Shown: piece after piece, positions 1 to 64,000 of the stretch
Layout of the letters: every line of letters begins with the position of its first letter
How positions within the stretch are numbered: position 1 is the first letter of the stretch
Source of the DNA: Allocoleopsis franciscana PCC 7113
GTDB lineage: Bacteria > Cyanobacteriota > Cyanobacteriia > Cyanobacteriales > Coleofasciculaceae
Length of the DNA stretch: 64,000 nt
Reading direction: 5' to 3'
NCBI RefSeq assembly: GCF_000317515.1
Contig: NC_019739.1
Coordinates: 1-64,000, forward strand
Position numbers and translations under genes: made by a program
Notes under the pieces: model-generated
Told to the model about the DNA's origin: nothing
The model's database searches: none
Seen by the model: the letters and a program-made list of their open reading frames with translations, nothing else

Positions 1-93
1 CTTGAAAGTTGACGCAAAGACGTGGAGAGGCGAAGAGAGATTTTCATGAGTTTGTTCTGCACTTTAAGTTCAGATAAGCCTGTCTAGGAATCC

Positions 94-645
94 CTACAAA
101 CTGGAAAAGGATTCATTGACCCGTTGGTATCGATTCCCTTGTTCACAGTAAAGAAGTGACGACAACTGATTAGAATTGGAAACTCGTTGACTGATTGCAA
201 GACAAGGCTTGCTTCCTTGTTCAACATCCTTTAAGGCAATCAAAGGAATGCCTTTTGGTAGGTTCCGGTTGAGATAAAGACTCAAAACCAACTGATAACT
301 CTCCCCTTGCTGTGCATAAACAACGTACAAACAGCCAGCCGCACCACACAATTTAGGGGTATTAAAATCAAACACATAAAGGGGGGCTTGTTGACCCAAG
401 ACCATCACTTTGACATTAGAAATGTCTAGGGGTGGGTCTTTGGAAGTTAAAGAGGAGTTGGAGGCGATCGCTCGAGCAACCAAAGCTTCTGGAACTACGC
501 GGGTTGCACTCTGCCATTGAGCAGCCGAGGCACTACTTATCCAGAATCCTCTCAATCCCAAGACCACAACAATACTTAGCAGTACGCCAACAACAACTAA
601 GCTAAAGGGGTGTCGAGAACGCAGTTGTTTGAAAATCTTGCTCAT
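94..645 (-). CDS. Small exported or membrane-anchored protein, last gene of the T4SS operon
   Basis: The product is about 183 aa and of unknown function. Residues about 15-40 form one hydrophobic segment ending in SSASAAQW, which could be a signal peptide or a membrane anchor, so the rest (with several cysteines) should lie outside the cytoplasm. I chose the ATG at 645 because it overlaps the stop of the upstream muramidase gene by one base (TGATG), a sign of translational coupling; an in-frame ATG three codons earlier is possible. Position as last gene of a continuous minus-strand secretion operon suggests an accessory envelope role in conjugation, which is inference from context only. Confidence 0.6.
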   Translation of the reverse strand: MSKIFKQLRSRHPFSLVVVGVLLSIVVVLGLRGFWISSASAAQWQSATRVVPEALVARAIASNSSLTSKDPPLDISNVKVMVLGQQAPLYVFDFNTPKLCGAAGCLYVVYAQQGESYQLVLSLYLNRNLPKGIPLIALKDVEQGSKPCLAISQRVSNSNQLSSLLYCEQGNRYQRVNESFSSL

Positions 646-2495
646 CACGAACATCCTAAAGAATTGAAAGTGCTTTGATAGTTAGCAGCAGCTTCCTTAC
701 CGTAGGTGTAAAGAGTGAAACGACCGAAGGCGTCAGAAACACCACCATCAGTCGCTGCTGCTGGGCCACCGAAGTGCATCTGAGCTGCACGTTCAATTAG
801 ACGAGAACCTGTAAAGGGTTGTCCCGTTGTTGGGTCTATCTGTTCAGATGCTCTATCTAACAAAGCACTAGCGTCAGCATCAAACAGAGCATTCTGATCG
901 GCCTGGGAGAAGTAACTCAACATTTCATCAGAACTTACAGCTTTTCCAGCATCAACTTTTGCTAAAAATTGCTTTCCTCCTGGCTTGGAGAGAATTTTCT
1001 CTCGGACATCATTTCGGTAGCTCATCAACTGATACCGCCCTAATGCACGTCCTCGGTTTCCAGCGCTATCTTCAACAAAAGAGCCAATTGAGCCATACCC
1101 TCCCTCAATTTCTGAAATAGCGCTGGCATAAGCCCCCAGAGAAACGCCTTGATGGGTGGGACCACAATTACCCGGCTTGCTGGAATTAGCTGACGGTAGA
1201 TGGGGATTGATTGCGTTGGGTACCCCTTCAGCACTTGCTGAAGTTTGTGTAGATTGGCTGAGGTTCGTACTGGGAGCAATCGCATCAACATTTCCCAGGA
1301 AAATTGCATCTTTCTCGTGATAACTCAACCAGGGAATCGGACCAATAAAGTAAGGCGTACAGCCTAAATCCACGAAGCCTTTACGCATACAGAACCGAAA
1401 AAATAAAGCCGTATCGACAGTTCCTTTGGGTTCTGATATATCCCAAATGACAACCTTAAAAGCATCACCAAAAGGAAGGCGTCCTGTCGGTTCCAACCCA
1501 TTATTGACAGCAGCAAGAATCCCATGACCGCCTCGAACGTCTTGGGACTTTCCGCTAATCCATTGCCTACCCAAAATCTTGGCAGAACCCGCTAGTTCAG
1601 CGTGAGCGCAATCTTGCTCACAAGGGACTGTAAAACCTTCTACATCGCTACCAGAAATTGTGCGCTCACGCTGCTGTTCGGCTGACCCAAATGCAATATC
1701 AACAGTTCCCACATCAGTTCCCACAGGATTCGCTGGGGTGGGAAACTGAGAGAAAGGCACATCGCTTAAACCTGGAATTTGGTCGATATTGACAATCTGC
1801 CAATCAGAGAAAGAGCCAATTGATGTCGTATCCAGCCCTGGAATCGAAGCGAGATCGTATTTATCTAAAGGCAGCTTAGAGAATTCCAAATCACCCAAAA
1901 GCGGCGATTGCGCTAAAAGTTGACCGATAGTTTGAGCTGGGTTAACGTCAGTTGTTAGCTGACTTTGAAGCAAATCTAAAATTGGCTTGACTTCTTCAAT
2001 GGGTAAATGACTTAGAGTTGGGATAGCTTTAACCAAGCTGCCGAGAGTTTGATAAGCCATTACTCCAAACTCTTGTAAGCTCGTTCTATTCAAATTTAAA
2101 CCAGTAGAAGAAGCATGATTGATGGTAGATAGAGAAAAATCTTGCAACTTAAACCCATCTTGGAAGTCTCCCAACATCAGGAAATCCGCAGGCTTTTGTC
2201 CTGCCGACCAATTTCGAGAGGGGTCGTACCCCAACTGGTTGACCACATCATTAGGAACGGTGAGAGAACCGCTTTCTGCAATGGCAGGAAGATTACTAAA
2301 AGTAATCTGATTCCAATCCGGTAACGGAGTATTTTGCCAAGTTGTTGTAGGAATGGGACTTGGCGGTTGGGTGGAAGCGACAGCTTTTAAACCTGTGAAT
2401 CCATCAATTGTCAAGGGTAATCCAAAAAGGAAAATTGACAAAAGAAAACCCGTGACCGCCCAATAAAGACGACGGCTAAACTTATGAAGAAACAT
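645..2495 (-). CDS. VirB1-like T4SS peptidoglycan hydrolase (lytic transglycosylase/muramidase domain)
   Basis: This is a roughly 616-aa exported protein with an N-terminal hydrophobic segment (WAVTGFLLSIFLFGLPLTI). The C-terminal ~170 residues look like a lysozyme-fold domain: an ISEIEGGYGS segment with a likely catalytic Glu, then GRALGRYQLM, as in muramidases that open the cell wall for secretion systems. The middle is long and unrecognised. The frame opens at a TTG (2504), but the ATG at 2495 gives a clean start 12 bp after the upstream gene. It sits directly behind the VirB9-like gene, which fits a VirB1 role: local peptidoglycan remodelling for assembly of the transfer channel. Membership in the operon is clear; the enzymatic call is moderately sure. 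Confidence 0.65.
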   Translation of the reverse strand: MFLHKFSRRLYWAVTGFLLSIFLFGLPLTIDGFTGLKAVASTQPPSPIPTTTWQNTPLPDWNQITFSNLPAIAESGSLTVPNDVVNQLGYDPSRNWSAGQKPADFLMLGDFQDGFKLQDFSLSTINHASSTGLNLNRTSLQEFGVMAYQTLGSLVKAIPTLSHLPIEEVKPILDLLQSQLTTDVNPAQTIGQLLAQSPLLGDLEFSKLPLDKYDLASIPGLDTTSIGSFSDWQIVNIDQIPGLSDVPFSQFPTPANPVGTDVGTVDIAFGSAEQQRERTISGSDVEGFTVPCEQDCAHAELAGSAKILGRQWISGKSQDVRGGHGILAAVNNGLEPTGRLPFGDAFKVVIWDISEPKGTVDTALFFRFCMRKGFVDLGCTPYFIGPIPWLSYHEKDAIFLGNVDAIAPSTNLSQSTQTSASAEGVPNAINPHLPSANSSKPGNCGPTHQGVSLGAYASAISEIEGGYGSIGSFVEDSAGNRGRALGRYQLMSYRNDVREKILSKPGGKQFLAKVDAGKAVSSDEMLSYFSQADQNALFDADASALLDRASEQIDPTTGQPFTGSRLIERAAQMHFGGPAAATDGGVSDAFGRFTLYTYGKEAAANYQSTFNSLGCS

Positions 2496-2507
2496 GGTTG
2501 TCAAAAA

Positions 2508-3323
2508 TTATTTCGTGTGAGCTGAAGTTCTAGCTGGAACGAGAACTGGATTGCTCGTTCTTCCCAATTGTGCCAATCGCTCAACTAAGTTTAGGGATAT
2601 GCCCGATGTTGAGGCGGCTGATTCAATCGGTTCGCCCGCTTGTACCCTTGCTAAAAAGTTCCGAATTCGTGTTTCGAGGGGCTGACCAGTACGAATCAAA
2701 CCTCTTTGCATTGCCACAGCTAGCCCACGACTAAAAACTGAATAGTTTGAGATAGAATCGACAATCGAGCTGTATTTGGTATTACTAGGAGTAGAAACTG
2801 AAACTGGGGTAACTTCAATCGTGTGGTATTGAGGTGTTCCCGATGCCAGTGCCACTCGAAACAAATACACGCGCTGCCCAGAAGTCCCGGAAGTAATTGC
2901 TGTTAACAATGTGCTAGTGGTCTTGGGCAAACCTGGAATGTTCAATGGGTTGATGCCCCGTAGGTGCAATACTCTCGCCCCATTCGGCTGACATGGCTTA
3001 CCTTGACTGCCTAAGCCGGATAAACAGCCATCTACATCCAAAGTGGCAAAGGAAGGGTTATCCAACCAAACTTTTTCCACAATCTCTCCAGTTGGAATAA
3101 AACTGATGTTGACTCCATATCCAGAAGACAATTCAATCAGTGGTGGTGAGGAACCCGATTGACCCGTTGCTTGTAATATTGAGACACGTCGTACCGAATT
3201 GGAGATTGTATTAGCCGACGCGGGCAATCCAAACGGCAGTCCCGACCCACTATTGCAGTAACTTAATCCTGTTAGACAAAGGGTCGATGCGATAGAAAGT
3301 GCAAATCTTGAAAAAGTCCTCAT
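2508..3323 (-). CDS. VirB9/TraK-like outer-membrane core component of T4SS
   Basis: The product is 271 aa with an N-terminal signal peptide (hydrophobic residues 6-24). The stretch GYGVNISFIPTGEIVEKVWL followed by LDNPSFATLDVDG resembles the beta-rich N-terminal domain of VirB9/TrbG/TraK proteins, which begin with a GYxxxxxF pattern. This family forms the periplasmic and outer-membrane ring with VirB10 and VirB7. The gene follows the VirB10-like gene by 48 bp on the same strand, as expected for partners. No separate VirB7 lipoprotein was seen. Sequence similarity is weak, so the assignment leans on position and fold-like motifs. Confidence 0.6.
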   Translation of the reverse strand: MRTFSRFALSIASTLCLTGLSYCNSGSGLPFGLPASANTISNSVRRVSILQATGQSGSSPPLIELSSGYGVNISFIPTGEIVEKVWLDNPSFATLDVDGCLSGLGSQGKPCQPNGARVLHLRGINPLNIPGLPKTTSTLLTAITSGTSGQRVYLFRVALASGTPQYHTIEVTPVSVSTPSNTKYSSIVDSISNYSVFSRGLAVAMQRGLIRTGQPLETRIRNFLARVQAGEPIESAASTSGISLNLVERLAQLGRTSNPVLVPARTSAHTK

Positions 3324-3371
3324 AACTCAAAACTCACGGATTCAGATTCAGTGTTGATGTAAAGAAAGCAC

Positions 3372-5405
3372 TTACATTTCAAACGAGCGATTAACAAAAA
3401 CCTGTACGTCTTCACCTGCACGCACATACCAAACATTGGGGCGAGACATAATCTCTTGAATTGCTTTGTCGTTCCGCTGCAATATCTGTTGGGTGAGCGG
3501 TCCAAATCCACCGTCTAAAATCGCTCCCAGTAGGTTGGGGCGGCGATTGCTCGTTGTTGTAGAAGAACTAAACCCACCGCTTGATGAATTAATCGACTGT
3601 TGAACATCAGGCTGATTGAGTACTTCCCCTACTTTGGAGAGCGACCCGAACAAGAATGCCGTCACATCACGAGAAGCGATCGCACTTCCCTTCTTCCCCC
3701 ATTTGTCAGCCATTAAGGGTTGACCATCTGACCCCCGAATACTGATGGCTCCAGGCGGCAACACGTACTCTTGACCATCAACGATCGCCTGCGTTGCTTC
3801 AAGTTGAGTTAGTCCCGATTCGCCTACATTAATGATTCGAGCAACAATTTGAGTGCCTTGTGGCAACATGACAGAACCCTGAGGGTCAGTTAGCGGTTCA
3901 TTGAGCTGAACGATAAACTTTTCTTGAGCTGACGAAGCCGCCGAATTAGACGCAGAACCAGCCGACGCTCTTGCTCCCGCCCAAATAACGGGTGTCAATA
4001 GCTCTCCAGAAGCCATTTCACCAACTTGCAAGTAGCGCACTGGCACACCACTCAGCACGCTGGACTCCTCAGCAGGATTAATCTGATCTGTGGGTGTAGA
4101 AGCAATCTGATTCCCAGTTGCATTCGGTAGTAGAGGCTGATGCGGAGAGTTGGCTGTTAGCACAGGGGAACGAAGTCCGGGCATCTCTGCGTCTCCATGT
4201 CCCCGCATCCTCGTGTCATCTCCATCGGCTGGTTGTGACGACACCCCCCGAGGAAGCTCTGAAGAACCAAAAACTGTTTCTTTGTCATCAAGACTGCCAT
4301 CGCGTGGAATTTGCATTTTAGAAGCCGCCGCTACGGGGAGCGGTACAGTCGTAGGAGTAACAACAGCTCCCGCAGTCGATGACATGACTGGAATGGCACG
4401 AGGGGTTGTTACAAACGGTTCTTCCGTCTGAGTAGGGATAGATGTAGTCCTTGAGTCAGCAATTTGAGAGGCGTCTTCACCAACTGGGTTGGTGCCATAA
4501 CTTCCAATCTGTGAGAGAGCCACCCACTGCTGCATGGGATCTGGAGTCGGTTTCGGTTGTGAGGGCAAAGCGGATGGTGATGGTTCTTCGACGGCTTTTC
4601 GAGCAGGTTGAGTCGATTGAGTTGGTTGAGTGGGTCGAGCCAGTTGAGTTGGTTGAACTGGACGAGAAGGTGGTGCGTATTCTCGCTGCACCACAGGACG
4701 AGGGGAATAGAAGGGGGGCGGTGTAGAAGAGCGCTGCACTACAGGACGAGGAGGATATGAAGGTGGTGGAGTAGAGGAACCTGGCTTAGTAGAACTTTCT
4801 TGAGTCGAAGGAGAAGGATTTGCATCCTTATTAACTTTCGACACACTGGTTTGAGGAGTTTTCGGACTTTTGGCGCGGTCTAAATCCTGAATTTGAGCCG
4901 CCTGAGAGCCAAGAGCCACCTGTGTTTTGAGGTTGCCCACTTCGGTATCTGGGGTGGGAGGAATAGTGGGAGTGGGTTGAGGAGAAGGTGAGTTAGCGAT
5001 CGCCGGTGCTTTTCTACTGGCACTGCTCGTTACGCTCTGCAAAAACAGCCCTCCCCCACCAAACAGCACGAGCATCACCAAACCAACCGCCGCCGCTTTA
5101 GGAAAAGGACTTGTTGAAAATTTCGGTTGAGTTTTTCCCTCAATTGGGTCGTCAAATAATTCAGCTTGAGAGATTGCATTCGACTCCAAAACTGAGTCGG
5201 CTAGGTCTGATTCTGGAATAGTTTCTAGCGGAATTTCCGGGCTATCATCAAAATCCACTAAGCTAGCCAATTTCTCATCAGTCCACTCCCAATCCTCATC
5301 AGCACCTTCAATTATTTGGGACACCGACTCTTCGTTACTGTTAAACACAGTATCGGCGTGACCCTTTCCATTAATTCTGTATTCGTTCCAATCTTGTTGG
5401 TTCAT
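3372..5405 (-). CDS. VirB10/TrbI-like T4SS scaffold protein
   Basis: This 677-aa protein has the VirB10 layout: an acidic cytoplasmic N-terminus (1-100), one transmembrane helix (about 103-125), a long Pro/Thr/Ser-rich periplasmic linker with repeated STPPP and RPVVQR units (about 185-275), and a C-terminal TrbI-type beta domain (about 480-640; pattern LPQGTQIVARI). VirB10 spans both membranes and gates the channel. The ATG at 5405 overlaps the VirB8 stop as TGATG, so I prefer it over the GTG one codon upstream. Around 4180-4225 the gene carries an in-frame low-complexity insert (DDTRMRGHGDAE) that matches a dispersed cyanobacterial repeat type also seen in dnaX here. Confidence 0.82.
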   Translation of the reverse strand: MNQQDWNEYRINGKGHADTVFNSNEESVSQIIEGADEDWEWTDEKLASLVDFDDSPEIPLETIPESDLADSVLESNAISQAELFDDPIEGKTQPKFSTSPFPKAAAVGLVMLVLFGGGGLFLQSVTSSASRKAPAIANSPSPQPTPTIPPTPDTEVGNLKTQVALGSQAAQIQDLDRAKSPKTPQTSVSKVNKDANPSPSTQESSTKPGSSTPPPSYPPRPVVQRSSTPPPFYSPRPVVQREYAPPSRPVQPTQLARPTQPTQSTQPARKAVEEPSPSALPSQPKPTPDPMQQWVALSQIGSYGTNPVGEDASQIADSRTTSIPTQTEEPFVTTPRAIPVMSSTAGAVVTPTTVPLPVAAASKMQIPRDGSLDDKETVFGSSELPRGVSSQPADGDDTRMRGHGDAEMPGLRSPVLTANSPHQPLLPNATGNQIASTPTDQINPAEESSVLSGVPVRYLQVGEMASGELLTPVIWAGARASAGSASNSAASSAQEKFIVQLNEPLTDPQGSVMLPQGTQIVARIINVGESGLTQLEATQAIVDGQEYVLPPGAISIRGSDGQPLMADKWGKKGSAIASRDVTAFLFGSLSKVGEVLNQPDVQQSINSSSGGFSSSTTTSNRRPNLLGAILDGGFGPLTQQILQRNDKAIQEIMSRPNVWYVRAGEDVQVFVNRSFEM

Positions 5406-6178
5406 CACAAATTCTCCGCTTGCAAATCTCTAATGGCATAAATTTCCAACCCGCTAGAGCGAGCTTGATAAATTACAGAAGCAATTCCACCTGACTTACC
5501 TGGAAACTCTGGAGGCTCAACAGATTGCACAAAAATTTCCTTGTTAAAGGGGATAACTTGACCCAAGTTATTTCCCTTATCAAACGCCAATAAATTCGCC
5601 ACCATCTTGACTTTCCATTTCCCTTCAGCAATCTTTTGAGGAGTCTGAACTTCTAAGGGAACGAGAGCTACCTGAGTTGTTCCTTGAAATACTCCGGGTG
5701 GCGTGAGTTCAGCCAGTTTTGTCAAAAACTCCTTGCGGAAGTCTTCACTCAAAGCAAACCCAGCTTGCCACGCAGCCGTCGCTACCTTCCTTCTACTGGT
5801 AATCGCTACTCCTGGATCGGGTACGGGCTTGGTTGCCTCTTCAATAGTGGTTGGGGGCTTAGTTCCCGACCAATTCATCATGAGCGTCATCGTGTCTAGG
5901 GTAAATTTTTTCACCACCTCTGGTGTTCGCTCCTTATTCCCCAAAGGAGCTACGGTAGTAGCTTTTCCTGTCTCTAGCTGAACGAGAGAAGGAGGAGCTT
6001 TTTTTGACAACTTAGAATAAGCTCCATATTGCAGAACCAACACTAAAAATGTGAGTAAGTGCAGTCCTAGAGTGCCAACGACAAACAGACCCATTGCATC
6101 ATTTTTCGAGAACTTTGTCGGCTGTCGCTCAAGAAATCGCAAGCGCTTTTGAGAAGCACCATCCGCTTTTGTAGTCAT
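5405..6178 (-). CDS. VirB8-like T4SS inner-membrane protein
   Basis: The product is 257 aa: a basic cytoplasmic N-terminus, one transmembrane helix at about residues 29-50 (MGLFVVGTLGLHLLTFLVLV), and a C-terminal periplasmic domain of about 190 residues. That is the VirB8/TraE architecture; these proteins dimerise and nucleate the inner-membrane complex. The gene lies between VirB6-like and VirB10-like genes, its canonical neighbourhood. The primary sequence is divergent, so the call rests on topology and gene order. Confidence 0.65.
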   Translation of the reverse strand: MTTKADGASQKRLRFLERQPTKFSKNDAMGLFVVGTLGLHLLTFLVLVLQYGAYSKLSKKAPPSLVQLETGKATTVAPLGNKERTPEVVKKFTLDTMTLMMNWSGTKPPTTIEEATKPVPDPGVAITSRRKVATAAWQAGFALSEDFRKEFLTKLAELTPPGVFQGTTQVALVPLEVQTPQKIAEGKWKVKMVANLLAFDKGNNLGQVIPFNKEIFVQSVEPPEFPGKSGGIASVIYQARSSGLEIYAIRDLQAENL

Positions 6179-6187
6179 AGTAACTGT

Positions 6188-7396
6188 TTAAAAGAATTTA
6201 TCTGGACGAGGGAGGAAACGACTTAACCCCCCTAAACCGGAAGTGGCAATATTGGATAAACTGCTAAAAATAGCCATTCCTCCACCTGCTGCTAAAGCCA
6301 TTGCCAAAATTGGAGAAAGTAAGCCCACTGCAAACGCAATAATTGTGGAATCGACACTTCCGGCATTAACAATAAGGCTTGCTACTAACCCAGCAATAAT
6401 GTTGAAGCAAAGCTTGACCATTCCCACCGAGAAGAATCCTGTTAACCAAGCAAAAATTGCTTTCTGTCCCACAGGAAGAAGCGAACCGCCTACAGCTAGC
6501 GGTCCTAAAAGTGCAGTGAGTAGAAGAGATACTTCTACAAGCCACTGAAAAGCAATTCCAAAAGCAATCAGCCAGCCTCTAGCTGCCGCTGCAAAAATGG
6601 TTGAAATCGTGTTTTGAAATTGCTGACCAATATTGAAAGGGTCGTTGCTCTGCTGCCCATTATTAAGTTGTCCTGATTGCTGTGCCGCCTGATTGATACA
6701 ATCTTGTTGCTGTTGAGGGTCAGCAATGTTTGCACACTGGCTTCTCAGGGCATTGATGGCTGTCTGTTCACCCACCTGCCCTACAACCTGTTGATAGGCT
6801 TCTTGCAGTTGCAAGTCACCCACTTGAGCCGTTAAGATACCCTGATTGACTTGATTGATGATGTCTCTTAATTGAAGGGTGCAAGCGGATAAAACTTGAG
6901 CGGCTTGGGCTTGTTGTCCGACTAAATCGACAGAACCTTGAGTGGCAGAAGCTTGCTGCTGAATTCGCTCTTGACCTGATTGTGAGAGTGTCGAGTCAAC
7001 AGCGGCTCTAGTAATCTGACGATCGACTTCATTTGTGGCTAACTCCGTTTGATTTACTAAACTGCCACTGGATGACGCAACTTTTTCAACCTGTTTACGC
7101 GAGGCAATAGGGTCAGGCAATCCTACAGCTCCCATGACTTGGCTGATTGCTGAATCTAAGTCACTGCCTAAACTTTCTGACAGCGGTTGAAGTTTGCTCG
7201 AAAGAATTTGATTGAGATAACCGCCCCAAGAATTGAGTTGATTATTTAGTTGCTCAAATAGCTGATTCAAAGCGTTGGTGTTACCTGCAATGCTGTTGAG
7301 AATTTGTGCTTGTCCTGGAGTCGGAATCGCTCCTAGTAAAGCAACGGCGATAACACTACTGAAAAAAATTGGCTTGATTTTGTGATTGAATTTCAT
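6188..7396 (-). CDS. VirB6/TrbL-like polytopic T4SS membrane protein
   Basis: This 402-aa protein has a signal peptide (ending GQAQ), a Gln/Ala-rich soluble half (residues 30-260; coiled and polar with many QQ pairs) and a C-terminal half with about five hydrophobic helices (about 265-385). A polytopic C-terminal block after a soluble domain is typical of VirB6/TrbL proteins, which form part of the inner-membrane channel. It follows the ATPase gene, as VirB6 usually does. The extended Gln-rich region is unusual in length but carries no motif I recognise. Confidence 0.7.
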   Translation of the reverse strand: MKFNHKIKPIFFSSVIAVALLGAIPTPGQAQILNSIAGNTNALNQLFEQLNNQLNSWGGYLNQILSSKLQPLSESLGSDLDSAISQVMGAVGLPDPIASRKQVEKVASSSGSLVNQTELATNEVDRQITRAAVDSTLSQSGQERIQQQASATQGSVDLVGQQAQAAQVLSACTLQLRDIINQVNQGILTAQVGDLQLQEAYQQVVGQVGEQTAINALRSQCANIADPQQQQDCINQAAQQSGQLNNGQQSNDPFNIGQQFQNTISTIFAAAARGWLIAFGIAFQWLVEVSLLLTALLGPLAVGGSLLPVGQKAIFAWLTGFFSVGMVKLCFNIIAGLVASLIVNAGSVDSTIIAFAVGLLSPILAMALAAGGGMAIFSSLSNIATSGLGGLSRFLPRPDKFF

Positions 7397-7453
7397 TGAT
7401 TTTATTCACGAGATGTATCGAAATTGGATTAGACAATAGGAACCAATGACTAA

Positions 7454-10195
7454 TCAACTTGCTCGAATACTGGCTACCAATTCTTTAGAAAAATCGGTGA
7501 GCGCAGCCAACTTATCCTGACTTGGATGGCGCTGTAAAGCCGCAGTTCGAGCCGCTTGCTCTTGCGGGTTGTTTGCCACCGCTGCCAGCAAGTTGTAGCC
7601 GGGATAGAACCGTGCATAGGTGTAGATACCGTTGTCATCCAACAACCATTGAGAGTAGATACCCTCTTTTTTAGGAAAGAAACTTTCTGTTGCATTTCGA
7701 CCAATAATCTCTTTGGGATACTTCAAAATCTGAACAAAGCTATCAACGGCTGTTGGTTGAATGCGACCAATAAGGCGAGTGGTGAGGTTTTGAAAAATCT
7801 TGGCGCTACTGGGAGATTTGGCAATTGTGTCGGGGTCTTGGGCGCTTAAAATTACCCTCACACCGCTCTTAGCACCGTTAGCGCAGAGTCTTCCAACCAA
7901 AGCGGCGACGCTATCGAACTCGAACAAAATCGGGCTTTCATCTATGAAAAAGATTGAGGCTGGAGCAGCTAAAGCTCTTCTCAAAGCTGCTGAATATGCA
8001 CTAAGAGAAAGAATCGCAGCATCTTCGTCGTTGCTCAGATTTCTCAGTGCAAAAACCAGTAATTTCGCATCGCTTCTAAATGTAGAAGGCATTGAAATCG
8101 CTTTACCGACTCGTGAGGAAAGCCAGAAGCGCAGGCGTAATTTAATTTGCTCTAATCCCGCTCTGATGTCTCCTGAAATTGCATCAAGACGCAATCGTTC
8201 CATTGAGCAAAATGAGAGAAAATCAACTAGAGTGGGCATGGCTGACCATTCTGGAGAACCTAGCCCGTGAGTGAAGGCTGCCGCATAGCGATCGCGAATT
8301 TGCAAGTCACCAAAGAAAGCATCGAGAGCCAGTGCTAAAATTGAGCGGACTGTATCAGCAAGAGTTCTTTCACTAGCGGATGTCGAGCCACGTTTAGAGC
8401 CGATTACCATTGCCATCAAAGCGTCGGAGAGAAAATCTTTGTAATCTTCAAACCGCTCTTGTTGTAACTTAGGATTGAGAGAGCGCAAGTCAGGAAGCTC
8501 GAACAAGTTTGAACTTTCCTTGCCGATGTCAAAGTACGCCCCGTCCTTACCTAGAAAGTTGGTGTAGTCCGTGAAGGTAGAAGAACCATCGGGTTTGGGA
8601 TAGTCCATCGCTACCACTGGCATCCCACGAGCTAGTGCATGAGTTAAAATGCCTGCTGCTGTTACACTCTTGCCACTTCGAGTCGTGCCGAACAATCCCA
8701 AGTTCTTGTGAGTTCGGAATAAGTCCAGAAAGACTGGCGTACCCCCTTCTTCAGCAATCAACTCAAACCCACTGTCGTCACCTGAGCGAGTTCGCACTAA
8801 AGGCATCAGTCCGGGTGCTTCACCACTGAGATAGGTTTGCCGCCGGTTGAAGGGAGTTGTCAGTAAGCGTTCCCAGGTAATTGGAAAGGTTTGCAACCAG
8901 ATTTTCCAGGGATACTCAGTTTCGCGCAGCACCCAAGCAGGACGCAAAAAACACGACTGAATATAGCGACAAGCTTCATCCAATAGAGAGCGATTTTTGC
9001 GGTAAACCAGGAACACAACCGCCATATGAACGGGAACTGCCCCCTCGTACAATTCCTCTTGAGCTGCAATTGTTTTTTTGATGTTGAGCAGGGATTTGAC
9101 ATCAATTGAGTTTTTTTCACTGGCTAGCTGCGATGAAGTATTTGCCTGCTTGGTAAGACGCTGCATATTGGTCTTCACCAGTCCTTCATTTGCCCGCATT
9201 AGCTGACAGTAAATCTCGGTATCATAGACACGCTCGCGAGCCATTACATCCCACAGGTAGCGCATCTGGGATTCCTTCCCAACCCATCCTCCTGGTTTGT
9301 CAACGAACGTTAGCGCCCCGATATATTTGCGCTTGGTATTAACCCACTTTCGGTCTGTCATGGGTACAGAGTACTCAGATTCAATCAGTAATGTTGTAGG
9401 ATGAACTTCTGAGTGGACTTCCTCTCTCAAACCTTCATCATCTAAAACTAAAAGTTGAGGAATTGACCGAGGCGGAGTATCGTTGAAACGCTTCCAGAGG
9501 GTTGCCCAAAGTTCTTCAGCGGTTAAGGGGCGAATATCCAAACCCATTTTGTTAGAAAGCAACTGCTCCCAATTCTCGTAGCCATCAGTGAAAGACGCAT
9601 AAAGAAGTTGCTCGATACGGGTATGCTGAACTTCATGAATTTCACCCGTGAACGATTTCCACACTCTCTCAAGTCGTGCCAAAAACTTTTCAATGACATC
9701 CGCTGTTCCTTGAGTATCTGGTTCCACTGTATAGGTGGCATAGAGGTGGAGAAACTTGGGCTTTCGTACCCCTTTTCGCGTCAGTTCCCTTACTCTTGCG
9801 CGTTCGCCCCATAAGAGGTAACGCAGTTCATCAGATGGAGCATCTTCAGCAAGCTTTGAGAAGGCTTCTTGACGCTGGGTATCGTCAGTAAAGGACCCCA
9901 AATGAATCGTGAGACGCTCGTTATTGGGTAAGTCTTTTAAACCCGCTTCTAAGGCATCAAATACTGGGTCAATTTCATCAGAGCGTAAGGTTGAATGAAT
10001 TCCTTTACACTCGAAGCCAAATTGAACCATGAAGCTATTGAGTCCTTTTTGCAAAACATAAGCTCCAATGTTGCGTTCAGAAAGTCCAATCCGAAGCATT
10101 GAGGCAAGATGAAAGGCGTTTTCAATAGGACTGTAGCGAATTTTCTGTTCTCCGTTATCGACAGTACGTTTGCCGATTTTTTGTGCAGGTTTCAT
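7454..10195 (-). CDS. VirB4/TraC-type conjugation ATPase
   Basis: This 913-aa protein is the most conserved member of the operon. A Walker A motif, GTTRSGKS, lies at about residue 505 and a Walker B, IFFIDESP, at about residue 747, followed by an SAQDPD segment like the sensor region of VirB4/HerA ATPases. The first 450 residues match the VirB4 N-terminal region in length. VirB4 powers pilus biogenesis and substrate transfer at the inner membrane. Family members are usually 800-900 aa, so this one is full length, and both nucleotide-binding motifs are intact, arguing that the T4SS is functional or recently so. Confidence 0.9.
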   Translation of the reverse strand: MKPAQKIGKRTVDNGEQKIRYSPIENAFHLASMLRIGLSERNIGAYVLQKGLNSFMVQFGFECKGIHSTLRSDEIDPVFDALEAGLKDLPNNERLTIHLGSFTDDTQRQEAFSKLAEDAPSDELRYLLWGERARVRELTRKGVRKPKFLHLYATYTVEPDTQGTADVIEKFLARLERVWKSFTGEIHEVQHTRIEQLLYASFTDGYENWEQLLSNKMGLDIRPLTAEELWATLWKRFNDTPPRSIPQLLVLDDEGLREEVHSEVHPTTLLIESEYSVPMTDRKWVNTKRKYIGALTFVDKPGGWVGKESQMRYLWDVMARERVYDTEIYCQLMRANEGLVKTNMQRLTKQANTSSQLASEKNSIDVKSLLNIKKTIAAQEELYEGAVPVHMAVVFLVYRKNRSLLDEACRYIQSCFLRPAWVLRETEYPWKIWLQTFPITWERLLTTPFNRRQTYLSGEAPGLMPLVRTRSGDDSGFELIAEEGGTPVFLDLFRTHKNLGLFGTTRSGKSVTAAGILTHALARGMPVVAMDYPKPDGSSTFTDYTNFLGKDGAYFDIGKESSNLFELPDLRSLNPKLQQERFEDYKDFLSDALMAMVIGSKRGSTSASERTLADTVRSILALALDAFFGDLQIRDRYAAAFTHGLGSPEWSAMPTLVDFLSFCSMERLRLDAISGDIRAGLEQIKLRLRFWLSSRVGKAISMPSTFRSDAKLLVFALRNLSNDEDAAILSLSAYSAALRRALAAPASIFFIDESPILFEFDSVAALVGRLCANGAKSGVRVILSAQDPDTIAKSPSSAKIFQNLTTRLIGRIQPTAVDSFVQILKYPKEIIGRNATESFFPKKEGIYSQWLLDDNGIYTYARFYPGYNLLAAVANNPQEQAARTAALQRHPSQDKLAALTDFSKELVASIRAS

Positions 10196-10201
10196 TGGGA
10201 A

Positions 10202-10582
10202 TCACCCTCTTCTTTTTTGCTGCTGATTACTCCTTATAGACAGCCTTTTGTGTGATGTAGGGGTAGGACTGCTAGTATTGAGAATTTGGGAGTATCTTGC
10301 GTAACCTCTTGTAAAAGTCGGAGTGGAAACTAACTTAGAAAGGAATCGCCAAGCTTTACTGCCAGTCAGTACCCACCAGGTTGACATTCCCCAAGCGGCG
10401 ACAATTCCAGTCCACAACCACGACAAGCCCAAAACACTTTTACAGATGTAGTAAGAGGTTAAACAGATGGCAGTCCAAGGTATTACTTGGTCAGCGGGAA
10501 AGGGACCGACTTTGGGTGCAGTTCCGAGACTGGAATTAACAGGTCGAAACTTCTTAGAGCTGTTTGGATTAAAGTCAGACAT
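10202..10582 (-). CDS. VirB3-like small T4SS membrane protein
   Basis: The product is 126 aa with two adjacent hydrophobic helices in its first half (WTAICLTSYYICKSVLGLSW and a WTGIVAAWGMSTWWVL segment) and a basic C-terminus. VirB3/TraL proteins are short, have one or two helices and are encoded immediately before virB4, as here (6-bp gap). The start overlaps the VirB2-like stop by one base (TAATG). Sequence alone would not identify it; position does. Confidence 0.6.
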   Translation of the reverse strand: MSDFNPNSSKKFRPVNSSLGTAPKVGPFPADQVIPWTAICLTSYYICKSVLGLSWLWTGIVAAWGMSTWWVLTGSKAWRFLSKLVSTPTFTRGYARYSQILNTSSPTPTSHKRLSIRSNQQQKRRG

Positions 10583-11184
10583 TAAGCCGCACCACCGCCA
10601 CCAGTAATCAGACCCGCTAAGATGTCTCCCAGCGTGACAGTAATCAGAATGATGAGGGGAGTACGAGCCAGAGTTTGCCAGTCTTCATCGTTACGAGCTG
10701 CTGCAATTACACGCACTAAGGAGATGGCAAGATAGAGGACAAAAATTGCTCTTAGGGTATTAAAAACAAGAGCGTAGATATCAGCGCCGCCTCCTCCTCC
10801 GTTAATTGGAAAGCTGCTACGCATCCAGCCTTCAGTTTGAGTAAAAAATTGAGCTGCTGCTGGAGCCGATGCGTAATCTAACAGATATACGGTTCCAACC
10901 AAAGAAAGAATGAGGGGTGCAATATTTAATTTGTGTTTAGTTTCCCAACGATGGATTGCTCCAAAGCAACGTGTTGCTTCTTTTGGACAAAAAACACAAG
11001 CTGTTCCGACAAGGGTTAGAAGACATCCAATAAAACTGGTAAATCGCTGCGCCACAATTAGGTCTACAAATAAGGCAGCGCTAGCGCTCAACATTAAAAC
11101 ACTTAAGGGGAGTCGCTTCAGCAATAGGAACTTACTTAAACTTTGACAGGGCAAAGTTTTCAAGTAGGAGCTTTTAACAACCAT
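10582..11184 (-). CDS. VirB2/TrbC-like pilin candidate, first gene of the T4SS operon
   Basis: The product is 200 aa. It has N-terminal hydrophobic segments, a possible cleavage region at SAPAAAQFF (about residue 108), a Gly-rich loop (INGGGGGAD), then two long helices separated by a short basic stretch (AAARNDEDWQ) and a Gly-rich tail. Two helices with a short basic loop is the mature VirB2/TrbC pilin topology. The N-terminal half is longer than a normal pilin leader, so it could be a fusion or a processed precursor. It starts the operon; no convincing sigma-70 promoter was found just upstream. Confidence 0.55.
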   Translation of the reverse strand: MVVKSSYLKTLPCQSLSKFLLLKRLPLSVLMLSASAALFVDLIVAQRFTSFIGCLLTLVGTACVFCPKEATRCFGAIHRWETKHKLNIAPLILSLVGTVYLLDYASAPAAAQFFTQTEGWMRSSFPINGGGGGADIYALVFNTLRAIFVLYLAISLVRVIAAARNDEDWQTLARTPLIILITVTLGDILAGLITGGGGAA

Positions 11185-12003
11185 GACGTTGAAGGCAAGT
11201 AAAGAAATTTAGTTCATTTACTTGATAACCAATTTGAAAAACTCTCCCCCTCCATCATGGGTTGAAAAAAATATGCATCTACATTTGGATAGATAACAAG
11301 CGATGCTCCAACCGAAGGCTTATGCCTTTTGGGAAGTATTGATTCAAATATTGCAATTTCCGGCGCTGCTGTCACCTGTGAGCAGCTCTTTGGTGTGATT
11401 ATGCGATCGCCCTACAGCTATCAAGGGCATCCTACAGCAGGAGTTGCCGCCGCGTCACATGGTGAGCAGAGTGTGTCGTAGCGTCGCGCACTGTCAGAAG
11501 CGATCTCTGCGATCGCTTCCCAACGATACCACGACTGAGAAAGTTAATTGACGATATCTGGCTTTTAGCGATCGCTCAGCCGTCTGAGCAGTTCCCTCAT
11601 TTTGAGGGATTTGCATTTTCCTGCACTGGTGAACGCCTATTCTTTTCACGGCTTCTTCTTTGAACGGTATCGGGAGCCTTTTGCAAACGCTTAGCGGAAA
11701 GGCTGGTTAATACCAACTCCGGGTTGACTACCCCCTTTATCAAGAAGGATAATCTGCTTTGAGGCGATCGCCATTGCTTTGAGGCAGACCAGCCAGCAAC
11801 AGCGCTACACGCGATTGCCGCAGAGATTAATTCAGCCCCTGTAGGCAAATTTTGGAAGGTTAAAGGCAGTAGCGATCTGCCGTAGGCGGCAGCGCTTCGC
11901 TATCGCACCTAGCGCAGTGCAACTATGCAATCGCCAACCTCGTCGCTGCCCTCGCAAAACCGATACGATGAGGAATAAGTCTCTCACTGACTGAACTTGT
12001 CCT
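11185..12003. other. 819-bp intergenic region with decayed gene remnants
   Basis: No intact gene is supported here. The region should hold the leader of the T4SS operon at its left end. It contains several HIP1-like GCGATCGC sites, a tract at about 11870-11910 with short repeats of AGCGC and GCGATC type, and the parB-like fragment listed separately. An 83-codon open frame at 11597-11848 on the minus strand lies partly over the fragment in the wrong frame, so I do not call it a gene. Confidence 0.6.
11571..11690 (-). pseudogene. Internal fragment of the ParB-like gene
   Basis: On the minus strand this stretch translates as a run containing RKMQIPQNEGTAQTAER, identical to a central segment of the intact ParB-like protein encoded at 19961-20899. 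Flanking similarity is weaker (KKPRGGMG-like residues upstream) and no start or stop matches, so it is a short decayed copy. It shows that a second parB-like locus once lay next to the transfer operon, or that part of it was moved here by recombination. Confidence 0.8.
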
Positions 12004-12777
12004 ATGCGTTCGCCATTTCCGGGAATGAACCCCTATCTGGAAAATCCTGAGCTGTGGTCAGCGGTGCATAACCGTTTGATTGTAGCGATGGCAGATGACT
12101 TGGTGGAGCGTCTCAGCGAGAACTATCGAGTCGAAATTGAAAAGCGGACTTACTTTAGTAACGATGAGAGCGTTTTAGTTGGCATTCCTGATGTTGCGGT
12201 GCTAACTGGCAAAACGGCAGAACCGACATCATCTGTTGCTACTGTGTCATTACCCGTTCAACCCGAGCAGGTGACAGTTCCAGTTGCCGAAGAAGTGAAC
12301 GAGCGGTATCTGGAAATTCGAGACGTGGCGACTGGCACTGTTGTTACCGTCATTGAGCTTTTGTCTCCCAAAAATAAGCGCTCTGGGGAAGGGCGACTGG
12401 CTTATGAACGCAAACGAAATCGAGTTTTAGCCAGTGCGACTCATCTGGTGGAAATCGATTTGTTGCGAGGTGGCAAACCTTTTCCGATTAGAAGTGAAAA
12501 CTTGGGGGATTATCGCATTCTAATTTGTCGAGGCGATCGGCGACCGACGGGGGAATTATATGCGTTTGGCTTGCGACAACCCATTCCCCCCGTGCCGATT
12601 CCGCTAATGTTGGGTGAAGAGGAGCCAATTTTAGAGTTACAACCGTTGCTCGATCGCGTTTACGAAAAAGGGCGGTATTATTTGGCAATTGATTACAAAA
12701 AGCCGCCACAACCGCCACTTTCTGAGGAAGATACTCGGTGGGCAGAAACGTTATTGAAAGGGCGATTGCAAGGCTAA
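12004..12777 (+). CDS. DUF4058 family protein
   Basis: The product is 257 aa. It begins MRSPFPGMNPYLENPELW, the hallmark N-terminus of DUF4058, and continues with VIELLSPKNK and the EIDLLRGG segment also typical of the family. These proteins are abundant in cyanobacteria and planctomycetes. The D-x(n)-E-x-x-x-K spacing has suggested a PD-(D/E)XK-like fold similar to Uma2, but no function is established. It is a single gene, full length, with no close operon partner. Confidence 0.88.
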   Translation: MRSPFPGMNPYLENPELWSAVHNRLIVAMADDLVERLSENYRVEIEKRTYFSNDESVLVGIPDVAVLTGKTAEPTSSVATVSLPVQPEQVTVPVAEEVNERYLEIRDVATGTVVTVIELLSPKNKRSGEGRLAYERKRNRVLASATHLVEIDLLRGGKPFPIRSENLGDYRILICRGDRRPTGELYAFGLRQPIPPVPIPLMLGEEEPILELQPLLDRVYEKGRYYLAIDYKKPPQPPLSEEDTRWAETLLKGRLQG

Positions 12778-12945
12778 GACGGCAGCTCAAGGTGATCGGG
12801 GTCGAGGAAAGTCAGGATACAGACTAACTTCAGATCCAACTGATTGCATCGCTTATATTTGAACGCAACTTCGTATTAGCTGCCAATGGGAACCGAATTT
12901 CAAAGAACGGGTAGTCATACCACCATCGGTATAAGTACTTGTTTC

Positions 12946-13539
12946 TCAAGGATTCAAGATGGGAGTTAGATCGAGAACAAACCCAGGCAATACGTCTTCG
13001 CCAGAAAGAGTAGGTGGTTGGTCAAAGGAGAAGTTAATCGTTTCTACAGCCTGATTGGGTCGGTAGATTTCAACTAAGGGTGTTTGAGGGTCAATCAGCC
13101 AGCCCAAGCGTGCTCCGTTAGCTTGGTACTCTTGCATTTTTGCTCGTAGATCTTTTAAGGAATCCGTTTCAGAACGGAGTTCGATTACAAAGTCTGGACA
13201 GAGGGGAGGGAAGCGCTTTCTATCCTGAGCGGGTAAGGCGTCCCATCGTTCTAGTATCACCCAGGAAGCATCGGGGGAACGCTTGGCACCATTGGGTAAT
13301 CGGAATTCAGTGGAGGAGTCGAAGACTTTTCCCAACTGGGTTTGCTCATTCCAATTGTAAAGTTTAGCTGTCAAACCAGCGTTGCTAATGCCGCTTTCGC
13401 CACCCGTTGGGGGCATAATTATCAGTTCTCCTTGAGCCGTTAGCTCCAACCGCCATTCTTGATTAGCCACACACAGTTGATAAAACTGCTCGTCTGTCAG
13501 ACCTACAGCAGGGGGTACATTCAGAGTCAGAGTTTCCAT
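12946..13539 (-). CDS. Uma2 family (DUF820) putative endonuclease
   Basis: This 197-aa protein shows the Uma2 pattern: an N-terminal helix (TDEQFYQLCVANQEWRLE), a GELIIMPPTGGESG segment, then RSPDASWV and PDFVIELRSETDSL, giving the D...ExR version of the PD-(D/E)XK core. Uma2 proteins are highly multiplied in cyanobacterial genomes; nuclease activity is predicted from fold and the biological role is unknown. Length is normal and the core residues are present. Confidence 0.9.
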   Translation of the reverse strand: METLTLNVPPAVGLTDEQFYQLCVANQEWRLELTAQGELIIMPPTGGESGISNAGLTAKLYNWNEQTQLGKVFDSSTEFRLPNGAKRSPDASWVILERWDALPAQDRKRFPPLCPDFVIELRSETDSLKDLRAKMQEYQANGARLGWLIDPQTPLVEIYRPNQAVETINFSFDQPPTLSGEDVLPGFVLDLTPILNP

Positions 13540-13545
13540 CGGTAA

Positions 13546-13618
13546 TGCGATCGCAAACTGGGTTAATTTTATTATGAGCGAATCGTATTTCCTGCACGCT
13601 ATTGTATTGGGCGATCGC
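13546..13618 (+). repeat. 73-bp direct repeat, left copy
   Basis: This copy matches 14372-14444 with two mismatches over 73 bp. It starts and ends in HIP1 octamers (GCGATCGC). It contains an ATG at 13574 that opens a 33-codon frame beginning MSESYFLHAIVLGDR, of which the first 15 codons lie in the repeat; the two mismatches change one synonymous site and one I/V. It may be the 5' end of a lost gene rather than a recombination site. Confidence 0.9.
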
Positions 13619-13711
13619 TACCAAAACCCTTATCATCTCGAACAGTTGAGGATCAGCATCCAAAGTAAAATGTAGTTAACAACCCCTACCCCCAATTCAC
13701 GCCATGAATTA

Positions 13712-14044
13712 ATGGTCTTCTTACCAGAGGATGCAATAATCGCAGAAGAAAAGCTAACCAACTACTTGCTTGTGCCGTTGCCGAAAGATGATAAATCGCA
13801 ATTTCTTGCTAGAGCTGGGTACACAGTGGATAATTGGCAGCAACTTGAACAAGATCTACGTACTCAAGTCTTAACCCAACCTGCCGAACAAATTGAAGTT
13901 AATCGCTATGGTGAGAAGTATGCTATTCGTGCGTGTCTGCGAGGGATAAATGGGGTTGAACTCAATATCTTGACCATTTGGATGGTTGCAAACGGTACAA
14001 CTAAATTTGTCACCCTAGTGCCAGACAAAGGAGCTAATCAATGA
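13712..14044 (+). CDS. DUF6883-like small protein
   Basis: The product is 110 aa (MVFLPEDAIIAEEKLTNYLL, then a C-terminal LVPDKG). It resembles the DUF6883 family, short cyanobacterial and phage proteins with the pattern KLxxYLLvp...KsxFl near the start and a W-x-x-x-x-G-x-x-x-x-T-L-P end. It overlaps the next gene by four bases (ATGA), so the two are cotranslated. Small overlapping pairs of this sort in cyanobacteria are often suspected toxin-antitoxin modules; that is inference. No RNase or toxin motif is visible. Confidence 0.65.
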   Translation: MVFLPEDAIIAEEKLTNYLLVPLPKDDKSQFLARAGYTVDNWQQLEQDLRTQVLTQPAEQIEVNRYGEKYAIRACLRGINGVELNILTIWMVANGTTKFVTLVPDKGANQ

Positions 14045-14367
14045 AGATACAGCACTCCCTATTTTCCCAAGTTGCCCTAGTTCAGGATTTACCAGAACAC
14101 AATCTGACGCGGGGAGATATTGCGACAATTGTGGAACATTACCCCATGCCGGAAGGGGAAGAGGATGGGTACAGTCTGGAAGGGTTTGATGTGCCTCAGG
14201 TGACGCTCGAAGTTGCCGCCTCGCAAATCATCCCAATCTCTCAGTGGCAGCAGGAAGAAATGATTTTACGCAAGTTACGCCAGCTATCAAAATCGAGGCG
14301 GCTGCAATTGGAAGACTATCTAGATTTTCTCTTGCAAAAAGAGAACACAGAGAATGTGAGTGTTTAA
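14041..14367 (+). CDS. DUF4926-like small protein
   Basis: The product is 108 aa. Residues 10-65 (VALVQDLPEHNLTRGDIATI, then YSLEGFD) match the DUF4926 pattern of a small beta-barrel. Typical DUF4926 proteins are about 70 aa; this one has an extra C-terminal helix (about 70-105; REMILRKL-like, ending LDFLLQKENTE) of the type found in antitoxins. It starts inside the stop of the DUF6883-like gene. Domain and pairing are moderately sure, function unknown. Confidence 0.65.
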   Translation: MKIQHSLFSQVALVQDLPEHNLTRGDIATIVEHYPMPEGEEDGYSLEGFDVPQVTLEVAASQIIPISQWQQEEMILRKLRQLSKSRRLQLEDYLDFLLQKENTENVSV

Positions 14368-14371
14368 GAAT

Positions 14372-14444
14372 TGCGATCGCAAACTGGGTTAATTTTATTA
14401 TGAGCGAATCGTATTTCCTCCACGCTGTTGTATTGGGCGATCGC
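14372..14444 (+). repeat. 73-bp direct repeat, right copy
   Basis: This is the second copy of the 13546-13618 repeat, in the same orientation, beginning a few bases after the DUF4926-like stop codon. The pair of repeats therefore frames the two small genes. Outside the repeat the flanking sequences differ. Confidence 0.9.
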
Positions 14445-14519
14445 AAAAAAGACGCATTCTACAAGCGATCACTATTGGTTCAACGCCAGAAAAACCAGCT
14501 CTGTAGGTCACTACTCCTA

Positions 14520-15419
14520 CTATGTAGGGCAGCATGATACTTGATATGTTAGGGAACGTGCATCAAGATCAACAACGACTGTTCCTCCTCGATTTTTATC
14601 TACCTGCCGCCATACTTCATACCCTATAAGAATTGCTTTCTCCCAATCTCCCAGTGAACACTGAGCAACTTCTAAGTAGGAGGTCATATTCTTTATAGTT
14701 CTGAGTAGTTGGTAATCAAGTGTGGAAACTCCTTCCAAGAAAGAATGATCCTTGGCATAGCTGAAAATGAGTGCTGATATACCTTCCTCAATTGCCTTGG
14801 CTCGACCGCCGTCTTCAACCTCATCTACTTTAGGATTACTTTTGCGTTTACGGCTACCCAGTAGTTGACGGACAACCGGAGACCAACCCAAAACTGCCGC
14901 ATAGGACAGATGGAAAACGTCGTGAAAGCGGTAGCCATCGCTTAAGTAGGAGTTATCGGTGAGGTCATCCCCAATCTTTTTTCCGTCGATGAATGCCTTC
15001 ATCTTCACCGAACTATCTTGACTTACCTCAGCAATCTCTACCACAAACTGCCGTGGTAAACGTTCGTGTTCTGGAAAGTCCCTATCAAACATATATCCTA
15101 TGGCTTTAACACCTGTTTGTACAGAATTTCTCCATCCCCAGCGGTCAAGACACTTTTTAAGATTACCTTCTGCAATTTCTTCCAAATCAAGCTCAAACTT
15201 GCTTGCTACGTTGGCAATATACCAAAGCAAATCACCCAATTCTTCTGCAATACCGTCTTTGAAGAGTTTATGAGCATCTCCGTCACGGAGAAATTTTTTA
15301 TACTCTGTAAGGAGTGTACCTGCTTCACCCACCAAACCAAGCAGGGGTACGATTACTTTATTCTCGTCGGGAATCTGATCAGTCTTCAATGCTTGCTCTT
15401 GATACTCGCGGAAATTCAT
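14520..15419 (-). CDS. MazG-type nucleotide pyrophosphohydrolase with C-terminal extension
   Basis: This 299-aa protein has an N-terminal MazG domain (residues about 1-95): GLVGEAGTLLTEYKKF supplies the first Glu-rich helix and EELGDLLWYIANV the second, the EExxD-type metal sites that hydrolyse NTPs or dNTPs to monophosphates. Residues 150-299 form a second conserved-looking region (DGYRFHDVFHLSYAAVLGW; GGRAKAIEEGISALIF), which I recall as a MazG C-terminal domain linked to DNA hypermodification neighbourhoods. It is the last gene of the six-gene operon, 18 bp after the hypermodification gene, with a good AGGGG site. Expected job: sanitising or supplying particular nucleotides for the pathway. 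Confidence 0.82.
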   Translation of the reverse strand: MNFREYQEQALKTDQIPDENKVIVPLLGLVGEAGTLLTEYKKFLRDGDAHKLFKDGIAEELGDLLWYIANVASKFELDLEEIAEGNLKKCLDRWGWRNSVQTGVKAIGYMFDRDFPEHERLPRQFVVEIAEVSQDSSVKMKAFIDGKKIGDDLTDNSYLSDGYRFHDVFHLSYAAVLGWSPVVRQLLGSRKRKSNPKVDEVEDGGRAKAIEEGISALIFSYAKDHSFLEGVSTLDYQLLRTIKNMTSYLEVAQCSLGDWEKAILIGYEVWRQVDKNRGGTVVVDLDARSLTYQVSCCPT

Positions 15420-15437
15420 AGTCTACCCCTTGAGATT

Positions 15438-16598
15438 CTATTTCGAGTTGGAGTTTGTAGCGTTTTGGGCTGTTCTGTATTGTTTAATAGCCTCGTTAAT
15501 TCCCCACTTGGGAGGAAACCAGTAATCAATTGGTTGTCTGTTAGCTGAATATTTTTGCTTTATGCGAGTTCGACCTGATACTCCGGAAATTTCCGGGTGT
15601 TTCATCCGGGCATACTTATCGACCTCGCAAAAGAGATTTTGGCAGTCAATTAACTGCAACGGGCGTCCAAAGAGAGACTGAAAATCAAGACCTAAACGCT
15701 CAAACTCAGATTCTTGGTTTTCTGCCATCAGCTTAATGATTTCTGGCTCATTAAGACCACCCAGATCGGCAAAACATTTCCGAATACCATCAAGCGCACC
15801 TGGTCCAGGAACCACAAAACTCATTTCACTAAAGTTCGTGAGTTTGCTGTAATTAACATCCGTAATGAACTGATATGCAAGGAAGTCACCGATAGTGGGG
15901 TATTCACGCAAAAGGTCAAATCCTCGATGCATATTTGGCGCATCAGTAAGCTTCTTGGGCAGTTCATCGGCCATCATCTTCTCAATCAACTTGAGATGAG
16001 TCTGGTGCTTTCTTGTATGTCTAAGTCCTTTTCCTCCTGACGGCATGATGTATGCTGCTGAATAGATACGTTGACCTTGTTCTATCGCTTCGGTAAGAAT
16101 TTCGTCGTAGCGCTTAAAAGAATATTCAGCGTAGATAATCTTACCAAGTTTACTTTCCAAAAGCCGCCAAGTTTCGATCTTGTTGAAAATCTTAAACAGA
16201 ATGATTCTGAAAAACACTTCATCCGAAGTGGTCGGGAGATCTTCGCGGTAGATAACCTGACGGATCAGATATTGGCTTGTGCGATCTGATGCACGATAAG
16301 CATTAGTAAATTTGAAGGTAGAAAGAATTGGATCTTCAGTCCAAGGCATCGGTTCTCGGCACAACTTTTTGAAAAAGATGTTCTGCCTTTCTGCTGCGAA
16401 ACGCCAGTAGGTATCAAATACAATAGTAGGCTTGGCAGGCAGAAGGTGAGAGTATGCAGCAACATCTATGCTTTGAGAGCTTTTGGGTGTACTATAGTCG
16501 CCAAAGTTAAGACTTAGTTGTTCGTCAAGAGATGTATCTTTTTGAGTAATTTTAAATTTTCCTCTCGGTGGTTGTTTTGTTGGCATTATACGTTCCAT
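15438..16598 (-). CDS. Putative DNA base hypermodification protein (HMUDK_hel / aGPT-Pplase-like)
   Basis: The product is 386 aa. The core (about 55-330) carries a set of motifs I associate with the predicted alpha-glutamyl/putrescinyl-thymine pyrophosphorylase or 5-hmdU DNA kinase helical family: TYWRFAAERQNIFFKK, FTNAYRASDRTSQYLIR, RILLFKIFNKIETW-like, IYSAAYIMPSGG, GDFLAYQFITDVNYS and VVPGPGALDGI. The fold is thought to be DNA-glycosylase-like. Family members are predicted to alter a modified thymine or hydroxymethyluracil base in DNA. No P-loop is visible, so a kinase reaction by this chain alone is unlikely. It lies 10 bp after the TS-like gene. The family call is from memory of motifs; the reaction here is unknown. 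Confidence 0.75.
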   Translation of the reverse strand: MERIMPTKQPPRGKFKITQKDTSLDEQLSLNFGDYSTPKSSQSIDVAAYSHLLPAKPTIVFDTYWRFAAERQNIFFKKLCREPMPWTEDPILSTFKFTNAYRASDRTSQYLIRQVIYREDLPTTSDEVFFRIILFKIFNKIETWRLLESKLGKIIYAEYSFKRYDEILTEAIEQGQRIYSAAYIMPSGGKGLRHTRKHQTHLKLIEKMMADELPKKLTDAPNMHRGFDLLREYPTIGDFLAYQFITDVNYSKLTNFSEMSFVVPGPGALDGIRKCFADLGGLNEPEIIKLMAENQESEFERLGLDFQSLFGRPLQLIDCQNLFCEVDKYARMKHPEISGVSGRTRIKQKYSANRQPIDYWFPPKWGINEAIKQYRTAQNATNSNSK

Positions 16599-16608
16599 CC
16601 ATTGCTTG

Positions 16609-17394
16609 TTAGTCTGTCCTTGAGGGTATCACTTTTCGACATACTTTTATGACTGGGGCGAGAGTCTCTGAACTCTTGGTGATGTTATCCAGCTTGGCTA
16701 CACCAATAAAGCAGTTCATCCGGCTAAATTTTAGATCCATTTCGTGAGCCATAAAGTTCCCTAGTCTGCACAGTCCTAAGTAGTTCCCATAAGCTTTATT
16801 AAAGACCTGCTGAGTAGCATAAAAAGCATTCATCGTAAGGTTATTTTTATGTGGGACAAAGCTTATATGTTGTAGACAAGGAAAAGGAAGTTGAGCGCTA
16901 CCCACATGGTCTCTCCCAGGATCGAAAATTGATGCCTGAAACATCGATCTCCTAACGGCTGGACGATCCTTATACTTAGAAATAATGTATTCAAGTTGGT
17001 TACCATCATTTGGACCAGAGCCGAAGGCAATAAGTCTTTCAAAGTAAATGCCACGTTTATTCTTATTTAGTTCTACGGCTTTTATTCTGGGGAAAATCTT
17101 GAGATATCGCTCAAATAACTCCTTTCGTCCGTCTTTAGAATGTCTCCAGAGAGAATGAGGAAAAATCGTATTCGCAACAGTATCTATTGTTTGCTCACCT
17201 TCGGCAGCAAGACAATTGTCAAGCGACTGTCGAATATCCGTATCCTCATTTGGTATGCCATCATTAAAACCTGTGATGCTCACCACAAGAGGGGAAATTT
17301 CCTTACCTGGATTATCAATAATGTGCAAAAATGCTTTTGCCCAAGCATGGGAAAGGTTGTTTTCATCAATCAAAAGAGGTGAACTGTTACTCAT
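16609..17394 (-). CDS. Divergent thymidylate-synthase-fold protein
   Basis: The product is 261 aa from the ATG at 17394, which overlaps the ImmA stop by 8 bp and has a GAGGTGG site. The C-terminal half matches the thymidylate synthase core: FPCLQHISFV puts Cys173 at the nucleophile position, and NAFYATQQVFNKAYGNYLGL with LGNFMAHEMDL follows the TS pattern of LxxxxYQRSxDxxLGxPFN and alLthmiA. The phosphate-binding Arg of the YQRS motif is absent (YATQ), and the GDTHLY motif appears as GVAKLD. Dedicated TS homologues such as dUMP and dCMP hydroxymethylases feed DNA hypermodification; this one probably works on an unusual substrate. The N-terminal 100 residues are not alignable by eye. Confidence 0.75.
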   Translation of the reverse strand: MSNSSPLLIDENNLSHAWAKAFLHIIDNPGKEISPLVVSITGFNDGIPNEDTDIRQSLDNCLAAEGEQTIDTVANTIFPHSLWRHSKDGRKELFERYLKIFPRIKAVELNKNKRGIYFERLIAFGSGPNDGNQLEYIISKYKDRPAVRRSMFQASIFDPGRDHVGSAQLPFPCLQHISFVPHKNNLTMNAFYATQQVFNKAYGNYLGLCRLGNFMAHEMDLKFSRMNCFIGVAKLDNITKSSETLAPVIKVCRKVIPSRTD

Positions 17395-18268
17395 CTTCCA
17401 CCTCTTCAAGATGCCGATATTGACTTAGACCAATAAACTGATACCGCGAGACACGAACAAAGACAGCCCATCCGGTGTCACGGCAATAAACCCTCACAAT
17501 ACCGGGACGGTTAGCTTTAAAAAGTTGTCCCTTCGGGTGATTTTCTTCAAGGGTGATAGTATCATTTACAGCTTGTGCACCTGTTGGAAGCAAAAGGAGA
17601 CTTCCAACTTCGGCATCAATTGTTGGCATTAACCAGTGTGCATCGGCGATAGTCAACGGGTCAGTCGATGGACGCCCAAGCACCTTTTCACGAATAGTTT
17701 TGGGCTTTGTTTTGAGAAGCGTACTAGCCCTTGAAGAGGAGATCATCTTAAGAGCATAAGCCATGTGAGTAATTAGCGTTTCGTACCCAACGCCGAAATT
17801 ACAGGCAATTGTAAAAATCTGCTCTGGCGTTGCCGAAGCCGCATCCCATCCACGCGAAACGAATGCTTTCCGCACGCATAAAATTGGCATGAGCAAAAAT
17901 CCAGCAAAGGAGTTAGCTAAAAACTCCTCTGGCTCAAAAGCCTGAGAGCTTTCTGCTTCTCCTAGCAGTTCATCGATAGTCGAACCATGTCCAAAGACAT
18001 GATGACCAAGTTCGTGAGCACAGGTAAAGATGCGTCTGGGGAGAGGACGTAATGCGGAAAGTAAAATTACCGACTCGGCTTCTCGGAGATAGATCCCCTC
18101 CATACTGATGTCAACAAACTTGACTCTCACATTGAGCTTGTCGCACAAGCCATAAATACAGAGTGGGCTTTTGTTGTCAAAACCTGTTTTTCTCCGCACC
18201 TCGATTGCTTTCTGCTGGGCTTGTTGTGCCAAAACCTGTCTCTGATTTCTCAAAGTCTGATTCCTCAA
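17387..18268 (-). CDS. ImmA/IrrE family metallo-endopeptidase
   Basis: The product is 293 aa. CAHELGHHVFGHG at about residues 83-95 gives the HExxH zinc site, followed by EEFLANSFAGFLLMP, the usual third ligand region (E...AN.FA). ImmA/IrrE proteases cleave or inactivate a partner XRE repressor when a stress signal arrives. Here the partner gene is immediately upstream with a TTGA overlap: the start is a TTG at 18268 with a strong GGAGGAG site. The C-terminal ~130 residues form an extra domain, probably a sensor. It most likely relieves repression of the operon it sits in. Confidence 0.9.
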   Translation of the reverse strand: MRNQTLRNQRQVLAQQAQQKAIEVRRKTGFDNKSPLCIYGLCDKLNVRVKFVDISMEGIYLREAESVILLSALRPLPRRIFTCAHELGHHVFGHGSTIDELLGEAESSQAFEPEEFLANSFAGFLLMPILCVRKAFVSRGWDAASATPEQIFTIACNFGVGYETLITHMAYALKMISSSRASTLLKTKPKTIREKVLGRPSTDPLTIADAHWLMPTIDAEVGSLLLLPTGAQAVNDTITLEENHPKGQLFKANRPGIVRVYCRDTGWAVFVRVSRYQFIGLSQYRHLEEVEDE

Positions 18269-18615
18269 AGTACTTCTCCTCCTCTACGCATTGAGGCAAG
18301 TATTGTTAAAAGTCGATCAAGGTCATCTGGTTTAAGCTTTCGGAGTTCTCTCGCGGCAAGCTGAATCTTGTCGTCATGGATATCAAGCTTGTCTGCACCC
18401 TCCCCAAGCAACCATGACACACTTACGTCATAAATTTCGGCAAGCTTCGTGATCTCATCAGCAGAAACCTTTCTATTCCCAGCTTCCGCTTCCGTAATTG
18501 AAGGGCGATGAAGACCAAGCATCTTAGCTACCTGAGCTTGGGAAAGCCCCGCCATCTTGCGAGCTTCACGCAAGCGGGCTGCAATAATTGACCTCTTCTC
18601 TTCTGTGTAACTCAT
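18265..18615 (-). CDS. XRE-family helix-turn-helix repressor
   Basis: The product is 116 aa. Residues 12-68 form a classic Cro/C1-type HTH (AGLSQAQVAKMLGLHRPSITEAEAG; then VSADEITKLAEIYDVSVSWLL). The C-terminus is a short helical dimerisation or protease-target region. An AGGAGAG site lies 8 bases before the ATG, and the gene starts 2 bp after the carrier-protein stop. It probably binds the palindromes at 18920-18946, which overlap the predicted -10 box, and is switched off by the ImmA-type protease encoded next. Confidence 0.92.
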   Translation of the reverse strand: MSYTEEKRSIIAARLREARKMAGLSQAQVAKMLGLHRPSITEAEAGNRKVSADEITKLAEIYDVSVSWLLGEGADKLDIHDDKIQLAARELRKLKPDDLDRLLTILASMRRGGEVL

Positions 18616-18617
18616 AC

Positions 18618-18905
18618 CTAAGTCTCTCCTCTGTTGACAATCTCACAGACTACAGCAACAGACTCCTCAATGGTGAGCCATCGCTTGCCATCCTTTGAGA
18701 GAAATATGTTGTTATTGTTGGGAATCTCTACATCTAGTCTGTCGGCTAGCATACCAATCGCTTCAATACATAGGAGGCTATCAAACCCTTCAAGGTCAGT
18801 CATGGGACAAGTTGTTCCTGTTATTTGGGTGGCTTGGTACCCACTATCGCTTTGGATCTCCTGGAATACTTCAATCAGCTTGACTTCCACATCCTCTGGA
18901 CTCAT
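18618..18905 (-). CDS. Acyl-carrier-protein-like protein, first gene of the hypermodification operon
   Basis: This is a 95-aa acidic protein with the carrier-protein pattern: helix I (VEVKLIEVFQEIQ), then LEGFDSLLCIEAIGMLADRL, where Asp42-Ser43-Leu44 matches the DSL site that takes 4'-phosphopantetheine, and a last helix (TIEESVAVVCEIV). Length fits an ACP (75-95 aa). Carrier proteins hold acyl or aminoacyl groups as thioesters. In this operon it could present an amino acid or acyl group for attachment to a base, which is inference. Nothing in the window encodes an adenylating ligase or a phosphopantetheinyl transferase; chromosomal enzymes would have to serve. Confidence 0.7.
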   Translation of the reverse strand: MSPEDVEVKLIEVFQEIQSDSGYQATQITGTTCPMTDLEGFDSLLCIEAIGMLADRLDVEIPNNNNIFLSKDGKRWLTIEESVAVVCEIVNRGET

Positions 18906-18919
18906 GGCACAGTCTCTAT

Positions 18920-18967
18920 TCTTACTGATGGTAAGAATATCTTACCAAAATAGACAAGAGTTGCCAA
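18920..18967 (-). promoter_or_regulatory. Promoter with overlapping tandem palindromic operators for the six-gene operon
   Basis: Read on the minus strand, TTGGCA (18967-18962) and TAAGAT (18944-18939) are separated by 17 bp, a good sigma-70-type promoter. The -10 box lies inside an inverted repeat, GGTAAGA-ATA-TCTTACC (18930-18946). A second inverted repeat shares one arm: TCTTAC-TGATG-GTAAGA (18920-18936). Tandem operators over the -10 box and just upstream of the first gene (start 18905) fit autorepression by the XRE protein. Confidence 0.75.
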
Positions 18968-19017
18968 GCTCAGTCAAGCACGGATTCGGAACTGAGTTGA
19001 CTTGGAGTTACTCAAAG

Positions 19018-19179
19018 ATGTCTGACCGACTGGTTGCTGCCACACCCTCTCGCAACTGTTCAACCTCATCTAACAGCCGCGCGATCGCTCCCCCTAACGT
19101 TACTGCCTCAGTTTCCAACCTATACTTGGAAAGTCGCTCCCAAGTATCAGGAGTCACGTACACCAAGTAATTACAGCCA
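19018..19179 (-). pseudogene. Duplicated 3' end of the ParB-like gene
   Basis: On the minus strand this translates from GCNYLVYVTPDTWERL to VEQLREG and then a divergent tail with its own stop. It matches the last ~50 residues of the intact ParB-like protein (GCDYLVRVTPDTWERL ... VEQLRKRG). It begins directly after the vapC stop codon. Together with the intact gene on the other side it places the vapBC pair between two direct copies of about 150 bp. Confidence 0.85.
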
Positions 19180-19184
19180 AATTA

Positions 19185-19622
19185 TCAATCCGTCTCTAGC
19201 GTTTCCCCATCAACGACTACCAACCCTACCCCGCAGCGAGTTGCCGCTTCTGCCAACCGGGTATCAAGTGTTGCGAGAGGCAATGCCAATCGTAGTGCTA
19301 ACTCTAAATATGCCGCATCATAAGCAGCTATTCCTTCTTGTCGTCCTAATACCAGAGTTGACGAGAGTGCGTTGCTATCCGTAGCTTCATCAACGTGAAT
19401 TAGCAGCGACTGTAACAAAGCAATAGCTAGTTCAGATTGCTCAGTCGTCATGCGGTTACGTCGTTCTGCAACCAGTAAAGTATTAGCAACTTCTAGCGAC
19501 CAAATTCCCGGCACAAAAGCTTCACAATCCGGCATCATTGCAAGTAGTGCATTGGCATAATCGTCATTTTCATCTACTAAACACCAACTAATTGCTACAG
19601 AACAATCCAAGACAAACTGCAT
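19185..19622 (-). CDS. vapC: PIN-domain toxin, VapC-like
   Basis: The product is 145 aa with the PIN-domain acidic residues in place: FVLDCSVAISWCL (first Asp), SLEVANTLL (Glu), and AAYDAAYLELAL with LDTRLAEAA (C-terminal Asp residues). VapC toxins are Mg-dependent RNases, often cutting tRNA. The start overlaps the antitoxin stop by one base (TAATG), the normal operon order of antitoxin then toxin. Confidence 0.9.
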   Translation of the reverse strand: MQFVLDCSVAISWCLVDENDDYANALLAMMPDCEAFVPGIWSLEVANTLLVAERRNRMTTEQSELAIALLQSLLIHVDEATDSNALSSTLVLGRQEGIAAYDAAYLELALRLALPLATLDTRLAEAATRCGVGLVVVDGETLETD

Positions 19623-19894
19623 TAAAACCTGCGCCCCTCTTCAATCATTTCGCGGATTGAATTTTTATCCAATGCCACTTCTTGCCGCAGTTGTCGCATT
19701 CTAGCAATTGCTTCAGTAATTGATTTTTTAGTAGTAAGCTTTCCCCAAGTATTATACCGAGGTTGAGTTTCCTCCGATGATAACGGCTGTACAACTACCA
19801 CCACCTCAACAGAAGTATCTTTAAAATCAGTGGGCATTTGGAGAAGCAATATCCCATCTGTCCCGATATGCGATCGCATCTTCTTTATTTCCAT
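19622..19894 (-). CDS. VapB-like antitoxin
   Basis: The product is 90 aa. The N-terminal beta-rich part (MRSHIGTDGILLLQMP) and C-terminal helical tail (KNSIREMIEEGRRF) match the small antitoxins paired with PIN toxins in cyanobacteria. The C-terminal REMIEEGRR end is a typical toxin-binding segment. It is coupled to vapC downstream. Translation could start at the first ATG or at the in-frame ATG five codons later. Confidence 0.8.
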   Translation of the reverse strand: MEIKKMRSHIGTDGILLLQMPTDFKDTSVEVVVVVQPLSSEETQPRYNTWGKLTTKKSITEAIARMRQLRQEVALDKNSIREMIEEGRRF

Positions 19895-19960
19895 GTCAGA
19901 CTCCAGAAACCTTACCTCAACAATTCTCTTCAGTTCTTAATTTATATCGAATTCACCGAA

Positions 19961-20899
19961 TCACTTTGCGCCTGGTTCCGCCCCACGTTTTCGCAACTGT
20001 TCAACCTCATCTAACAACCGCGCGATCGCTCCCCCCAACGTTGCCGACTCAGTTTCCAACATATACTGGGAAAGCCGCTCCCAAGTATCAGGAGTCACGC
20101 GCACCAAATAATCACAGCCAACCCCACTCGTGTAACTAACACCCTCTTCCCGACTCAGCGATCGTTTGCCCTTCACTCTTGACTGACGGCTTCCAATAAT
20201 TCGAGACTTCATAATCGCTTTAGCTTCGTCCGGTTCCCGCCTTGCCACCTCAGCCAGTTCCAAAGTATCCCTTTTCGTCAATTTGGCATCGCGGCTGAGG
20301 ATATACCGTCGAGTCTCCTCCCCTAACATTTCGATCAGAGCGTCCACTGCCAGCGCGAATTTAGCATCCCGCTCAATAGTGGCACGACTCACCTTTAACT
20401 CACTCGCCAATCGCTCAGCCGTTTGAGCAGTTCCCTCATTTTGAGGGATTTGCATTTTCCTGTACTGATTGGCACCCATTCCCCCTCGCGGCTTCTTCTG
20501 TTGCAGATACCGCAGACCCCTCAAATAGCTTAAAGCTTCTTTAGTCAGGTTGCGCCTGCTCAGTTGATTGTTGATAATCCAGTTCCGCGCCGCCTCCCAG
20601 TCAGGTAGTTCAATCTCAACCGTCTGGAAATCAATGCCATGCTGACAGCAAATTTCCCAACGGTTGTGTCCATCGAGCAAGATGTCATGTCCTGCCCAGA
20701 CTACCAAAGGGTCTCGGCATCCTTCTTTGATCAGGTTAGTTTCCAACTGCCGCCGCTCATCAGTTGAGAGAGGTGGAATCAGATTCTTGAACTCAGGATC
20801 GATCTGAAGGCTGCGAGGGGATACTGGACTCGTGGTAAGAACAGAGCCTTCCTGGGAAATTTTGACTCCAGAACGTCTATCATCAAGGTTCAGATTCAT
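19961..20899 (-). CDS. ParB-like nuclease-fold DNA-binding protein
   Basis: The product is 312 aa. The N-terminal ParB/Srx domain (about 30-115) includes GCRDPLVVW and the signature DGHNRWEIC. A central HTH (AERLASELKVSRATIERDA) follows. The C-terminus has a coiled segment (LLDEVEQLRKRG). Proteins of this layout are common plasmid regulators and partition-like factors, distinct from the ParA-linked ParB at 32872. It is adjacent to the primase gene and may regulate replication. Two broken copies of its sequence lie elsewhere in the window, so it is a recombination hot spot. Confidence 0.82.
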   Translation of the reverse strand: MNLNLDDRRSGVKISQEGSVLTTSPVSPRSLQIDPEFKNLIPPLSTDERRQLETNLIKEGCRDPLVVWAGHDILLDGHNRWEICCQHGIDFQTVEIELPDWEAARNWIINNQLSRRNLTKEALSYLRGLRYLQQKKPRGGMGANQYRKMQIPQNEGTAQTAERLASELKVSRATIERDAKFALAVDALIEMLGEETRRYILSRDAKLTKRDTLELAEVARREPDEAKAIMKSRIIGSRQSRVKGKRSLSREEGVSYTSGVGCDYLVRVTPDTWERLSQYMLETESATLGGAIARLLDEVEQLRKRGAEPGAK

Positions 20900-21001
20900 C
20901 GCTCCTCAAACCCAGCATCTCTGGGGTTAGTAGAAAGCTGTTAAACGCAGTTGGCTACCCTCGCCGTCACTTCTTTGACTAGCAGCACCTTCGGTTATTG
21001 G

Positions 21002-24000
21002 CTAAGTGGCTAACTGCACCCAGTCTGTGGGATACCATTCGGCTTTCCCCGTGTAGGCACAACGGACAGGTACGAGATTGGGTCGAGGTTGTGCGCCCAG
21101 TTCTGGGTATTGAGTGGGGTCAATAACCCATGCACGTCCTCCAGTTTGGTGGTAGCTCAGTATTACTGAGTCATTAACTTTGAACCCATTCCAGGAAGGA
21201 GTAGAACCACAAGACAGGCAAGCACCGTTCGCTAGTTTAGAAGATGCGTCAAATCCATCGACTCCTGCAATAGGCTGTTCCGCCTCAGTGTTTGCCACTT
21301 CATCTGTAGTAAGGTCGGCAGGAGGCATATTAGTGTGGTGGCTTTCAACTCCTGTGTCAATTGCGTCAGTCGAAGTGCAAGAGGCTTGCAGGGCTTCGGC
21401 TTCAGGCATTGATAACCCTGTCAATTCCCTGTCAATTGTGTCAATGCTCCTCTCAGATATCTGCACTGGCATCTGAGCCTCTTCAATTATCCTTAGCTCC
21501 TGTGATGAGCCATCCATTGACGTATCCGTTTGGATTGTTGACAATTGACGCTTCAGTTGACACTGTGCATCAATTGAGTCAACCCCACTCGTAGCAGTAA
21601 ACTCAGCGGCGGAATTGACGAATTGACCGTTGCTAACGGTGTCGCTTTTCCCATTTCTGCCTAAAGGCGAGGCACTAGATGGTGTGGGGACATAAACCAT
21701 AGAAGCTCCTTCCCCAGTCACGCAACCATAGCCAGCGTTAGCCAGAGTTTGCATCAACTGGCGAATCTGGTCAGTTGCCATTTTTCTGAGGTCGCGAACC
21801 CCGCTCTTGAGGGCAGAAGCCGTTGCGTTACCGACTCGTTCGACAAACTTCTGTATTTTCAGTGCGATCGCAGCCAGTCCCGAATCGGGAGAATTATGGG
21901 TATGAATCAGACGGTACTGCCAGAGGTAGTAAGCCGCTAACTCAATCGCTTTCTCCATCGTGTCACCATTAATCGCCTGAGACGGTCTTTCGCCTCGGAG
22001 TACGGCATTGACAACGTGTAACCATAATGCTAAGCGAGCCGTGTAAGCTTCAATCTTGGGGAAAGCTAACTGTAACCCAAAGGCATCTTCACACTGCTGG
22101 GCATCCACCAGTTGGTGCTGCCAAGTCTCCAGCAGTTGCATCGCCTCGTAGCTCAATAGATAATCCTGTTGGGGGACTTTCTCCAACTCCGTATACAGGT
22201 AGGTCAGAGCTTCAGAGATTCCCGTATCCTTGTCCTCTCTCAATAACCGCAAGTAGCGCAGCGGTGTTTTCGCGGCACAGAAGAGCCAGCGGGCATAGTT
22301 ACCGTTGAAGTCGTTGTGGTCGCCCATTAGCTGGGCTAAAACTTCCCACTGATAGCCCCCAGTGCGAGAAACAGCAGAACGAGGCAAACAGACGGACTTC
22401 TCTGAGCGATCGTACAAAATGGCAGAACCGTTCCACTGGTCGAGTTCAGCTTCCTCATCCGCACCGTGTCCCCCCCGATACTGGTTGCGGGATTTGGTGT
22501 TGCCTGCTAGTTCATCTCGATAGTAAAGGAGTCCTCTGGGGTTCTCCCCGTGAATGTTTTGCAGGGTTTCTAGGGTAATGTCTTTAGTCAAATAGCGTTT
22601 GCGAGTGGGGGGTCTAGTAGGTTCTTCTGGAGTTTCTTGCCGTGACTTTTTGCTCTTGTTCAGTTCTCGTTCGGCTCGATAGTCTTCTAAATCGATGCGA
22701 AAGGATTCGTAGGCTTCAGTTTCCAATGCCACTAAGGGGTCTAGAATGATTCGCTGAGCTGGAGTTTTCATGGCACCAGAGTTAGCCACGATCGCAGTCC
22801 AGAAAACCATCGGTTGGATGTATTTAGCACTGGGCTTCACGATGATTCGGGCAGCAGTCCCCACTCGACTCGCAGCAGCCGGAAGCAGGGTGGTAAAGAG
22901 AAACTCTGGAGCCGTAGGCATGGCTCTAGCCGTCTCTATCAGTGTCTCTGCAAACCAGGCTTCTAGGTAGCGGTTGAGGTCTAGGTGAGTGCAGCGAGTT
23001 TTGAGCAGACTAGAGAGTTTCTTAGCCGCTGCGGCTTGGTCAAGAAGCAAGTCCACTTCAATCGCCAGGGACTTAGCCAATTTCTCCACATCTCGGTAGG
23101 GAAATCCGGTAGCAGCAGCCAAATCCATCAGTGCTGCATCCCGTAGAGAGGGGGTATCGTAGCGGTTGAGAATTTCCAGGATTTTGTCGCGCAGGGAGAA
23201 TGCTGTCGATGGTCGATAAGCAGATGCAGTGAGACGAACCTGAGCTTGTTGCTGCTCGATTTCAGCCGTTGACATGGCTGTAGCTGCTGCGGCTTCAAAG
23301 TCTGACCAGGTATAACCAGCATCCAAGGCATTACTCACATCCCAACCTGTTACATCACACGGCGACGGCATGGGAACTTGGGCAATTCGTCCTCGCTCTC
23401 CTAAAGCTAAGGCAAGTTTCTTCGCTCCTGCATCACCAGGGATGGTTCCATCTTGGCGAGGTTCGTCGTTGCGATCGAAGAAAATGGTGACAAGACCGGG
23501 GAGGCGATCGAGTTGTTCTTGTTTGGGAACAGTACCGCAACCCCCAGTAGAGCAGCAGACAGCAATCTTCGCTCTGCACTGACGGGCTAACCAACCCAAG
23601 CGCATGGCATCCCATTCCCCCTCGCAGTACCAAGTCGCTTCGGCATCTTCTGGACGATAGGTGAACCAAATGGTCACAGGTACGCCGTACTGACACCACT
23701 TACTCACATATGGGGGTCGAGCCTCCCCAACCAACCAAGGTGCAACCCGCATCTTCTTGTAAAACTGCCCCGGTTCGTCAGCAGGAATATAGATGCTGAC
23801 TGACCAATAACACTCGCGGGAGTCTGGTTTGTTTTCATCCAGGGTAAGCCAGCGCTGGTCTAGACCCAAGCGGTAATGCTCGATCGCCTCGCGAGTAAAG
23901 CCACGCGCTTCAAGCCATGCCAATGCCTGTTGCTGAGGAGTTCCCTGATAATGCAGCAGTCGCTCGACTGATTGCTGAACCTGCTTTTGGGATACAGTGC

Positions 24001-24274
24001 GTTGTCTAGAAGGTGGTGCAACTGACGGCTGACGGACTCGATGCGGCAGCGAGTCAGACAGGTTCATCGGCTGACCTGGTGGTGGAGCGCCCAACACGGC
24101 TCGGATTTGCTCTGGAGTACAGCCTCGGTAGCACCAGTATTTGCCGTCTGCATTGACAAACAAGTTTTTTTGTCGCTTTTTGCCGTCTTGTTCGCAGCTA
24201 GGGCAAGAAGCCCGACCTTTAGCATCAAAATCAACCCAGTCTCGAATGGCAAAGCTTCCAGGCGTAAGTTTCAT
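21002..24274 (-). CDS. Plasmid primase with zinc finger, Toprim-like region and DUF3987 domain
   Basis: The product is about 1,090 aa from the ATG at 24274, which has a GGAGGAG site; the frame is open 17 codons further. Order: a CHC2-type zinc-binding region (Cys24, Cys27, Cys48, Cys52), a Toprim-like region (WYCEGEWDAMRLGWL; VTIFFDRND), and a DUF3987 region from about residue 480 (KYIQPMVFWTAIVANSGAMK, then LLYYRDELAG), the plasmid/phage primase-helicase type. The tail (about 880-1090) is low-complexity acidic, ending in a small domain with a CLSCG motif. The DUF3987 P-loop is atypical (NSGAMKT), which is usual for that family. Role: priming of plasmid replication or transfer. Confidence 0.85.
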   Translation of the reverse strand: MKLTPGSFAIRDWVDFDAKGRASCPSCEQDGKKRQKNLFVNADGKYWCYRGCTPEQIRAVLGAPPPGQPMNLSDSLPHRVRQPSVAPPSRQRTVSQKQVQQSVERLLHYQGTPQQQALAWLEARGFTREAIEHYRLGLDQRWLTLDENKPDSRECYWSVSIYIPADEPGQFYKKMRVAPWLVGEARPPYVSKWCQYGVPVTIWFTYRPEDAEATWYCEGEWDAMRLGWLARQCRAKIAVCCSTGGCGTVPKQEQLDRLPGLVTIFFDRNDEPRQDGTIPGDAGAKKLALALGERGRIAQVPMPSPCDVTGWDVSNALDAGYTWSDFEAAAATAMSTAEIEQQQAQVRLTASAYRPSTAFSLRDKILEILNRYDTPSLRDAALMDLAAATGFPYRDVEKLAKSLAIEVDLLLDQAAAAKKLSSLLKTRCTHLDLNRYLEAWFAETLIETARAMPTAPEFLFTTLLPAAASRVGTAARIIVKPSAKYIQPMVFWTAIVANSGAMKTPAQRIILDPLVALETEAYESFRIDLEDYRAERELNKSKKSRQETPEEPTRPPTRKRYLTKDITLETLQNIHGENPRGLLYYRDELAGNTKSRNQYRGGHGADEEAELDQWNGSAILYDRSEKSVCLPRSAVSRTGGYQWEVLAQLMGDHNDFNGNYARWLFCAAKTPLRYLRLLREDKDTGISEALTYLYTELEKVPQQDYLLSYEAMQLLETWQHQLVDAQQCEDAFGLQLAFPKIEAYTARLALWLHVVNAVLRGERPSQAINGDTMEKAIELAAYYLWQYRLIHTHNSPDSGLAAIALKIQKFVERVGNATASALKSGVRDLRKMATDQIRQLMQTLANAGYGCVTGEGASMVYVPTPSSASPLGRNGKSDTVSNGQFVNSAAEFTATSGVDSIDAQCQLKRQLSTIQTDTSMDGSSQELRIIEEAQMPVQISERSIDTIDRELTGLSMPEAEALQASCTSTDAIDTGVESHHTNMPPADLTTDEVANTEAEQPIAGVDGFDASSKLANGACLSCGSTPSWNGFKVNDSVILSYHQTGGRAWVIDPTQYPELGAQPRPNLVPVRCAYTGKAEWYPTDWVQLAT

Positions 24275-24742
24275 CGTAAATGCTCTCCTCCGTGAATTTT
24301 TGAGGTTACGGAGCTGGAACAGCATGAGAATTACGGCCGCTCACACTTACTATCTGGCTGAAACTTTGCTAAAGTTGAGCTACATAATAGACCCCTATAT
24401 TTAGTTAGGGCGCTCAACTTGGTAGCTCGCAGGTGGCACTGCGTAGTTCCAAATCCAGTGATAGTAAGTTGTGAGAAGGCGCGAATCTTCGCTGCTTTCT
24501 CCGGCTTATGAATTTTTAAGGAAATAACATATCGGCGTCAGGAATCTCGCGATACGTATTCTTGACGCTTTTATGTTGTCTGAGTCAGACGGTGGAGAGC
24601 GGTCTCGCTGACGAATTGCAAACATGGCACCCCCATGCAGAAGTTGGCTGCAATCTCAAACCTTCCTAACCTCTAGAGTTCGGCTGGAAGTTGCTGCAAG
24701 ACTAGCACCTTAACTTGACCACTTCAAGGGGGCAAAATCGCC
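24275..24742. other. Leader region between primase gene and iterons
   Basis: There is no gene in this stretch. It contains the divergent upstream region of the primase. A loose inverted repeat pairs CTTACTATCTGG (about 24349) with a complementary CCAG-GATAGTAAG segment at about 24457, and a second pairs a GTTGAGCTAC stretch (about 24374) with GCTCAACTTGG (about 24412). It probably belongs to the replication origin with the iterons downstream; a DnaA box was not clearly seen. Confidence 0.5.
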
Positions 24743-24902
24743 TATACGCCGGAGTCACGGGTCACTTATACGCCGGAGTCACGGGTGAAACTATACGCCG
24801 GAGTCACGGGTGAAATCGAGAGTTATACGCCGGAGTCACGGGTAAAACTATACGCCGGAGTCACGTGGGGAAGGCTCAAAATCATACGCCGGAGTCACGG
24901 GT
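24743..24902 (+). repeat. Six iterons of the plasmid replication origin
   Basis: Six direct copies of a 20-bp unit, consensus TATACGCCGGAGTCACGGGT, start at 24743, 24767, 24792, 24824, 24849 and 24883. Copy 5 ends GTGG instead of GGGT and copy 6 begins C instead of T. Spacings are 24, 25, 32, 25 and 34 bp, so most are near whole helical turns. They end about 105 bp before the Rep gene. This is the standard layout for an iteron-controlled origin. Confidence 0.92.
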
Positions 24903-25011
24903 GATTGTTGAGATTTGTTAAATTCAACCGTTATCTGTTCTAACAAAGCCCAAACAATTACATAGCTCAAAATGCCTTTGATACAATTTGTCTAAATGGT
25001 AGGGATTGAAC

Positions 25012-26094
25012 GTGAGCAAGGAAGACACGGCTTTTCCGGTGGACGGACAGCTTCTGATGGTCATGCCAAGAGCAGGAGCCTCGATCAGAAACCCCGATGT
25101 GCGACTGCCTATTCTCCGTGCAGATGCCGATGGTTATTACTTGGAGATGCGAGTTGATGCTGACTCTAAGGAACAGAGTGAAGTAGCAGTAACCCGTCGT
25201 GTCCCACTAGAGAATCTCTCAGCAGAGGAGTGGGAAGAGTTGAGCAATCAGTATGCCAATCTCGACTTAAGTACCTGTACAGATTTGGGAATTAGCAAAG
25301 CTCTGGAGAAAATTCCAGACCGCCGGGTTCAGCGCTTATTCATAGCATTGCTGACTTTTTTAAATCCTAGGCAGGTTGCTATTGTGTTGTATCTATACAA
25401 GGAAGCGGCGCGGCAGGGTAACAGTCCTCTGGTCTCCTTTCGTTCCAACGATCTTCTGGAAAGTATGGGCTATAGTCGTGCTAAAGACGGTAGCTTTACA
25501 ACTCGGTCAAGAGCGCAACTCAACCAAGACCTAGTTGCCCTCCACAGAACTGAGCTAGTGCTGGCTCAGTCTCTCAAAAAAGGCAACACAACGGGAGCGA
25601 AGGTTATCGTCAAAAGTATCCTCCGCATCCGAGACTATGAAATCGATAAGGTGCCGCGAGACTTCGATTTAGCAAAGGCGGCTGATTATACTTATGAGTT
25701 GGCAGATGCTTACACGGTGGCGCTGGAATTCTTTGATGGACCAAGTCGGACAGGAGATTATGTCCTGTTCTCCAACAACGTTGACATGACTCAAAAGCTG
25801 GGGAGTAATGCCAAGCATGATTACAAGATGAAGCTGTTGGTTTATCTTGCCAGTCGAATGAAATGGGACAAGCTCCAAGCTGGACAATATCTGACGATCT
25901 CCAAGCAATATCTGTTCAAGAATCTAGACCTTCTGGGCAGTAATCTATCGAGAAACAATCAAATTTTGTGGCGGACGATAGAGGAATTACAGCAAGAGGG
26001 ATATATTCTAGAAGCTCTAGAGTTGCCAGGGAAGCGGAAGCTCACAAAGATTCAGTTTCAAATCAATCCTGAGAAAATACGTTGCAGCAATTGA
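25012..26094 (+). CDS. rep: Replication initiator protein, iteron-type
   Basis: The product is about 360 aa. Position next to six iterons is the main evidence. It has two regions resembling winged helices: residues 110-200 (FRSNDLLESMGYSRAKDGSF) and 260-350 (DYKMKLLVYLASR; then QYLFKNLDLLG; then LQQEGYILEALEL), as in RepA/RepE-type initiators. The frame opens with TTG at 25006; GTG at 25012 has better spacing from AGGG at 25001. Expected function: binds the iterons, opens the origin, and represses its own transcription. Confidence 0.78.
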   Translation: MSKEDTAFPVDGQLLMVMPRAGASIRNPDVRLPILRADADGYYLEMRVDADSKEQSEVAVTRRVPLENLSAEEWEELSNQYANLDLSTCTDLGISKALEKIPDRRVQRLFIALLTFLNPRQVAIVLYLYKEAARQGNSPLVSFRSNDLLESMGYSRAKDGSFTTRSRAQLNQDLVALHRTELVLAQSLKKGNTTGAKVIVKSILRIRDYEIDKVPRDFDLAKAADYTYELADAYTVALEFFDGPSRTGDYVLFSNNVDMTQKLGSNAKHDYKMKLLVYLASRMKWDKLQAGQYLTISKQYLFKNLDLLGSNLSRNNQILWRTIEELQQEGYILEALELPGKRKLTKIQFQINPEKIRCSN

Positions 26095-26124
26095 AGATCT
26101 AGAGCTTTCCCCTATCCCTGACCA

Positions 26125-26160
26125 TTGTACTTATCTCTCTCCAAATAAGTACAATTGTAC
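26125..26160. promoter_or_regulatory. Palindromic operator candidate upstream of the giant nuclease gene
   Basis: TTGTACTTAT (26125-26134) is the exact reverse complement of ATAAGTACAA (26145-26154), with a 10-bp spacer. An overlapping perfect 12-bp palindrome, GTACAATTGTAC, occupies 26149-26160. There is no T-run, so it is not a classic terminator. It lies between the rep stop and the large gene at 26307 and may control either. Confidence 0.55.
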
Positions 26161-26306
26161 TGTTAGAATTGAATCCATTGATGTTGGGTTTTGCTATTGC
26201 TCTACCTAACCTACAGCGATGGCGATCACACTGACACTCACGGTGATCGCTGAGTACTAAGCAAGTAGAAGCTCTACAGTTAAATACACAGAATCTCTGA
26301 ATATTG

Positions 26307-29300
26307 ATGTTGTCTCCGAGAGTTAATCCCAACTTACCCCCCAACTTTTATGAACTGGGAGAGTACGACTTCCAAGATATGTGCTGTGACGTATTCTCAG
26401 TACAACATGAAATAGCTACTTGCGATGTATATGGAACACGAGGGCAGGGACAGGATGGGATTGACCTTTTGGCTCATTGTGATGATGGTATTCACACTGA
26501 AGTAGGTCAGTGCAAGTGTTATGAAGACTTTCCACCTCGCCAAATCCGTGAAGCCTCTGATGAGTTTTTGAAACATATCGACTACTGGCAAACCCAGAAG
26601 GTTAGGCGATTCATCTTATTTGTCGGCTGTGAGCTAACTCAAAACCAGCGGCAAAGAGAAATTTTGATTCAGAAACAACGTTTTGCAGAGTTAGGCATTC
26701 AGTATGAAGCTTGGTCAGCAAGCACGCTACGTCAAAAGTTAGCTCCTCACCCTGAAATTGTTTATCGCTACCTAAAGTCGCAGGAGTGGGTGGAAAAAAT
26801 CTGTGGTCGTGTACCACAGCAATACCCACAATTCCCAGAAAATTCTCAAGAAACACAATTGGCGTTTGGTGTTCTCAGTTCAAAGATTGGACATTTGTCC
26901 TCTGAGTTGTCGAAGGAAAGAGCTAAACAGCTAGACGAATTCCGGGAATTATATAGGCAAGGATATTTGCAGCAAGCATTTGCCTGCCTCGAAGCCTTGC
27001 GGCATGACTCAAACTGGGATGTCTTTGAGAAGCCCCTACAAGCACAGATTTTGCAATCCCTATCAAGCTATGTCCTTAGTGTCGAACATGATGCTGAGAA
27101 AGCTAAAGCTTTGGCAGAACAAGCCCGTGCCATTGCTCCAGAGACAGATGACTCTCTCCTGCAAGTTTTGATTAGCTATCACGCTCAAGGTGCAGAAGCT
27201 GCCCTGAGATTGATTAGCAACGCGTCAAGTATTGACCTTTTCAATCTCGAACTGGGCTTGTTATTAGAACTAGGACGTACAGAGGAAGTTATTACCAAGC
27301 TGCAAACCTTGCCTCAAGGTTTAGAGCCTGACGCTGAAACTAACCGCATACATGCATTGGCGCTTTTAGATAAAGGAGACATTGCTGGTGCTCAGGTAAA
27401 GATTCAACAAGCTCGTTATGAAAAACCAAATTGGGAGAAGATTAGAGCATCTGAGGCTACTATTAATTACTTTAGTGTACTCTCACCTGCTATTCCCAAA
27501 CAGTTAATTGACTTTGCTCAACCTGTTGACTGGTCACTCATCAAGCGTGATGACGAAAGTTTGCACCGCTTACGCAAAGCAGCAGAGGAGTATAAGCAAC
27601 TCGCCTCTCAAACTGAGCGAGGGGAGAAACAACAGAAATATTGGCAAATATGGCATCTGGTTTGCTTAGCGAACGATCCAGAGCGTCAGTCAGAGGCTCA
27701 GGAGTTATGTTCCGCACTACTTGCCGAAGATCCAACTAACCCACAAGCTATCATTTGGAGAACGGTTCGCAACTACCAAATTGATTTATCTACGAGTCAA
27801 CAAGCCTTAGAAGCGTTGGTGCAGGAAGAAAGCAATGACCTCGATCGCATTGTTGCTTTGCTCGGAATATACCTTTACCTGGAGACTCCCAAGCCTGCCC
27901 TAGAACTTCTACATCGTACAAGGGAAACGTTTGAGCAAACTGGAAATCGAGATGTCTGGCTTTTCTGGCATGTACAAACCCTAGCGATAGATGGAGAGGT
28001 GGAAACCGCGCTTCAAGAAAGCGAAACGTTTAGCAACCCTGCTGTTCGTCGCAGCATTCGATCGGCAATTCTGCGAGAACAGGCGCGGGTGAGCGGTAAC
28101 TGGCAGGCATTTGCTGAGTATCTAGAGACATGTTGGCAGGAAAGCCATAACGGTCAATATTTAAGCGAAGCTTGCCAACTCCGAGCTAGTTTACAAGACT
28201 GGGCTTATGTTGCGGATAGAGCCGATGATTTGGTGAATTCGGTGGGAACACCTGATGCCCTTAGTCTAGCAGCACAATGTGCTGGACAAGCGGGTCGCTT
28301 TGAGCAATGCTTTCAGCTATTGAATGACCATCAAAAGCTTTTCCCAGGCAGTACTTTGCCTCCCTATCTGCGCCGTTTGAGAGCCTATTGTCAGGCAAGG
28401 TTGGGGTTGATCTCACAGGCAGTTGCTGAGGCAGAGGAGTTAGCGCGATCGCATGAAACAGTCGAAAATCTCGTAACCTTGATGAATCTCCAGCTAAATC
28501 AGGGAGACTTACGAGGACTAGCGAGTACTGCTTCTCGTCTATTAAAGCAAGAAGATGTCCATCCAATTTCCTTGCTCCGAGCAACTAGATGTCTACTCTC
28601 AGAAGACCCCACGTTAGCACGTCAGCTATGGCAGCGGACAGTTACCGTACCCATTGAAGCGGAGATTTTAGGAGAAGTCATTACCCTGGGATATAACCTG
28701 GGACTAGATCGGGAGATGCAACCTTTTGTTCATCGGGCGCGGGTACTTGCTATCAATGGAGAAGGTCCATTTCAGGCAGTGAGAATTAGGGAACTTCTGG
28801 AGCTACACCAGGAGTGGGCAGAAAATGCAGCTTTAATCAATCAAAAATACAATAACGCAGAACTTCCTATTCACTTGATTGCCCAGACACGAAGATTTGC
28901 GCTTACTAACATTTTCCGCGTCCTTCCTAGAGCGAACACGAACAATCCCAATCCCCATTGTCAGGCAGCAGTGCTGGCGCGTTATGGTGCCCGTCCCTTC
29001 CCAGAGGGGTTTGCCGACTCAAGCACTCAGTGGCAACTGCACTTGGACATATCAGCTTTCTTGCTGGCTGCTCACTTGGGTATTTTAGACGCACTAGAGC
29101 AGCGGTTTAGACCAATTCGGATTTCGCCAACACTACCAACTGCCCTTTTGCAAGAATGTGAACACTTCCTACTGCATCAACCCTCTCGACTAAATAGTTA
29201 TCGCGAAATCTTACGACTGAACCAATCCGGGCAACTGCGAGAACTTCCTCAGCCCTTGAACGGAAATTGTGATGAATTAATCGAAAAATTAGGTGAACAA

Positions 29301-32300
29301 TTAGCCATTCTGCTAGAGCAAGCTCGTACCGAAAATGGGTTCGTGGTTGAGTTCTTGCCATTGGAACAGCTTGATGCTAAGGGTGTGATGCAACCCATTG
29401 TGTTAGACGAGACAGATCAACAAAGGTTTATCAATTGTCGTGGGCTAGTCGAGGCACTGAAAGAACAGGGAGTTTTATCTAATAGTGCATATGAAACGGC
29501 GCTGAATAATCTGGGAGATCAGAGATATGCAGATTTACCGCCAAAGTTACCGACTCGGAATGACTTGATAGTCTTGAACTCTGAACTGGCTGTTCTCTTA
29601 GCTGGCTCAGATTTGCTGGCAAGAGTGTGTCGCTATTTTCGAGTATTTGTAACGCATCAGTGTGTTGGTGAGGCACAGGTGACAATCAATGGCAGTGAAT
29701 ATTCGGCTGAATCGGTGAGATGGCTTAGAGAGCTTATCCAACGAGTCTCAACTGGACTAGAGCGAGGAACATACGAGGCGATCGCACTGTCCAATCATGA
29801 CTCTGACAGGGAACTTGAATTCCAGCCATCTTGGGATGCAAATGGATTAACAGCTTACGACCTATTCACGTATGCCTCTCAACCTAGTGATGTTATCTGG
29901 ATTGATGATCGCTGCTTCAGTAAATTCCCCTATCGAGATGGCAGAACACCAATTATCGGCGTACTGGAAATTTTAGAGGCGCTACGGGTTAGTGGCGATC
30001 TAAGGGAAGCGAACTACTACGAGAAAATTTTGCAGCTACGTGCAGGTAACATTCGGTATATTCCCATCACAAGTAAAGAAGTTATTCATCACTTGAAGCA
30101 AGCACGAGTGAGATATGGCAGAGTTCAAGAAACTGAAGAGCTATCCATCATTCGTCGCTATATGGCTTCCTGCTTGCTAGATTCGCATAGACTTCAACGT
30201 CCTCCAATGCCTGAAGGCTCACCCAGTCCTGACGGTGAAATGATGTTTGTTATTGAGTGCTTCCGTGCAACACAAGAGGCAATAAGTGATGTTTGGGCGG
30301 ATAATAGTCTTTCTGAAGAGATGGCTGTTGCCTATTCTGATTGGGTTCTAGAGAACCTATATACTGGCGCTTTTGGTGCCCGACATCTCTTACCGAGTGT
30401 TGATTCAAACAGTGATGGGCTGGATTTAATCAGCAATGACATTAGTAGTCTCTACTTCCGAGGTATTCAGTTGTGGAGAATTGAAAATAATGATACCCCT
30501 CAGGCTCTTAGCCGTCGCCAGCAGTATTTTCGCTGGCTTGAGTCGCGAATTACAGAAAATCGCTTCAAAGCCAATCCAGAAGTAATTACTTCTGTAGCAC
30601 GATTAATCAAAGATATTATTCTTTACCTGGGGCGGGAGCGAGAAGGGGATGAATCTCTGCAAGTCGTGAACCGACTAATGTTGAAGGAGTTTTATCGAGA
30701 TCTCCCAGATGTTTTACAGGATGAACTGAAAACCGAGCCTGAGTTGATGGCTTATTTCCAAATTCAAATGGTTGAGTCTATCAATCTAACACTGCCAGAT
30801 TCATCAACTCCTCTTGTATTTCCCGCCTCAGACTTCTTCTCAGCGATTGCAACAGCCGTTAATGGTGAAGAAGCAAGCCTTACAGCCTTACAGCCGCAAA
30901 TCACTTTCAAAATTCGGGCTGTTCAGAATGGTTCTTCTATTCAACTTCGTTTTATCAATGAAGCTTCCTCAGCTATCTACGCATGGCAAAATGATGTGAT
31001 GCTGCTGGCATCAAACAATCCCAATGTACGCGAGCAAGCCCTGCGATCGCATCGTTTCTGGTTTGACTGTGATAACGCAACCTTTGAAAGGGTGGTCAGT
31101 GAAATCGTATCTACCACAGATCTTCGCAGGCGCGTTGACCTTGCAAATGAATGGCGTGAGCAGTCAGCAGCAGTTTTCTATTCATCATTTGAGCAGAAGC
31201 TTCATGACGATCGCGGCTTTACGATTGATGAGTTAATTCCTCCATCAGGGGCTGGGCTACTACGACATTTTCACCTTGAACAGTATGCAACAGAAAGCCT
31301 GAGTTTCCACGAAAAACTAAGTTGGGCAGCAGAATCCCTATTGGCTGCTGAAGGACTTGAAATCTGCCTGGAACGCCTTTGTTGCCTTCCAGTTAAACTT
31401 CCTGTGCAGGTAAGAGAGACATTTAGGGAGTTGCCATCAAGTGAGAGACGAGCGGTGCTAGATAGACTTGCCTCCCGATTAACTACTCCAGTATGCCAGC
31501 TACATCTGATTGATTTAGCGCTGCTTTCTCCCGACTCAACTGATTTAGTTCAGCGTATCCTTGACGAACTTTGTGGCGATGTCGGTGAACTTCAATTCCG
31601 GTTATTTCAGGCAATCCTCAATCTCCTAAGTGGTGAGTTTAGTTATTGGCACGAGACTAGGAAGTGGTTGCCTTCAATGCGGCTAGCCATGATTTGGGCA
31701 CAGGCGAGCAAGCTATATAACCTACTGTATCACCCCACACTTCAATTAGAGGAATTTGTTCAAGGACTAGAGGAACATTCTAAGCTGAGAGCGATTAGTG
31801 CCGACCTTCTCGATCTCAACCCAGAATTTTGGAATGACGTTCTCCACCCTCGACGGCTTAACAGAATTAAGCTGGTTGTTCATGGTCTTGCCACTGTCTT
31901 ATCAGGGTGCGAACCGGAGATTCTCAAAGCACTAGAGATTACAGAAAAAATTTCTGCCTTTGCTGTTAGAACTCTTGAGGAGCAGCAGTTCTTGGATTCA
32001 CAACTTTGGCGTGATGAATCCTCTCTCGCCCAAGATAACTTGGACTCGTTACTCGGTGGAGAGCGCAGCGAATATTTAGCTTCTCTCCTGGGAGTCGAGT
32101 TAGGACAGCAGATTGCCTCTGAGCAATTGAAAGCAGCAGCAGAAAATGCGCTCGATTCTCTTATCAATGAACCTTCTACTAAAGAAAAATGGCTGCTGAT
32201 TATTACTGTAATTGGGGACTTGCCAATTTACAGGGATTTAAGAGAAAAATTCAGTAACCTATTGAACAACCTTGATATCGTTGAGCTTTACCGAGCCGAA

Positions 32301-32684
32301 CCATCTACTGCACTTTTTGCCTTGATGGTTGCCTCGGATCATGCGGCAAATAGTGGTGATGAAAACCTTAGGTCTAAGTTGGAGCAGGAATTAGTTGCGA
32401 TTGTTGGGCTAATCAATTCTCAGAAACAAGAAGAACCAGTAAATTGTGAGATTGCTGACGATGTTCTTGAAAGTGCGCTGAAGCTTGCTGTCAGAGCAAA
32501 CGATCCATATACTACAAGCCGGTTCCTAAACAGTCTACTTGAGAAGATTTTTTCTGCTTGTCCACGTTTCGTCAGTTGGCGTGCTAACGGGCTATCTAGA
32601 GGAGTTCGAGAATTACCTACTAATCAGCTACACGGATGCTGGAAAACAGTTCTGTTGCTTCGAGCTTTGTGTAACAACGAATAA
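26307..32684 (+). CDS. Giant nuclease-TPR-PIN protein (Mrr-like REase head), probable defence effector
   Basis: The product is about 2,125 aa. ATG at 26307 is preferred over the adjacent TTG. Residues about 15-165 form an Mrr-type PD-(D/E)XK domain: GQDGIDLL, then EVGQCKCY (Asp54, Gln69, Lys71 by the count from the TTG). Residues about 180-900 are helical repeats of TPR type. Around residues 1085-1260 there is a PIN-like region: LNSELAVLLAGSDLL (first acid), then VIWIDDRCFSKFPYRDGRTP. The remaining ~850 residues are helical and unrecognised. PIN plus TPR plus a nuclease head recalls predicted conflict-system proteins. No ATPase motif is seen. It stands alone, so it may act as a single-gene system. 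Confidence 0.75.
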   Translation: MLSPRVNPNLPPNFYELGEYDFQDMCCDVFSVQHEIATCDVYGTRGQGQDGIDLLAHCDDGIHTEVGQCKCYEDFPPRQIREASDEFLKHIDYWQTQKVRRFILFVGCELTQNQRQREILIQKQRFAELGIQYEAWSASTLRQKLAPHPEIVYRYLKSQEWVEKICGRVPQQYPQFPENSQETQLAFGVLSSKIGHLSSELSKERAKQLDEFRELYRQGYLQQAFACLEALRHDSNWDVFEKPLQAQILQSLSSYVLSVEHDAEKAKALAEQARAIAPETDDSLLQVLISYHAQGAEAALRLISNASSIDLFNLELGLLLELGRTEEVITKLQTLPQGLEPDAETNRIHALALLDKGDIAGAQVKIQQARYEKPNWEKIRASEATINYFSVLSPAIPKQLIDFAQPVDWSLIKRDDESLHRLRKAAEEYKQLASQTERGEKQQKYWQIWHLVCLANDPERQSEAQELCSALLAEDPTNPQAIIWRTVRNYQIDLSTSQQALEALVQEESNDLDRIVALLGIYLYLETPKPALELLHRTRETFEQTGNRDVWLFWHVQTLAIDGEVETALQESETFSNPAVRRSIRSAILREQARVSGNWQAFAEYLETCWQESHNGQYLSEACQLRASLQDWAYVADRADDLVNSVGTPDALSLAAQCAGQAGRFEQCFQLLNDHQKLFPGSTLPPYLRRLRAYCQARLGLISQAVAEAEELARSHETVENLVTLMNLQLNQGDLRGLASTASRLLKQEDVHPISLLRATRCLLSEDPTLARQLWQRTVTVPIEAEILGEVITLGYNLGLDREMQPFVHRARVLAINGEGPFQAVRIRELLELHQEWAENAALINQKYNNAELPIHLIAQTRRFALTNIFRVLPRANTNNPNPHCQAAVLARYGARPFPEGFADSSTQWQLHLDISAFLLAAHLGILDALEQRFRPIRISPTLPTALLQECEHFLLHQPSRLNSYREILRLNQSGQLRELPQPLNGNCDELIEKLGEQLAILLEQARTENGFVVEFLPLEQLDAKGVMQPIVLDETDQQRFINCRGLVEALKEQGVLSNSAYETALNNLGDQRYADLPPKLPTRNDLIVLNSELAVLLAGSDLLARVCRYFRVFVTHQCVGEAQVTINGSEYSAESVRWLRELIQRVSTGLERGTYEAIALSNHDSDRELEFQPSWDANGLTAYDLFTYASQPSDVIWIDDRCFSKFPYRDGRTPIIGVLEILEALRVSGDLREANYYEKILQLRAGNIRYIPITSKEVIHHLKQARVRYGRVQETEELSIIRRYMASCLLDSHRLQRPPMPEGSPSPDGEMMFVIECFRATQEAISDVWADNSLSEEMAVAYSDWVLENLYTGAFGARHLLPSVDSNSDGLDLISNDISSLYFRGIQLWRIENNDTPQALSRRQQYFRWLESRITENRFKANPEVITSVARLIKDIILYLGREREGDESLQVVNRLMLKEFYRDLPDVLQDELKTEPELMAYFQIQMVESINLTLPDSSTPLVFPASDFFSAIATAVNGEEASLTALQPQITFKIRAVQNGSSIQLRFINEASSAIYAWQNDVMLLASNNPNVREQALRSHRFWFDCDNATFERVVSEIVSTTDLRRRVDLANEWREQSAAVFYSSFEQKLHDDRGFTIDELIPPSGAGLLRHFHLEQYATESLSFHEKLSWAAESLLAAEGLEICLERLCCLPVKLPVQVRETFRELPSSERRAVLDRLASRLTTPVCQLHLIDLALLSPDSTDLVQRILDELCGDVGELQFRLFQAILNLLSGEFSYWHETRKWLPSMRLAMIWAQASKLYNLLYHPTLQLEEFVQGLEEHSKLRAISADLLDLNPEFWNDVLHPRRLNRIKLVVHGLATVLSGCEPEILKALEITEKISAFAVRTLEEQQFLDSQLWRDESSLAQDNLDSLLGGERSEYLASLLGVELGQQIASEQLKAAAENALDSLINEPSTKEKWLLIITVIGDLPIYRDLREKFSNLLNNLDIVELYRAEPSTALFALMVASDHAANSGDENLRSKLEQELVAIVGLINSQKQEEPVNCEIADDVLESALKLAVRANDPYTTSRFLNSLLEKIFSACPRFVSWRANGLSRGVRELPTNQLHGCWKTVLLLRALCNNE

Positions 32685-32871
32685 TAAATAACTCAAGTTG
32701 CCAGCTTGATGGGAAGATGTATCGCTATCCGAAATGGTCGCCCAATGACCACCTACTAAGATTAAAGCGACAACAAATAGTGGATACGACTCAACCATTC
32801 ACCAAGCATCAGCACTCTGGTCAATAAACAAGCTACTTATTTAAGCTTTGTACAAAGTTCGCTATCTGTAG

Positions 32872-33786
32872 CTATTCCTCACCAAGTATTGCTTCCATCT
32901 CCTCCAGCAATGCTTCTAGGCGCGATCGCTTTTTGGGGTCTTCCCAAAACTTAGCTTTTTGAAGACGACGGTACGTTGCATCCATCTGCTTCTTGAGGGG
33001 TGGCAGTTCTGGAGCTTTTTGGTCAGCCTTAATCCGCTCTTTAATCTGACTGAGAGACAAATCTTCTTGTATAGCTGCATCCAACAACGCGAGGCGCGAT
33101 TCGGGGTCTTTCACGCGAGCGATCGCCTGAGCTTTAGTGTAAGCAATCTGTCCCTGCCGCAGAGCTTCCATCACCTCTTCCGGCAAGTTGAGCAGCGGCA
33201 GCCGATTCTTGACAAAAGATTCCCAGGTCATCAGCCCCAATCCAGTAAATATGTCTTGAACGACCTGAGCCTCAACGTTACCCATAACGTTATGCGTAAC
33301 TTTGCCTTCTGTCTCATTCTGCATTCGGTGCAGAATCTTAATCACTGCCGTCGTTGGCTGACTTAATTTAAGGGCAATGAGCTGTAAAATCCCTTCCGTC
33401 TCCTCTACAGGGTTGAGGTCTTCCCGGTGGAGATTTTCAATCAGAGCTAACTGCAAAGCCTCTTCGTCACTCAGTTGCCGCACTACAACTGGCACTTCCG
33501 TCAGTCCCACCTCTAGAGCAGCTCGGTAACGTCGTTCCCCTGCAACCAACTCATACACCCCATCACTCAAGCGTCGCACCAACAGCGGCTCTAAGATGCC
33601 ATGCTCCTTTACCGACTGCACCAACTGCTGCAACTTTTGCGGGTCAAAGTAACGTCGAGGTTGCTGTTGGGGTAACTTAATCGCATCTATTGCCACCGAC
33701 TCCCCTGTTGTTGGAGCGTCTCCAAACAAAGCATCTAGACCAAGGCCTTTAATCTGGCGGTAGGGTTGACTCACTTTAGGCTTCAT
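32872..33786 (-). CDS. parB: ParB-type partition protein
   Basis: The product is 304 aa. The N-terminal domain has the ParB box order: QQQPRRYFDPQKLQQLVQSV, VRRLSDGVYELVAGERRYRA (GERRYRA signature) and LIENLHREDLNPVEE. A central HTH region (QPTTAVIKILHRM; then EALRQGQIAYTKA) follows, then a helical tail. ParB binds parS and loads the partition complex, probably as a CTP-dependent clamp. Its ATG overlaps the parA stop by four bases. The coding sequence contains a 24-bp near-palindrome (33277-33300). Confidence 0.93.
   Translation of the reverse strand: MKPKVSQPYRQIKGLGLDALFGDAPTTGESVAIDAIKLPQQQPRRYFDPQKLQQLVQSVKEHGILEPLLVRRLSDGVYELVAGERRYRAALEVGLTEVPVVVRQLSDEEALQLALIENLHREDLNPVEETEGILQLIALKLSQPTTAVIKILHRMQNETEGKVTHNVMGNVEAQVVQDIFTGLGLMTWESFVKNRLPLLNLPEEVMEALRQGQIAYTKAQAIARVKDPESRLALLDAAIQEDLSLSQIKERIKADQKAPELPPLKKQMDATYRRLQKAKFWEDPKKRSRLEALLEEMEAILGEE
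33277..33300. promoter_or_regulatory. 24-bp near-perfect palindrome inside parB (candidate parS-like site)
   Basis: The two 12-bp halves, GTTACCCATAAC and GTTATGCGTAAC, are reverse complements except at one position. It encodes THNVMG within the DNA-binding half of ParB. It does not resemble the chromosomal parS consensus. Position inside parB suggests a partition or regulatory site, but coding constraint could also explain it. Confidence 0.5.
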
Positions 33787-34538
33787 TTCAAACCCTCCAT
33801 AGCTCCAGCAACTTGCTGCAACGTGGCAAGAGCGGGATGTTTTTTGTTGTAATCTGCCAGGGGAACATGAGCCTCAGCCGCATCGGCGAGAGCTGTAGAG
33901 CGAGGTATTGGAGGAAAAACTTTCCCAAACTGAGACATTTGCTCGTTGATAGCTTGCAACGCTCGTACATCCTGGGAGTTGGATTTGGCATACATGGAGG
34001 GAACAAAGCCTGCAATTTCTAACTGACGGTTGGCTCTCGACTTCACTCGCGCCACCGTTGAAAGGAGAAGTTCAGTTCCACAGAAAGCTTTGTACTGAGT
34101 TTGGATGGGTACCAAGACATGAGTTGCACTCACCAAACTGATGTAACTCAGCAAACCGAGGGAAGGGGGACAGTCAATTAAGATAAAGTCATACTGCTCT
34201 TGCACAGGTTTGAGGGCGTCCTGAAGACGAATATCTCGCATATCTGCCATTACCAGCTCTAACTCAGCACCACTCAGTTTGATATTTGCAGGAACCAAAT
34301 CCATACCGTGAATGTTGGGGTGGATGGGTAGAGGGCGATCGGCAATCACGGAGTCGTAAATTGTCTCCTTCAGCTCAGATGGTTCCAATCCCATGAAAAG
34401 TGTCAGTGACCCTTGAGGGTCCATATCCACCAGAAGGACACGGTGCTTGCGCTGTTGTAGGTGGTAGCCGAGGTTCATCGTCAACGTACTTTTGCCCACG
34501 CCCCCCGACTGATTAAATAAGGCAATAATTCGGCTCAC
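33783..34538 (-). CDS. parA: ParA-type partition ATPase
   Basis: The product is 251 aa. A deviant Walker A, QSGGVGKSTLTMNLG, lies at residues 9-23; motif A' follows as VDMDPQGSLT and the Walker B region as FILIDCPPSLG. It lacks an N-terminal HTH, so it is a short (type Ib-like) ParA. It starts with GTG at 34538 and has a GGAG site. ParA forms the ATP-dependent nucleoid gradient that moves ParB-bound plasmid copies. Confidence 0.95.
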   Translation of the reverse strand: MSRIIALFNQSGGVGKSTLTMNLGYHLQQRKHRVLLVDMDPQGSLTLFMGLEPSELKETIYDSVIADRPLPIHPNIHGMDLVPANIKLSGAELELVMADMRDIRLQDALKPVQEQYDFILIDCPPSLGLLSYISLVSATHVLVPIQTQYKAFCGTELLLSTVARVKSRANRQLEIAGFVPSMYAKSNSQDVRALQAINEQMSQFGKVFPPIPRSTALADAAEAHVPLADYNKKHPALATLQQVAGAMEGLK

Positions 34539-34612
34539 TCTTGCAACTCCTGTGTACTCCCAATTTCTCTCTTAAAGCGCTGTCCTTACGTTCCCCTAAT
34601 TTTGGCGTGAGT

Positions 34613-34651
34613 GGCTCAACTGTTGTCCTGGTAACGTACCTAACTTGAGCC
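34613..34651. promoter_or_regulatory. Inverted repeat upstream of parA
   Basis: GGCTCAA (34613-34619 includes it) and TTGAGCC (34645-34651) are reverse complements with a 25-bp spacer containing GGTAACGTACC. No T-run follows. It lies about 75 bp upstream of parA and could be an operator or part of a centromere-like site. Confidence 0.4.
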
Positions 34652-34684
34652 AATGGCTCTCAAATTGTTGATAACCTCTGCGCT

Positions 34685-35356
34685 CTATGGGGCTTCTTTT
34701 TCAGTACCACCATCCTCTTTAGTGACCGTCCATGTCGCTTGCTGACCCTGTCGCCCACCCTTAGTGAACGTGAAGCCGAACCGCTCGAAGGATTGGTAGC
34801 GTCCTAGGTTTTTAGGGGAAAGACCGAGGATTTGAGCAAGCTGAGAAGTACTCAACTGCCAGCCGTGCTGATAGGCATCCTCCAAGGCTCGTTGGGGAGC
34901 GAGCGGATCGGAAGTTGACCGATAGAGGTCTGCCATTTGACGCTGCTCTTGCCGCATCTGTTCTTGTGTCCGCGTCACTTCCTGCATCAGAGCGGCTAAA
35001 GAGGTAACAAGCGCTGATGACTCTTCTCCTTTCGCTAAACTCTGTTCGCTGTACTGTTCAGTAAACAGTTTACTGGACAAAGGAGATTTTGTGCTTCTCT
35101 GTTCAGTATCGAATTCTTGGGTAGTTTGGCAACCCATCTTTTCCAGCGCTTCGGACATTGAGTTGCCAAGTTCGAGTAGTCCATGCAACTCATCTAAAAG
35201 CTTCAGTTGCTTGCTCGTCACAAAGGCTTTGTTTCCTTTGCGGAGTGGCTCAATTTGAAGTGCTTGAATTCTGGTGTAAACGGCGGTACGACCAATCCCG
35301 TAGCGGCTCTGGAGTCCAGACAGGGCAATCCGGTCGATTTGTGCGAAAGATGCCAT
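34685..35356 (-). CDS. HTH DNA-binding protein of the partition region
   Basis: The product is 223 aa. Residues 14-45 (LQSRYGIGRTAVYTRIQALQ) form a MerR-like or excisionase-like winged helix. The middle contains a coiled coil (LAALMQEVTRTQEQMRQEQRQ), and residues 165-205 form a second HTH (STSQLAQILGLSPKNLGRYQ). Its 5' region carries GTTTACTG/CAGTAAAC palindromes upstream of and inside the gene, which suggests autoregulation. It may be a third partition component, a segregation regulator or a copy-control protein. No named family is certain. Confidence 0.7.
   Translation of the reverse strand: MASFAQIDRIALSGLQSRYGIGRTAVYTRIQALQIEPLRKGNKAFVTSKQLKLLDELHGLLELGNSMSEALEKMGCQTTQEFDTEQRSTKSPLSSKLFTEQYSEQSLAKGEESSALVTSLAALMQEVTRTQEQMRQEQRQMADLYRSTSDPLAPQRALEDAYQHGWQLSTSQLAQILGLSPKNLGRYQSFERFGFTFTKGGRQGQQATWTVTKEDGGTEKEAP
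35059..35075. promoter_or_regulatory. Perfect 17-bp palindrome inside the HTH gene
   Basis: CAGTAAAC-A-GTTTACTG is perfectly symmetric and repeats the motif found just upstream of the gene at 35365-35401. Reuse of the same 8-bp arm suggests a binding site of the encoded protein or of ParB. Confidence 0.55.
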
Positions 35357-35364
35357 TAGGGATT

Positions 35365-35401
35365 TGTTTACTGAACTGTTGCGTGAACGGTTTAGTAAAC
35401 A
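35365..35401. promoter_or_regulatory. Operator candidate upstream of the HTH gene
   Basis: TGTTTACT (35365-35372) and AGTAAACA (35394-35401) are exact reverse complements. The right arm also forms an 11-bp palindrome, GTTTAGTAAAC (35390-35400). The site lies 9-45 bp upstream of the start at 35356, where a repressor would block transcription. Confidence 0.6.
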
Positions 35402-35557
35402 TTATCAAAAAATAGGGGGGCAAGAGTCATGTTTCCCGTCGCTCTCGTGAGCGCTTCTTGAAGTTTCCTTATCCTGCTATTGGGGTTCTGGCTGTCTTGC
35501 AACACCCTTACTAACGCGACTCGACCGTCTGCTAAGCTAGCCTGTCAGAGCCATAGC

Positions 35558-37603
35558 CTAATCCAAACTGCTATCCCACAGACCAATAAACTGCTCTCTC
35601 CCAACGACAGAAGATAAATTAGGCCAGAGGGTTCTTTCAACTCCCTCCATGTCTGCACCAATTTCACCGCCGTAAAGCAAGATGCGGCTAAGAGCGTTGT
35701 TGAAGAGGCGACAAACAACCTCTGGTAAATGTAAGCATCCGGCGCAGGCTCCGCCTAAAGTCTCTTCACAGTAGGGATCAAACATACAATCACCGCGCTC
35801 TTCTAGAAGGCTCTTAAAGGCTTGGTCTAGACGCTGCTCAAAGAATGTTTTTAGCCCTCCTAGTGAAAACTCTTGAAGGCGATTTACAAAAATAATCGTC
35901 TGGTTGAGGCTTAACAGTAGATGCTCAGAAAGAGCCGTTTCGCCGAAGCTGCTTTGGTCTGCGATCGCTCGAATCAGAAGATGAGTAGCACTGTGTATAG
36001 CAGAACCAACCAGCCAGGAAATCAATAAATCTTGAGAAAGTTGATCGCTAAAGGCAGGTCCACTTCTGCTCGTAATCCTGCTGTGGTGCTCCAGAAGCCA
36101 GAGTGTTGGTTCAGCGATAGTAGCAGGATCGGGAGCTAATTTGTTGGCATGGAGCCATTTAACAATTCGCTTCGCATCAAACTCAAAGGAAAGCGCCTCA
36201 GTTTTGAGTTTATAAACAGGCATGGGAATCCAATTCCCCGCAGGTTCGTCACCAGCCAAATCAAAGTTCTTGCGATCAAATGCCCAGAGGACAGCTGCTT
36301 CAGGCTGATGAGAGAGGCGAGTGTATCCATAGGCAAGATGTAAGACAGGCAAGTCTTGAATGACTTGAACTTGACTGATTCCCAAACTCTTACGCATTAA
36401 ATCCCCGGCTTTTGAAAGATTGGCATGAAAGGGAGAGCCAATCTGATCCAAGCGCTTTACAGCATTGTCGAGGCTTTCACGCTGCAAATCTAAGAGAACG
36501 GCACAGTTAGTCAGTTGTTCTCTAAGGGTATAAGCATTTTCTTGAGCGGTTGTTAAGTCTTGGTTGCGATCGCGAGTTTCTCTCTCAGCTTGAGCGTCTC
36601 CCAGAAGTTGCAGGGTGCTGGGGGAAAGCCTCGCTAGAGCTTTTCTTAATTCAGCCACAACCGGACCACCCGCATCACTCTCCTGAACTTGTTTTCTGTT
36701 AGCCAAAATAGTTTGGATTTGTCCCTCACCCAAACCGCTCATTTGTAGCGTCTTAATGAGTTGCTCCAATTCTCTCTGGTCTTCCTGAGTTCCTTTCCCA
36801 AGAACACGAATAATTTCTGTTAGTTCAGAAAGACTTTTGCCCAGACAATCGAAGTAGCCTAGATGTATTGCTAAAAGGGCTTGAAGAGACTCAGGATAAG
36901 GCAAAAATTTCTCAACATTGGGAGTTGGATTAATCCGAGAAATCGAATGAACAACCTGAAGTTTCTTATCAGAAACATTCGTCAAAGCCATCATCGGACT
37001 AGGAGGCTTTCCAGTTTTTGCCTCTACAGAATCAGCTACATCAGGGCGCTTCATAATAGATTGCTTAGGCAAAGGACGAACAATCGACGCCGCATGACTA
37101 CAGTTACTAACTTTGCACCGCCAGCGTTTAGAAGTACCCCTTTCCAGCACTAAGTATTCAAAAGCGTGATAAGGACAAGCATCCGGGAACAATTGGAGCA
37201 TCGTGCCATCAGCATGGGCAAAAACAAAGGGAATTTCGTTGAGAGTTGGATGATTACAATGATGACAACGCGCCTCTGGATCTCCAGTCCATTTCTTCAT
37301 TTGGCGAATTGCTCCGCATTTGGCACACTCTCGAACTTCTAACCTGCTACCATTAACGGATTGAGTGATAACAGAAACAAATTCTGCCGTGTACCTGCGG
37401 AATGCATCCATTTGAGCATCTAGATGTTTCCAGCGTGTCAGTTCTTGTCGTACAGCATCCTGTAAATCTTTACCTAGGTCGTCTACCTTACGAGCAAAGT
37501 GACGTCTAATTTCAATAGTTCCGACAGGAATTGTAGCAACAGTTCCGGGTTCAAAACGGTGTAAAACTTGTCCTTTGGAACGGGTGTATGCTTGTTTACT
37601 CAT
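35558..37603 (-). CDS. drmB: DISARM protein DrmB (DUF1998)
   Basis: The product is 681 aa. Two Cys clusters near the N-terminus (CAKCGAIRQ ... CHHCNHP, with a later CPYHAFEY) look zinc-binding. The C-terminus carries the DUF1998 pattern: CMFDPYCEETLGGACAGCLH, then LPEVVCRLFNNALSRILLYGG. DrmB is the DUF1998 partner of the DrmA helicase, forming the DrmAB core that recognises phage DNA. It follows drmA by 21 bp. Length fits known DrmB proteins (about 600-700 aa). Confidence 0.88.
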   Translation of the reverse strand: MSKQAYTRSKGQVLHRFEPGTVATIPVGTIEIRRHFARKVDDLGKDLQDAVRQELTRWKHLDAQMDAFRRYTAEFVSVITQSVNGSRLEVRECAKCGAIRQMKKWTGDPEARCHHCNHPTLNEIPFVFAHADGTMLQLFPDACPYHAFEYLVLERGTSKRWRCKVSNCSHAASIVRPLPKQSIMKRPDVADSVEAKTGKPPSPMMALTNVSDKKLQVVHSISRINPTPNVEKFLPYPESLQALLAIHLGYFDCLGKSLSELTEIIRVLGKGTQEDQRELEQLIKTLQMSGLGEGQIQTILANRKQVQESDAGGPVVAELRKALARLSPSTLQLLGDAQAERETRDRNQDLTTAQENAYTLREQLTNCAVLLDLQRESLDNAVKRLDQIGSPFHANLSKAGDLMRKSLGISQVQVIQDLPVLHLAYGYTRLSHQPEAAVLWAFDRKNFDLAGDEPAGNWIPMPVYKLKTEALSFEFDAKRIVKWLHANKLAPDPATIAEPTLWLLEHHSRITSRSGPAFSDQLSQDLLISWLVGSAIHSATHLLIRAIADQSSFGETALSEHLLLSLNQTIIFVNRLQEFSLGGLKTFFEQRLDQAFKSLLEERGDCMFDPYCEETLGGACAGCLHLPEVVCRLFNNALSRILLYGGEIGADMEGVERTLWPNLSSVVGREQFIGLWDSSLD

Positions 37604-37624
37604 GTATTCTCCAATAACAAATAG

Positions 37625-40600
37625 TTAGTATCCAGTAATCCGAATGCCTGCATCGACATCCCGCAGAGATAACAACAAGCGAAAGTTATGAGCGATATCA
37701 TCCTTAGTCAAACCGCTTGTGACATTATTGGGTTCATTAGGGTCTTGTACAATGCGTTCAACCTGGGATAAGAAAGCATCTTCTACCAGAGCGAGTGGTG
37801 TATCAAAGACCTGTCCCTCTGCTAGACTATCAGGATTAATAGTTGTGCTAATTTTGGCTACTAGAGCCTTTAAATCAATTGGAACTCGCCCTTGTCCGAT
37901 GCCATAAATTAGCTCCCGCAATTTATCAACCTTGTCCATTTCTGCTAGGTCGCTAACCTGATTTCCCGGTCGAGCCGCAGGACCATCAATGTGAAGTAAC
38001 CGACCCAGAAGCAAACCAAAAGCTGTTCGGTAAAGAGCATTGTGAGCAAAGCGGTCAATCGGGACAGCTTCCACCATCTGCTCCAAGTATTCGTGAGCTT
38101 TAACAAAGTAGTCGAAAATCGCCCGTTCGCGAGCGCGTTGAGGCCGAAACAAAATGAATACTAATCCCGGTACAGTGCGCCCAGCACGACTCGATGCCTG
38201 AATGTATTCAGCGGTTGTATTAGGCCAACCAAAGAACAGCATCAGATTGAGGCGATCGATATCAACACCATGAGAAATCAGACTGGTTGCAACAACATCT
38301 GATAGCCTTTGTGATTCGCTCAAATTCGGAGTGAGTTGGGATGTTTCCATCCGTTGGAGAACTTCCTTTACTACTTCAATGCCGTCATCCCCAGACAAAG
38401 TAATTGCCTCTGGGAGCATAGTATTGGCTCGGTCTTCGCCAAACTCTTCTCTCAGACCAGCTTTCACTTGTTCATTGATAGAGCGTCGAATATCAGAGCC
38501 ATCATTTTTTGAGTTAACGTATGTGCAACAAAGGTCATGCTGATCAACCAGTTTCAAAAAAGTATCATCTGTGATATTCCCCAATCCATACTCGACTTTA
38601 AACTTTGCCGGATTACTACGAATAATCTCTAACTCAGTACGAATAGCTTGAATCAGAGCCATTGCTGCATCAAGTGAATTCACAGAGGTAGGACGCAGCC
38701 CAACGAAACCTCGTGTAACGTACTTGCTATGAGCATTGGCATAGAAACTACGACCTTGAGCCGGTCCTCGGACAGGAAATTGAGAGAGTTCTCGCCAATA
38801 AAGATGCTTTGTCTGTTGCTCTGCGCCCTCAATGGTTGCAGTTGCTGCCAAAACTTTGGGACGTATGCCTTTCCGTTCTTGGTGAATTACATCAATGAGA
38901 GCTTCATAATGACCGTCAAATGTCCCTAGTTCCTCGCGGAGTAAATGCAATTCATCTTGAAAAATTAGAGGGATGCCAGGGTCAACAGGTGGCTTAGACA
39001 AAGGCTTAATTTGTTTACGAGTACATCCCCCAACTGAATCGTTTTTATGGCAAGTATTGTTAGCTGTAAATCCATGCACAGAGCAGACGTCAGAAACAGC
39101 CCCGAACAAAGTACGACTGGCTGGACGGAAAGTGATATTAGCAATTTTATCCAGGGTTCCTACTAACAGGGTTGGCAATCGGCTGTAGATATCCTCATCC
39201 ACAATATATAGTGGAAGTTCACGACCGCAAGCAGCTTTTGTTGAAGATTGATCTAGAGAGCCACAACGATGCCGTAGTTCATTAGTTGCTCTATCAATAA
39301 AAGTGTGAATTTCCTCTAGCCCACAATAAGGACAGCGCATAACCATCCTGTATTGCTGAATTGATTCAGGAACGTAGTATCCAACATCCGCTGCGGTTAT
39401 TTGCTTGGGAACTTTGCCTAATGCTGCTTGCATTTTATTGCGTGCTTGCATCCGGTAGCGTTCCATCTCATCAGGAACGTACTTGAGAGAGTTGGGGCTA
39501 TTATCTCGCCCTCCATAATAACCAACTGTAAATTCAGAGGTTTTTGCTAAATCTGGTTGCTTTTTCCTAAGTTCATCAGCAGCGACCAACGTATCCAGAA
39601 AACGCTGAAGCTGCTGGTATGTCAGTAAGCGTAGAGGATATCGCAACCAGGCAACCATTCCCCAATCTCGACCCCGTAGGCGGTCAAAAAAGGCTTGAGT
39701 TAGGATTATTCCCATCACAGCCTCAGATTTACCACCACCTGTAGGAAAGTGAACTACAGCAGCATGGTCAATCTGCACTAAAGAATTGTTAGCAAAATCT
39801 TCAGTCCACTGACGTGCTGCCAAAGCTGCTAAATTTGAAACAATATAGACAATCTGAAAAGGTCGCCAATTTTGATAGGGAGTTTTGTTTCGCTTAGTGC
39901 GATTTTCATCAATATCAGCAAAAGTCTGATTCATCAAGTTGAAAGCCCGCCGCAGCATCATATATCGGGTATCTTCCAGAACTTGAATGCCTAGCTCAAA
40001 CCGCTCAATTTCTTTTTTAAATTTGTCTAAATCTTCTTGTGCTTCCGAACTATATTGAGTCCCCCCAGTTTGGGGATGCTTTTGATTAATCAATGCTTGC
40101 CAGCTATCTCGATAGTCCCACATTTTTTGGCGAATAGTCTTGAGTACCTGAATATCCGCATCGCCTGTGGAGGTTGCTAAATCCTTAAAAGGAGCTTGAA
40201 TACCAGCAGTATAAAGTCTTTTCTGCCAGTAAATTGGTAAAAACTCAGTCCAAATACGAACTATACTCTGATTATTCTCGACCCCCGGCGTGCAGTTAAT
40301 TCCTTGAGCAGGAACAGTAGAATCTACTTGATAAGAAATCTGAAAGCGAGATAGTTCTATAGGTTGCCACATTTCTTCGGGCAACTTAATTTCTAAATAA
40401 GCCCCAAATAAACCTGTATCTCTAGGGTCATTAAATCCCCCAACCTGGTCACTCTTGTTTCTTAAAAATAGGCGTAACCTCGTTTGTCCACCCAAATTTC
40501 GCTTTTGAGCTTCTACCGTCACGATGAAGTTAACGGGAGCAACTTGACCAGGCTGAACTTCACTCTTATTTGCCTCGTTCTTATTTTTATTCTTCTCGGA

Positions 40601-41251
40601 TTTGCTCAAAACTCGTTTACGGAGTTCTGCCTGAAGCCCTTGGTGATTTTCGTTAGCCAAGGTAATCTCTTGCTCCTTCAAATCATCAATAATCTGAGGT
40701 AGCCCAAATAACCAAGCGAGCGGGTCTTTTTGATGTTCTTCAGATACCTTTTTGATTTGTTCAGCAATATCTTGATTCAGTTTGAGAAGGGTGGGGGAAG
40801 AATCAGAAACTAAATCCTGAATGCTTGAATTGATGGCAGCACTGATATCAAAACGCTGCCACATGGAGCGGAGTGACTTCTCAGCAACTTTACTCAAATC
40901 AATTTTAGGCAAGAAAACGCTGAATCGAACTTTCAACTCAATAAGCAACTGCTTTTTATTCCAGTCTGGTGCTAGGTTAATAGCTAAACCACAGTTGCTT
41001 GGGCGGAAAGTATTTTGCTGTTGGCTGCTTGATGGAACGGCGGCGGGCGGGGGTAGCGGTGATAAGTATCCAGTTGGCATCAAGCGTCGTGGCTCAGTTG
41101 CACCTTTGACTACACTCCGATGCTCTGATGTTCCAGTGATATGACCGTGTATGCGCTTATAAAAGCTCTCTACAAACTGTAAATGTTCTTCCTGCCTTTC
41201 TTGGTTAGATACATCCAAACCATTGTCACTGAGGATAAATTCAGGTTTCAT
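37625..41251 (-). CDS. drmA: DISARM helicase DrmA
   Basis: This 1,208-aa SF2 helicase has Walker A (PTGGGKS) at about residue 502, a DELH box (FQDELHLL) at about 765, motif III ATATIEG, and motif VI QASSRAGR at about 1020, with a four-Cys zinc cluster between (CPYCGLEEIH ... HRCGSL). The N-terminal 450 residues are the DrmA-specific region. DrmA translocates on DNA and, with DrmB, forms the trigger-gated core of DISARM. It starts 3 bp after the drmE stop. All key motifs are intact. Confidence 0.92.
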   Translation of the reverse strand: MKPEFILSDNGLDVSNQERQEEHLQFVESFYKRIHGHITGTSEHRSVVKGATEPRRLMPTGYLSPLPPPAAVPSSSQQQNTFRPSNCGLAINLAPDWNKKQLLIELKVRFSVFLPKIDLSKVAEKSLRSMWQRFDISAAINSSIQDLVSDSSPTLLKLNQDIAEQIKKVSEEHQKDPLAWLFGLPQIIDDLKEQEITLANENHQGLQAELRKRVLSKSEKNKNKNEANKSEVQPGQVAPVNFIVTVEAQKRNLGGQTRLRLFLRNKSDQVGGFNDPRDTGLFGAYLEIKLPEEMWQPIELSRFQISYQVDSTVPAQGINCTPGVENNQSIVRIWTEFLPIYWQKRLYTAGIQAPFKDLATSTGDADIQVLKTIRQKMWDYRDSWQALINQKHPQTGGTQYSSEAQEDLDKFKKEIERFELGIQVLEDTRYMMLRRAFNLMNQTFADIDENRTKRNKTPYQNWRPFQIVYIVSNLAALAARQWTEDFANNSLVQIDHAAVVHFPTGGGKSEAVMGIILTQAFFDRLRGRDWGMVAWLRYPLRLLTYQQLQRFLDTLVAADELRKKQPDLAKTSEFTVGYYGGRDNSPNSLKYVPDEMERYRMQARNKMQAALGKVPKQITAADVGYYVPESIQQYRMVMRCPYCGLEEIHTFIDRATNELRHRCGSLDQSSTKAACGRELPLYIVDEDIYSRLPTLLVGTLDKIANITFRPASRTLFGAVSDVCSVHGFTANNTCHKNDSVGGCTRKQIKPLSKPPVDPGIPLIFQDELHLLREELGTFDGHYEALIDVIHQERKGIRPKVLAATATIEGAEQQTKHLYWRELSQFPVRGPAQGRSFYANAHSKYVTRGFVGLRPTSVNSLDAAMALIQAIRTELEIIRSNPAKFKVEYGLGNITDDTFLKLVDQHDLCCTYVNSKNDGSDIRRSINEQVKAGLREEFGEDRANTMLPEAITLSGDDGIEVVKEVLQRMETSQLTPNLSESQRLSDVVATSLISHGVDIDRLNLMLFFGWPNTTAEYIQASSRAGRTVPGLVFILFRPQRARERAIFDYFVKAHEYLEQMVEAVPIDRFAHNALYRTAFGLLLGRLLHIDGPAARPGNQVSDLAEMDKVDKLRELIYGIGQGRVPIDLKALVAKISTTINPDSLAEGQVFDTPLALVEDAFLSQVERIVQDPNEPNNVTSGLTKDDIAHNFRLLLSLRDVDAGIRITGY

Positions 41252-41254
41252 AAG

Positions 41255-43735
41255 TTAACTTACTCTCTCTGCTAGCTTAAAAAGACGATTGATCGGATAT
41301 TCAGGTTTTTTATTAATCAGTTGAGGGCATGACTGCACTTTTAGTATTTGCATGGCATCTCGCAACTCACCAACAGTGATATAAACTTGTTGATATTGAA
41401 AGATAATTTCATCTGATTTTCGCTCCTTCCAACCCTCTTGAACACAGGCAGATATTACCTGACCAAGCTGTCTACGCTTAACTCTCAGTTCATTAGCCTT
41501 ATGCCAAAATTCTTCAAATCCAGAACGAACTAACGGTGGTAGAAACCAAAAGAAATGTTCTCTCTCACGAGGTAAGCTCAAAAGGTCATCACCACTCATC
41601 CAGTTGTACCGAATTGTTTCTTCACCAATGGGGAAGCCTGTGTCACGCGAAATAAGTCGGCATATCGTTTGCAAATCAGATTTTTCAACCTGCTGCTTAA
41701 CTAATTCTCGCCAAGCATCTAGCTGTACACTATAGAGATAATTATCTCTGGTATCCTCAAGCAAACCAGCCTTCTGAGCAAATAACTCATCGCGGTTCAT
41801 GCCCTCAAACAAGACAACCTTTGTCTCAGTAGTAAGTTCTCTGACAGCAACAACCTGAGCTTGTTTACGCAATAGCACTAAGAATTCGCTACCCGGAGCA
41901 ACTCTAATTCTCCATTCACGCTCAAACTTTACTAAATAGTGAGAATCTAAATTCCTTGAAATAGAACTTGTCAAGGCAGAATCTAAACTACTTCCACTCA
42001 AGGTACTGAAACTTTCCTCAAGCTTAGCTAAATTAATACTCTTAGACAGCTTTGCTTTTCCTGTATTGACTACCTGAACTGATGTATAGTGAGGACTATA
42101 GCCATAACGTCCTACCTCCTCTTTTCCCGTTAACGCCAGCCAAGTTTTACTGTGCCATTTTCTAGCATCAACTTCTAGATTGCTCCACCACCGTTCGGCA
42201 CGCTCAGCCAAGGCTGACCACAGCAAGACATCAATCTGGCGGAAGAAAGTCGTTTGCAAGAGGTCACGGTGACGAGCCTTGGGCTGACCTATAACTATTA
42301 GTTTTTTTCCACCTAGACCTCGAATCTGGCTGAATGGTAAAATTTGAGGTTTCGATGCAAGATTGTGACTTCCTGTTAAAAACTGTTCTAAGGCATGAGC
42401 TCGTTCTGCACTTTCTACAGCGACAACGGTTTCTCTGCCAGCGGCTTTAATGATTTCTATAAAGGGATTAGACTTAAGTTTCTGTAGTCTCAGTGCTAAA
42501 GAGCTTAGGAGTTTATGTAAGGTGAATGCCTTGTCTTCTCTACATCTACTAGCAGCAAGTTCTAAACGCTTCAACGCGCTTTCAAGAAACTGACCCCAGA
42601 GCAGGTAAAAAGGCAATACTGGAGCCGAGAGATCTCGCCAAATTTCCCAGGCTGTTCCCCAAACACTCCTCAAGTGAGGTTGTTTAGCCAAATCTATTAG
42701 CAAATCTGATATTTCTTGAAAAAGTTTAGCAATTATTTCTTCATTTTCTGTATCAAAGTCAAACGTTTTAATTGTTACCTGTGCCTCAATTAAGGATTTA
42801 CGTTTTTTTTCAAACAATACATAACTCTCTTCGATGGGATGGCGGATGCCATCACTAACAAAAAAATCGCGGTCAGCTAGGCAAGAACACAGAGCATAGA
42901 AGTCGATAGGCCAAAGCAGAGTTTCCTGTAAACTTTTTGTTTCATGGTATTCAATACTTTTCATTGTCCAAGGGGGGACAATACCTACCATAGGAATTTG
43001 TTTTTGTTTGCAAATGCTGGCTAAGTTAAAGGCTTCGCTTCCATAGTTAGAGGGAGATGGATAAGTTTGTCCAGATGGATCGTCAATTACAACTAAAGAA
43101 CAATAATTTGATTGCTTCAATAAGCCTACAGCTTCGGAAAGAGAACGTAGTATAAAAACTTTAAGTTTATCATTTTTAATCGATTCATCAAATTTATAAG
43201 CAGGTAAACAAGCAATTCGTTCGCTCAGATTACAGCGAGTTTCATCTACAAGATTAATCGATTTAGTTGTTATTAACGTTGAGATGTTTCCACTATTCTG
43301 GGGTCGAATCCAAATAACATAGTCTTTGGGTGATACTGCATGATGAGTATGATAAATATCTCTTTCTTCTCTAGTTAAATGGGCATAGTAGGCTATCAAT
43401 AATATCCCCAGAGATACGGGAGCAACCGGAAAGCTTATAAAAAGCTGACGTTGCTTAGATATACTTAACGCTGATAGATAAATTAAGTCTTTTTCAATAC
43501 GATGGATTTGAAGTGAATGCTTATTTCTCTTCAAACACCCAAGTACTGGTTCCAATACATGATGCATCCATTCCGAATTAACTTTCTGTTTTGAATTAGG
43601 ATTTTCTTCCGAATTAGAACTATGTTCTGGATAAAAAAAATCTCTAAAAATATCTCCCCATGCCCGTTGCTTTGCCCAAACTTGATGTCTTTGCCGTAAA
43701 TCCGGGAAAGTACCTAATGATATCTGCTCTAACAA
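41255..43735 (-). CDS. drmE: DISARM protein DrmE-like
   Basis: The product is 826 aa with no motif I can name; length and position immediately before drmA match DrmE, the uncharacterised protein of class 2 DISARM. It starts with TTG at 43735 (LEQISLGTFPDL). The sequence is rich in charged helical segments. Residues about 85-260 contain an alpha/beta-like stretch (LFISFPVAPVSLGILLIAYY; YCSLVVIDDPSG) that resembles a degenerate helicase-type fold. The call depends on context with drmA, drmB, drmMII and drmC. Confidence 0.75.
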   Translation of the reverse strand: MLEQISLGTFPDLRQRHQVWAKQRAWGDIFRDFFYPEHSSNSEENPNSKQKVNSEWMHHVLEPVLGCLKRNKHSLQIHRIEKDLIYLSALSISKQRQLFISFPVAPVSLGILLIAYYAHLTREERDIYHTHHAVSPKDYVIWIRPQNSGNISTLITTKSINLVDETRCNLSERIACLPAYKFDESIKNDKLKVFILRSLSEAVGLLKQSNYCSLVVIDDPSGQTYPSPSNYGSEAFNLASICKQKQIPMVGIVPPWTMKSIEYHETKSLQETLLWPIDFYALCSCLADRDFFVSDGIRHPIEESYVLFEKKRKSLIEAQVTIKTFDFDTENEEIIAKLFQEISDLLIDLAKQPHLRSVWGTAWEIWRDLSAPVLPFYLLWGQFLESALKRLELAASRCREDKAFTLHKLLSSLALRLQKLKSNPFIEIIKAAGRETVVAVESAERAHALEQFLTGSHNLASKPQILPFSQIRGLGGKKLIVIGQPKARHRDLLQTTFFRQIDVLLWSALAERAERWWSNLEVDARKWHSKTWLALTGKEEVGRYGYSPHYTSVQVVNTGKAKLSKSINLAKLEESFSTLSGSSLDSALTSSISRNLDSHYLVKFEREWRIRVAPGSEFLVLLRKQAQVVAVRELTTETKVVLFEGMNRDELFAQKAGLLEDTRDNYLYSVQLDAWRELVKQQVEKSDLQTICRLISRDTGFPIGEETIRYNWMSGDDLLSLPREREHFFWFLPPLVRSGFEEFWHKANELRVKRRQLGQVISACVQEGWKERKSDEIIFQYQQVYITVGELRDAMQILKVQSCPQLINKKPEYPINRLFKLAERVS

Positions 43736-44029
43736 GATTCTGTATACCCTGCTAATTGAACGACATTGAACGACGAAGTTTTTACCTGCATCCTAATCTG
43801 ACCAATGTATGTACGTGCATACATTGACGTTAGGTTGGCATACACACTTAGTTTCGTATGTAATGCCTTACTACTTTTAAAATGCCCAACTCGGTCTCAC
43901 CGAGAACAGAAGCTTCATAACTTCATCAATTCTTTATTTTCCTGGTTGTATCTCCTTAAACAGGTTAGGGCGAATGGCACTCACGCTATATGTACAGAAA
44001 AAGATTTATTCCCTGTAACCCTATATGTA
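43736..44029. promoter_or_regulatory. Upstream region of drmEAB with palindrome
   Basis: An inverted repeat, CAATGTATG (43803-43811) with CATACATTG (43818-43826), lies 68-91 bp upstream of drmE. A tandem repeat of ATTGAACGAC twice occupies 43755-43774. Because the insertion sequence cuts drmEAB off from drmC-drmMII, these are the likely local control elements. The remaining ~200 bp up to the insertion shows no gene. Confidence 0.5.
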
Positions 44030-45700
44030 GGGTTTGCTGTAAAAACCGGAAACCCTTAGCTATAAATAGTTTGAGCGGTCTTGAAAGTTGTTCAGCTCCC
44101 AGGAAATCTGGTAGAATCCCACAAAATCCTTGTACCAAGAGCAGGGAAAATGTACAGAAAAGCTTCCTCAAGCCCGACCCCACCGGAAAACTTTGAGCTG
44201 CCCTTTGAGGGAAAGTTATCACAAGATAACCGTTGGGTAATCATGGCAAATCTGATACCCTGGGATGAATTTGAAGAGGAATACGCCAAAATTTTTTCTA
44301 TTGATATGGGGGCACCTGCGCTGCCATTTCGGATGGCATTGGGTTCATTAATAATCAAAGAAAGATTAGGAATAAGCGATCGGGAAACAGTAGAACAAAT
44401 AAAAGAAAACCCTTACTTACAATACTTTATAGGGAGAAAGCATTACAGCAACGAAGCCCCTTATGATGCCTCACTTTTGGTAAGATTTAGAGAAAGGATA
44501 AATGTTGATTTAGTAAATCAAATAAATCAAAGAATGGTAAAGAAGATTCAGGAAGAAACAGAGGAGGAATCTAAAAAAAAAGCTCACTCTCAGAAAGGCA
44601 AGAAACAAGAGAAAGCCCGAATCAAGGGAAATTAATTCTGGATGCTACCTGTGCGCCAGGAGATATCAGCTATCCCAATGACTTGGGTCTATTAAATCAA
44701 GCCAGAGTCAAAACGGAAAAGATAATAGATACTCTCTATAAGCCCCTAAAAGGGAGACTAAAGAAAAAGCCAAAAACTTATAGAAACCTCGCTCGGAAAG
44801 ATTACTTGAAAGTCGCCAAAAAACGGAGATCGTCAAGAAAAGAGAGAAGAAAAGCTATAAAAAAACAACTGAAATATATAAAAAGAAATTTATCACACAT
44901 TGACCAACTCCTTCAGACAGGAGAAGCACTTGAGGGTTTGAGCATCTCTCAATATAAGAGCTTGCTGGTGGTGGCGGAAGTTTACCGTCAACAGCAATGG
45001 ATGTATGAGAATAAAGCCCAGAGAATTGACGACAGAATAGTCAGTTTAAGTCAGCCCCATATCCGTCCAATTGTGAGAGGAAAAGCCGGAAAACCTGTAG
45101 AATTTGGAGCTAAACTAGCAGCAAGCGTCAGAGATGGATATGTCTTTTTAGACCGTATAAGCTGGGATAACTTTAATGAAGCCGGAGACTTAAAAGCCCA
45201 AATAGAAGCATTTAAACAGCACACAGGAGTCTATCCCGAATCAGTACATGTAGATAGAATTTATCGAAATCGCGAGAATCGAGCATTCTGTAAAGAAAGA
45301 GGGATTAGAATAAGTGGCCCCCCCTTAGGCAGACCTCCAGCTAATGTCAGCTCAGACAAAAAGAAACAAGCCTTAGACGACGAGAAGGTTCGCAATGCTA
45401 TTGAAGGAAAATTTGGCATCTCAAAGCGAAGATTTAGCTTGAATCGCGTCATGGCTAAACTGCCTCATACTTCTCAAACGGCTATTGCTATCACTTTTTT
45501 AGTCATGAATCTTTCCACCCTGCTACGGCAGTTTTTTTGTCTTTTTTTGTGCGATACACAACATCACGCCTTTTTTCTCGATAACTATTAATTCGGCTTA
45601 TGCTTGTGGGAATTAACAACAACAAAAGCTCATTATTATTCCAGGATTAAATAACTGATTAATCCATCGGTTGTTTTTCGCCGACTTATTCAGCAAGCCC
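44030..45700 (+). mobile_element. Insertion sequence, IS5/IS1182-like, inside the DISARM locus
   Basis: The element is 1,671 bp. The left end starts GGGTTTGCTGTAAAA (44030) and the right end reads TTATTCAGCAAGCCC (ends 45700); inverted, the right end is GGGCTTGCTGAATAA, so the terminal repeats match over the first ~10 bp with one mismatch. TATGTA flanks both sides (44024-44029 and 45701-45706), a likely target duplication. It carries one transposase gene split over two frames. It lies intergenically between drmMII and drmE, opposite in strand to the drm genes. Confidence 0.85.
44150..45591 (+). CDS. Transposase (DUF772/DDE type) read through a frameshift
   Basis: Frame 1 (ATG 44150 to stop at 44635) encodes the DUF772-type N-terminus: LPFEGKLSQDNRWVIMANLI, GSLIIKERLG, ENPYLQYFIG. 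The second frame continues with LILDATCAPGDISYPNDLG at about 44627 and runs to 45591 with the DDE C-terminal part (KAGKPVEFGAKLA; VHVDRIYRNREN). A GGGAAAT heptamer at 44627-44634 is in phase for a -1 slip that joins the frames exactly at KGN-LILDAT. It may be programmed frameshifting or a one-base deletion in an A-run; either way the two frames are one gene of about 480 aa. Confidence 0.82.
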
Positions 45701-45788
45701 TATGTAGTATTGGCACCCCTCAGTGCGTAAGCCTACATCTTTAACTCTAGTCAAGGTTCTCTAGGAATTTAGCTCTTGCTTCTACTTG

Positions 45789-46988
45789 CTAGTTTAATTG
45801 CTCAAGAAGTGACTCAGCAATTGCTTTGGAGAGTGGTGGAGGCACAGCATTACCAATTGCTTGGACGACTGAGTCATACTCATGCCCCAGTTGAAAGTTA
45901 TCAGTAAAGCCCATTAACCGAGCTAACTCACGAGGCGTAAGCGCCCTCTCATACTTGTAATGGTAGGCAAAATCTGAATGACCTTGTACAGTGGGGCTGT
46001 GGCTTTCAGGGAGTAGCCGACGATACGCACTGTAATGACTTCGCCTCAGTTGTCCACTGGCTGGCTCGAATGGAATTCTATAAGTTAAGGGAGTTGGTAA
46101 ATCTCGCCAGTTTCCACCAGGCACGATCGCTTTTAGCCTCTCTCTAGTTTCTGGTCGAACCCGTGGAACTACATGACCATCTGTTTCCTGGGTATACTGT
46201 CTTGCCCAACGCTGGTAGGCACTTTGTGGTGGAACCCCGTAAGAACGATTGCTTCCTTTCGTTTTACCTTCTAGAATGGGCAAGTCGGCGATCGCCTGTT
46301 CGACATTGACTAATCGACAGTCATCTGGGTCAAGCAGACAAGAGCGCCAAGGTTCCTGGAGTTTTGAGCAGTAGCCTATCTTTCCATCTTGTTCAACTCT
46401 TCGCAGCCAAAACTGTTGATGGGGAATATCCACTCCCTTTGGAATAATGGGAAGACGCCCAAAATCCCATCGAATCCCCACCACAATCAATCTGGCTCGT
46501 CGAGAAGGATTTCCAAAGTTTGCAGCTTCTAGTACTGCATGGGCAACCCGATAATTATTTCGCCCTTTCAACCTGCCTATAAATCGCTTAAAAACTCTAG
46601 ATTTTTCTAGCTGAGGCACATTTTCGTAAATAAAAGCTAACGGACTTAACTCCCGTACAATCTCAGCAAATTTAATAGCTAGACGATTGTTCGGATCTGA
46701 ATGTGTATCCTGACCATTCCGAATTTGTGTAAAACCCCGACAAGGGCTTCCTCCTACAACTAGATCGACTCCACCATTCAATCTAATTTTTTCAATCAAA
46801 TCTCTAAGATTTGCGGACTTAGAAAGGTCAATATTTAGTACATAAGTATCGGGTAAATTACGTCGATAAAGAGCCAAAGCAGGCTCGTGATTATCTATCG
46901 CCCATAAAGGTTCAATCAAGCCTGTTTCCTTCAATCCCCAAGATAAACCGCCCATTCCGCAGAATAAGTCTAAGGCTCTCAAACCCAT
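45789..46988 (-). CDS. drmMII: DISARM DNA cytosine-5 methyltransferase DrmMII
   Basis: The product is 399 aa with all main C5-methyltransferase motifs: I (LDLFCGMGGLSWGL), IV (GGSPCRGFT, catalytic Cys; PCR rather than PCQ), VI (YENVPQL), VIII (SRRARLIVVG) and IX-X (QAIGNAVPPPLSKAIAESL). In class 2 DISARM this enzyme marks host DNA. The ATG at 46988 overlaps the drmC stop as TGATG; a TTG one codon earlier is possible. The target sequence cannot be read from the protein by eye. Confidence 0.9.
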   Translation of the reverse strand: MGLRALDLFCGMGGLSWGLKETGLIEPLWAIDNHEPALALYRRNLPDTYVLNIDLSKSANLRDLIEKIRLNGGVDLVVGGSPCRGFTQIRNGQDTHSDPNNRLAIKFAEIVRELSPLAFIYENVPQLEKSRVFKRFIGRLKGRNNYRVAHAVLEAANFGNPSRRARLIVVGIRWDFGRLPIIPKGVDIPHQQFWLRRVEQDGKIGYCSKLQEPWRSCLLDPDDCRLVNVEQAIADLPILEGKTKGSNRSYGVPPQSAYQRWARQYTQETDGHVVPRVRPETRERLKAIVPGGNWRDLPTPLTYRIPFEPASGQLRRSHYSAYRRLLPESHSPTVQGHSDFAYHYKYERALTPRELARLMGFTDNFQLGHEYDSVVQAIGNAVPPPLSKAIAESLLEQLN

Positions 46989-47809
46989 CAAAGTGTCTCC
47001 AAATGAATTGGCTCAGCGCGATCGATGAGTTTTTGAAGCATGGGGACAAGCTGCTGAGCTACAAAAATTCCTTCGACTAACAAGCCAAATTCTATATCAC
47101 CCTCTAGACTATTTTTTGTCCAATTTGCTGAACCTATATAAGCAGATTGATTATCTTTAACAATCATCTTTGAATGAAAAGTTTGACGGCTTTTAATACC
47201 ATCATAATCTAGATTATATGCTTTGAGTAAGTGAAGGTTTTGCTCGGAAACTAAACTCCGAACTCTTCGTAAAGTTGGCAAAACAAACTCTCGGCTACCA
47301 GGAATAGCCCTTCGCAGTACAAGTCGAACGCTTACGTTGCCCTGTTGCAATTGCCAAGCTAATAGCTCTATTAGGGTATTAACCTGTTGATTGTCAAGAC
47401 TAAAAAAGGGATTAATTATCCACAAAGTTTGACTTGCTGAACGAATTAAGTCTCGAAATACATCGATAGTCTGGCGAGATTGAGCAATATTTAACCATAC
47501 AGGATTAGTTAGAACCAATTGAATTTTTGGGGTAAGTTCTTCCGAATCGGCATAAGCCCATATAGCACCTTGTACATGGCTCAAGAAGGTTTGAAACCGG
47601 GTTGAGTCTGTAATGCGCCCTTTGCGATCGCACAGTCCTGCCTGTGAGAGCCACTCTAGTAAAGCCTTTGTCCGAGTTGAATCATACGGTTCACTGATAT
47701 TCCCCGTAGCTGCCCTACCTATCAGGGGATCTAAATCTAACGAAGAGTGGTACAGCATTTTTGCCACTCTTATCACTAAAGCTGTGTAATCTGTCGCCAA
47801 GGTTTTCAA
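46988..47809 (-). CDS. drmC: DISARM phospholipase D-like protein DrmC
   Basis: The product is 273 aa with one HKD motif: HSKMIVKDNQSAYIGSANWT (His, Lys, Asp in HxKxxxxD spacing, then GSANWT). A degenerate second half precedes it (ASQTLWIINPFFSLDN). PLD-fold nucleases of this size are the DrmC component; it is dispensable for protection in studied DISARM systems. The frame opens with a TTG at 47809 without a good ribosome site; the in-frame ATG at 47758 is a second choice. Confidence 0.8.
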   Translation of the reverse strand: MKTLATDYTALVIRVAKMLYHSSLDLDPLIGRAATGNISEPYDSTRTKALLEWLSQAGLCDRKGRITDSTRFQTFLSHVQGAIWAYADSEELTPKIQLVLTNPVWLNIAQSRQTIDVFRDLIRSASQTLWIINPFFSLDNQQVNTLIELLAWQLQQGNVSVRLVLRRAIPGSREFVLPTLRRVRSLVSEQNLHLLKAYNLDYDGIKSRQTFHSKMIVKDNQSAYIGSANWTKNSLEGDIEFGLLVEGIFVAQQLVPMLQKLIDRAEPIHLETL

Positions 47810-48022
47810 TTCTGATGATCTGATGAGGATAGATTAGGAGTGATTGCCCCACTCATGCTAGTGTTCCCACCAGATGCTGCTCAAGCACATCCAACTCCAT
47901 CAGAATTTCCATCTAACCTCCGCTCACAGGCGAGATTCCCCTTTTCCTGATTCCTTGCATAACTTATTGAAACTGCGCTCTCGCAGAGGTCTACCGCATC
48001 CACGCTATCTACGACGGTTCGG

Positions 48023-49024
48023 TCAAGGAGTTGGCGGTTCTTCCCCGATCGCCTCATAAAAGGCACGCTCCGCCGCAGCCGATAGAGCACGTTTGGCGTA
48101 GCGCTTGAAATTAGCCTCTGACTTGTGACGAGTTAGAGTTCGAGCGTGCAAGCTGTCGATGCCCTTCAATAACAGGTTTGTAGCATAGGTGTGCCTCAAG
48201 CGATGCGGCGTCAGGTTCTCAATTCCCGCCAATTGCCCCAACCCCTTAATCGTGTAATAAATCCCCTGATATCCCAGCCGTTCTTCTTTACCGGGAACTG
48301 GACTTTGAGACAAAAACAGCGGACGATGCTTGGCGTAGCGCTCTCCCAAGTGCCGTCGCTCCTTTAGGTAAGCATTGAGACACTCGCGTGCTTGTCGATT
48401 GAGGGGAACAGTGCCGCCGCTATCGTCTTTCCCTTTGCGAATCGTCAAGCGTATCCCGTCATAGTCTCCCAGATTGAGCGCTGCCACTTCTCCTGCTCGC
48501 AACCCGTGCAACAGAACAGCTACCAGGGCTGCATCTCGCCTTTGGTGGTCGGGCGGAAGCTGCCCAATCGCTCTGGTGAGCGCCTCCACCTCTGAATCCA
48601 AGAGATCAAATGCTGGTGGCGACGGCAATTTGAAGAGCGCTACGGAGGAGGTGGGATTGGTGGAAAGACTGTCGGGATACGCCGCCAGCAGCCAGCCAAA
48701 AAAACTTTTCAGAGCAGAAAGCGCCCGATTGACTGAACTTTCTGCTAGCGATTTTTCCAAGTGTTCCTTGTACTGAACGATTTGTCGGGGCGTAATTTGG
48801 CTAATCGGGCGCTCCGTCCACGCCAAAAAGCGTCGCAGTTCCCGCCGATAAGCAGTCTTGCTGTTGGCGCAAAGCGATCGCGCTTTTAAAAATTCCTCAA
48901 CCCGCACTTCCCTCAGGTCAATCGGACTAGCACCAGAAGCTGGCACAGGTGCTGGCGATCGAGGACTAGGGGAAGAAGAATCTGGGGAAGCCGACATTAT
49001 GAATGAATGAGGGAGGGAGCGCAT
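48023..49024 (-). CDS. Tyrosine recombinase, XerC/D-like integrase
   Basis: The product is 333 aa. The N-terminal SAM-like core-binding domain (LKARSLCANSKTAYRREL-like) is followed by the catalytic domain: LLHGLRAGEVAAL (Arg I), RKGKDD (Lys), PHRLRHTYATNLL (HxxR) and FKRYAKRAL (Tyr). Residues 1-40 are Ser/Pro-rich; ATG at 48997 (MSASPDSS) is an alternative start. All active-site residues are present. Neighbouring DISARM and transposon-end repeats suggest it belongs to a mobile element or resolves plasmid multimers; no att site could be identified. Confidence 0.9.
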   Translation of the reverse strand: MRSLPHSFIMSASPDSSSPSPRSPAPVPASGASPIDLREVRVEEFLKARSLCANSKTAYRRELRRFLAWTERPISQITPRQIVQYKEHLEKSLAESSVNRALSALKSFFGWLLAAYPDSLSTNPTSSVALFKLPSPPAFDLLDSEVEALTRAIGQLPPDHQRRDAALVAVLLHGLRAGEVAALNLGDYDGIRLTIRKGKDDSGGTVPLNRQARECLNAYLKERRHLGERYAKHRPLFLSQSPVPGKEERLGYQGIYYTIKGLGQLAGIENLTPHRLRHTYATNLLLKGIDSLHARTLTRHKSEANFKRYAKRALSAAAERAFYEAIGEEPPTP

Positions 49025-49597
49025 TCTTTATTTTCCCTCCTTTGCCGTAAGAGTCCATGTAAAATAACAGAACATTATCTTACAAGGAGCGGCATCAACC
49101 GACCAGAGCATCTGGATTTTTTGTCAGTTTGCACATAAGTTGAAAATTGTCGGTTTGCACATAAGTTGAAATTCTGTGGGTTCGCGCATAAAGTGAAGCG
49201 TGAGAACGACACAAATTTCACTCACCATCATCGAGTAGCCCCCTAAAATTTCACTTTATGTGCGTTATGTACGGCAAGTGGGGGCTGGAAGCCCCATAAC
49301 TCCGTTGTCAAAATTTCACTAGATGTGACTTTACGTGCAAACCGACACCGCTTGTTTGCCAGCTTGTAACGGCAAAATTCCCTGGAGATGTCTAGAGGGG
49401 AAGGCATTGAGATTCAGGTATAAGTGGAGTCAGCTATCAAGAAATACGAAGTAAGTCAAAGTCAAATAAAAAGATTGCACTTGTCCACTTTATTGATAGC
49501 TAATAAATATTTTTGAACAATTCAAAAAATTTTCTTTTCTGTTTCAGAGTGTATTCCTTGTGGATGGGTTGAAGTTTCTCCATAACCGCTTGCCTTC
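49025..49597. other. 573-bp intergenic region with transposon-end repeats
   Basis: There is no gene here. The first 95 bp lead up to the integrase start. 49122-49347 is the repeat cluster annotated separately. The remaining ~250 bp (49348-49597) are AT-rich near the end and hold a purine-rich stretch and the leader of the gene at 49598. Confidence 0.7.
49122..49347. mobile_element. Tn7/Mu-type transposon-end repeat cluster, non-autonomous or remnant
   Basis: Three direct units start at 49122 (TGTCAGTTTGCACATAAG), 49148 (TGTCGGTTTGCACATAAG) and 49175 (TGTGGGTTCGCGCATAAA), each followed by TTGAAA or GTGAAG, at 26-27 bp spacing. In the opposite orientation lie AATTTCACTTTATGTGCG (about 49247-49264) and a terminal unit ending CGTGCAAACCGACA at 49347. 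So both outer ends read TGTCRGTTTGCAC inward and finish in TGT/ACA. Multiple inward-facing binding sites at each end are characteristic of TnsB/MuA-type transposases. No transposase and no target duplication were found. Confidence 0.65.
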
Positions 49598-49993
49598 ATG
49601 AGTCAACGCTCTCGCCCATTAACCAACCACACCCTCTTCGCTCTGAAGATAGTCAACGTACTAAAACACCAGCCATTGGATGAGCAAACAAGTTTAAATA
49701 ATTCCACTCATACCCAATTCTATCAATCAGCTAATAGCCAACAGCATCCTCCTCAATTTTCTATAGGGAACGAAGTAGTTTGGGCTTATGTTTCAGCCCA
49801 TGACTACGGTGTTGTAATCGACCGCGTGTGGACAACCGAAACTGTCCATAAAGTGACAGGATGGCATTACCTTGTACGCTTACACCCCAATAGCTCTAGC
49901 TATCCCTTCTGCAAAGAAGATTGGGCTTTTGAAGAAGACCTAGAATTGCTCGCTGATTTTCAACGACACAAGGGTGGAGGAGGTGACTCTTGA
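49598..49993 (+). CDS. Conserved-looking hypothetical protein
   Basis: The product is 131 aa. The C-terminal half (GNEVVWAYVSAHDYGVVIDR, then WHYLVRLHP and CKEDWAFEEDLEL) looks like a compact SH3-like beta barrel. The N-terminal half is polar and probably disordered. It overlaps the HTH gene that follows by four bases, so the two are probably translated together. Function unknown. Confidence 0.65.
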   Translation: MSQRSRPLTNHTLFALKIVNVLKHQPLDEQTSLNNSTHTQFYQSANSQQHPPQFSIGNEVVWAYVSAHDYGVVIDRVWTTETVHKVTGWHYLVRLHPNSSSYPFCKEDWAFEEDLELLADFQRHKGGGGDS

Positions 49994-50295
49994 ATAAAGA
50001 GAACTCCGAGGCTAGAGCCTTTCAAAACTGGCTGTGGGGTAGACTGCACCCTCAAGACTTTTCAATTCTCTGGGCACCCGTGAGTTACAGGGAAATCGGG
50101 CTTTTGTGCGGAGTTTCTGCCTCGACGGTACAGCACTGGCTTGGTGACTCCACTGCTGTTTCCCATCGAGAACCGGGGGATAGGTATCAGCGACTTTTAG
50201 CACTCGCTGACTGGTTTTTGTCCACGTTTGAGCTGACCCCTCAGCAGCTCATAGCACAATTTGAGCTTGAACAACAGCCACAAGAGTGCGAATAA
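49990..50295 (+). CDS. Small HTH protein
   Basis: The product is 101 aa. Residues 27-45 (SYREIGLLCGVSASTVQHWL) form a clear helix-turn-helix. The start is a TTG at 49990, supported by a strong GGAGGAGG site seven bases upstream within the previous gene. Partner of the SH3-like gene; probably a DNA-binding regulator of the local cluster. Confidence 0.7.
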   Translation: MNKENSEARAFQNWLWGRLHPQDFSILWAPVSYREIGLLCGVSASTVQHWLGDSTAVSHREPGDRYQRLLALADWFLSTFELTPQQLIAQFELEQQPQECE

Positions 50296-50476
50296 TCCCG
50301 TTATCAGAGCGTTTCTTTAAACAGCCCTCTTGATATAAGGTGACTGTTGGAGAGGCTTTCCGCCTGCTGAACCGGTTAACAGCGATCGCAAGTTTCATGC
50401 AAGCCGACGCGATAAGCCATAGCGATGTCTTTGAGCTTATCGCTCGAACTCCCTTTATCAATTAATTAGAAAACTT

Positions 50477-51007
50477 ATGAGGCATACCGACTGGTTGCGC
50501 CTGAAGACTCAAGGCGAAAACATTTGTGCTGTTCTCAGACAGCAAGGTTATCAATGTCGAAAACAAAACCGCCGCTTGTCTTGGAAGGTGAGTAAAGAAA
50601 GCATTTCTTACGTACTGACGTGGCTACCTACGCCCATTGATGAGTGGAGTTTAATTCCTAAAAATACCGAACCGGAACGGTCTAAGATTATGTCGCTCGT
50701 ACAAAGCGCTCTCTCTGAGGATAAAGGTATTTTAAAGCCTGATGACCAAGCAGAAGATGCGGAGAATTTAGAGCAACGCTGTCCCCGAAAGCCTATCTCC
50801 ACATCTCCTCATCTGGGCGGTGACTCGACCCGCCCTTGGGCAATTGTTCGCCTCTTACCCGACCTACGACGCTACACGGTTGCTAGGTTCTACAATCGTA
50901 GTGATGCTCTAGATCACAAAAGAACGCTTAACCGCTTCATGCCGGCAGCGGAGTTTGAAGTAGTTTTTGACCCTCCTGAAACTGAGAACAAGGATGAGCA
51001 GGCATAA
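50477..51007 (+). CDS. Hypothetical protein
   Basis: The product is 176 aa. It has an N-terminal helix-rich part, a central acidic low-complexity segment (EDKGILKPDDQAEDAENLEQ), and a C-terminal 60-residue domain (WAIVRLLPDLRRYTVARFYN) with alternating beta-like pattern. I do not recognise the family. It lies 180 bp after the HTH gene on the same strand. Confidence 0.6.
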   Translation: MRHTDWLRLKTQGENICAVLRQQGYQCRKQNRRLSWKVSKESISYVLTWLPTPIDEWSLIPKNTEPERSKIMSLVQSALSEDKGILKPDDQAEDAENLEQRCPRKPISTSPHLGGDSTRPWAIVRLLPDLRRYTVARFYNRSDALDHKRTLNRFMPAAEFEVVFDPPETENKDEQA

Positions 51008-51155
51008 CACAAGGTGATGGAAAGATACTCATGTACTGATGTTGAGATTCCTTAAAATTGGGAATAGCAGAACATATACCTTGTCAAAAGAAGCCGTAGC
51101 AGTGGAGTAGCTCTCAAGGCATTTGTTCAGGGAGTAGGGAGGTGTCCGTTTCCAT

Positions 51156-52154
51156 ATGCCAAATTTCCCAATTATCCTTTACCCCAAACCTATAGAGGAA
51201 TTTCTCAACACTGTGGAGGCAGAAACTCACCAAATTCCACCGTTACCCGATGCCCCCACCCTGAAAAATGTTGCCTCATTGTCTCAGGTCAACGAAGTTA
51301 GTCAAACCCTAGTGTTAAAACTAGCTTTTGTCGCTAACTTCCTACTCTTGATTGGAGCTATATTCTTTACCAATCTCTCTATCGGGTTATTAGCTCTGCT
51401 CTTACTCACTTGTAGCTATACCCTCGTATTTTCATGGAAAAAAGTCTCCCAAGGTCAGTTTTACCAAAAGTCACTTCCAGACGAAGACGCCAGCCAAATC
51501 AAACAATATGAAAAACAGTTACAAGCGTACAAAAAGTTATATGCTGCTCGGATAAAACAGCAACAACAGTACAACAAAATTATTACGGGCTACAGAAAAC
51601 AACTCCAAGTCTCACTCAATCAAGCTCTGCTGCCCAAGGGGTATAGTGCCGCTCCACAAGGCGTGTCGGAGTTGCAGTTCAAGCGTTACTTAAACAAGTA
51701 TTTTCAAGGGTCAATTCATCAAGGATTGGAACTCCCTATTCCTCATAGCGACCTTTCCTACAGTGCTGATTTTACCTATGTAGACAAATTTATGAACTTG
51801 TACATAGATATAGAAATAGACGAACCTTATTACTATAAAACTCAAGAACCTACCCACTGCGACGACCAAGACAAAGACAAAAATCGGAACGCTTTTTTTC
51901 TAGAGAACAACTGGATAGTCGTCAGATTTGCTGAGGAGCAAGTTGTCTGCTACCCTAACAGATGCTGCAAAGTCATAGCTAGAGTCGTAGCCGAAATTAC
52001 AGGAGACTGGGAAATCTTCAATAAATTCAAAGAAGTGCCTGAACTCCCTCCTGTCAAACAGTGGAGTAGAAGAGAGGCGAAGAGAATGGCAAAAGCAAAA
52101 TATAGAGACAAATACTTAGTGTCATTAAATAAGCTAAAAAACATCAATAACTAA
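51156..52154 (+). CDS. Membrane-anchored protein with DUF559/Vsr-like nuclease domain
   Basis: The product is 332 aa. Two hydrophobic helices lie at about residues 50-92 (LAFVANFLLLIGAIFF; LALLLLTCSYTLVFSW). A coiled, Gln/Lys-rich linker follows (QYEKQLQAYKKLYAARIKQQ). Residues about 200-285 show YSADFTYVDKFMNLYIDIEI, then DEPY, RNAFFLENNWIVVRFAEEQV: the order D..E/DxD..R..FL..W.VxRF..EQV is like DUF559/Vsr nucleases of the PD-(D/E)XK fold. A membrane-tethered nuclease could act on incoming DNA. Function is inferred from the motif only. Confidence 0.6.
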   Translation: MPNFPIILYPKPIEEFLNTVEAETHQIPPLPDAPTLKNVASLSQVNEVSQTLVLKLAFVANFLLLIGAIFFTNLSIGLLALLLLTCSYTLVFSWKKVSQGQFYQKSLPDEDASQIKQYEKQLQAYKKLYAARIKQQQQYNKIITGYRKQLQVSLNQALLPKGYSAAPQGVSELQFKRYLNKYFQGSIHQGLELPIPHSDLSYSADFTYVDKFMNLYIDIEIDEPYYYKTQEPTHCDDQDKDKNRNAFFLENNWIVVRFAEEQVVCYPNRCCKVIARVVAEITGDWEIFNKFKEVPELPPVKQWSRREAKRMAKAKYRDKYLVSLNKLKNINN

Positions 52155-52301
52155 TCTGTAAAACCACATCTGACCTTATACCTGTACTCTAAGGTGAGAT
52201 AATTGTGCTATTCATCACATCAAAAAGTGATGAAAATCACTCTACTATGACTAGAATTTTGTCAAAGTGGAATTAAAAAAGTCATTGCCTTAAGTAGGAA
52301 A

Positions 52302-52739
52302 ATGATTAGGTTAGATTCGCAAAAAAAACTCAAGGAATTTGAGGCAGCTTTAATCTCAGTAGAAGCCGGGTGGTATAGGGTTAGTTATAGCAGGAGAGGA
52401 TTAACTGAAAAAGAACGCCTTGAGAATTCACAGCGAGGCGAAGACTTGAAATGGTTGAAGTCAGCTTTGCAGAAATACGAGAAAGAGATTCACAAAACCT
52501 CACAAAGTCAGAGATTTTGGTGTGGGTGCAGCCAAGGGAAATCTTACCGTCGCACTCTAAACTCTGAGTCAAGAAAAGCCCTAAATTTAATTAAAAAGGC
52601 TGTTGGCGAGCGAGAGAACACACCTGAAGATTTGGGATTACAGGTAGGGTGGAGGTACGCACGGCTCAAAAGCTATGTGTCTCGCCATTTGGAGCAGCTT
52701 TCCAAAGAGCATGAGCAGGATATGGTAACTTTTGGATGA
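52302..52739 (+). CDS. Hypothetical helical protein
   Basis: The product is 145 aa, basic and strongly helical (LKWLKSALQKYEKEIHK; SRKALNLIKKAVGE). It has a short CGCS motif with a basic neighbourhood and two Trp-Tyr contacts near the ends. No family is recognised. Same direction as its neighbours; 147 bp after the membrane protein. Confidence 0.5.
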   Translation: MIRLDSQKKLKEFEAALISVEAGWYRVSYSRRGLTEKERLENSQRGEDLKWLKSALQKYEKEIHKTSQSQRFWCGCSQGKSYRRTLNSESRKALNLIKKAVGERENTPEDLGLQVGWRYARLKSYVSRHLEQLSKEHEQDMVTFG

Positions 52740-52798
52740 AACACAACGGGAGTGTAATTGCCAAAGTAGCGGGTGAAAAAATCCCATAGCTTTTACGT

Positions 52799-52996
52799 AT
52801 GAAATATCAAATTGTTGTAACTCATCCGGATAGTCCAGAAGCGTACTATTACGATGATCTGTCAACACTTTGGAGCGCGTTAGTAGAGCAAGCCCTGAAG
52901 GCTATAAGACAATATCAGCAAGACGGGTTATTACGAACCGTTTCCTTTGATACTCAACCCAAGCCGGAGCAATACATCGATCAAAACTGGCTTTAA
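52799..52996 (+). CDS. Small hypothetical protein, 65 aa
   Basis: The product is 65 aa with a compact pattern (MKYQIVVTHPDSPEAYYYDD; then LWSALVEQALKAIRQYQQDG). A beta strand followed by a long helix is seen, consistent with a real small protein. It sits 65 bp before dnaX on the same strand. Function unknown. Confidence 0.5.
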   Translation: MKYQIVVTHPDSPEAYYYDDLSTLWSALVEQALKAIRQYQQDGLLRTVSFDTQPKPEQYIDQNWL

Positions 52997-53060
52997 GTTG
53001 AGTTAATTTAATCAAATAATCAGGCAGCGACGGCAGGGGTGAAATTCACATACCTCTGCT

Positions 53061-54620
53061 ATGTCATATCAACCTCTGCATCAAAAATACCGTCCTCAAA
53101 CCTTTGCACAGCTCGTCGGTCAAGACGCGATCGCTACTACCCTAACCAACGCCATACGACTGCAAAGAATTGCTCCAGCTTACCTGTTTACAGGACCCAG
53201 AGGGACGGGCAAAACCTCCAGCGCTCGCATTCTTGCCAAATCCCTCAACTGCCTCTCCACTGACCAACCCACTGTAAATCCTTGTGGAGAGTGTGAAGTG
53301 TGTCGGGCGATCGCGTCTAGTTCTTCCTTAGATGTAATCGAAATCGACGCGGCTAGCAACACTGGGGTAGATAATATCCGCACACTCATTGAAAGTGCTC
53401 AGTTCACTCCTATGATGTGCCGCTACAAGGTCTTCTTAATTGATGAAGCGCATATGCTCTCAACTCAGGCACTAAATGCCTTACTCAAGACTCTAGAGGA
53501 ACCCCCCTCACGAGTTGTCTTTATCCTTGCTACCACCAATGCAGAGCGGTTATTGCCCACAATTATCAGTCGCACGCAACGCTTTGACTTCCGCCGCATC
53601 CCTCTAAACGCGATGGTACAGCACTTGAAGGCGATCGCAGAACTTGAGAGCATCGATATTACTCCACAAGCCTTGAACCTAGTGGCTCAAATCGCTAGCG
53701 GGGGATTGCGGGATGCTCAGAGTCTGTTAGACCAGTTGAGTCTTTTACCCAAACAGATAACTCCAGAGACGGTGTGGGAGTTAGTGGGAGCGGTGAGCGA
53801 GAGTGACTCCATTGCCCTGATAGAAGCGCTTACACTGAAGGACTTCACAGCCTTGCTTTGTGTGACTCGACGATTGGTAGATGCTGGAATTGAGCCACTG
53901 ACCATTCTGCAAACCCTAACAAGTAGTTGTCGAGAGCTACTAATTGCTTTAACGAGTCCGACTCGACTTGACCTGGTAACGGTCAGCCCCCAGAGTTGGG
54001 AGAAACTGTGTGAGTTAGCCCAACACTGGGACATCACCGCCTTACAACACACTCTACAGCAACTCCAAGTCGGTTCGCGGCAGCTCACTAACACACAAGT
54101 TCCTGTACTTTGGTTAGAAGCCGTTCTACTTTCGGTGTCCCCTCAGACATCGACGACACCTGCTACAACCACCACGCCCCTTATTGCTGACACTCTGACA
54201 CGGGGACACTCTGACGCTGGGAATGGAGAAAAACTCTCCGCGTCTCCCACTCTCCGCGTCACCGCGTCTTTTTCCTCCCTTCCACGACGGAAAAGCCCAA
54301 CAACAAGCACGTCAAAAAATGGTACCGGTACTCAGCCCACTTTGACAGTATTTCAAGAGCCTGAGCAGGAACTCACTAGCAGTGTCAGTGTTACTTGGGA
54401 AAAAGTATGGCAAACTTCCCTAAGCTATCTCTCTCCTCTCAACAAATCCTTGCTCTCAAATCACGGCTCTTTACTCGACGTAGAGGGGTCTGTGGCTCGT
54501 GTTGGTATCAAATCTGCCAGCCTCGCTAAAATCGCCACTAATAGCCGCGCTGATATCGAGAGTGCTTTGAGCAAGGCACTAGGAAAGCCGATTGAGGTGA
54601 ACATCGAAGTGAGTCATTAA
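53061..54620 (+). CDS. dnaX: DNA polymerase III gamma/tau subunit, plasmid-borne
   Basis: The product is 519 aa. The AAA+ clamp-loader part is complete: YRPQTFAQLVGQDAI, Walker A GPRGTGKT (45-52), zinc site (Cys64, Cys75, Cys78, Cys81), LIDEAHMLS (126-134), and sensor/arginine finger region (TTNAERLLPTIISRTQRFDF). It is shorter than chromosomal tau and has no intein. Residues about 375-420 hold an in-frame insert (RGHSDAGNGEKLSASPTLRV) of the same repeat type as in the VirB10-like gene. Role: clamp loading on the plasmid replisome. Confidence 0.93.
   Translation: MSYQPLHQKYRPQTFAQLVGQDAIATTLTNAIRLQRIAPAYLFTGPRGTGKTSSARILAKSLNCLSTDQPTVNPCGECEVCRAIASSSSLDVIEIDAASNTGVDNIRTLIESAQFTPMMCRYKVFLIDEAHMLSTQALNALLKTLEEPPSRVVFILATTNAERLLPTIISRTQRFDFRRIPLNAMVQHLKAIAELESIDITPQALNLVAQIASGGLRDAQSLLDQLSLLPKQITPETVWELVGAVSESDSIALIEALTLKDFTALLCVTRRLVDAGIEPLTILQTLTSSCRELLIALTSPTRLDLVTVSPQSWEKLCELAQHWDITALQHTLQQLQVGSRQLTNTQVPVLWLEAVLLSVSPQTSTTPATTTTPLIADTLTRGHSDAGNGEKLSASPTLRVTASFSSLPRRKSPTTSTSKNGTGTQPTLTVFQEPEQELTSSVSVTWEKVWQTSLSYLSPLNKSLLSNHGSLLDVEGSVARVGIKSASLAKIATNSRADIESALSKALGKPIEVNIEVSH
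54195..54290. repeat. Low-complexity dispersed repeat inside dnaX
   Basis: The sequence alternates ACACGGGGACACTC, CTCCGCGTCTCC and CACTCTCCGCGTCACCGCGTC type units. A related patch with GCGGGGACATGGAGACGC (read on the minus strand) lies at about 4180-4225 in the VirB10-like gene. Both are translated in frame. Confidence 0.65.
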
Positions 54621-54686
54621 GGATGATGTATTGCCAGAAGATGCAATCGCGCAGGGTAAGGTATTTAAAGAGTTTGCATTCTTTCT

Positions 54687-55604
54687 ATGTCTTCCTCACC
54701 CAATGGCAAGTCTTGCCAAACCGAGAGTTCTTACCCAACAGCTGACGAGTTGAGTTCAAGAATGCAGCTAATCGATCATGTTGCTAGATGGTTAGAAGAG
54801 GCGGGATTAAGTCAAGCTGCAATTGGACAGTGGAAATTTAATGCCCTTGCTGCCGCTTATCCCGACGACTTGATGATTCAATCAGTCTGCCAACAAGCCT
54901 CATCTCTACTCGGCGCAACACAGTCCTTGCCAGAAGTTGGTATGACGGCAACAGATGTTTCCCTACAACTGAGTGAAAGCTTGGGGCGAAAGATTAAGCC
55001 AGCCGATATCAACAAGGCTTTGGTTGATTTGGGGTATCAAATACGGCATGAAGATAAAAGAATTTGGGAGTTAACTGAAGAAGGAAAAGAACAGGGTCTG
55101 AGCCTACTGAGTACCTCAAAAACTAATAAGTGGAGTGGGCCTCAAGTTAAATGGTATTCCTCAATTATTCCGATCTTAGAGGCTTATTTTTCTAATATCG
55201 GCGAACAGAGTGATGGTTCGCAATCGCTTAATAGCCAAAAGCTAGAGTCAAAGACCCGTGTCAGTTCTGCGCCAAAAGAAGCGTCCGATTCAACGGTGGT
55301 TACAGAGGTACTCAAGGACGATTCAGCCGCAACAACAGCTTATAAAGCTTCATCAAAACCTAAAACTGAGAAAGAAAGTTGGTTTATAAGCGATCGCTTG
55401 AAATTTCTCAAGCTCAAAACAACAGCCGATATGCGTATGCACATCGAGATGGAAGCGGCAGAGGCATACAAGGAAAAGCATGGAAAACTGCCCTCAAAGC
55501 AGCTTGACAAACAAAAACAATGCGAGCTGTATCACGAGGTCGATCTAGAAATGCTCGATACGATAATTCACAAAGTAATGGCTCGATACAAAAATAAAGC
55601 ATAA
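54687..55604 (+). CDS. Winged-helix protein, KilAC/antirepressor-like region
   Basis: The product is 305 aa. Residues about 90-150 (MTATDVSLQLSESLGRKIKP; then ADINKALVDLGYQIRHEDKR; then WELTEEGKEQG) resemble the winged helix at the C-terminus of phage KilAC antirepressors. A polar low-complexity linker follows (175-240). The C-terminal 60 residues (LKLKTTADMRMHIEMEAAEAY) are helical. Placed between dnaX and the polymerase gene, it may be a replication-associated DNA-binding protein. Full name unknown. Confidence 0.62.
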   Translation: MSSSPNGKSCQTESSYPTADELSSRMQLIDHVARWLEEAGLSQAAIGQWKFNALAAAYPDDLMIQSVCQQASSLLGATQSLPEVGMTATDVSLQLSESLGRKIKPADINKALVDLGYQIRHEDKRIWELTEEGKEQGLSLLSTSKTNKWSGPQVKWYSSIIPILEAYFSNIGEQSDGSQSLNSQKLESKTRVSSAPKEASDSTVVTEVLKDDSAATTAYKASSKPKTEKESWFISDRLKFLKLKTTADMRMHIEMEAAEAYKEKHGKLPSKQLDKQKQCELYHEVDLEMLDTIIHKVMARYKNKA

Positions 55605-55666
55605 CTTACAGCCATTAGGGAAGAGCACTGCCATTGGTTGCCAAGCAACAGCTATGTCATAAACCA

Positions 55667-57439
55667 ATGCTCTCTTCTTGTTATACACGCCAAAAGGAAA
55701 ACGAGCTTTATCAGCTAATTACAAACGCCACTGATTTAGAGCCAATCCTTGAACCTTTTAAAATTAGCGATCGCCTCGCTATCGATACAGAAACCACTGG
55801 CTTAGACCCTTTCACCAACCGCATCCGACTCTTACAACTCGCTATTCCCAACCACCCAGTCTTGCTGCTGGACTTGGTAGCCATTCAAGACAAAGCTACT
55901 GCACTACTAAACCCAGTCCTCAACTCAAACGCTCTCAAAATCTTCCAAAATGCCAAGTTTGACTTGAAGTTTCTCACCCAAGCCGGAGTGCGAGTTAGTG
56001 GTCCCTTCTTTGATACAATGCTTGCTTCGCAGGTGCTTCAAGCTGGGTTAAGAGGGATAGACCACAGTTTGGAGGCTCTATCGATAAAGTACCTGCAACA
56101 GACTTTAGACAAAACCGAGCAAACTGGCAATTGGTCGAGTGGTGAGCTAACAGATTCACAACTAGAGTACGCCGCACGGGACGCGGCTATCCTCCTACCA
56201 CTTTCTAGCATTCTCTCACAACAGTTAGAGGCAGCCGGACTGACTCAAGTAGCCGAGATGGAATTTGCCTGTCTGCCAGCATTTGTGGAGATGGAACTCA
56301 CTGGTATGAAGCTAGATGTCAACGCTTGGAGCGCTTTACATCAGAATTACAACTCGTTAGCGCAACAGCTCAAAGAAGAGCTAATGAAAACACTGGCGAC
56401 ACCAGCCCAATTGCCCCTGTTTCCAGAACTCACTCAAACTGTCAACCTTAACAGCCCGTTCCAAGTCTTAGAAGCCTTCAAAAATCTGGGAATTCCTGCT
56501 ACGAAAACAAACGCTTCTCACCTGGCAACCTATGCCGCCACTCATCCAGCCGTCTCCACTTTCTTGGAATACAGACAGACAACAAAGGCGCTTACGACTT
56601 ATATTCAAAAGCTCCCCTTACATATCCACCCTCGCACTAAAAGACTGCATCCAGACTACTACCAGTTGGGTACAGCAACAGGTCGAGCCAGTTGTTCTCA
56701 CCCCCCACTTCAACAAATTCCCAACAAGAACGAATTTCGCTCGTGCTTTGTCCCCGAAGCAGGCAATTGCTTAATTAGCGGAGATTTTTCCCAAATCGAG
56801 TTAAGAGTTATCGCTAAATTTACTGGCGAGCCGACAATGACTTCTGCCTACATGAAGGGAGAAGACTTGCACCAACTTACCGCATCGTTTGTAGTAGGAA
56901 AGCCTTTTGATACAATTACTAAAGAAGAACGAAAAATCGCCAAATCAATTAACTTTGGTTTGGCATTTGGGATGGGGGCTAAAAAGTTTGTGGTTTATGC
57001 CCGCTCTCAATACGGATTGGAGTTTACCCTCTACCAAGCTACCCGCTTTAAAAAACAATTCTTTCGCTTGTATCCAGGACTTACCAAGTGGCACGAACAA
57101 GTAAAGAAGGGAGTAAAGCGAAGCGGGCGCACTCTAAGTGGACGCAGACGGCTGTGGTCAAAAAAGCCACCGTTCACCGAACTAGTTAATCACCCTATCC
57201 AAGGCTCAGCCGCTGATATCCTCAAACTCAGTCTAGGTAAATTGCCTGCGGCTTTAAGGGGGACAGGGGCAAAGCTCATTGGCACAGTACATGATGAAAT
57301 TTTGATTGAATGTCCTCTCGATACGGCAACTCAAGCTGCCCAAATTTTGGAGAGAGTTATGGTAGAAACGGGAGAGCAATATTTAGCTCCAATTCCCGTA
57401 GAAGTTGAAATCAAAATCGCTAAGAGTTGGGCAAAATAA
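55667..57439 (+). CDS. Family A DNA polymerase with 3'-5' exonuclease, no 5' nuclease
   Basis: The product is about 590 aa. The frame opens with TTG at 55634; I prefer the ATG at 55667. The exonuclease domain has IDTETTGLDP (Exo I), NAKFDLKFL (Exo II) and YAARDAAILLPL (Exo III). The polymerase has motif A (DFSQIELR), motif B (KSINFGLAFGMG, preceded by EERKIA) and motif C (TVHDEILIECP). It lacks the 5'-3' nuclease of chromosomal Pol I and is shorter, like other plasmid or phage versions. Both active sites are intact. Role: proofreading DNA synthesis on the plasmid. Confidence 0.93.
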   Translation: MLSSCYTRQKENELYQLITNATDLEPILEPFKISDRLAIDTETTGLDPFTNRIRLLQLAIPNHPVLLLDLVAIQDKATALLNPVLNSNALKIFQNAKFDLKFLTQAGVRVSGPFFDTMLASQVLQAGLRGIDHSLEALSIKYLQQTLDKTEQTGNWSSGELTDSQLEYAARDAAILLPLSSILSQQLEAAGLTQVAEMEFACLPAFVEMELTGMKLDVNAWSALHQNYNSLAQQLKEELMKTLATPAQLPLFPELTQTVNLNSPFQVLEAFKNLGIPATKTNASHLATYAATHPAVSTFLEYRQTTKALTTYIQKLPLHIHPRTKRLHPDYYQLGTATGRASCSHPPLQQIPNKNEFRSCFVPEAGNCLISGDFSQIELRVIAKFTGEPTMTSAYMKGEDLHQLTASFVVGKPFDTITKEERKIAKSINFGLAFGMGAKKFVVYARSQYGLEFTLYQATRFKKQFFRLYPGLTKWHEQVKKGVKRSGRTLSGRRRLWSKKPPFTELVNHPIQGSAADILKLSLGKLPAALRGTGAKLIGTVHDEILIECPLDTATQAAQILERVMVETGEQYLAPIPVEVEIKIAKSWAK

Positions 57440-57464
57440 AGCGATTCGTGCTCTAACCTCAAAT

Positions 57465-59000
57465 TCACTGGTCAAATCGCGACCTGTAACTGTCGAACAG
57501 CTCATCGATCTTCTGGGGGTCAGATACAAGTGTCCCCCGCTCATCTCGGAACGTGCGATCTCGATCACCTCTAAAGGAAAGCCAGTTGAAACTCGTAGTA
57601 ACAGCAAATTTTGTATCAGAGATAAGGATTTTCGCGTGGGTATCTCCCAGACGCTTAAGGACAAAACTATTTTTGTACTGACGTGCTAATTTTTGGATAT
57701 TCTCCTCTGCTTTAATATCAGATGGATACCTTTTATCGTTGTCTTTTTCTCCCAACCCGTATCCAATAAAAACTTGCACTCCGCGCTTGATAAGCTTTTC
57801 AAACTGTTGGAGAAACTGTTGATTCACAGAACTGGCTCGAATCCAAGGAGAGATGATCATCAGACGTTCTTGGCTATCATTTAGAGCCTGTTCCAGAAGC
57901 GGACGGTGTTCGTACATCTCTAACCATCGCATAGGAACTGAAGCTAGGCGCGAATCAAGTTTGGCTTTAAGTCCCTCTATTTGCTGTTGTGCTTCTTGAA
58001 GTTGTTGCTCAAGAATGAGTTTTGCTTCATCGTCCTCAGTTTGTTCAATACTGTTTCGAGTTGTGTTTATTTGTTCTTCTAGCTGAGCTTGAGCCGCAGA
58101 TACTTCTTCCTTAAGAGCTTCAACTTCTTGTAATGGAGCTTGAGCAACAAAATCATGCCCTAAAACTTCTTCAGCCAGCTTTCGGGGCGTGCTTTCCCTC
58201 AATGATTCTAGAATGCGAAGTTTTCTAACACCATCAGTACGAGCAAAGGCTTCTTCATGTTCATTGGATAGAACAGCATCAATAGCAAAGGCAACCTGAA
58301 CATCATCACTATCTTTTGCCTTATAGATTAGTGCTAAGGCAGGTTGGAAAAACCTTTGCCTTCTTTCAATAGCTTTCAAGGCTAGCAAATCACGCTCTTG
58401 TTTGGATCTTGCTTTAATTTTCTCCTCAATTTTGTGAATAATTGCATCCACATCTTTGAGTTTGAGGTCTGACAATTCTGGAGGTTTATTCGGCGATGGT
58501 TCAATTTCTATAATTCCTTGGTTGCGTAAGTCTTTAGGCTTTAGCAAACTTGACTCCAAGTATCCGTACCAACGAGGATGTCGTAGGAGTCCATCAAAGT
58601 TGATATCAAAGGTTCGCTCCTCTGGAACAACAATTTTGGCTGCACGGAGAGTCTCCTTTCCTTTCTTAGTTAATTGCCAAACTTGCATTAGAGAGCTATC
58701 AGGGGCAATGAGATCGATATCCTCACTTATTCTTAAATTAATCATTGCATCCCTGACAATCGGCTGCTCCAGACCCAGAAAACCTGCAATATCCTGTTCT
58801 GAGGCAAGACCAATGTCAATAGCTTTTAAGACATATTCTTCTATCGGAGGAATTGGCTTACGGAGTTGGGTTAGCGCTTGAACCGTAATTTTATAAACGG
58901 GTAAACCGACGGCTTTACAACAAACAAGGTCAAAACCTGTTCGATTGTCATAACGACGCAGTTCTTCTGGGGTGAGAGGAGCTGATTCTTCTAAATTCAT
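57465..59000 (-). CDS. mkoB: PLD-family nuclease, MkoB of a type I Mokosh system
   Basis: The product is 511 aa. The C-terminal PLD motif HAKILISDTKFAVTTSFNW gives His455, Lys457 and Asp462; a preceding half (RLMIISPWIRASS) completes the fold. The N-terminal region contains a winged-helix-like part (LASEQDIAGFLGLEQPIVRD) and a coiled coil (about 285-350; many EE/QQ pairs). Its start overlaps the helicase stop as ATGA. PLD nuclease plus kinase-helicase matches type I Mokosh, a defence system thought to act on phage RNA or DNA. The symbol is used by inference from domain pairing. Confidence 0.75.
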   Translation of the reverse strand: MNLEESAPLTPEELRRYDNRTGFDLVCCKAVGLPVYKITVQALTQLRKPIPPIEEYVLKAIDIGLASEQDIAGFLGLEQPIVRDAMINLRISEDIDLIAPDSSLMQVWQLTKKGKETLRAAKIVVPEERTFDINFDGLLRHPRWYGYLESSLLKPKDLRNQGIIEIEPSPNKPPELSDLKLKDVDAIIHKIEEKIKARSKQERDLLALKAIERRQRFFQPALALIYKAKDSDDVQVAFAIDAVLSNEHEEAFARTDGVRKLRILESLRESTPRKLAEEVLGHDFVAQAPLQEVEALKEEVSAAQAQLEEQINTTRNSIEQTEDDEAKLILEQQLQEAQQQIEGLKAKLDSRLASVPMRWLEMYEHRPLLEQALNDSQERLMIISPWIRASSVNQQFLQQFEKLIKRGVQVFIGYGLGEKDNDKRYPSDIKAEENIQKLARQYKNSFVLKRLGDTHAKILISDTKFAVTTSFNWLSFRGDRDRTFRDERGTLVSDPQKIDELFDSYRSRFDQ

Positions 59001-62000
59001 CGGCTAGCCTCCTTAAGGACGCAGTTTTTCTCGTGATGCTCAACATACTCCAGAACTCTATGTAATGGATTGTCTTGACTCAAGGTTCGACAGAAATAGT
59101 GATCTCCTACAATAACTAATCCAACCTTACCCCTTGATAAAGCCACATTCATTCGCTCTGAATCACGTAGAAAACCTACCTTACCTTCTTTGTTAGAGCG
59201 GGTCACGGAGTACACGGCAATATCTGCCTCACGTCCTTGGAAGGCGTCAACTGTATTGCACTCAACTTTCAAGGCTTGCCAGTTGTTTAATAATGACGCC
59301 AATCGGCGATTGAGCAACTTTAGCTGTGCTGCGTACCCAGTTAAGACAGCAATACTGTAGTTCTTCTGAGCTTCTACTGCCATCCGGTTGAGCTGATTTA
59401 GAAGCTCAACTATGACTTTGGCCTCACAGGGATTATTAAAGCTAGAATTAGCAGACTGTTCCCGACAATTGGGGAGTTTAGCTGTTGTCAACCAAGTTAC
59501 AGGCTGTGGTAAAACTTGAAGCAGGTTTTTATCTACATCATCTCTAGCACTTTTGAGTTTACCATCATAGAAGCACTCACTGATAAGATTACCAATTGGT
59601 GCAACCATCCGATGTTGAATGGTTAACATTTTGCAGCACCCATCAGGGAGAGTCCTAAGTAGGTAATCAAATAATGTTTCCCTGATGTCATCTGGTTCTA
59701 AATCATACTTGCTGAGAAAATCAGCATTTCTACTAGCTTCATCTTGGAATGGTGGCAGTTGTTTCGGGTCGCCAACGAGTATCCAGCGATGCGAGCGGGC
59801 TATCGGCACTAATACTTCTGTTGCCGTAGCTTTTGAAGCTTCATCGATAATACAGAGGTCGAATTCTATATCTTGAATGTCTCTAGGAATGCCGATACAA
59901 GTTCCGGCTATGACTTGCGATCGCTTAATCAGAGGTGTATTAAATCTCTCATCTCGACCAAACTGCTCGAACCATTCCGCCTGAATACTCAGCAATCGCT
60001 GGAGCATTTTCGACTCTGGACTATTCGGATCGATGAGTTGATTTATCCGCTCCTCTATCTCCTCAGTCGATAGCCTCAACAGTTTATTAGTAGCAATTCC
60101 CGTTAATTCTTTAAGGCGCTTGGCTTTTTCCTTCTGTTGCTCTCGTGCTTCTTTTAACTGCTTACGCAGGAGACTAATTTCAGATTCAATACTCTGGCAT
60201 TCCTCTAGCTTATTCTTTGGTATCTTAGCTTCTAACAATGAATCTGGATTTTCGGGGTCGTAATTTATCGCTAGTATTTCATCTAAATCCTGCTTCCAGA
60301 TATTAATTTCTCCTCGGAGAGTTTCAATCTTTGTCACTAGATTTTTCATTTCTTGAAATAGTGTGGCTATTTCACTGTCATGCTGAGAAATACCCCGCTG
60401 CGCTGACCAATCATTAATAAATTCCTGTCCTTTAGCGATCGCTGCCTCTCTCCACTGCTCCATCTGGTCTTCCAGCAAAAGCGAGTGAACATTCTCTGAC
60501 ACTCGTTCATGACTGCCAATCCGCACCAAATTGAGGTTAGAATTTTGCGCTTTAATCCGTTCTAGTGCATTATCTAGTGCTACATGAGTTTGAGAACTGA
60601 GTAAAATTCTAGCCTCAGGGTTTTGTTTAAGGGTTTGCAGAACAACTTCTGTAATAAATGTTGTTTTTCCTGTCCCTGGTGGTCCTTGGACAATCAAGAA
60701 GTCTTCTGTCGTTAGCGCCGCTTTAACAACTTGTTGTTGAGAGGGATTTAGAGATTGAATAAACTGAATATCCTTATTAACATCAGGAATACGGACTTCT
60801 TGAGAGTTGATAAGTAATTGGCGAATGTCAGAGCGGACTGCACGGTCAAATCGAACAGCATCTAGGGCATTTTTCTGTCGATTTAGGGCAACTTCAGCAG
60901 CACGGCTATCAAAGCGTAGCTCACCGCTTTTTGGAAGTCGCTCTGGTTCTCCAGACCTGACATAAAGAACTAATTCGTCGCCTCTGACTTCCTCAACATC
61001 TCCCCCTAGATAGCTATATCCTTGTATGTTGGTCACATGGCGAGGTTGTCCAGCAAGATCGTCTTCTGGGAGTTCTGCTAGTTGAAAGATAACGCGGTTA
61101 CCATCGCGAGTAAAGCTTGTATATTGAAGCGGTTTCTCTCGGTTTCTTTCCCAATCTGTCTTAGCTTTGAGAATATCCCACCAAATACGGAATAACCGTT
61201 GCTTTTCTTCTTCTGCCTTTGTCTGTCGGAGATTTGCTTCATGTTCTTCTATAGCCAGTTGAAGCTCTCTGATAACCTCCTCGGCTTCCCATCTATTCAG
61301 CGGTTTTCCAAATTTGAATTCATAGAGTGGAATCCATGCACGTTCTCTATTTTGTTCTAGTATTGCACTAGAAAAATCTTGGGCGTTGATAATGACTAGG
61401 TAATCTCGCTCAACAACTACATGATATCTGTAGGAAAATCCAAATATAGAGTAATGACCTTCAGAAGACTCGTCAGCCCTATTGGCTGCACTAGATTTCT
61501 TTAAAGGTGAGATTCCACATCCACTATTCAAATCCTCTAAAATAATCTTTTGAATTTCATCTTGAGGCGCATCAAGTACAGTCCGAAGATTGGTCAAAGC
61601 ATTGTTAGTAAGTTGCAGGTAGCAAGGGCGTTTCGGAGTTAACCATTGTTGCGATCGCTGCCCTTGGATAGCATTCAGTTCAGCTAGTAGCACTTCGGCA
61701 TTATGGTAGCGCTCTGCTGGATCGAGGGAAACAGCACGCTCGATGACTTCAAGAATTTGAGTGGGTGCATCAAAGGCATCGAGTGCTTGGGTGATGCTAT
61801 CGTAATCGACAAGCTTTACTTGTGTCAGGCACTTGAGTACCAAGACACCGAAACTGAAGACATCACGGGTGTAAGAATAAGAGCCATCATCAGCCTCTGG
61901 TGGTGTGAAGGGGCGAGATACAAACTCCCTAAGAGTAACACTAGGACGCAAATAACTCCTGAGCTTAGATATGCCAAAGTCAGCGAGTTTTACCTTACCA

Positions 62001-62440
62001 GCACTGCCAACTAAAATATTGCTGGGCTTGATATCGCGGTGGATGTAGTTGCGATTATGGGAGAAGGCAAGAGCCTCTAGTATCGGAAGAGCTACCGCTT
62101 TCCAGAATGAATCCCATCCATCTGGTGGTGATTCTAAAAGAAGTGCTTCTAAATCTTTCTCCATCCACTCAAGGACAACAAAGTATTCACCCGTACTTTC
62201 ATCCTTGCCTGAATCGAGAAGTTCCACGATGCCGGAATGCTTCAATTCTTTAAGGGCTTGGGTTTCACGTCTGAAGGACTCAGCTAGAATATCCGCTTCA
62301 ATCTGTCCGTGTTTAAAGACTTTGACAGCAACCAGCCGTTCTTCGAGATCGTAGTCTCTTGCGCGATAGACATCAGCCATCCCGCCTGCACGCGGGTTGG
62401 GGGATAGAGCATAGCGATCGTTGATGAAGCGAACTGGCAT
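58997..62440 (-). CDS. mkoA: Ser/Thr kinase fused to SF1 helicase, MkoA of a type I Mokosh system
   Basis: The product is 1,147 aa. Residues 8-275 form an active-looking kinase: VAVK (Lys40), IHRDIKPSNIL (Asp136) and ADFGISK (154-156). A linker with beta elements follows (about 280-520). The helicase has Walker A (GPPGTGKT) at about 583, DEASKA at about 867, GDPKQLPPF, and C-terminal motifs VDAFQGREADIAV and MNVALSRGK. A coiled coil (about 690-760) lies between motifs Ia and II. This Upf1-like (COG1112) helicase with kinase and a PLD partner is the type I Mokosh architecture. Key residues of both enzymes are intact. Confidence 0.85.
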   Translation of the reverse strand: MPVRFINDRYALSPNPRAGGMADVYRARDYDLEERLVAVKVFKHGQIEADILAESFRRETQALKELKHSGIVELLDSGKDESTGEYFVVLEWMEKDLEALLLESPPDGWDSFWKAVALPILEALAFSHNRNYIHRDIKPSNILVGSAGKVKLADFGISKLRSYLRPSVTLREFVSRPFTPPEADDGSYSYTRDVFSFGVLVLKCLTQVKLVDYDSITQALDAFDAPTQILEVIERAVSLDPAERYHNAEVLLAELNAIQGQRSQQWLTPKRPCYLQLTNNALTNLRTVLDAPQDEIQKIILEDLNSGCGISPLKKSSAANRADESSEGHYSIFGFSYRYHVVVERDYLVIINAQDFSSAILEQNRERAWIPLYEFKFGKPLNRWEAEEVIRELQLAIEEHEANLRQTKAEEEKQRLFRIWWDILKAKTDWERNREKPLQYTSFTRDGNRVIFQLAELPEDDLAGQPRHVTNIQGYSYLGGDVEEVRGDELVLYVRSGEPERLPKSGELRFDSRAAEVALNRQKNALDAVRFDRAVRSDIRQLLINSQEVRIPDVNKDIQFIQSLNPSQQQVVKAALTTEDFLIVQGPPGTGKTTFITEVVLQTLKQNPEARILLSSQTHVALDNALERIKAQNSNLNLVRIGSHERVSENVHSLLLEDQMEQWREAAIAKGQEFINDWSAQRGISQHDSEIATLFQEMKNLVTKIETLRGEINIWKQDLDEILAINYDPENPDSLLEAKIPKNKLEECQSIESEISLLRKQLKEAREQQKEKAKRLKELTGIATNKLLRLSTEEIEERINQLIDPNSPESKMLQRLLSIQAEWFEQFGRDERFNTPLIKRSQVIAGTCIGIPRDIQDIEFDLCIIDEASKATATEVLVPIARSHRWILVGDPKQLPPFQDEASRNADFLSKYDLEPDDIRETLFDYLLRTLPDGCCKMLTIQHRMVAPIGNLISECFYDGKLKSARDDVDKNLLQVLPQPVTWLTTAKLPNCREQSANSSFNNPCEAKVIVELLNQLNRMAVEAQKNYSIAVLTGYAAQLKLLNRRLASLLNNWQALKVECNTVDAFQGREADIAVYSVTRSNKEGKVGFLRDSERMNVALSRGKVGLVIVGDHYFCRTLSQDNPLHRVLEYVEHHEKNCVLKEASR

Positions 62441-62558
62441 AACTTAGCTACCCCTAGAAGATTTCTGTTCATTTGTAACACAGCCCCCAGTTAGGCATGG
62501 TTTTCAGCGATTTGCTCTGGTAGTGAAATGAAAAACCCATCCTAAAACTTAGCTTTTT

Positions 62559-62597
62559 GGGCGCATTCACAAGTTATTTCACATCTAGAGTGCGCCC
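62559..62597 (+). promoter_or_regulatory. Inverted repeat ending at the start codon of the next gene
   Basis: GGGCGCA (62559-62565) and TGCGCCC (62591-62597) are exact reverse complements with a 25-bp spacer, and the right arm ends right before the ATG at 62598. It lies between the divergent mkoA and the hypothetical gene. It could be an operator or an RNA hairpin that covers the translation start. Confidence 0.5.
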
Positions 62598-63443
62598 ATG
62601 TCTGTCTTCCCTCTCGATACGCTTCCCCTTCCCGTAGTTCAAGTCATTCAGGACTATTTGGCTATCGGTTACAAGCTAACAAGCTGTCTCGGACCAAAAC
62701 CACCTAAGCCAGAATATCAGCCCTGTGAGGGAATGCTGTATATTGCTTCTCTAGAGCGAGATATGGAACCCCCTGATGAAGCTCAATGGGCAGCCCCTCA
62801 CGACCAATGGCAACCTGTGGATATAGATAAACTCAAAGCCTGTCGGGAGTTTTTGGCATGGATAGCCACCACACATTCAGATGCTGATAGCGAGCAGGTC
62901 ATACAGTTAGTTGAGCGAGAGGGCGCAGCTATGTGGGCGCGATTTCGCCAACGTCCGGTCAATCACGGACTCCTTCGCCTCACAATTGATGAGTCGGGAA
63001 GCGTGCGAGAACGCTACGTCAGTTCCACTTGCTATAGCACTCGATTTCCAACTCCATCATCACTTCCTCGTGTAGAAATTCCCAAATTAGAAGCGAGACA
63101 AACACCTCCAGGACAACCAACGGTCACAGACTTGTTAGAGCTTCATGATGTGATTCGCGTCTGTGACTGGCCAAAAGGATTCTACGGCCTGGTTGTGGAG
63201 ATTACAGAATACAAACGCAAAGACCTTGAGTTTTTCGACATTGGTTACGTCAGTACGGGAGCCGATTTTATTCCTAACAGCCGACCGAATCGACGGGGTG
63301 AGTATCGCAACAAACAACTACTTCGTAAAATTGTTGCGGTGGATGGGCAGCTAAGGTTCGTCTATCCTCCTGCTTTTGCCAAAGAATCAACCATTGAGAT
63401 TGTGGCTAGACGTGTGAGAAATCGTCAACTTAAACTGTTTTAG
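62598..63443 (+). CDS. Hypothetical protein, 281 aa
   Basis: This 281-aa protein begins with a helix-rich third that includes LGPKPPKPEYQPCEGMLYI, then an EGAAMWARFRQRPVNHGL segment, and a C-terminal half of beta-rich character (LHDVIRVCDWPKGFYGLVVEI; ending IEIVARRVRNRQLKLF). No family is recognised. It is divergent from the Mokosh pair and 37 bp before the next gene, with which it is likely cotranscribed. Confidence 0.65.
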   Translation: MSVFPLDTLPLPVVQVIQDYLAIGYKLTSCLGPKPPKPEYQPCEGMLYIASLERDMEPPDEAQWAAPHDQWQPVDIDKLKACREFLAWIATTHSDADSEQVIQLVEREGAAMWARFRQRPVNHGLLRLTIDESGSVRERYVSSTCYSTRFPTPSSLPRVEIPKLEARQTPPGQPTVTDLLELHDVIRVCDWPKGFYGLVVEITEYKRKDLEFFDIGYVSTGADFIPNSRPNRRGEYRNKQLLRKIVAVDGQLRFVYPPAFAKESTIEIVARRVRNRQLKLF

Positions 63444-63480
63444 CTTTCGCTTGGGGTGAAGTAAAAATCAACCCCCAATA

Positions 63481-64000
63481 ATGCTAAATCTTTCTCAACA
63501 ATCCCTCTCCCTCCTCGAAACTAACCCAACTCTATTCCAGCGCCTGCACATCGAACAAAAAGAATCACCCTCAAATCCAGAAACTCGACACTCTCAAGAA
63601 GTTGGGAACCACTTTCATCTCTTAATGAAGCAACTATTAATGGGCTTACCTGTAGAGCCTTTGCTTAATGCCTATCCGCAAATGCAACGCTGGATTAGTG
63701 GCTTACAGCTAGCAGCACCGGAAATATTCTCTGACGAACCTGACACTTTTAAAGAGTGTGACCATCAATGCACTCTGATGTGTGAAGGACATTTGTTAAG
63801 TGTAGTCTATAATCTGCTACTTGCTGATGATAATCAAGCTCAGATTATCGAGTGGACAACTGCAACTCTACCTAATAGCTCTCTGCAATTAGAAAATGAT
63901 TGGAAAACACGCCTTTACCTTTACGTGTTGGCAGAAAACAGCGATTACCTACCCGAAGAAATTTCGTTTACTTATTGGTTTGTACAGTTCGATAGAGAGC
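63481..64000 (+). CDS. PD-(D/E)XK-superfamily protein with altered catalytic residues, truncated by window end
   Basis: The first 173 residues are visible; the gene runs off the window. It follows the layout of a cyanobacterial RecB-like nuclease family: QQSLSLLETNPTLFQ, then GNHFHLLMKQL, then YNLLLADDNQAQIIEWTTAT, then WKTRLYLYVLAENSDYLP. In the usual pattern I remember for this family the core reads YDLL...ILDWKT. Here the Asp is Asn and the Lys is Thr (EWTT), so the visible active site looks dead. The rest of the protein must be read to confirm. Confidence 0.7.
   Translation, partial: MLNLSQQSLSLLETNPTLFQRLHIEQKESPSNPETRHSQEVGNHFHLLMKQLLMGLPVEPLLNAYPQMQRWISGLQLAAPEIFSDEPDTFKECDHQCTLMCEGHLLSVVYNLLLADDNQAQIIEWTTATLPNSSLQLENDWKTRLYLYVLAENSDYLPEEISFTYWFVQFDRE

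Follow-up and report, generated by a model that had tools for sequence, protein, structure and literature searches.

CapH/CapP pairs control immune operons upon sensing of ssDNA (PMC13373217, PMC10904395), and TS, 5hmdU-kinase and NMAD domains have been validated as anti-phage in E. coli, according to the main text of the DefensePredictor study (DefensePredictor, 2026; PMC13092281). Pyrimidine chemistry comparable to that proposed below is so far known from phage DNA hypermodification and from nucleoside antibiotics. Here we describe six tightly coupled minus-strand genes at 14520-18905 of the window, by which we mean the whole 64,000-nucleotide stretch analysed, from a plasmid-like contig of Allocoleopsis franciscana PCC 7113. 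The reading we favour, tentatively and at a little under an even chance, is an operon that is switched on by damage or phage and makes a C5-modified uracil or thymine compound with the help of its own carrier, most probably to defend the cell against phages or other invaders. The DefensePredictor work is the only related literature we found on the gene set; our search turned up no account of the carrier-bearing form, and an earlier mention may exist in the 2013/2015 Aravind-group or Lee et al. hypermodification papers.

Operon organization and control

The genes run in the order carrier, XRE repressor, ImmA/IrrE protease, TS-fold enzyme, HMUDK_hel protein and MazG/MazG_C (Table 1), separated by +2, -4, -8, +10 and +18 bp. 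The -8 is counted from the ATG of the TS-like gene; an alternative upstream TTG start at 17409 would give a 266-aa product and a gap of -23 bp. These values fit the range of -8 to +18 bp given in the first-pass annotation, which had described six same-strand genes behind one promoter with palindromic operators. The gene identities it gave agree with the profile matches, and its view of six coupled frames as a single transcription unit stands. The contig also bears T4SS/ParAB-like genes and relatives of the operon lie on conjugative plasmids; a search of PLSDB returned no near-identical plasmid.

Table 1. Coordinates of the operon genes and upstream elements in the window
Feature	Position	Strand	Evidence
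MazG pyrophosphohydrolase + MazG_C domain, 299 aa	14520..15419	-	PF18722 3e-84, PF03819 4.6e-5
HMUDK_hel protein, HhH-glycosylase-like amino-acid transferase fold (predicted), 386 aa	15438..16598	-	PF18723 5e-114
TS-fold enzyme, 261 aa, catalytic Cys173, base-binding Asn204	16609..17394	-	TIGR03283 2.6e-11
ImmA/IrrE (M78) zinc protease, CapP-like, 293 aa	17387..18268	-	Peptidase_M78 2e-13
XRE/Cro repressor, CapH-like, 116 aa	18265..18615	-	HTH_3 1.4e-15
Carrier protein (ACP-like), 95 aa, attachment Ser43 in GFDSLL	18618..18905	-	family profile, invariant Ser
Second palindrome TATTCTTACCATCAGTAAGAATA, overlapping the first, one half-site in common	18917..18939	.	sequence
Operator palindrome TGGTAAGATATTCTTACCA (predicted); core GTAAGA-N3-TCTTAC at 18931-18945	18929..18947	.	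conserved core
-10-like hexamer TAAGAT, TG before it, inside operator	18939..18944	-	consensus match + palindrome overlap
-35-like hexamer TTGGCA	18962..18967	-	consensus match only

A candidate promoter, TTGGCA-17-TAAGAT, spans 18967-18939, promoter-like matches in the region being no commoner than chance (6 found against 8.8 expected from shuffles). Its -10 box sits within one of two overlapping palindromes, both perfect. When the 150 bp were shuffled 500 times, palindromes with arms of at least 7 arose in 36 cases; we accept those seen here as real because they are conserved between phyla, which we regard as decisive over the shuffle statistics. Of the 50 loci, 32 have the exact core upstream of the carrier gene, and 42 do if one mismatch is allowed; it is also exact in 3 further plasmid loci and occurs only once in the 7.97-Mb host genome. 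We take GTAAGA-N3-TCTTAC as the putative operator of the operon's own XRE protein. Several other loci have similar second palindromes.

The XRE protein finds its best PADLOC match in capH (2e-17), with HTH residues R37, P38, E42 and R48 invariant in 50/50, and the protease finds its own in capP (1e-13). Searched against the PDB, the ImmA/IrrE family profile gave IrrE (2e-6) and CapP (5e-6) as best non-designed matches, and H85, E86 and H89 of the HExxH motif, together with R78, are invariant. The protease-gated repressor proposed earlier is borne out as a predicted switch whose pair is closest to capH/capP in PADLOC, and together with the conserved operator it makes induction through a CapH/CapP- and IrrE-type switch well supported by homology.

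Conservation of the core

The core of carrier, XRE, ImmA, TS and HMUDK genes was found in 50 non-redundant loci from at least 10 bacterial phyla, in one gene order with short overlaps in 49 of them. Because these loci were sampled among the top matches to the HMUDK protein of the window itself, ascertainment accounts for part of their uniformity. An independent sample of 386 cyanobacterial genomes, not selected through HMUDK, contained HMUDK in only 17 and the TS-like gene in 7, all 7 at an HMUDK locus. A chance neighbourhood was rejected given the recurrence in both collections, and the six-gene neighbourhood of the first-pass annotation does recur elsewhere, its sixth gene being the variable part. 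After the core comes MazG (29/50 loci), a radical-SAM enzyme in its place (13 loci) or a second TS; MazG and radical SAM do not occur together in any locus.

The predicted carrier

Ser43 of the DSL motif, the predicted 4'-phosphopantetheine attachment site, is invariant in 55/55 carrier sequences and Asp42 is kept in 47/55. The single sequence falls below the Pfam cut-off (PP-binding, 0.026); the family profile finds acyl carrier proteins in the PDB at E 5e-6, with the DSL aligned. An AcpS (phosphopantetheinyl transferase) gene adjoins the core in 22/50 loci, and in RefSeq the genes at the corresponding places are annotated 'acyl carrier protein' and, for the transferase, 'holo-ACP synthase'. 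The window's host carries a single chromosomal PPTase, and a haloarchaeal plasmid carries a related gene set that includes its own PPTase. Carrier homology and the adjacent transferase together predict a phosphopantetheinylated carrier.

Natural-product assembly characteristically uses a carrier together with a PPTase, and the operon might accordingly make a small nucleoside antibiotic or signal, secreted or intracellular, from the TS-fold enzyme, carrier and radical SAM. The interchangeable last enzyme fits product diversity, and MilA, from mildiomycin synthesis, is both among the best folds for the TS-like protein and its best PDB sequence match. Against this, no adenylation domain (the carrier-loading enzyme), transporter or resistance gene was seen recurring beside the operon, and one compact unit recurs across many phyla under a CapH/CapP-type switch; we consider such a pathway distinctly unlikely.

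Enzymes of the proposed pyrimidine chemistry

TIGR03283 alone among profiles recognised the TS-like protein, in line with the TS assignment made earlier. Its AlphaFold model (pLDDT 94) gave Z 17.3 to 9iqc, 17.0 to MilA and about 15 to ThyA, and C173 and N204 are invariant in 50 members. R166 and S167 of E. coli ThyA are phosphate contacts. The positions of these two residues and of Asp169 we take to align with Ala, Thr and Gln in the TS-like protein, which thus lacks two ThyA-type phosphate contacts while retaining the uracil-type Asn, and its substrate may therefore not be dUMP. A housekeeping TS was rejected, the host having ThyX and its genome giving no match to PF00303.

The 386-aa protein likewise matches the hypermodification family to which it had been assigned. 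In its AlphaFold model (pLDDT 90) the nearest solved structure is PUGT, a phage 5-phosphomethyl-dU glycinyltransferase (8z2n; Z 11.2, rmsd 3.8, 225 residues), tied with a DUF2419 structure at Z 10.4; a sequence-only PDB search gave nothing. It is related to the SP10 5-hmdU kinase (E 2e-14), and neither a profile match to a P-loop kinase domain nor, by eye, a Walker A was found in it. That domain occurs only in homologues of 560-597 aa, and 12 core loci have HMUDK fused to a dTMPK-like P-loop. The shared fold predicts an amino-acid transferase-like activity, and its GPGA motif, which is HhH-like and invariant, hints that the protein touches DNA. With the MazG protein, which matches the phage MazG-like phrog_229 at 2.5e-38, the TS-fold and HMUDK_hel matches preserve the link to base-hypermodification chemistry drawn in the first-pass annotation. 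Accessory genes at core loci (dCTP-deaminase-like, in 8/50; dTMP-kinase-like; a second TS) point to dU/T chemistry.

These similarities also raise the alternative that the operon, instead of attacking invaders, attaches a carrier-derived group to thymine in the DNA of the host, a plasmid or an element and so shields that DNA, for instance against restriction while it is being conjugated. The nearest folds, PUGT and the SP10 kinase, protect phage DNA by acting on it, and both the GPGA motif and the conjugative setting would fit. On the other side, phage-type DNA polymerase or dTTP-depleting genes are absent, stress gating suits a toxic or costly product more than a permanent mark, and a search of 50,697 phage records found no match to the TS-like gene, which also leaves capture of phage genes by the host unsupported for this gene. 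Modification of self-DNA is in our view unlikely.

A further alternative is that MazG and the TS-like and HMUDK proteins destroy dUTP or dTTP during infection and so starve phage, the carrier being regulatory. The frequency of MazG and the dCTP-deaminase-like genes speak for it. However, radical SAM replaces MazG in 13 loci and a Bacteroidota locus (L085) keeps MazG_C alone, with no MazG domain; pyrophosphohydrolysis is therefore not what stays constant in the operon, and depletion requires neither carrier, PPTase nor transferase. We regard depletion as very improbable.

Genomic context and a possible link to defence

The control switch and the relatives of the operon point to defence against invading DNA, making a defensive role plausible. 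In PADLOC-DB 2.0.0 the carrier, HMUDK and MazG proteins had no match and the TS-like protein only a weak restriction-enzyme match (0.0036). A location in defence islands, one of the checks proposed earlier, was assessed with 128 flank and 128 control proteins: flanks matched 110 PADLOC models, Gabija, Hachiman HamA, HEC-01A, PDC-S52 and mad6 among them, against 11 for controls. Counted by protein the enrichment is weak (about 6 against 3-5 in controls), and since many of the matched models are redundant GajA/GajB it is only suggestive. A DNA-similarity search for an E. coli homologue from the DefensePredictor system gave no match, the method being too weak to conclude.

HMUDK relatives sit in TIR/NMAD/restriction clusters, beside ThsB-type TIR, TIR-SLOG and Nmad2 proteins, and TIR or Nmad2 genes lie near three core loci (L050, L052, L072). 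The modified nucleotide could on these grounds be a second messenger for separate effectors, as in Thoeris and CBASS, but an effector-like neighbour is absent from most core loci, the window included, and we think this quite improbable.

In the inducible, defensive pathway that we favour, the XRE protein would occupy the single operator over the -10 box in the resting cell. When DNA is damaged or the cell is infected, the ImmA/IrrE protein would sense ssDNA, as CapP and PprI do, and cut the repressor, so that the operon is expressed. MazG may supply or clear nucleoside monophosphates; the TS-fold enzyme would use its cysteine to act on a uracil base at C5, and the HMUDK_hel glycosylase-fold transferase would let a nucleophile displace a leaving group from the C5 methylene. 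The carrier, in its phosphopantetheinylated form, would bear this nucleophile or else the base derivative as it grows, and the product may poison, mark or signal against the invader. Against this pathway weigh the TS-like protein's missing phosphate contacts, the weak flank enrichment by protein and the fact that no adenylation enzyme to load the carrier was seen. It is conceivable, though unlikely, that the nucleotide is built covalently on the carrier, the pantetheine thiol or a carried amine capturing the uracil C5 methylene from the TS-fold or HMUDK_hel step, with the final product set by the last enzyme.

If the favoured pathway is correct, many bacterial phyla, and in a related form one haloarchaeon, have inducible pyrimidine remodelling that uses a dedicated carrier, and an immune product of a new class comes under CapH/CapP-type stress control. 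Were the carrier-bound version true, it would add a new kind of chemistry to those of carrier proteins and be the first carrier-based pathway in immunity. The conserved single operator offers an easy handle, with one promoter to derepress and one operon to assay.

Comparison with known systems

The TS-like protein shares the TS fold and nucleophilic Cys with MilA (a CMP hydroxymethylase), AfhB (a dCMP hydroxylase) and ThyA. It lacks R166/S167 equivalents, has 10-14% identity in structural alignments, and differs from MilA in that an Asp there aligns with its uracil-type Asn. Phage thymidine hypermodification (5-hmdU kinase, aGPT-PPlase/PUGT, TS homologues, MazG) has in common with the operon the HMUDK_hel family, the PUGT fold and the MazG and TS-fold partners, and the SP10 kinase has its counterpart in the P-loop fusions; in contrast, the present operon is bacterial and has a carrier, PPTase and protease switch, and its TS-like family was not found in the phage records searched.

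The DefensePredictor E. coli system or systems with TS, dNMP kinase, 5hmdU kinase and NMAD share domain families with the operon and are experimentally anti-phage, but their description in the main text has no carrier protein or ImmA; that text does not state which of these domains form one system, so the comparison is by domain family only (PMC13092281). TIR/SLOG-Nmad2-MazG-HMUDK clusters, which adjoin type I restriction and are predicted to be nucleotide-centric conflict systems, share HMUDK and MazG_C, whereas TIR effectors and Nmad2 there replace the carrier, XRE, ImmA and TS. Finally, the operon resembles CapH/CapP and IrrE/PprI-DdrO in having an XRE repressor and an M78 protease within one operon, and its invariant Arg, 7 residues before HExxH, lies at the position of the ssDNA-binding R85 of PprI. 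It differs from CapH/CapP in that the pair sits inside the operon, after the carrier gene, and governs TS and HMUDK enzymes.

Results

The six genes of the operon lie on a contig (C2) of 146 kb in a cyanobacterial genome of 7.97 Mb, with intergenic gaps of +2, -4, -8, +10 and +18 bp in order. This contig, probably a plasmid, also carries T4SS-like and ParA/ParB-like genes as judged from ORFs. Loci for comparison were those that best matched the HMUDK_hel (HMUDK) protein of the window itself, 80 of them recovered by scanning 84,980 species genomes with a profile and others added from 386 cyanobacterial genomes and viral contigs. The neighbourhood that the first-pass annotation had read as one operon does recur: the core of carrier, XRE, ImmA/IrrE, TS-like and HMUDK genes was complete in 50 of 99 non-redundant HMUDK loci, in that order in 49, with MazG in 29 and median junctions of -4, -4, -23 and +6 bp. 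By record titles, core loci span Cyanobacteriota including Gastranaerophilales, Pseudomonadota, Deltaproteobacteria, Planctomycetota, Acidobacteriota, Chloroflexi, Bacteroidota, Balneolota (Aliifodinibius), Armatimonadota and Verrucomicrobiota. Since loci had been chosen through HMUDK, the TS-HMUDK link was checked independently from a TS-like profile, which matched 7 of the 386 cyanobacterial genomes, always at an HMUDK locus, in a set where only 17 genomes carry HMUDK. All seven examined plasmid records with a TS-like gene keep the order small protein-HTH-ImmA-TS, a C1 peptidase beside ImmA being optional, and a Streptomyces form among plasmid records has the same genes, partly inverted. The operon is a real unit, conserved over wide distances. 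Two IMG/VR viral contigs (L114, L115) carry it or its peptidase variant.

Coordinates of the operon and of individual features in the window and collected loci
Record	Positions	Feature
Window	14520-18905	Six-gene operon, minus strand
Window	26304-32684	2126-aa ORF, restriction-endonuclease-like start (by eye only), operon's contig
Window	45789-46991	C5 cytosine methylase-like gene (by eye only), operon's contig
L019	6746-7222	DUF1643 gene beside AcpS adjoining a full operon
L020 (close relative, G002)	9858-12778	Two transposase genes interrupting the TS-like gene; remaining five genes intact
L050	11448-13601	717-aa calcineurin-like phosphoesterase beside core operon; weak TS-like match in C-terminal half

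The TS-like protein has a TS fold in its structure model (pLDDT 94), with Z scores of 17.3 to 9iqc, a flavin-dependent dCMP monooxygenase, 17.0 to MilA and about 15 to ThyA. Its C173 and N204 are invariant among 50 members and correspond, by comparison with the E. coli sequence and a computed MilA alignment, to ThyA C146 and N177, the latter reading uracil rather than cytosine. Because N204 is invariant but R166, S167 and D169 of E. coli ThyA are replaced, the sequence suggests that the substrate likely has a uracil base and that the ordinary dUMP grip is not likely. For the HMUDK model (pLDDT 90) the closest structure is PUGT, a phage 5-phosphomethyl-dU glycinyltransferase (8z2n, Z 11.2), with DUF2419, a queuosine-salvage protein, tied at 10.4 and HhH glycosylases lower; PUGT belongs to DNA modification, DUF2419 to nucleotide salvage. 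The window HMUDK protein has no P-loop.

Ser43 of the small protein is invariant in 55/55 sequences, and the carrier-family profile matched acyl carrier proteins in the PDB (E 5e-6) with the DSL motif aligned. The phosphopantetheinyl transferase (PPTase) AcpS (PF01648, 1e-15) adjoins the operon in 22/50 core loci, in RefSeq the names acyl carrier protein and holo-ACP synthase are given to genes of this kind, and a Haloarcula plasmid holds a related gene set, PPTase included. No AcpS lies beside the window operon; the host genome has one chromosomal PPTase.

The gene after HMUDK is MazG in 29 core loci, a radical-SAM protein in 13 and a second, more canonical TS in 8, one of these also having MazG. 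None of the 50 has both MazG and radical SAM, and a single locus, L056, lacks all three kinds of gene. AcpS accompanies the MazG form in 19/29 loci and the radical-SAM form in none of 13. A dCTP-deaminase-like gene occurs in 8 core loci; 4 have a separate gene for a dTMP-kinase-like domain, and in 12 that domain forms a fusion with HMUDK. The predicted functions of these variable-end and accessory genes point to dU/T chemistry.

Other forms were also seen. A cyanobacterial HMUDK form (L022-L028) is HMUDK-DUF1643-MazG, without carrier, XRE, ImmA or TS; DUF1643 is found as well beside AcpS adjoining the full operon, L019 being one example. In a variant of the operon (L147, L150, L162, L108, L113, L115), ImmA and TS are separated by a papain-family peptidase. 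This variant frequently includes MazG and resides on plasmids that also encode uracil-DNA glycosylase; it extends to a haloarchaeon and lacks the GTAAGA operator.

That candidate operator, GTAAGA-N3-TCTTAC, precedes the carrier gene exactly in 32/50 core loci and with at most one mismatch in 42/50. Four further exact palindromes, scored as outside in loci where the carrier ORF had been called too long, probably hold the same position; apart from all these, no exact copy was found in 775 kb scanned, nor any operator in the scanned C1-peptidase forms. The host genome has it exactly once (about 0.5 expected by chance), and the operon promoter's -10-like box sits within it. An extended operator, GGTAAGATATTCTTACC, was found in 14 viral contigs (L163-L176). 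XRE HTH residues R37, P38, E42 and R48 are invariant.

Discussion

The XRE/ImmA pair is nearest to the capH/capP models of PADLOC and, among PDB entries, to IrrE and CapP. R78 of the ImmA/IrrE protein lies seven residues ahead of HExxH, the spacing of the ssDNA-binding R85 of PprI (PMC10904395). Because CapH/CapP have been described as regulators that control immune operons in response to ssDNA (PMC13373217), we infer that this operon would be inducible.

PADLOC enrichment in the flanks was weak (128 flank vs 128 control proteins). What speaks for a possible role in defence is the anti-phage activity validated in E. coli for the same domain families (PMC13092281), together with gene neighbours. 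HMUDK relatives cluster with ThsB/TIR, SLOG and Nmad2 next to type I restriction, and ABC-three-component or SIR2/AAA genes adjoin the operon on S. fredii and R. rosettiformans plasmids. TIR-SLOG/ThsB-TIR/Nmad2/MazG/HMUDK clusters (L092-L096, L098-L100, L104, L105), several with type I restriction flanks, form a second, defence-like HMUDK-based system.

The operon has no counterpart in PADLOC-DB 2.0.0, and its predicted class of chemistry is already known from phages. As read from its genes, what sets it apart is a carrier with its own transferase, a single conserved operator and an exchangeable last enzyme.

Follow-up and report, generated by a model that had tools for sequence, protein, structure and literature searches.

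An acyl-carrier-like protein leads a repressor-controlled gene cassette of predicted pyrimidine-modification enzymes in distantly related bacteria

What does a small acyl-carrier-like protein do at the head of a group of genes that looks like a DNA- or nucleotide-modification operon? The question is raised by a 64,000-nucleotide stretch of DNA from Allocoleopsis franciscana PCC 7113, called here the window, which is a section of a 146-kb contig. An initial annotation had placed a carrier protein with an Asp-Ser-Leu phosphopantetheine site at 18618-18905. The ORF occupies exactly this interval on the minus strand, encodes 95 aa and carries D-S-L at Ser43, within the motif F41-D42-S43-L44-L45. 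Fatty-acid, polyketide and peptide synthesis are built on carrier proteins, and we know of no established role for them in nucleotide or DNA modification. The two features from which the analysis starts are:

18618..18905, minus strand: stand-alone carrier protein (ACP-like), 95 aa, gene 1 of the cassette (ORF, alignment, AlphaFold2, Foldseek, VIA-align)
18777..18779, minus strand: codon of Ser43, the predicted 4'-phosphopantetheine attachment site in D42-S43-L44 (sequence, alignment, model)

As a single sequence, the protein matches PF00550 of Pfam with E = 0.026 and 15.2 bits, the gathering cut-off being 20.8 bits, which is a limit of detection and not a biological feature. Several NCBIfam acyl carrier models match at E values of about 0.009-0.07 (best 0.009), and a relative from Streptomyces passes the PF00550 cut-off of 20.8 with 25.7 bits, its record being annotated as 'acyl carrier protein'. 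Searches of PDB sequences with the profiles of the ACP and of the HMUDK-type protein encoded further downstream gave nothing or noise. In the alignment Ser43 is kept in 41 of 41 complete orthologues; the ACP of locus L048, which has lost its N-terminal half, was set aside. The serine is also unchanged in four distant relatives. F41, P34, A49, L53, I61 and F68 are likewise invariant across the 41 aligned sequences, and residue 42 is Asp in the window protein and most other members, Asn in a rhizobial group and Thr in a group led by sphingomonads.

The AlphaFold2 model, built on the orthologue alignment, has a pLDDT of 91.4 and a pTM of 0.84. Its helices span residues 3-20, 43-56 and 79-94, helix III is short or irregular, and helix II begins with Ser43, i.e. 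the helix-II context that had been proposed for the Asp-Ser-Leu triad is present in the model. ACPs dominate the top 50 Foldseek matches in the PDB, with probabilities near 1.0 and E values of only about 0.02, and the best VIA-align match (Z 10.9 over 79 residues) is to a holo donor-ACP. The initial annotation had suggested comparison with ACP folds and conservation of Ser43 as checks, and both came out in its favour. Given the invariance of Ser43, the predicted fold, the ACP matches and a gene order conserved across phyla, a chance match to DSL is ruled out, and the product of 18618-18905 is almost certainly a carrier protein.

The carrier gene leads its operon, as had been claimed: more than 50 loci show the cassette with the ACP at its head, in the fixed order ACP, XRE, ImmA/IrrE, TS-like, HMUDK-type protein and MazG. 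The profile matches also agree with the proposed TS-like and base-modification-type neighbours. In the window the genes that follow the ACP are:

18265..18615, minus strand: XRE/Cro-type HTH repressor, CapH-like (HTH_3 1.4e-15; capH 2.3e-17)
17387..18268, minus strand: ImmA/IrrE (M78) metallopeptidase, CapP-like, overlapping the XRE gene by 4 nt (Peptidase_M78 2e-13; capP 1.1e-13)
16609..17394, minus strand: TS-like enzyme (TIGR03283 2.4e-11; alignment of 33 sequences; profile alignment to ordinary TS)
15438..16598, minus strand: HMUDK_hel protein, 'nucleotide kinase domain' in PGAP (PF18723 5e-114; model pLDDT 85)
14520..15419, minus strand: MazG NTP pyrophosphohydrolase with a MazG_C domain, the final gene of the window cassette (MazG_C 3e-84; MazG 4.6e-5)

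From ACP to MazG the junctions measure +2, -4, -8, +10 and +18 nt. The 2-nt and 4-nt junctions, together with the conserved operator described below, suggest that ACP through MazG form one transcription unit. A scan of genomes with the TS-like profile gave 53 loci, most of them with the identical gene order. The hosts are mostly Cyanobacteria and Alpha-, Beta- and Gammaproteobacteria, with single loci in Eremiobacterota, Acidobacteria, Chloroflexi and one Bacillus assembly; the Bacillus AcpS (see below) nests among sphingomonads in the AcpS tree, so contamination or recent transfer is possible for this locus. The ACP is rare and patchy, being present in 4 of 292 cyanobacterial genomes and in 2 of 385 alphaproteobacterial genomes, the latter sample having been built around a genome in which it was already known. 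Conjugative plasmids of Nostoc, Sinorhizobium and Rhizobium bear the cassette. The window also holds, at 53061-54620, a DnaX clamp-loader gene that is common to the conjugative plasmid Nostoc C057, on which the same cassette is found.

In L017 (8492-12183) the TS-like gene is interrupted by an insertion of about 2.9 kb with two ORFs of 483 and 402 aa. In L048 (6380-6720) the N-terminal half of the ACP, including the Ser region, is gone and the remaining cassette including AcpS is intact, so that either the assembly is at fault or the carrier has been knocked out naturally. A different arrangement is seen in L022 (7391-10301, genome G310), where two HMUDK_hel genes stand in tandem, with frames of 630 and 340 aa.

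Upstream of the carrier gene, the following features were found in the window:

18930..18946, minus strand: operator-like perfect palindrome GGTAAGATATTCTTACC, overlapping the -10 element (TAAGAT); the sole site in the window, 0.12 expected by chance, conserved in relatives
18939..18967, minus strand: Sigma-70-like promoter TTGGCA-17-TAAGAT with TG before the -10 element (consensus scan)

The operator GTAAGAnnnTCTTAC is a conserved element some 40 nt ahead of the ACP start, and almost every cassette has the core of the palindrome, GTAAGNNNNNCTTAC, in this position. In 917 kb of DNA from the loci the pattern GTAAGN5CTTAC matches 51 times, each time just upstream of a cassette ACP, where less than one match is expected by chance; eight of the 51 have no listed neighbour, as the ORF call began further upstream, and these lie about 38-44 nt before the ACP starts. 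The consensus scan itself gave no enrichment of promoters over shuffled sequences, and the support for the promoter is the conserved operator and a TTGAC element in relatives. Since the operator matches all lie just upstream of cassette ACPs, the carrier is very probably the first gene of an XRE-controlled transcript.

The XRE repressor and the ImmA-family peptidase share an operon whose promoter bears the operator, as in a CapH-CapP-type pair. In this respect the cassette resembles both CapH-CapP of CBASS and DdrO-PprI of Deinococcus, in which single-stranded DNA activates cleavage of the repressor (PMC10904395). By analogy, the XRE protein of the cassette may be cleaved on a signal of single-stranded DNA or damage. 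The cassette differs from CapH-CapP of CBASS in that the carrier gene precedes the repressor, and PADLOC profiles detected no CD-NTase or CBASS effector among the six cassette genes.

A holo-ACP synthase (AcpS) is encoded in 46 of 56 cassettes, at the 3' end, either convergent or as the last gene. Of the ten cassettes that lack it, L021 and L065 reach a contig end and L020/L062 are one locus present twice, which leaves 46 of 53 assessable cassettes; several of these cassettes are near-identical. The motifs HGxDxV, KEAxxKA and SxSH are conserved. In a quick tree the cassette enzymes form one clade (SH-aLRT 95) apart from the host AcpS-type enzymes of the same genomes, the search for ACPS-family genes having covered 18 cassette genomes. 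Over 36 loci the pairwise identities of AcpS correlate with those of the ACP (r = 0.90), as do those of TS (0.92) and HMUDK (0.92); shared cassette ancestry gives such correlations too, so they point to inheritance as a unit and not to contact. The window cassette has no AcpS, and a search of the Allocoleopsis franciscana PCC 7113 chromosome gave a single PPTase-type gene, which would stand in for it.

These data bear on the simplest alternative, namely that a plasmid acquired the protein by chance as an ordinary ACP of fatty-acid or polyketide synthesis, unrelated to its neighbours. Plasmids do carry stray ACPs and the PP-binding match is weak, but a stray gene would hardly stand at one and the same point of over 50 cassettes from several phyla, behind a conserved operator and with a dedicated, co-varying AcpS. 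Nor are FAS or PKS genes repeatedly seen among the neighbours. We consider this origin extremely improbable, and it was rejected on the dedicated AcpS and the lack of recurring FAS or PKS neighbours.

The TS-like enzyme retains the catalytic Cys173 and the base-recognising Asn204 in 33 of 33 aligned members. The TS motif R-S-x-D is replaced by A-T-Q-x, i.e. the Arg166/Asp169 pair is lost (the assignment of residues to E. coli TS numbers follows what is commonly known of TS), and for this reason the use of substrate or cofactor probably differs from that of ordinary TS. CMP 5-hydroxymethylases are its sole sequence relatives in the PDB (E 0.007). For the HMUDK-type protein the profile search reported only the helical domain PF18723, and no P-loop 5-hmdU kinase domain was detected. 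Its model falls below a pLDDT of 50 in residues 1-52. The best match of this model is 8z2n, the 5-phosphomethyl-dU glycinyltransferase PUGT of phage PaMx11 (Z 11.3, 3.7 A, 221 residues), and this match is distant, with 9% identity, a Foldseek E of 0.06 and a Z near the chance level for helical proteins. DUF2419 and DNA glycosylases are the next fold matches. On a distant match, the annotated 'nucleotide kinase' would thus most resemble a DNA-glycosylase-fold glycinyltransferase.

A close known counterpart of these two enzymes is the thymidine hypermodification pathway of phages such as M6, ViI, phiW-14 and PaMx11, which leads from 5-hmdU via 5-PmdU to an amino-acid or amine adduct (PMC6449724). 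The cassette has in common with it a TS-family enzyme with the catalytic Cys, an HMUDK-type protein whose fold is nearest, by a distant match, to the PaMx11 PUGT, and a predicted chemistry at pyrimidine C5. It differs in being bacterial (plasmid or chromosomal) and repressor-controlled, in having a carrier with a dedicated AcpS, and in that the P-loop 5-hmdU kinase domain is undetected. With regard to the initial annotation as a whole, the carrier fold, the invariant serine, the lead position and the TS-like and base-modification company all stood, whereas the XRE/ImmA switch, the operator, the AcpS of the relatives and the likeness of the 'kinase' to PUGT had been overlooked.

The best explanation, and the one towards which we lean, is that the ACP leads a mobile, XRE/ImmA-controlled cassette that makes a modified pyrimidine nucleotide or base. 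We favour, to a similar degree, a carrier that acts covalently in the modification chemistry. AcpS would attach 4'-phosphopantetheine to Ser43, and infection or DNA damage would cause ImmA to cleave XRE, so that the operon is induced. MazG, joined in about one third of the loci by a dCTP-deaminase-like (DCD) protein, would supply or clean the pyrimidine nucleotide, whose C5 would be activated by the TS-like enzyme via Cys173. The holo-carrier would then provide the group that comes to sit on the C5 methylene, as a loaded amino acid or acyl/one-carbon unit or by means of its own thiol, and completing or reading the modification would fall to the HMUDK-type protein. The full proposal goes further: in an immune strategy governed by an XRE/ImmA switch that responds to phage or damage, a dedicated carrier, made active by AcpS, would offer an amino acid, a one-carbon unit or its phosphopantetheine thiol to a TS-activated pyrimidine, and a group would pass from the carrier protein to a base. 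This is tentative, and we put it below even odds.

The loading step is where the alternatives enter. The initial annotation had noted that a dedicated ligase is absent, and this holds throughout: no adenylation-type ligase motif lies beside any cassette. More generally, no ligase or acyltransferase was found with the cassette, the search being for one adenylation-enzyme motif in flanking ORFs, so that other loading enzymes could escape it. A host enzyme may load the carrier, or the carrier may act via its own thiol or be a regulatory subunit. Small free-standing carriers of similar fold (PDB 4h2t, Z 9.4) are charged in Bradyrhizobium by amino acid:[carrier protein] ligases; the identity to them is 13%, and we know of no role for these stand-alone carriers.

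It is conceivable that no acyl group is ever loaded. The bare thiol would then attack a TS-formed 5-methylene or 5-phosphomethyl pyrimidine to give a carrier-tethered nucleotide, or the carrier would shuttle a folate one-carbon unit as in ALDH1L1. AcpS is in fact the sole activating enzyme associated with the cassette, no ligase motif being found nearby, and the ALDH1L1 carrier domain, which takes part in folate one-carbon chemistry, is among the fold matches, as a fold match only. The TS-like enzyme keeps its Cys and Asn and has lost the folate-binding TS Asp, so its acceptor or donor may have changed; however, an enzyme without Arg166/Asp169 might just as well be a non-catalytic TS. This reading is pure inference, we know of no precedent for a TS-family enzyme that uses a carrier thiol, and we regard it as quite improbable.

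A less improbable alternative, which we would still call unlikely, is that the ACP serves as the sensor subunit in a switch formed with XRE and ImmA. Its holo or acyl state would depend on AcpS and host metabolism and would control the cleavage of XRE by ImmA or stabilise one of the two, and the chemistry of TS, HMUDK and MazG would proceed without a carrier. ACP is known to bind partners such as SpoT, MukB and IscS without donating acyl groups, and the PDB fold matches of the model include the structural, non-donating ACPs of respiratory complex I and MukBEF. The ACP always stands directly before XRE and ImmA, distant members included. Two cyanobacterial loci, L031 and L054, have TS and HMUDK without ACP, XRE and ImmA, which are jointly missing; ribD-like and metH-like genes are their common chromosomal neighbours. 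A TS-HMUDK locus is also seen in L073/L074, L073 beginning at a contig end. MazG is kept in two of the three ACP-less cyanobacterial genomes (L031, L054, L073), and a genome search gave no cassette-family ACP elsewhere in any of them. As these three genomes keep TS and HMUDK without such an ACP, it may belong to a regulatory triad. The absence of a loading enzyme also suits a regulatory carrier; bare thiol, one-carbon load and regulatory ACP each fit the missing ligase equally well. On the other hand, AcpS lies at the enzyme end of the cassette, and among the 385 alphaproteobacterial genomes the ACP was found only alongside the TS-like gene. Moreover, the switches CapH-CapP and DdrO-PprI are reported to use ssDNA and no carrier (PMC10904395).

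If the cassette makes a modified pyrimidine, as we favour, its purpose is, by analogy, likely to be defence against phage or foreign DNA. E. coli anti-phage systems with TS, dNMP kinase, 5-hmdU kinase and NMAD domains were validated in 2026 (DefensePredictor, PMC13092281), which makes a defence role plausible for an operon with TS and 5hmdU-kinase-type domains. MazG and MazG-C are predicted as defence domains in the same work (PMC13092281), the likeness of the cassette in TS, 5hmdU-kinase-type domains and MazG being one of domain type. The word 'carrier' is absent from the main text of that paper (PMC13092281). The thymidylate kinase beside three cassettes parallels the kinase domain of the E. 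coli systems. AbiE, Lamassu LmuB and Shedu genes neighbour cassettes, and the defence reading agrees with these as well as with the CapH/CapP-like pair and the plasmid and sporadic distribution.

The individual parts are of known kinds, i.e. a carrier, an AcpS, a CapH/CapP-type switch and phage-type thymidine hypermodification enzymes. New here are the cassette AcpS, the conserved operator, the likeness of HMUDK to PUGT, the loss of the TS Arg/Asp pair, and the relatives with UDG in place of HMUDK. The concepts of HMUDK, MazG_C and TS neighbourhoods reportedly stem from Burroughs et al. 2015 (NAR 43:10633) and Iyer et al. 2013, which may list part of the cassette. We found no paper in the literature covered that describes a system of this kind with a carrier protein; the Iyer 2013 and Burroughs 2015 surveys lie outside that coverage, which limits the claim of novelty. 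The cassette would link carrier chemistry with nucleotide modification; a new nucleotide or DNA base, and perhaps a new mechanism of immunity, could then be sought by experiment, and the conserved operator gives a direct means of switching it on.

Among the accessory genes, the DCD-like protein is near the cassette in 17 loci (e.g. L064, 11327-12076) and carries a C-terminal hydrophobic stretch. Ordinary TS and thymidylate kinase are also among the genes beside cassettes. A metallophosphatase whose second half weakly matches thymidylate synthase (L075, 3725-5881; also L033, L039, L040, L055 and L063) often adjoins the ordinary TS and in three cases thymidylate kinase too.

Distant TS-like relatives on plasmids of Sulfitobacter, B. 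elkanii and Sphingomonas have the order ACP-XRE-ImmA-(C1 peptidase)-TS, with a UDG-superfamily protein where HMUDK would be. Loci of this sister type are L120 (4640-9643), L121 (4096-10523), L123 (4583-9587) and L135-L137, and several of them have gained a C1 (papain-like) peptidase. In the B. elkanii cassette a chagasin-type I42 inhibitor domain is fused to the ImmA protein, and acpS, a dCTP deaminase and a Shedu nuclease are present as well. Further alphaproteobacterial relatives have a small DS-motif ORF ahead of XRE or ImmA, and more distant relatives of the cassette occur in Streptomyces.

A phage-borne cassette was rejected, as the ACP had no match in phage records or viral contigs and the TS profile none in viral contigs. 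Distant HMUDK_hel homologues are present in 489 phage records; that of Brevibacterium phage LuckyBarnes adjoins TS and glycosyltransferases.

The DNA directly upstream of the window cassette (19185-19894) probably encodes a toxin-antitoxin pair, made up of a PIN-domain (VapC-like) gene and a small partner ahead of it. Repeated protein segments (VTPDTWERLS..., YRKMQIPQNEGTAQTAER...) are encoded at 19008-19166, 19961-20899 and 11494-11848, which suggests that partial copies of a ParB-like/HTH plasmid gene are scattered around the region.
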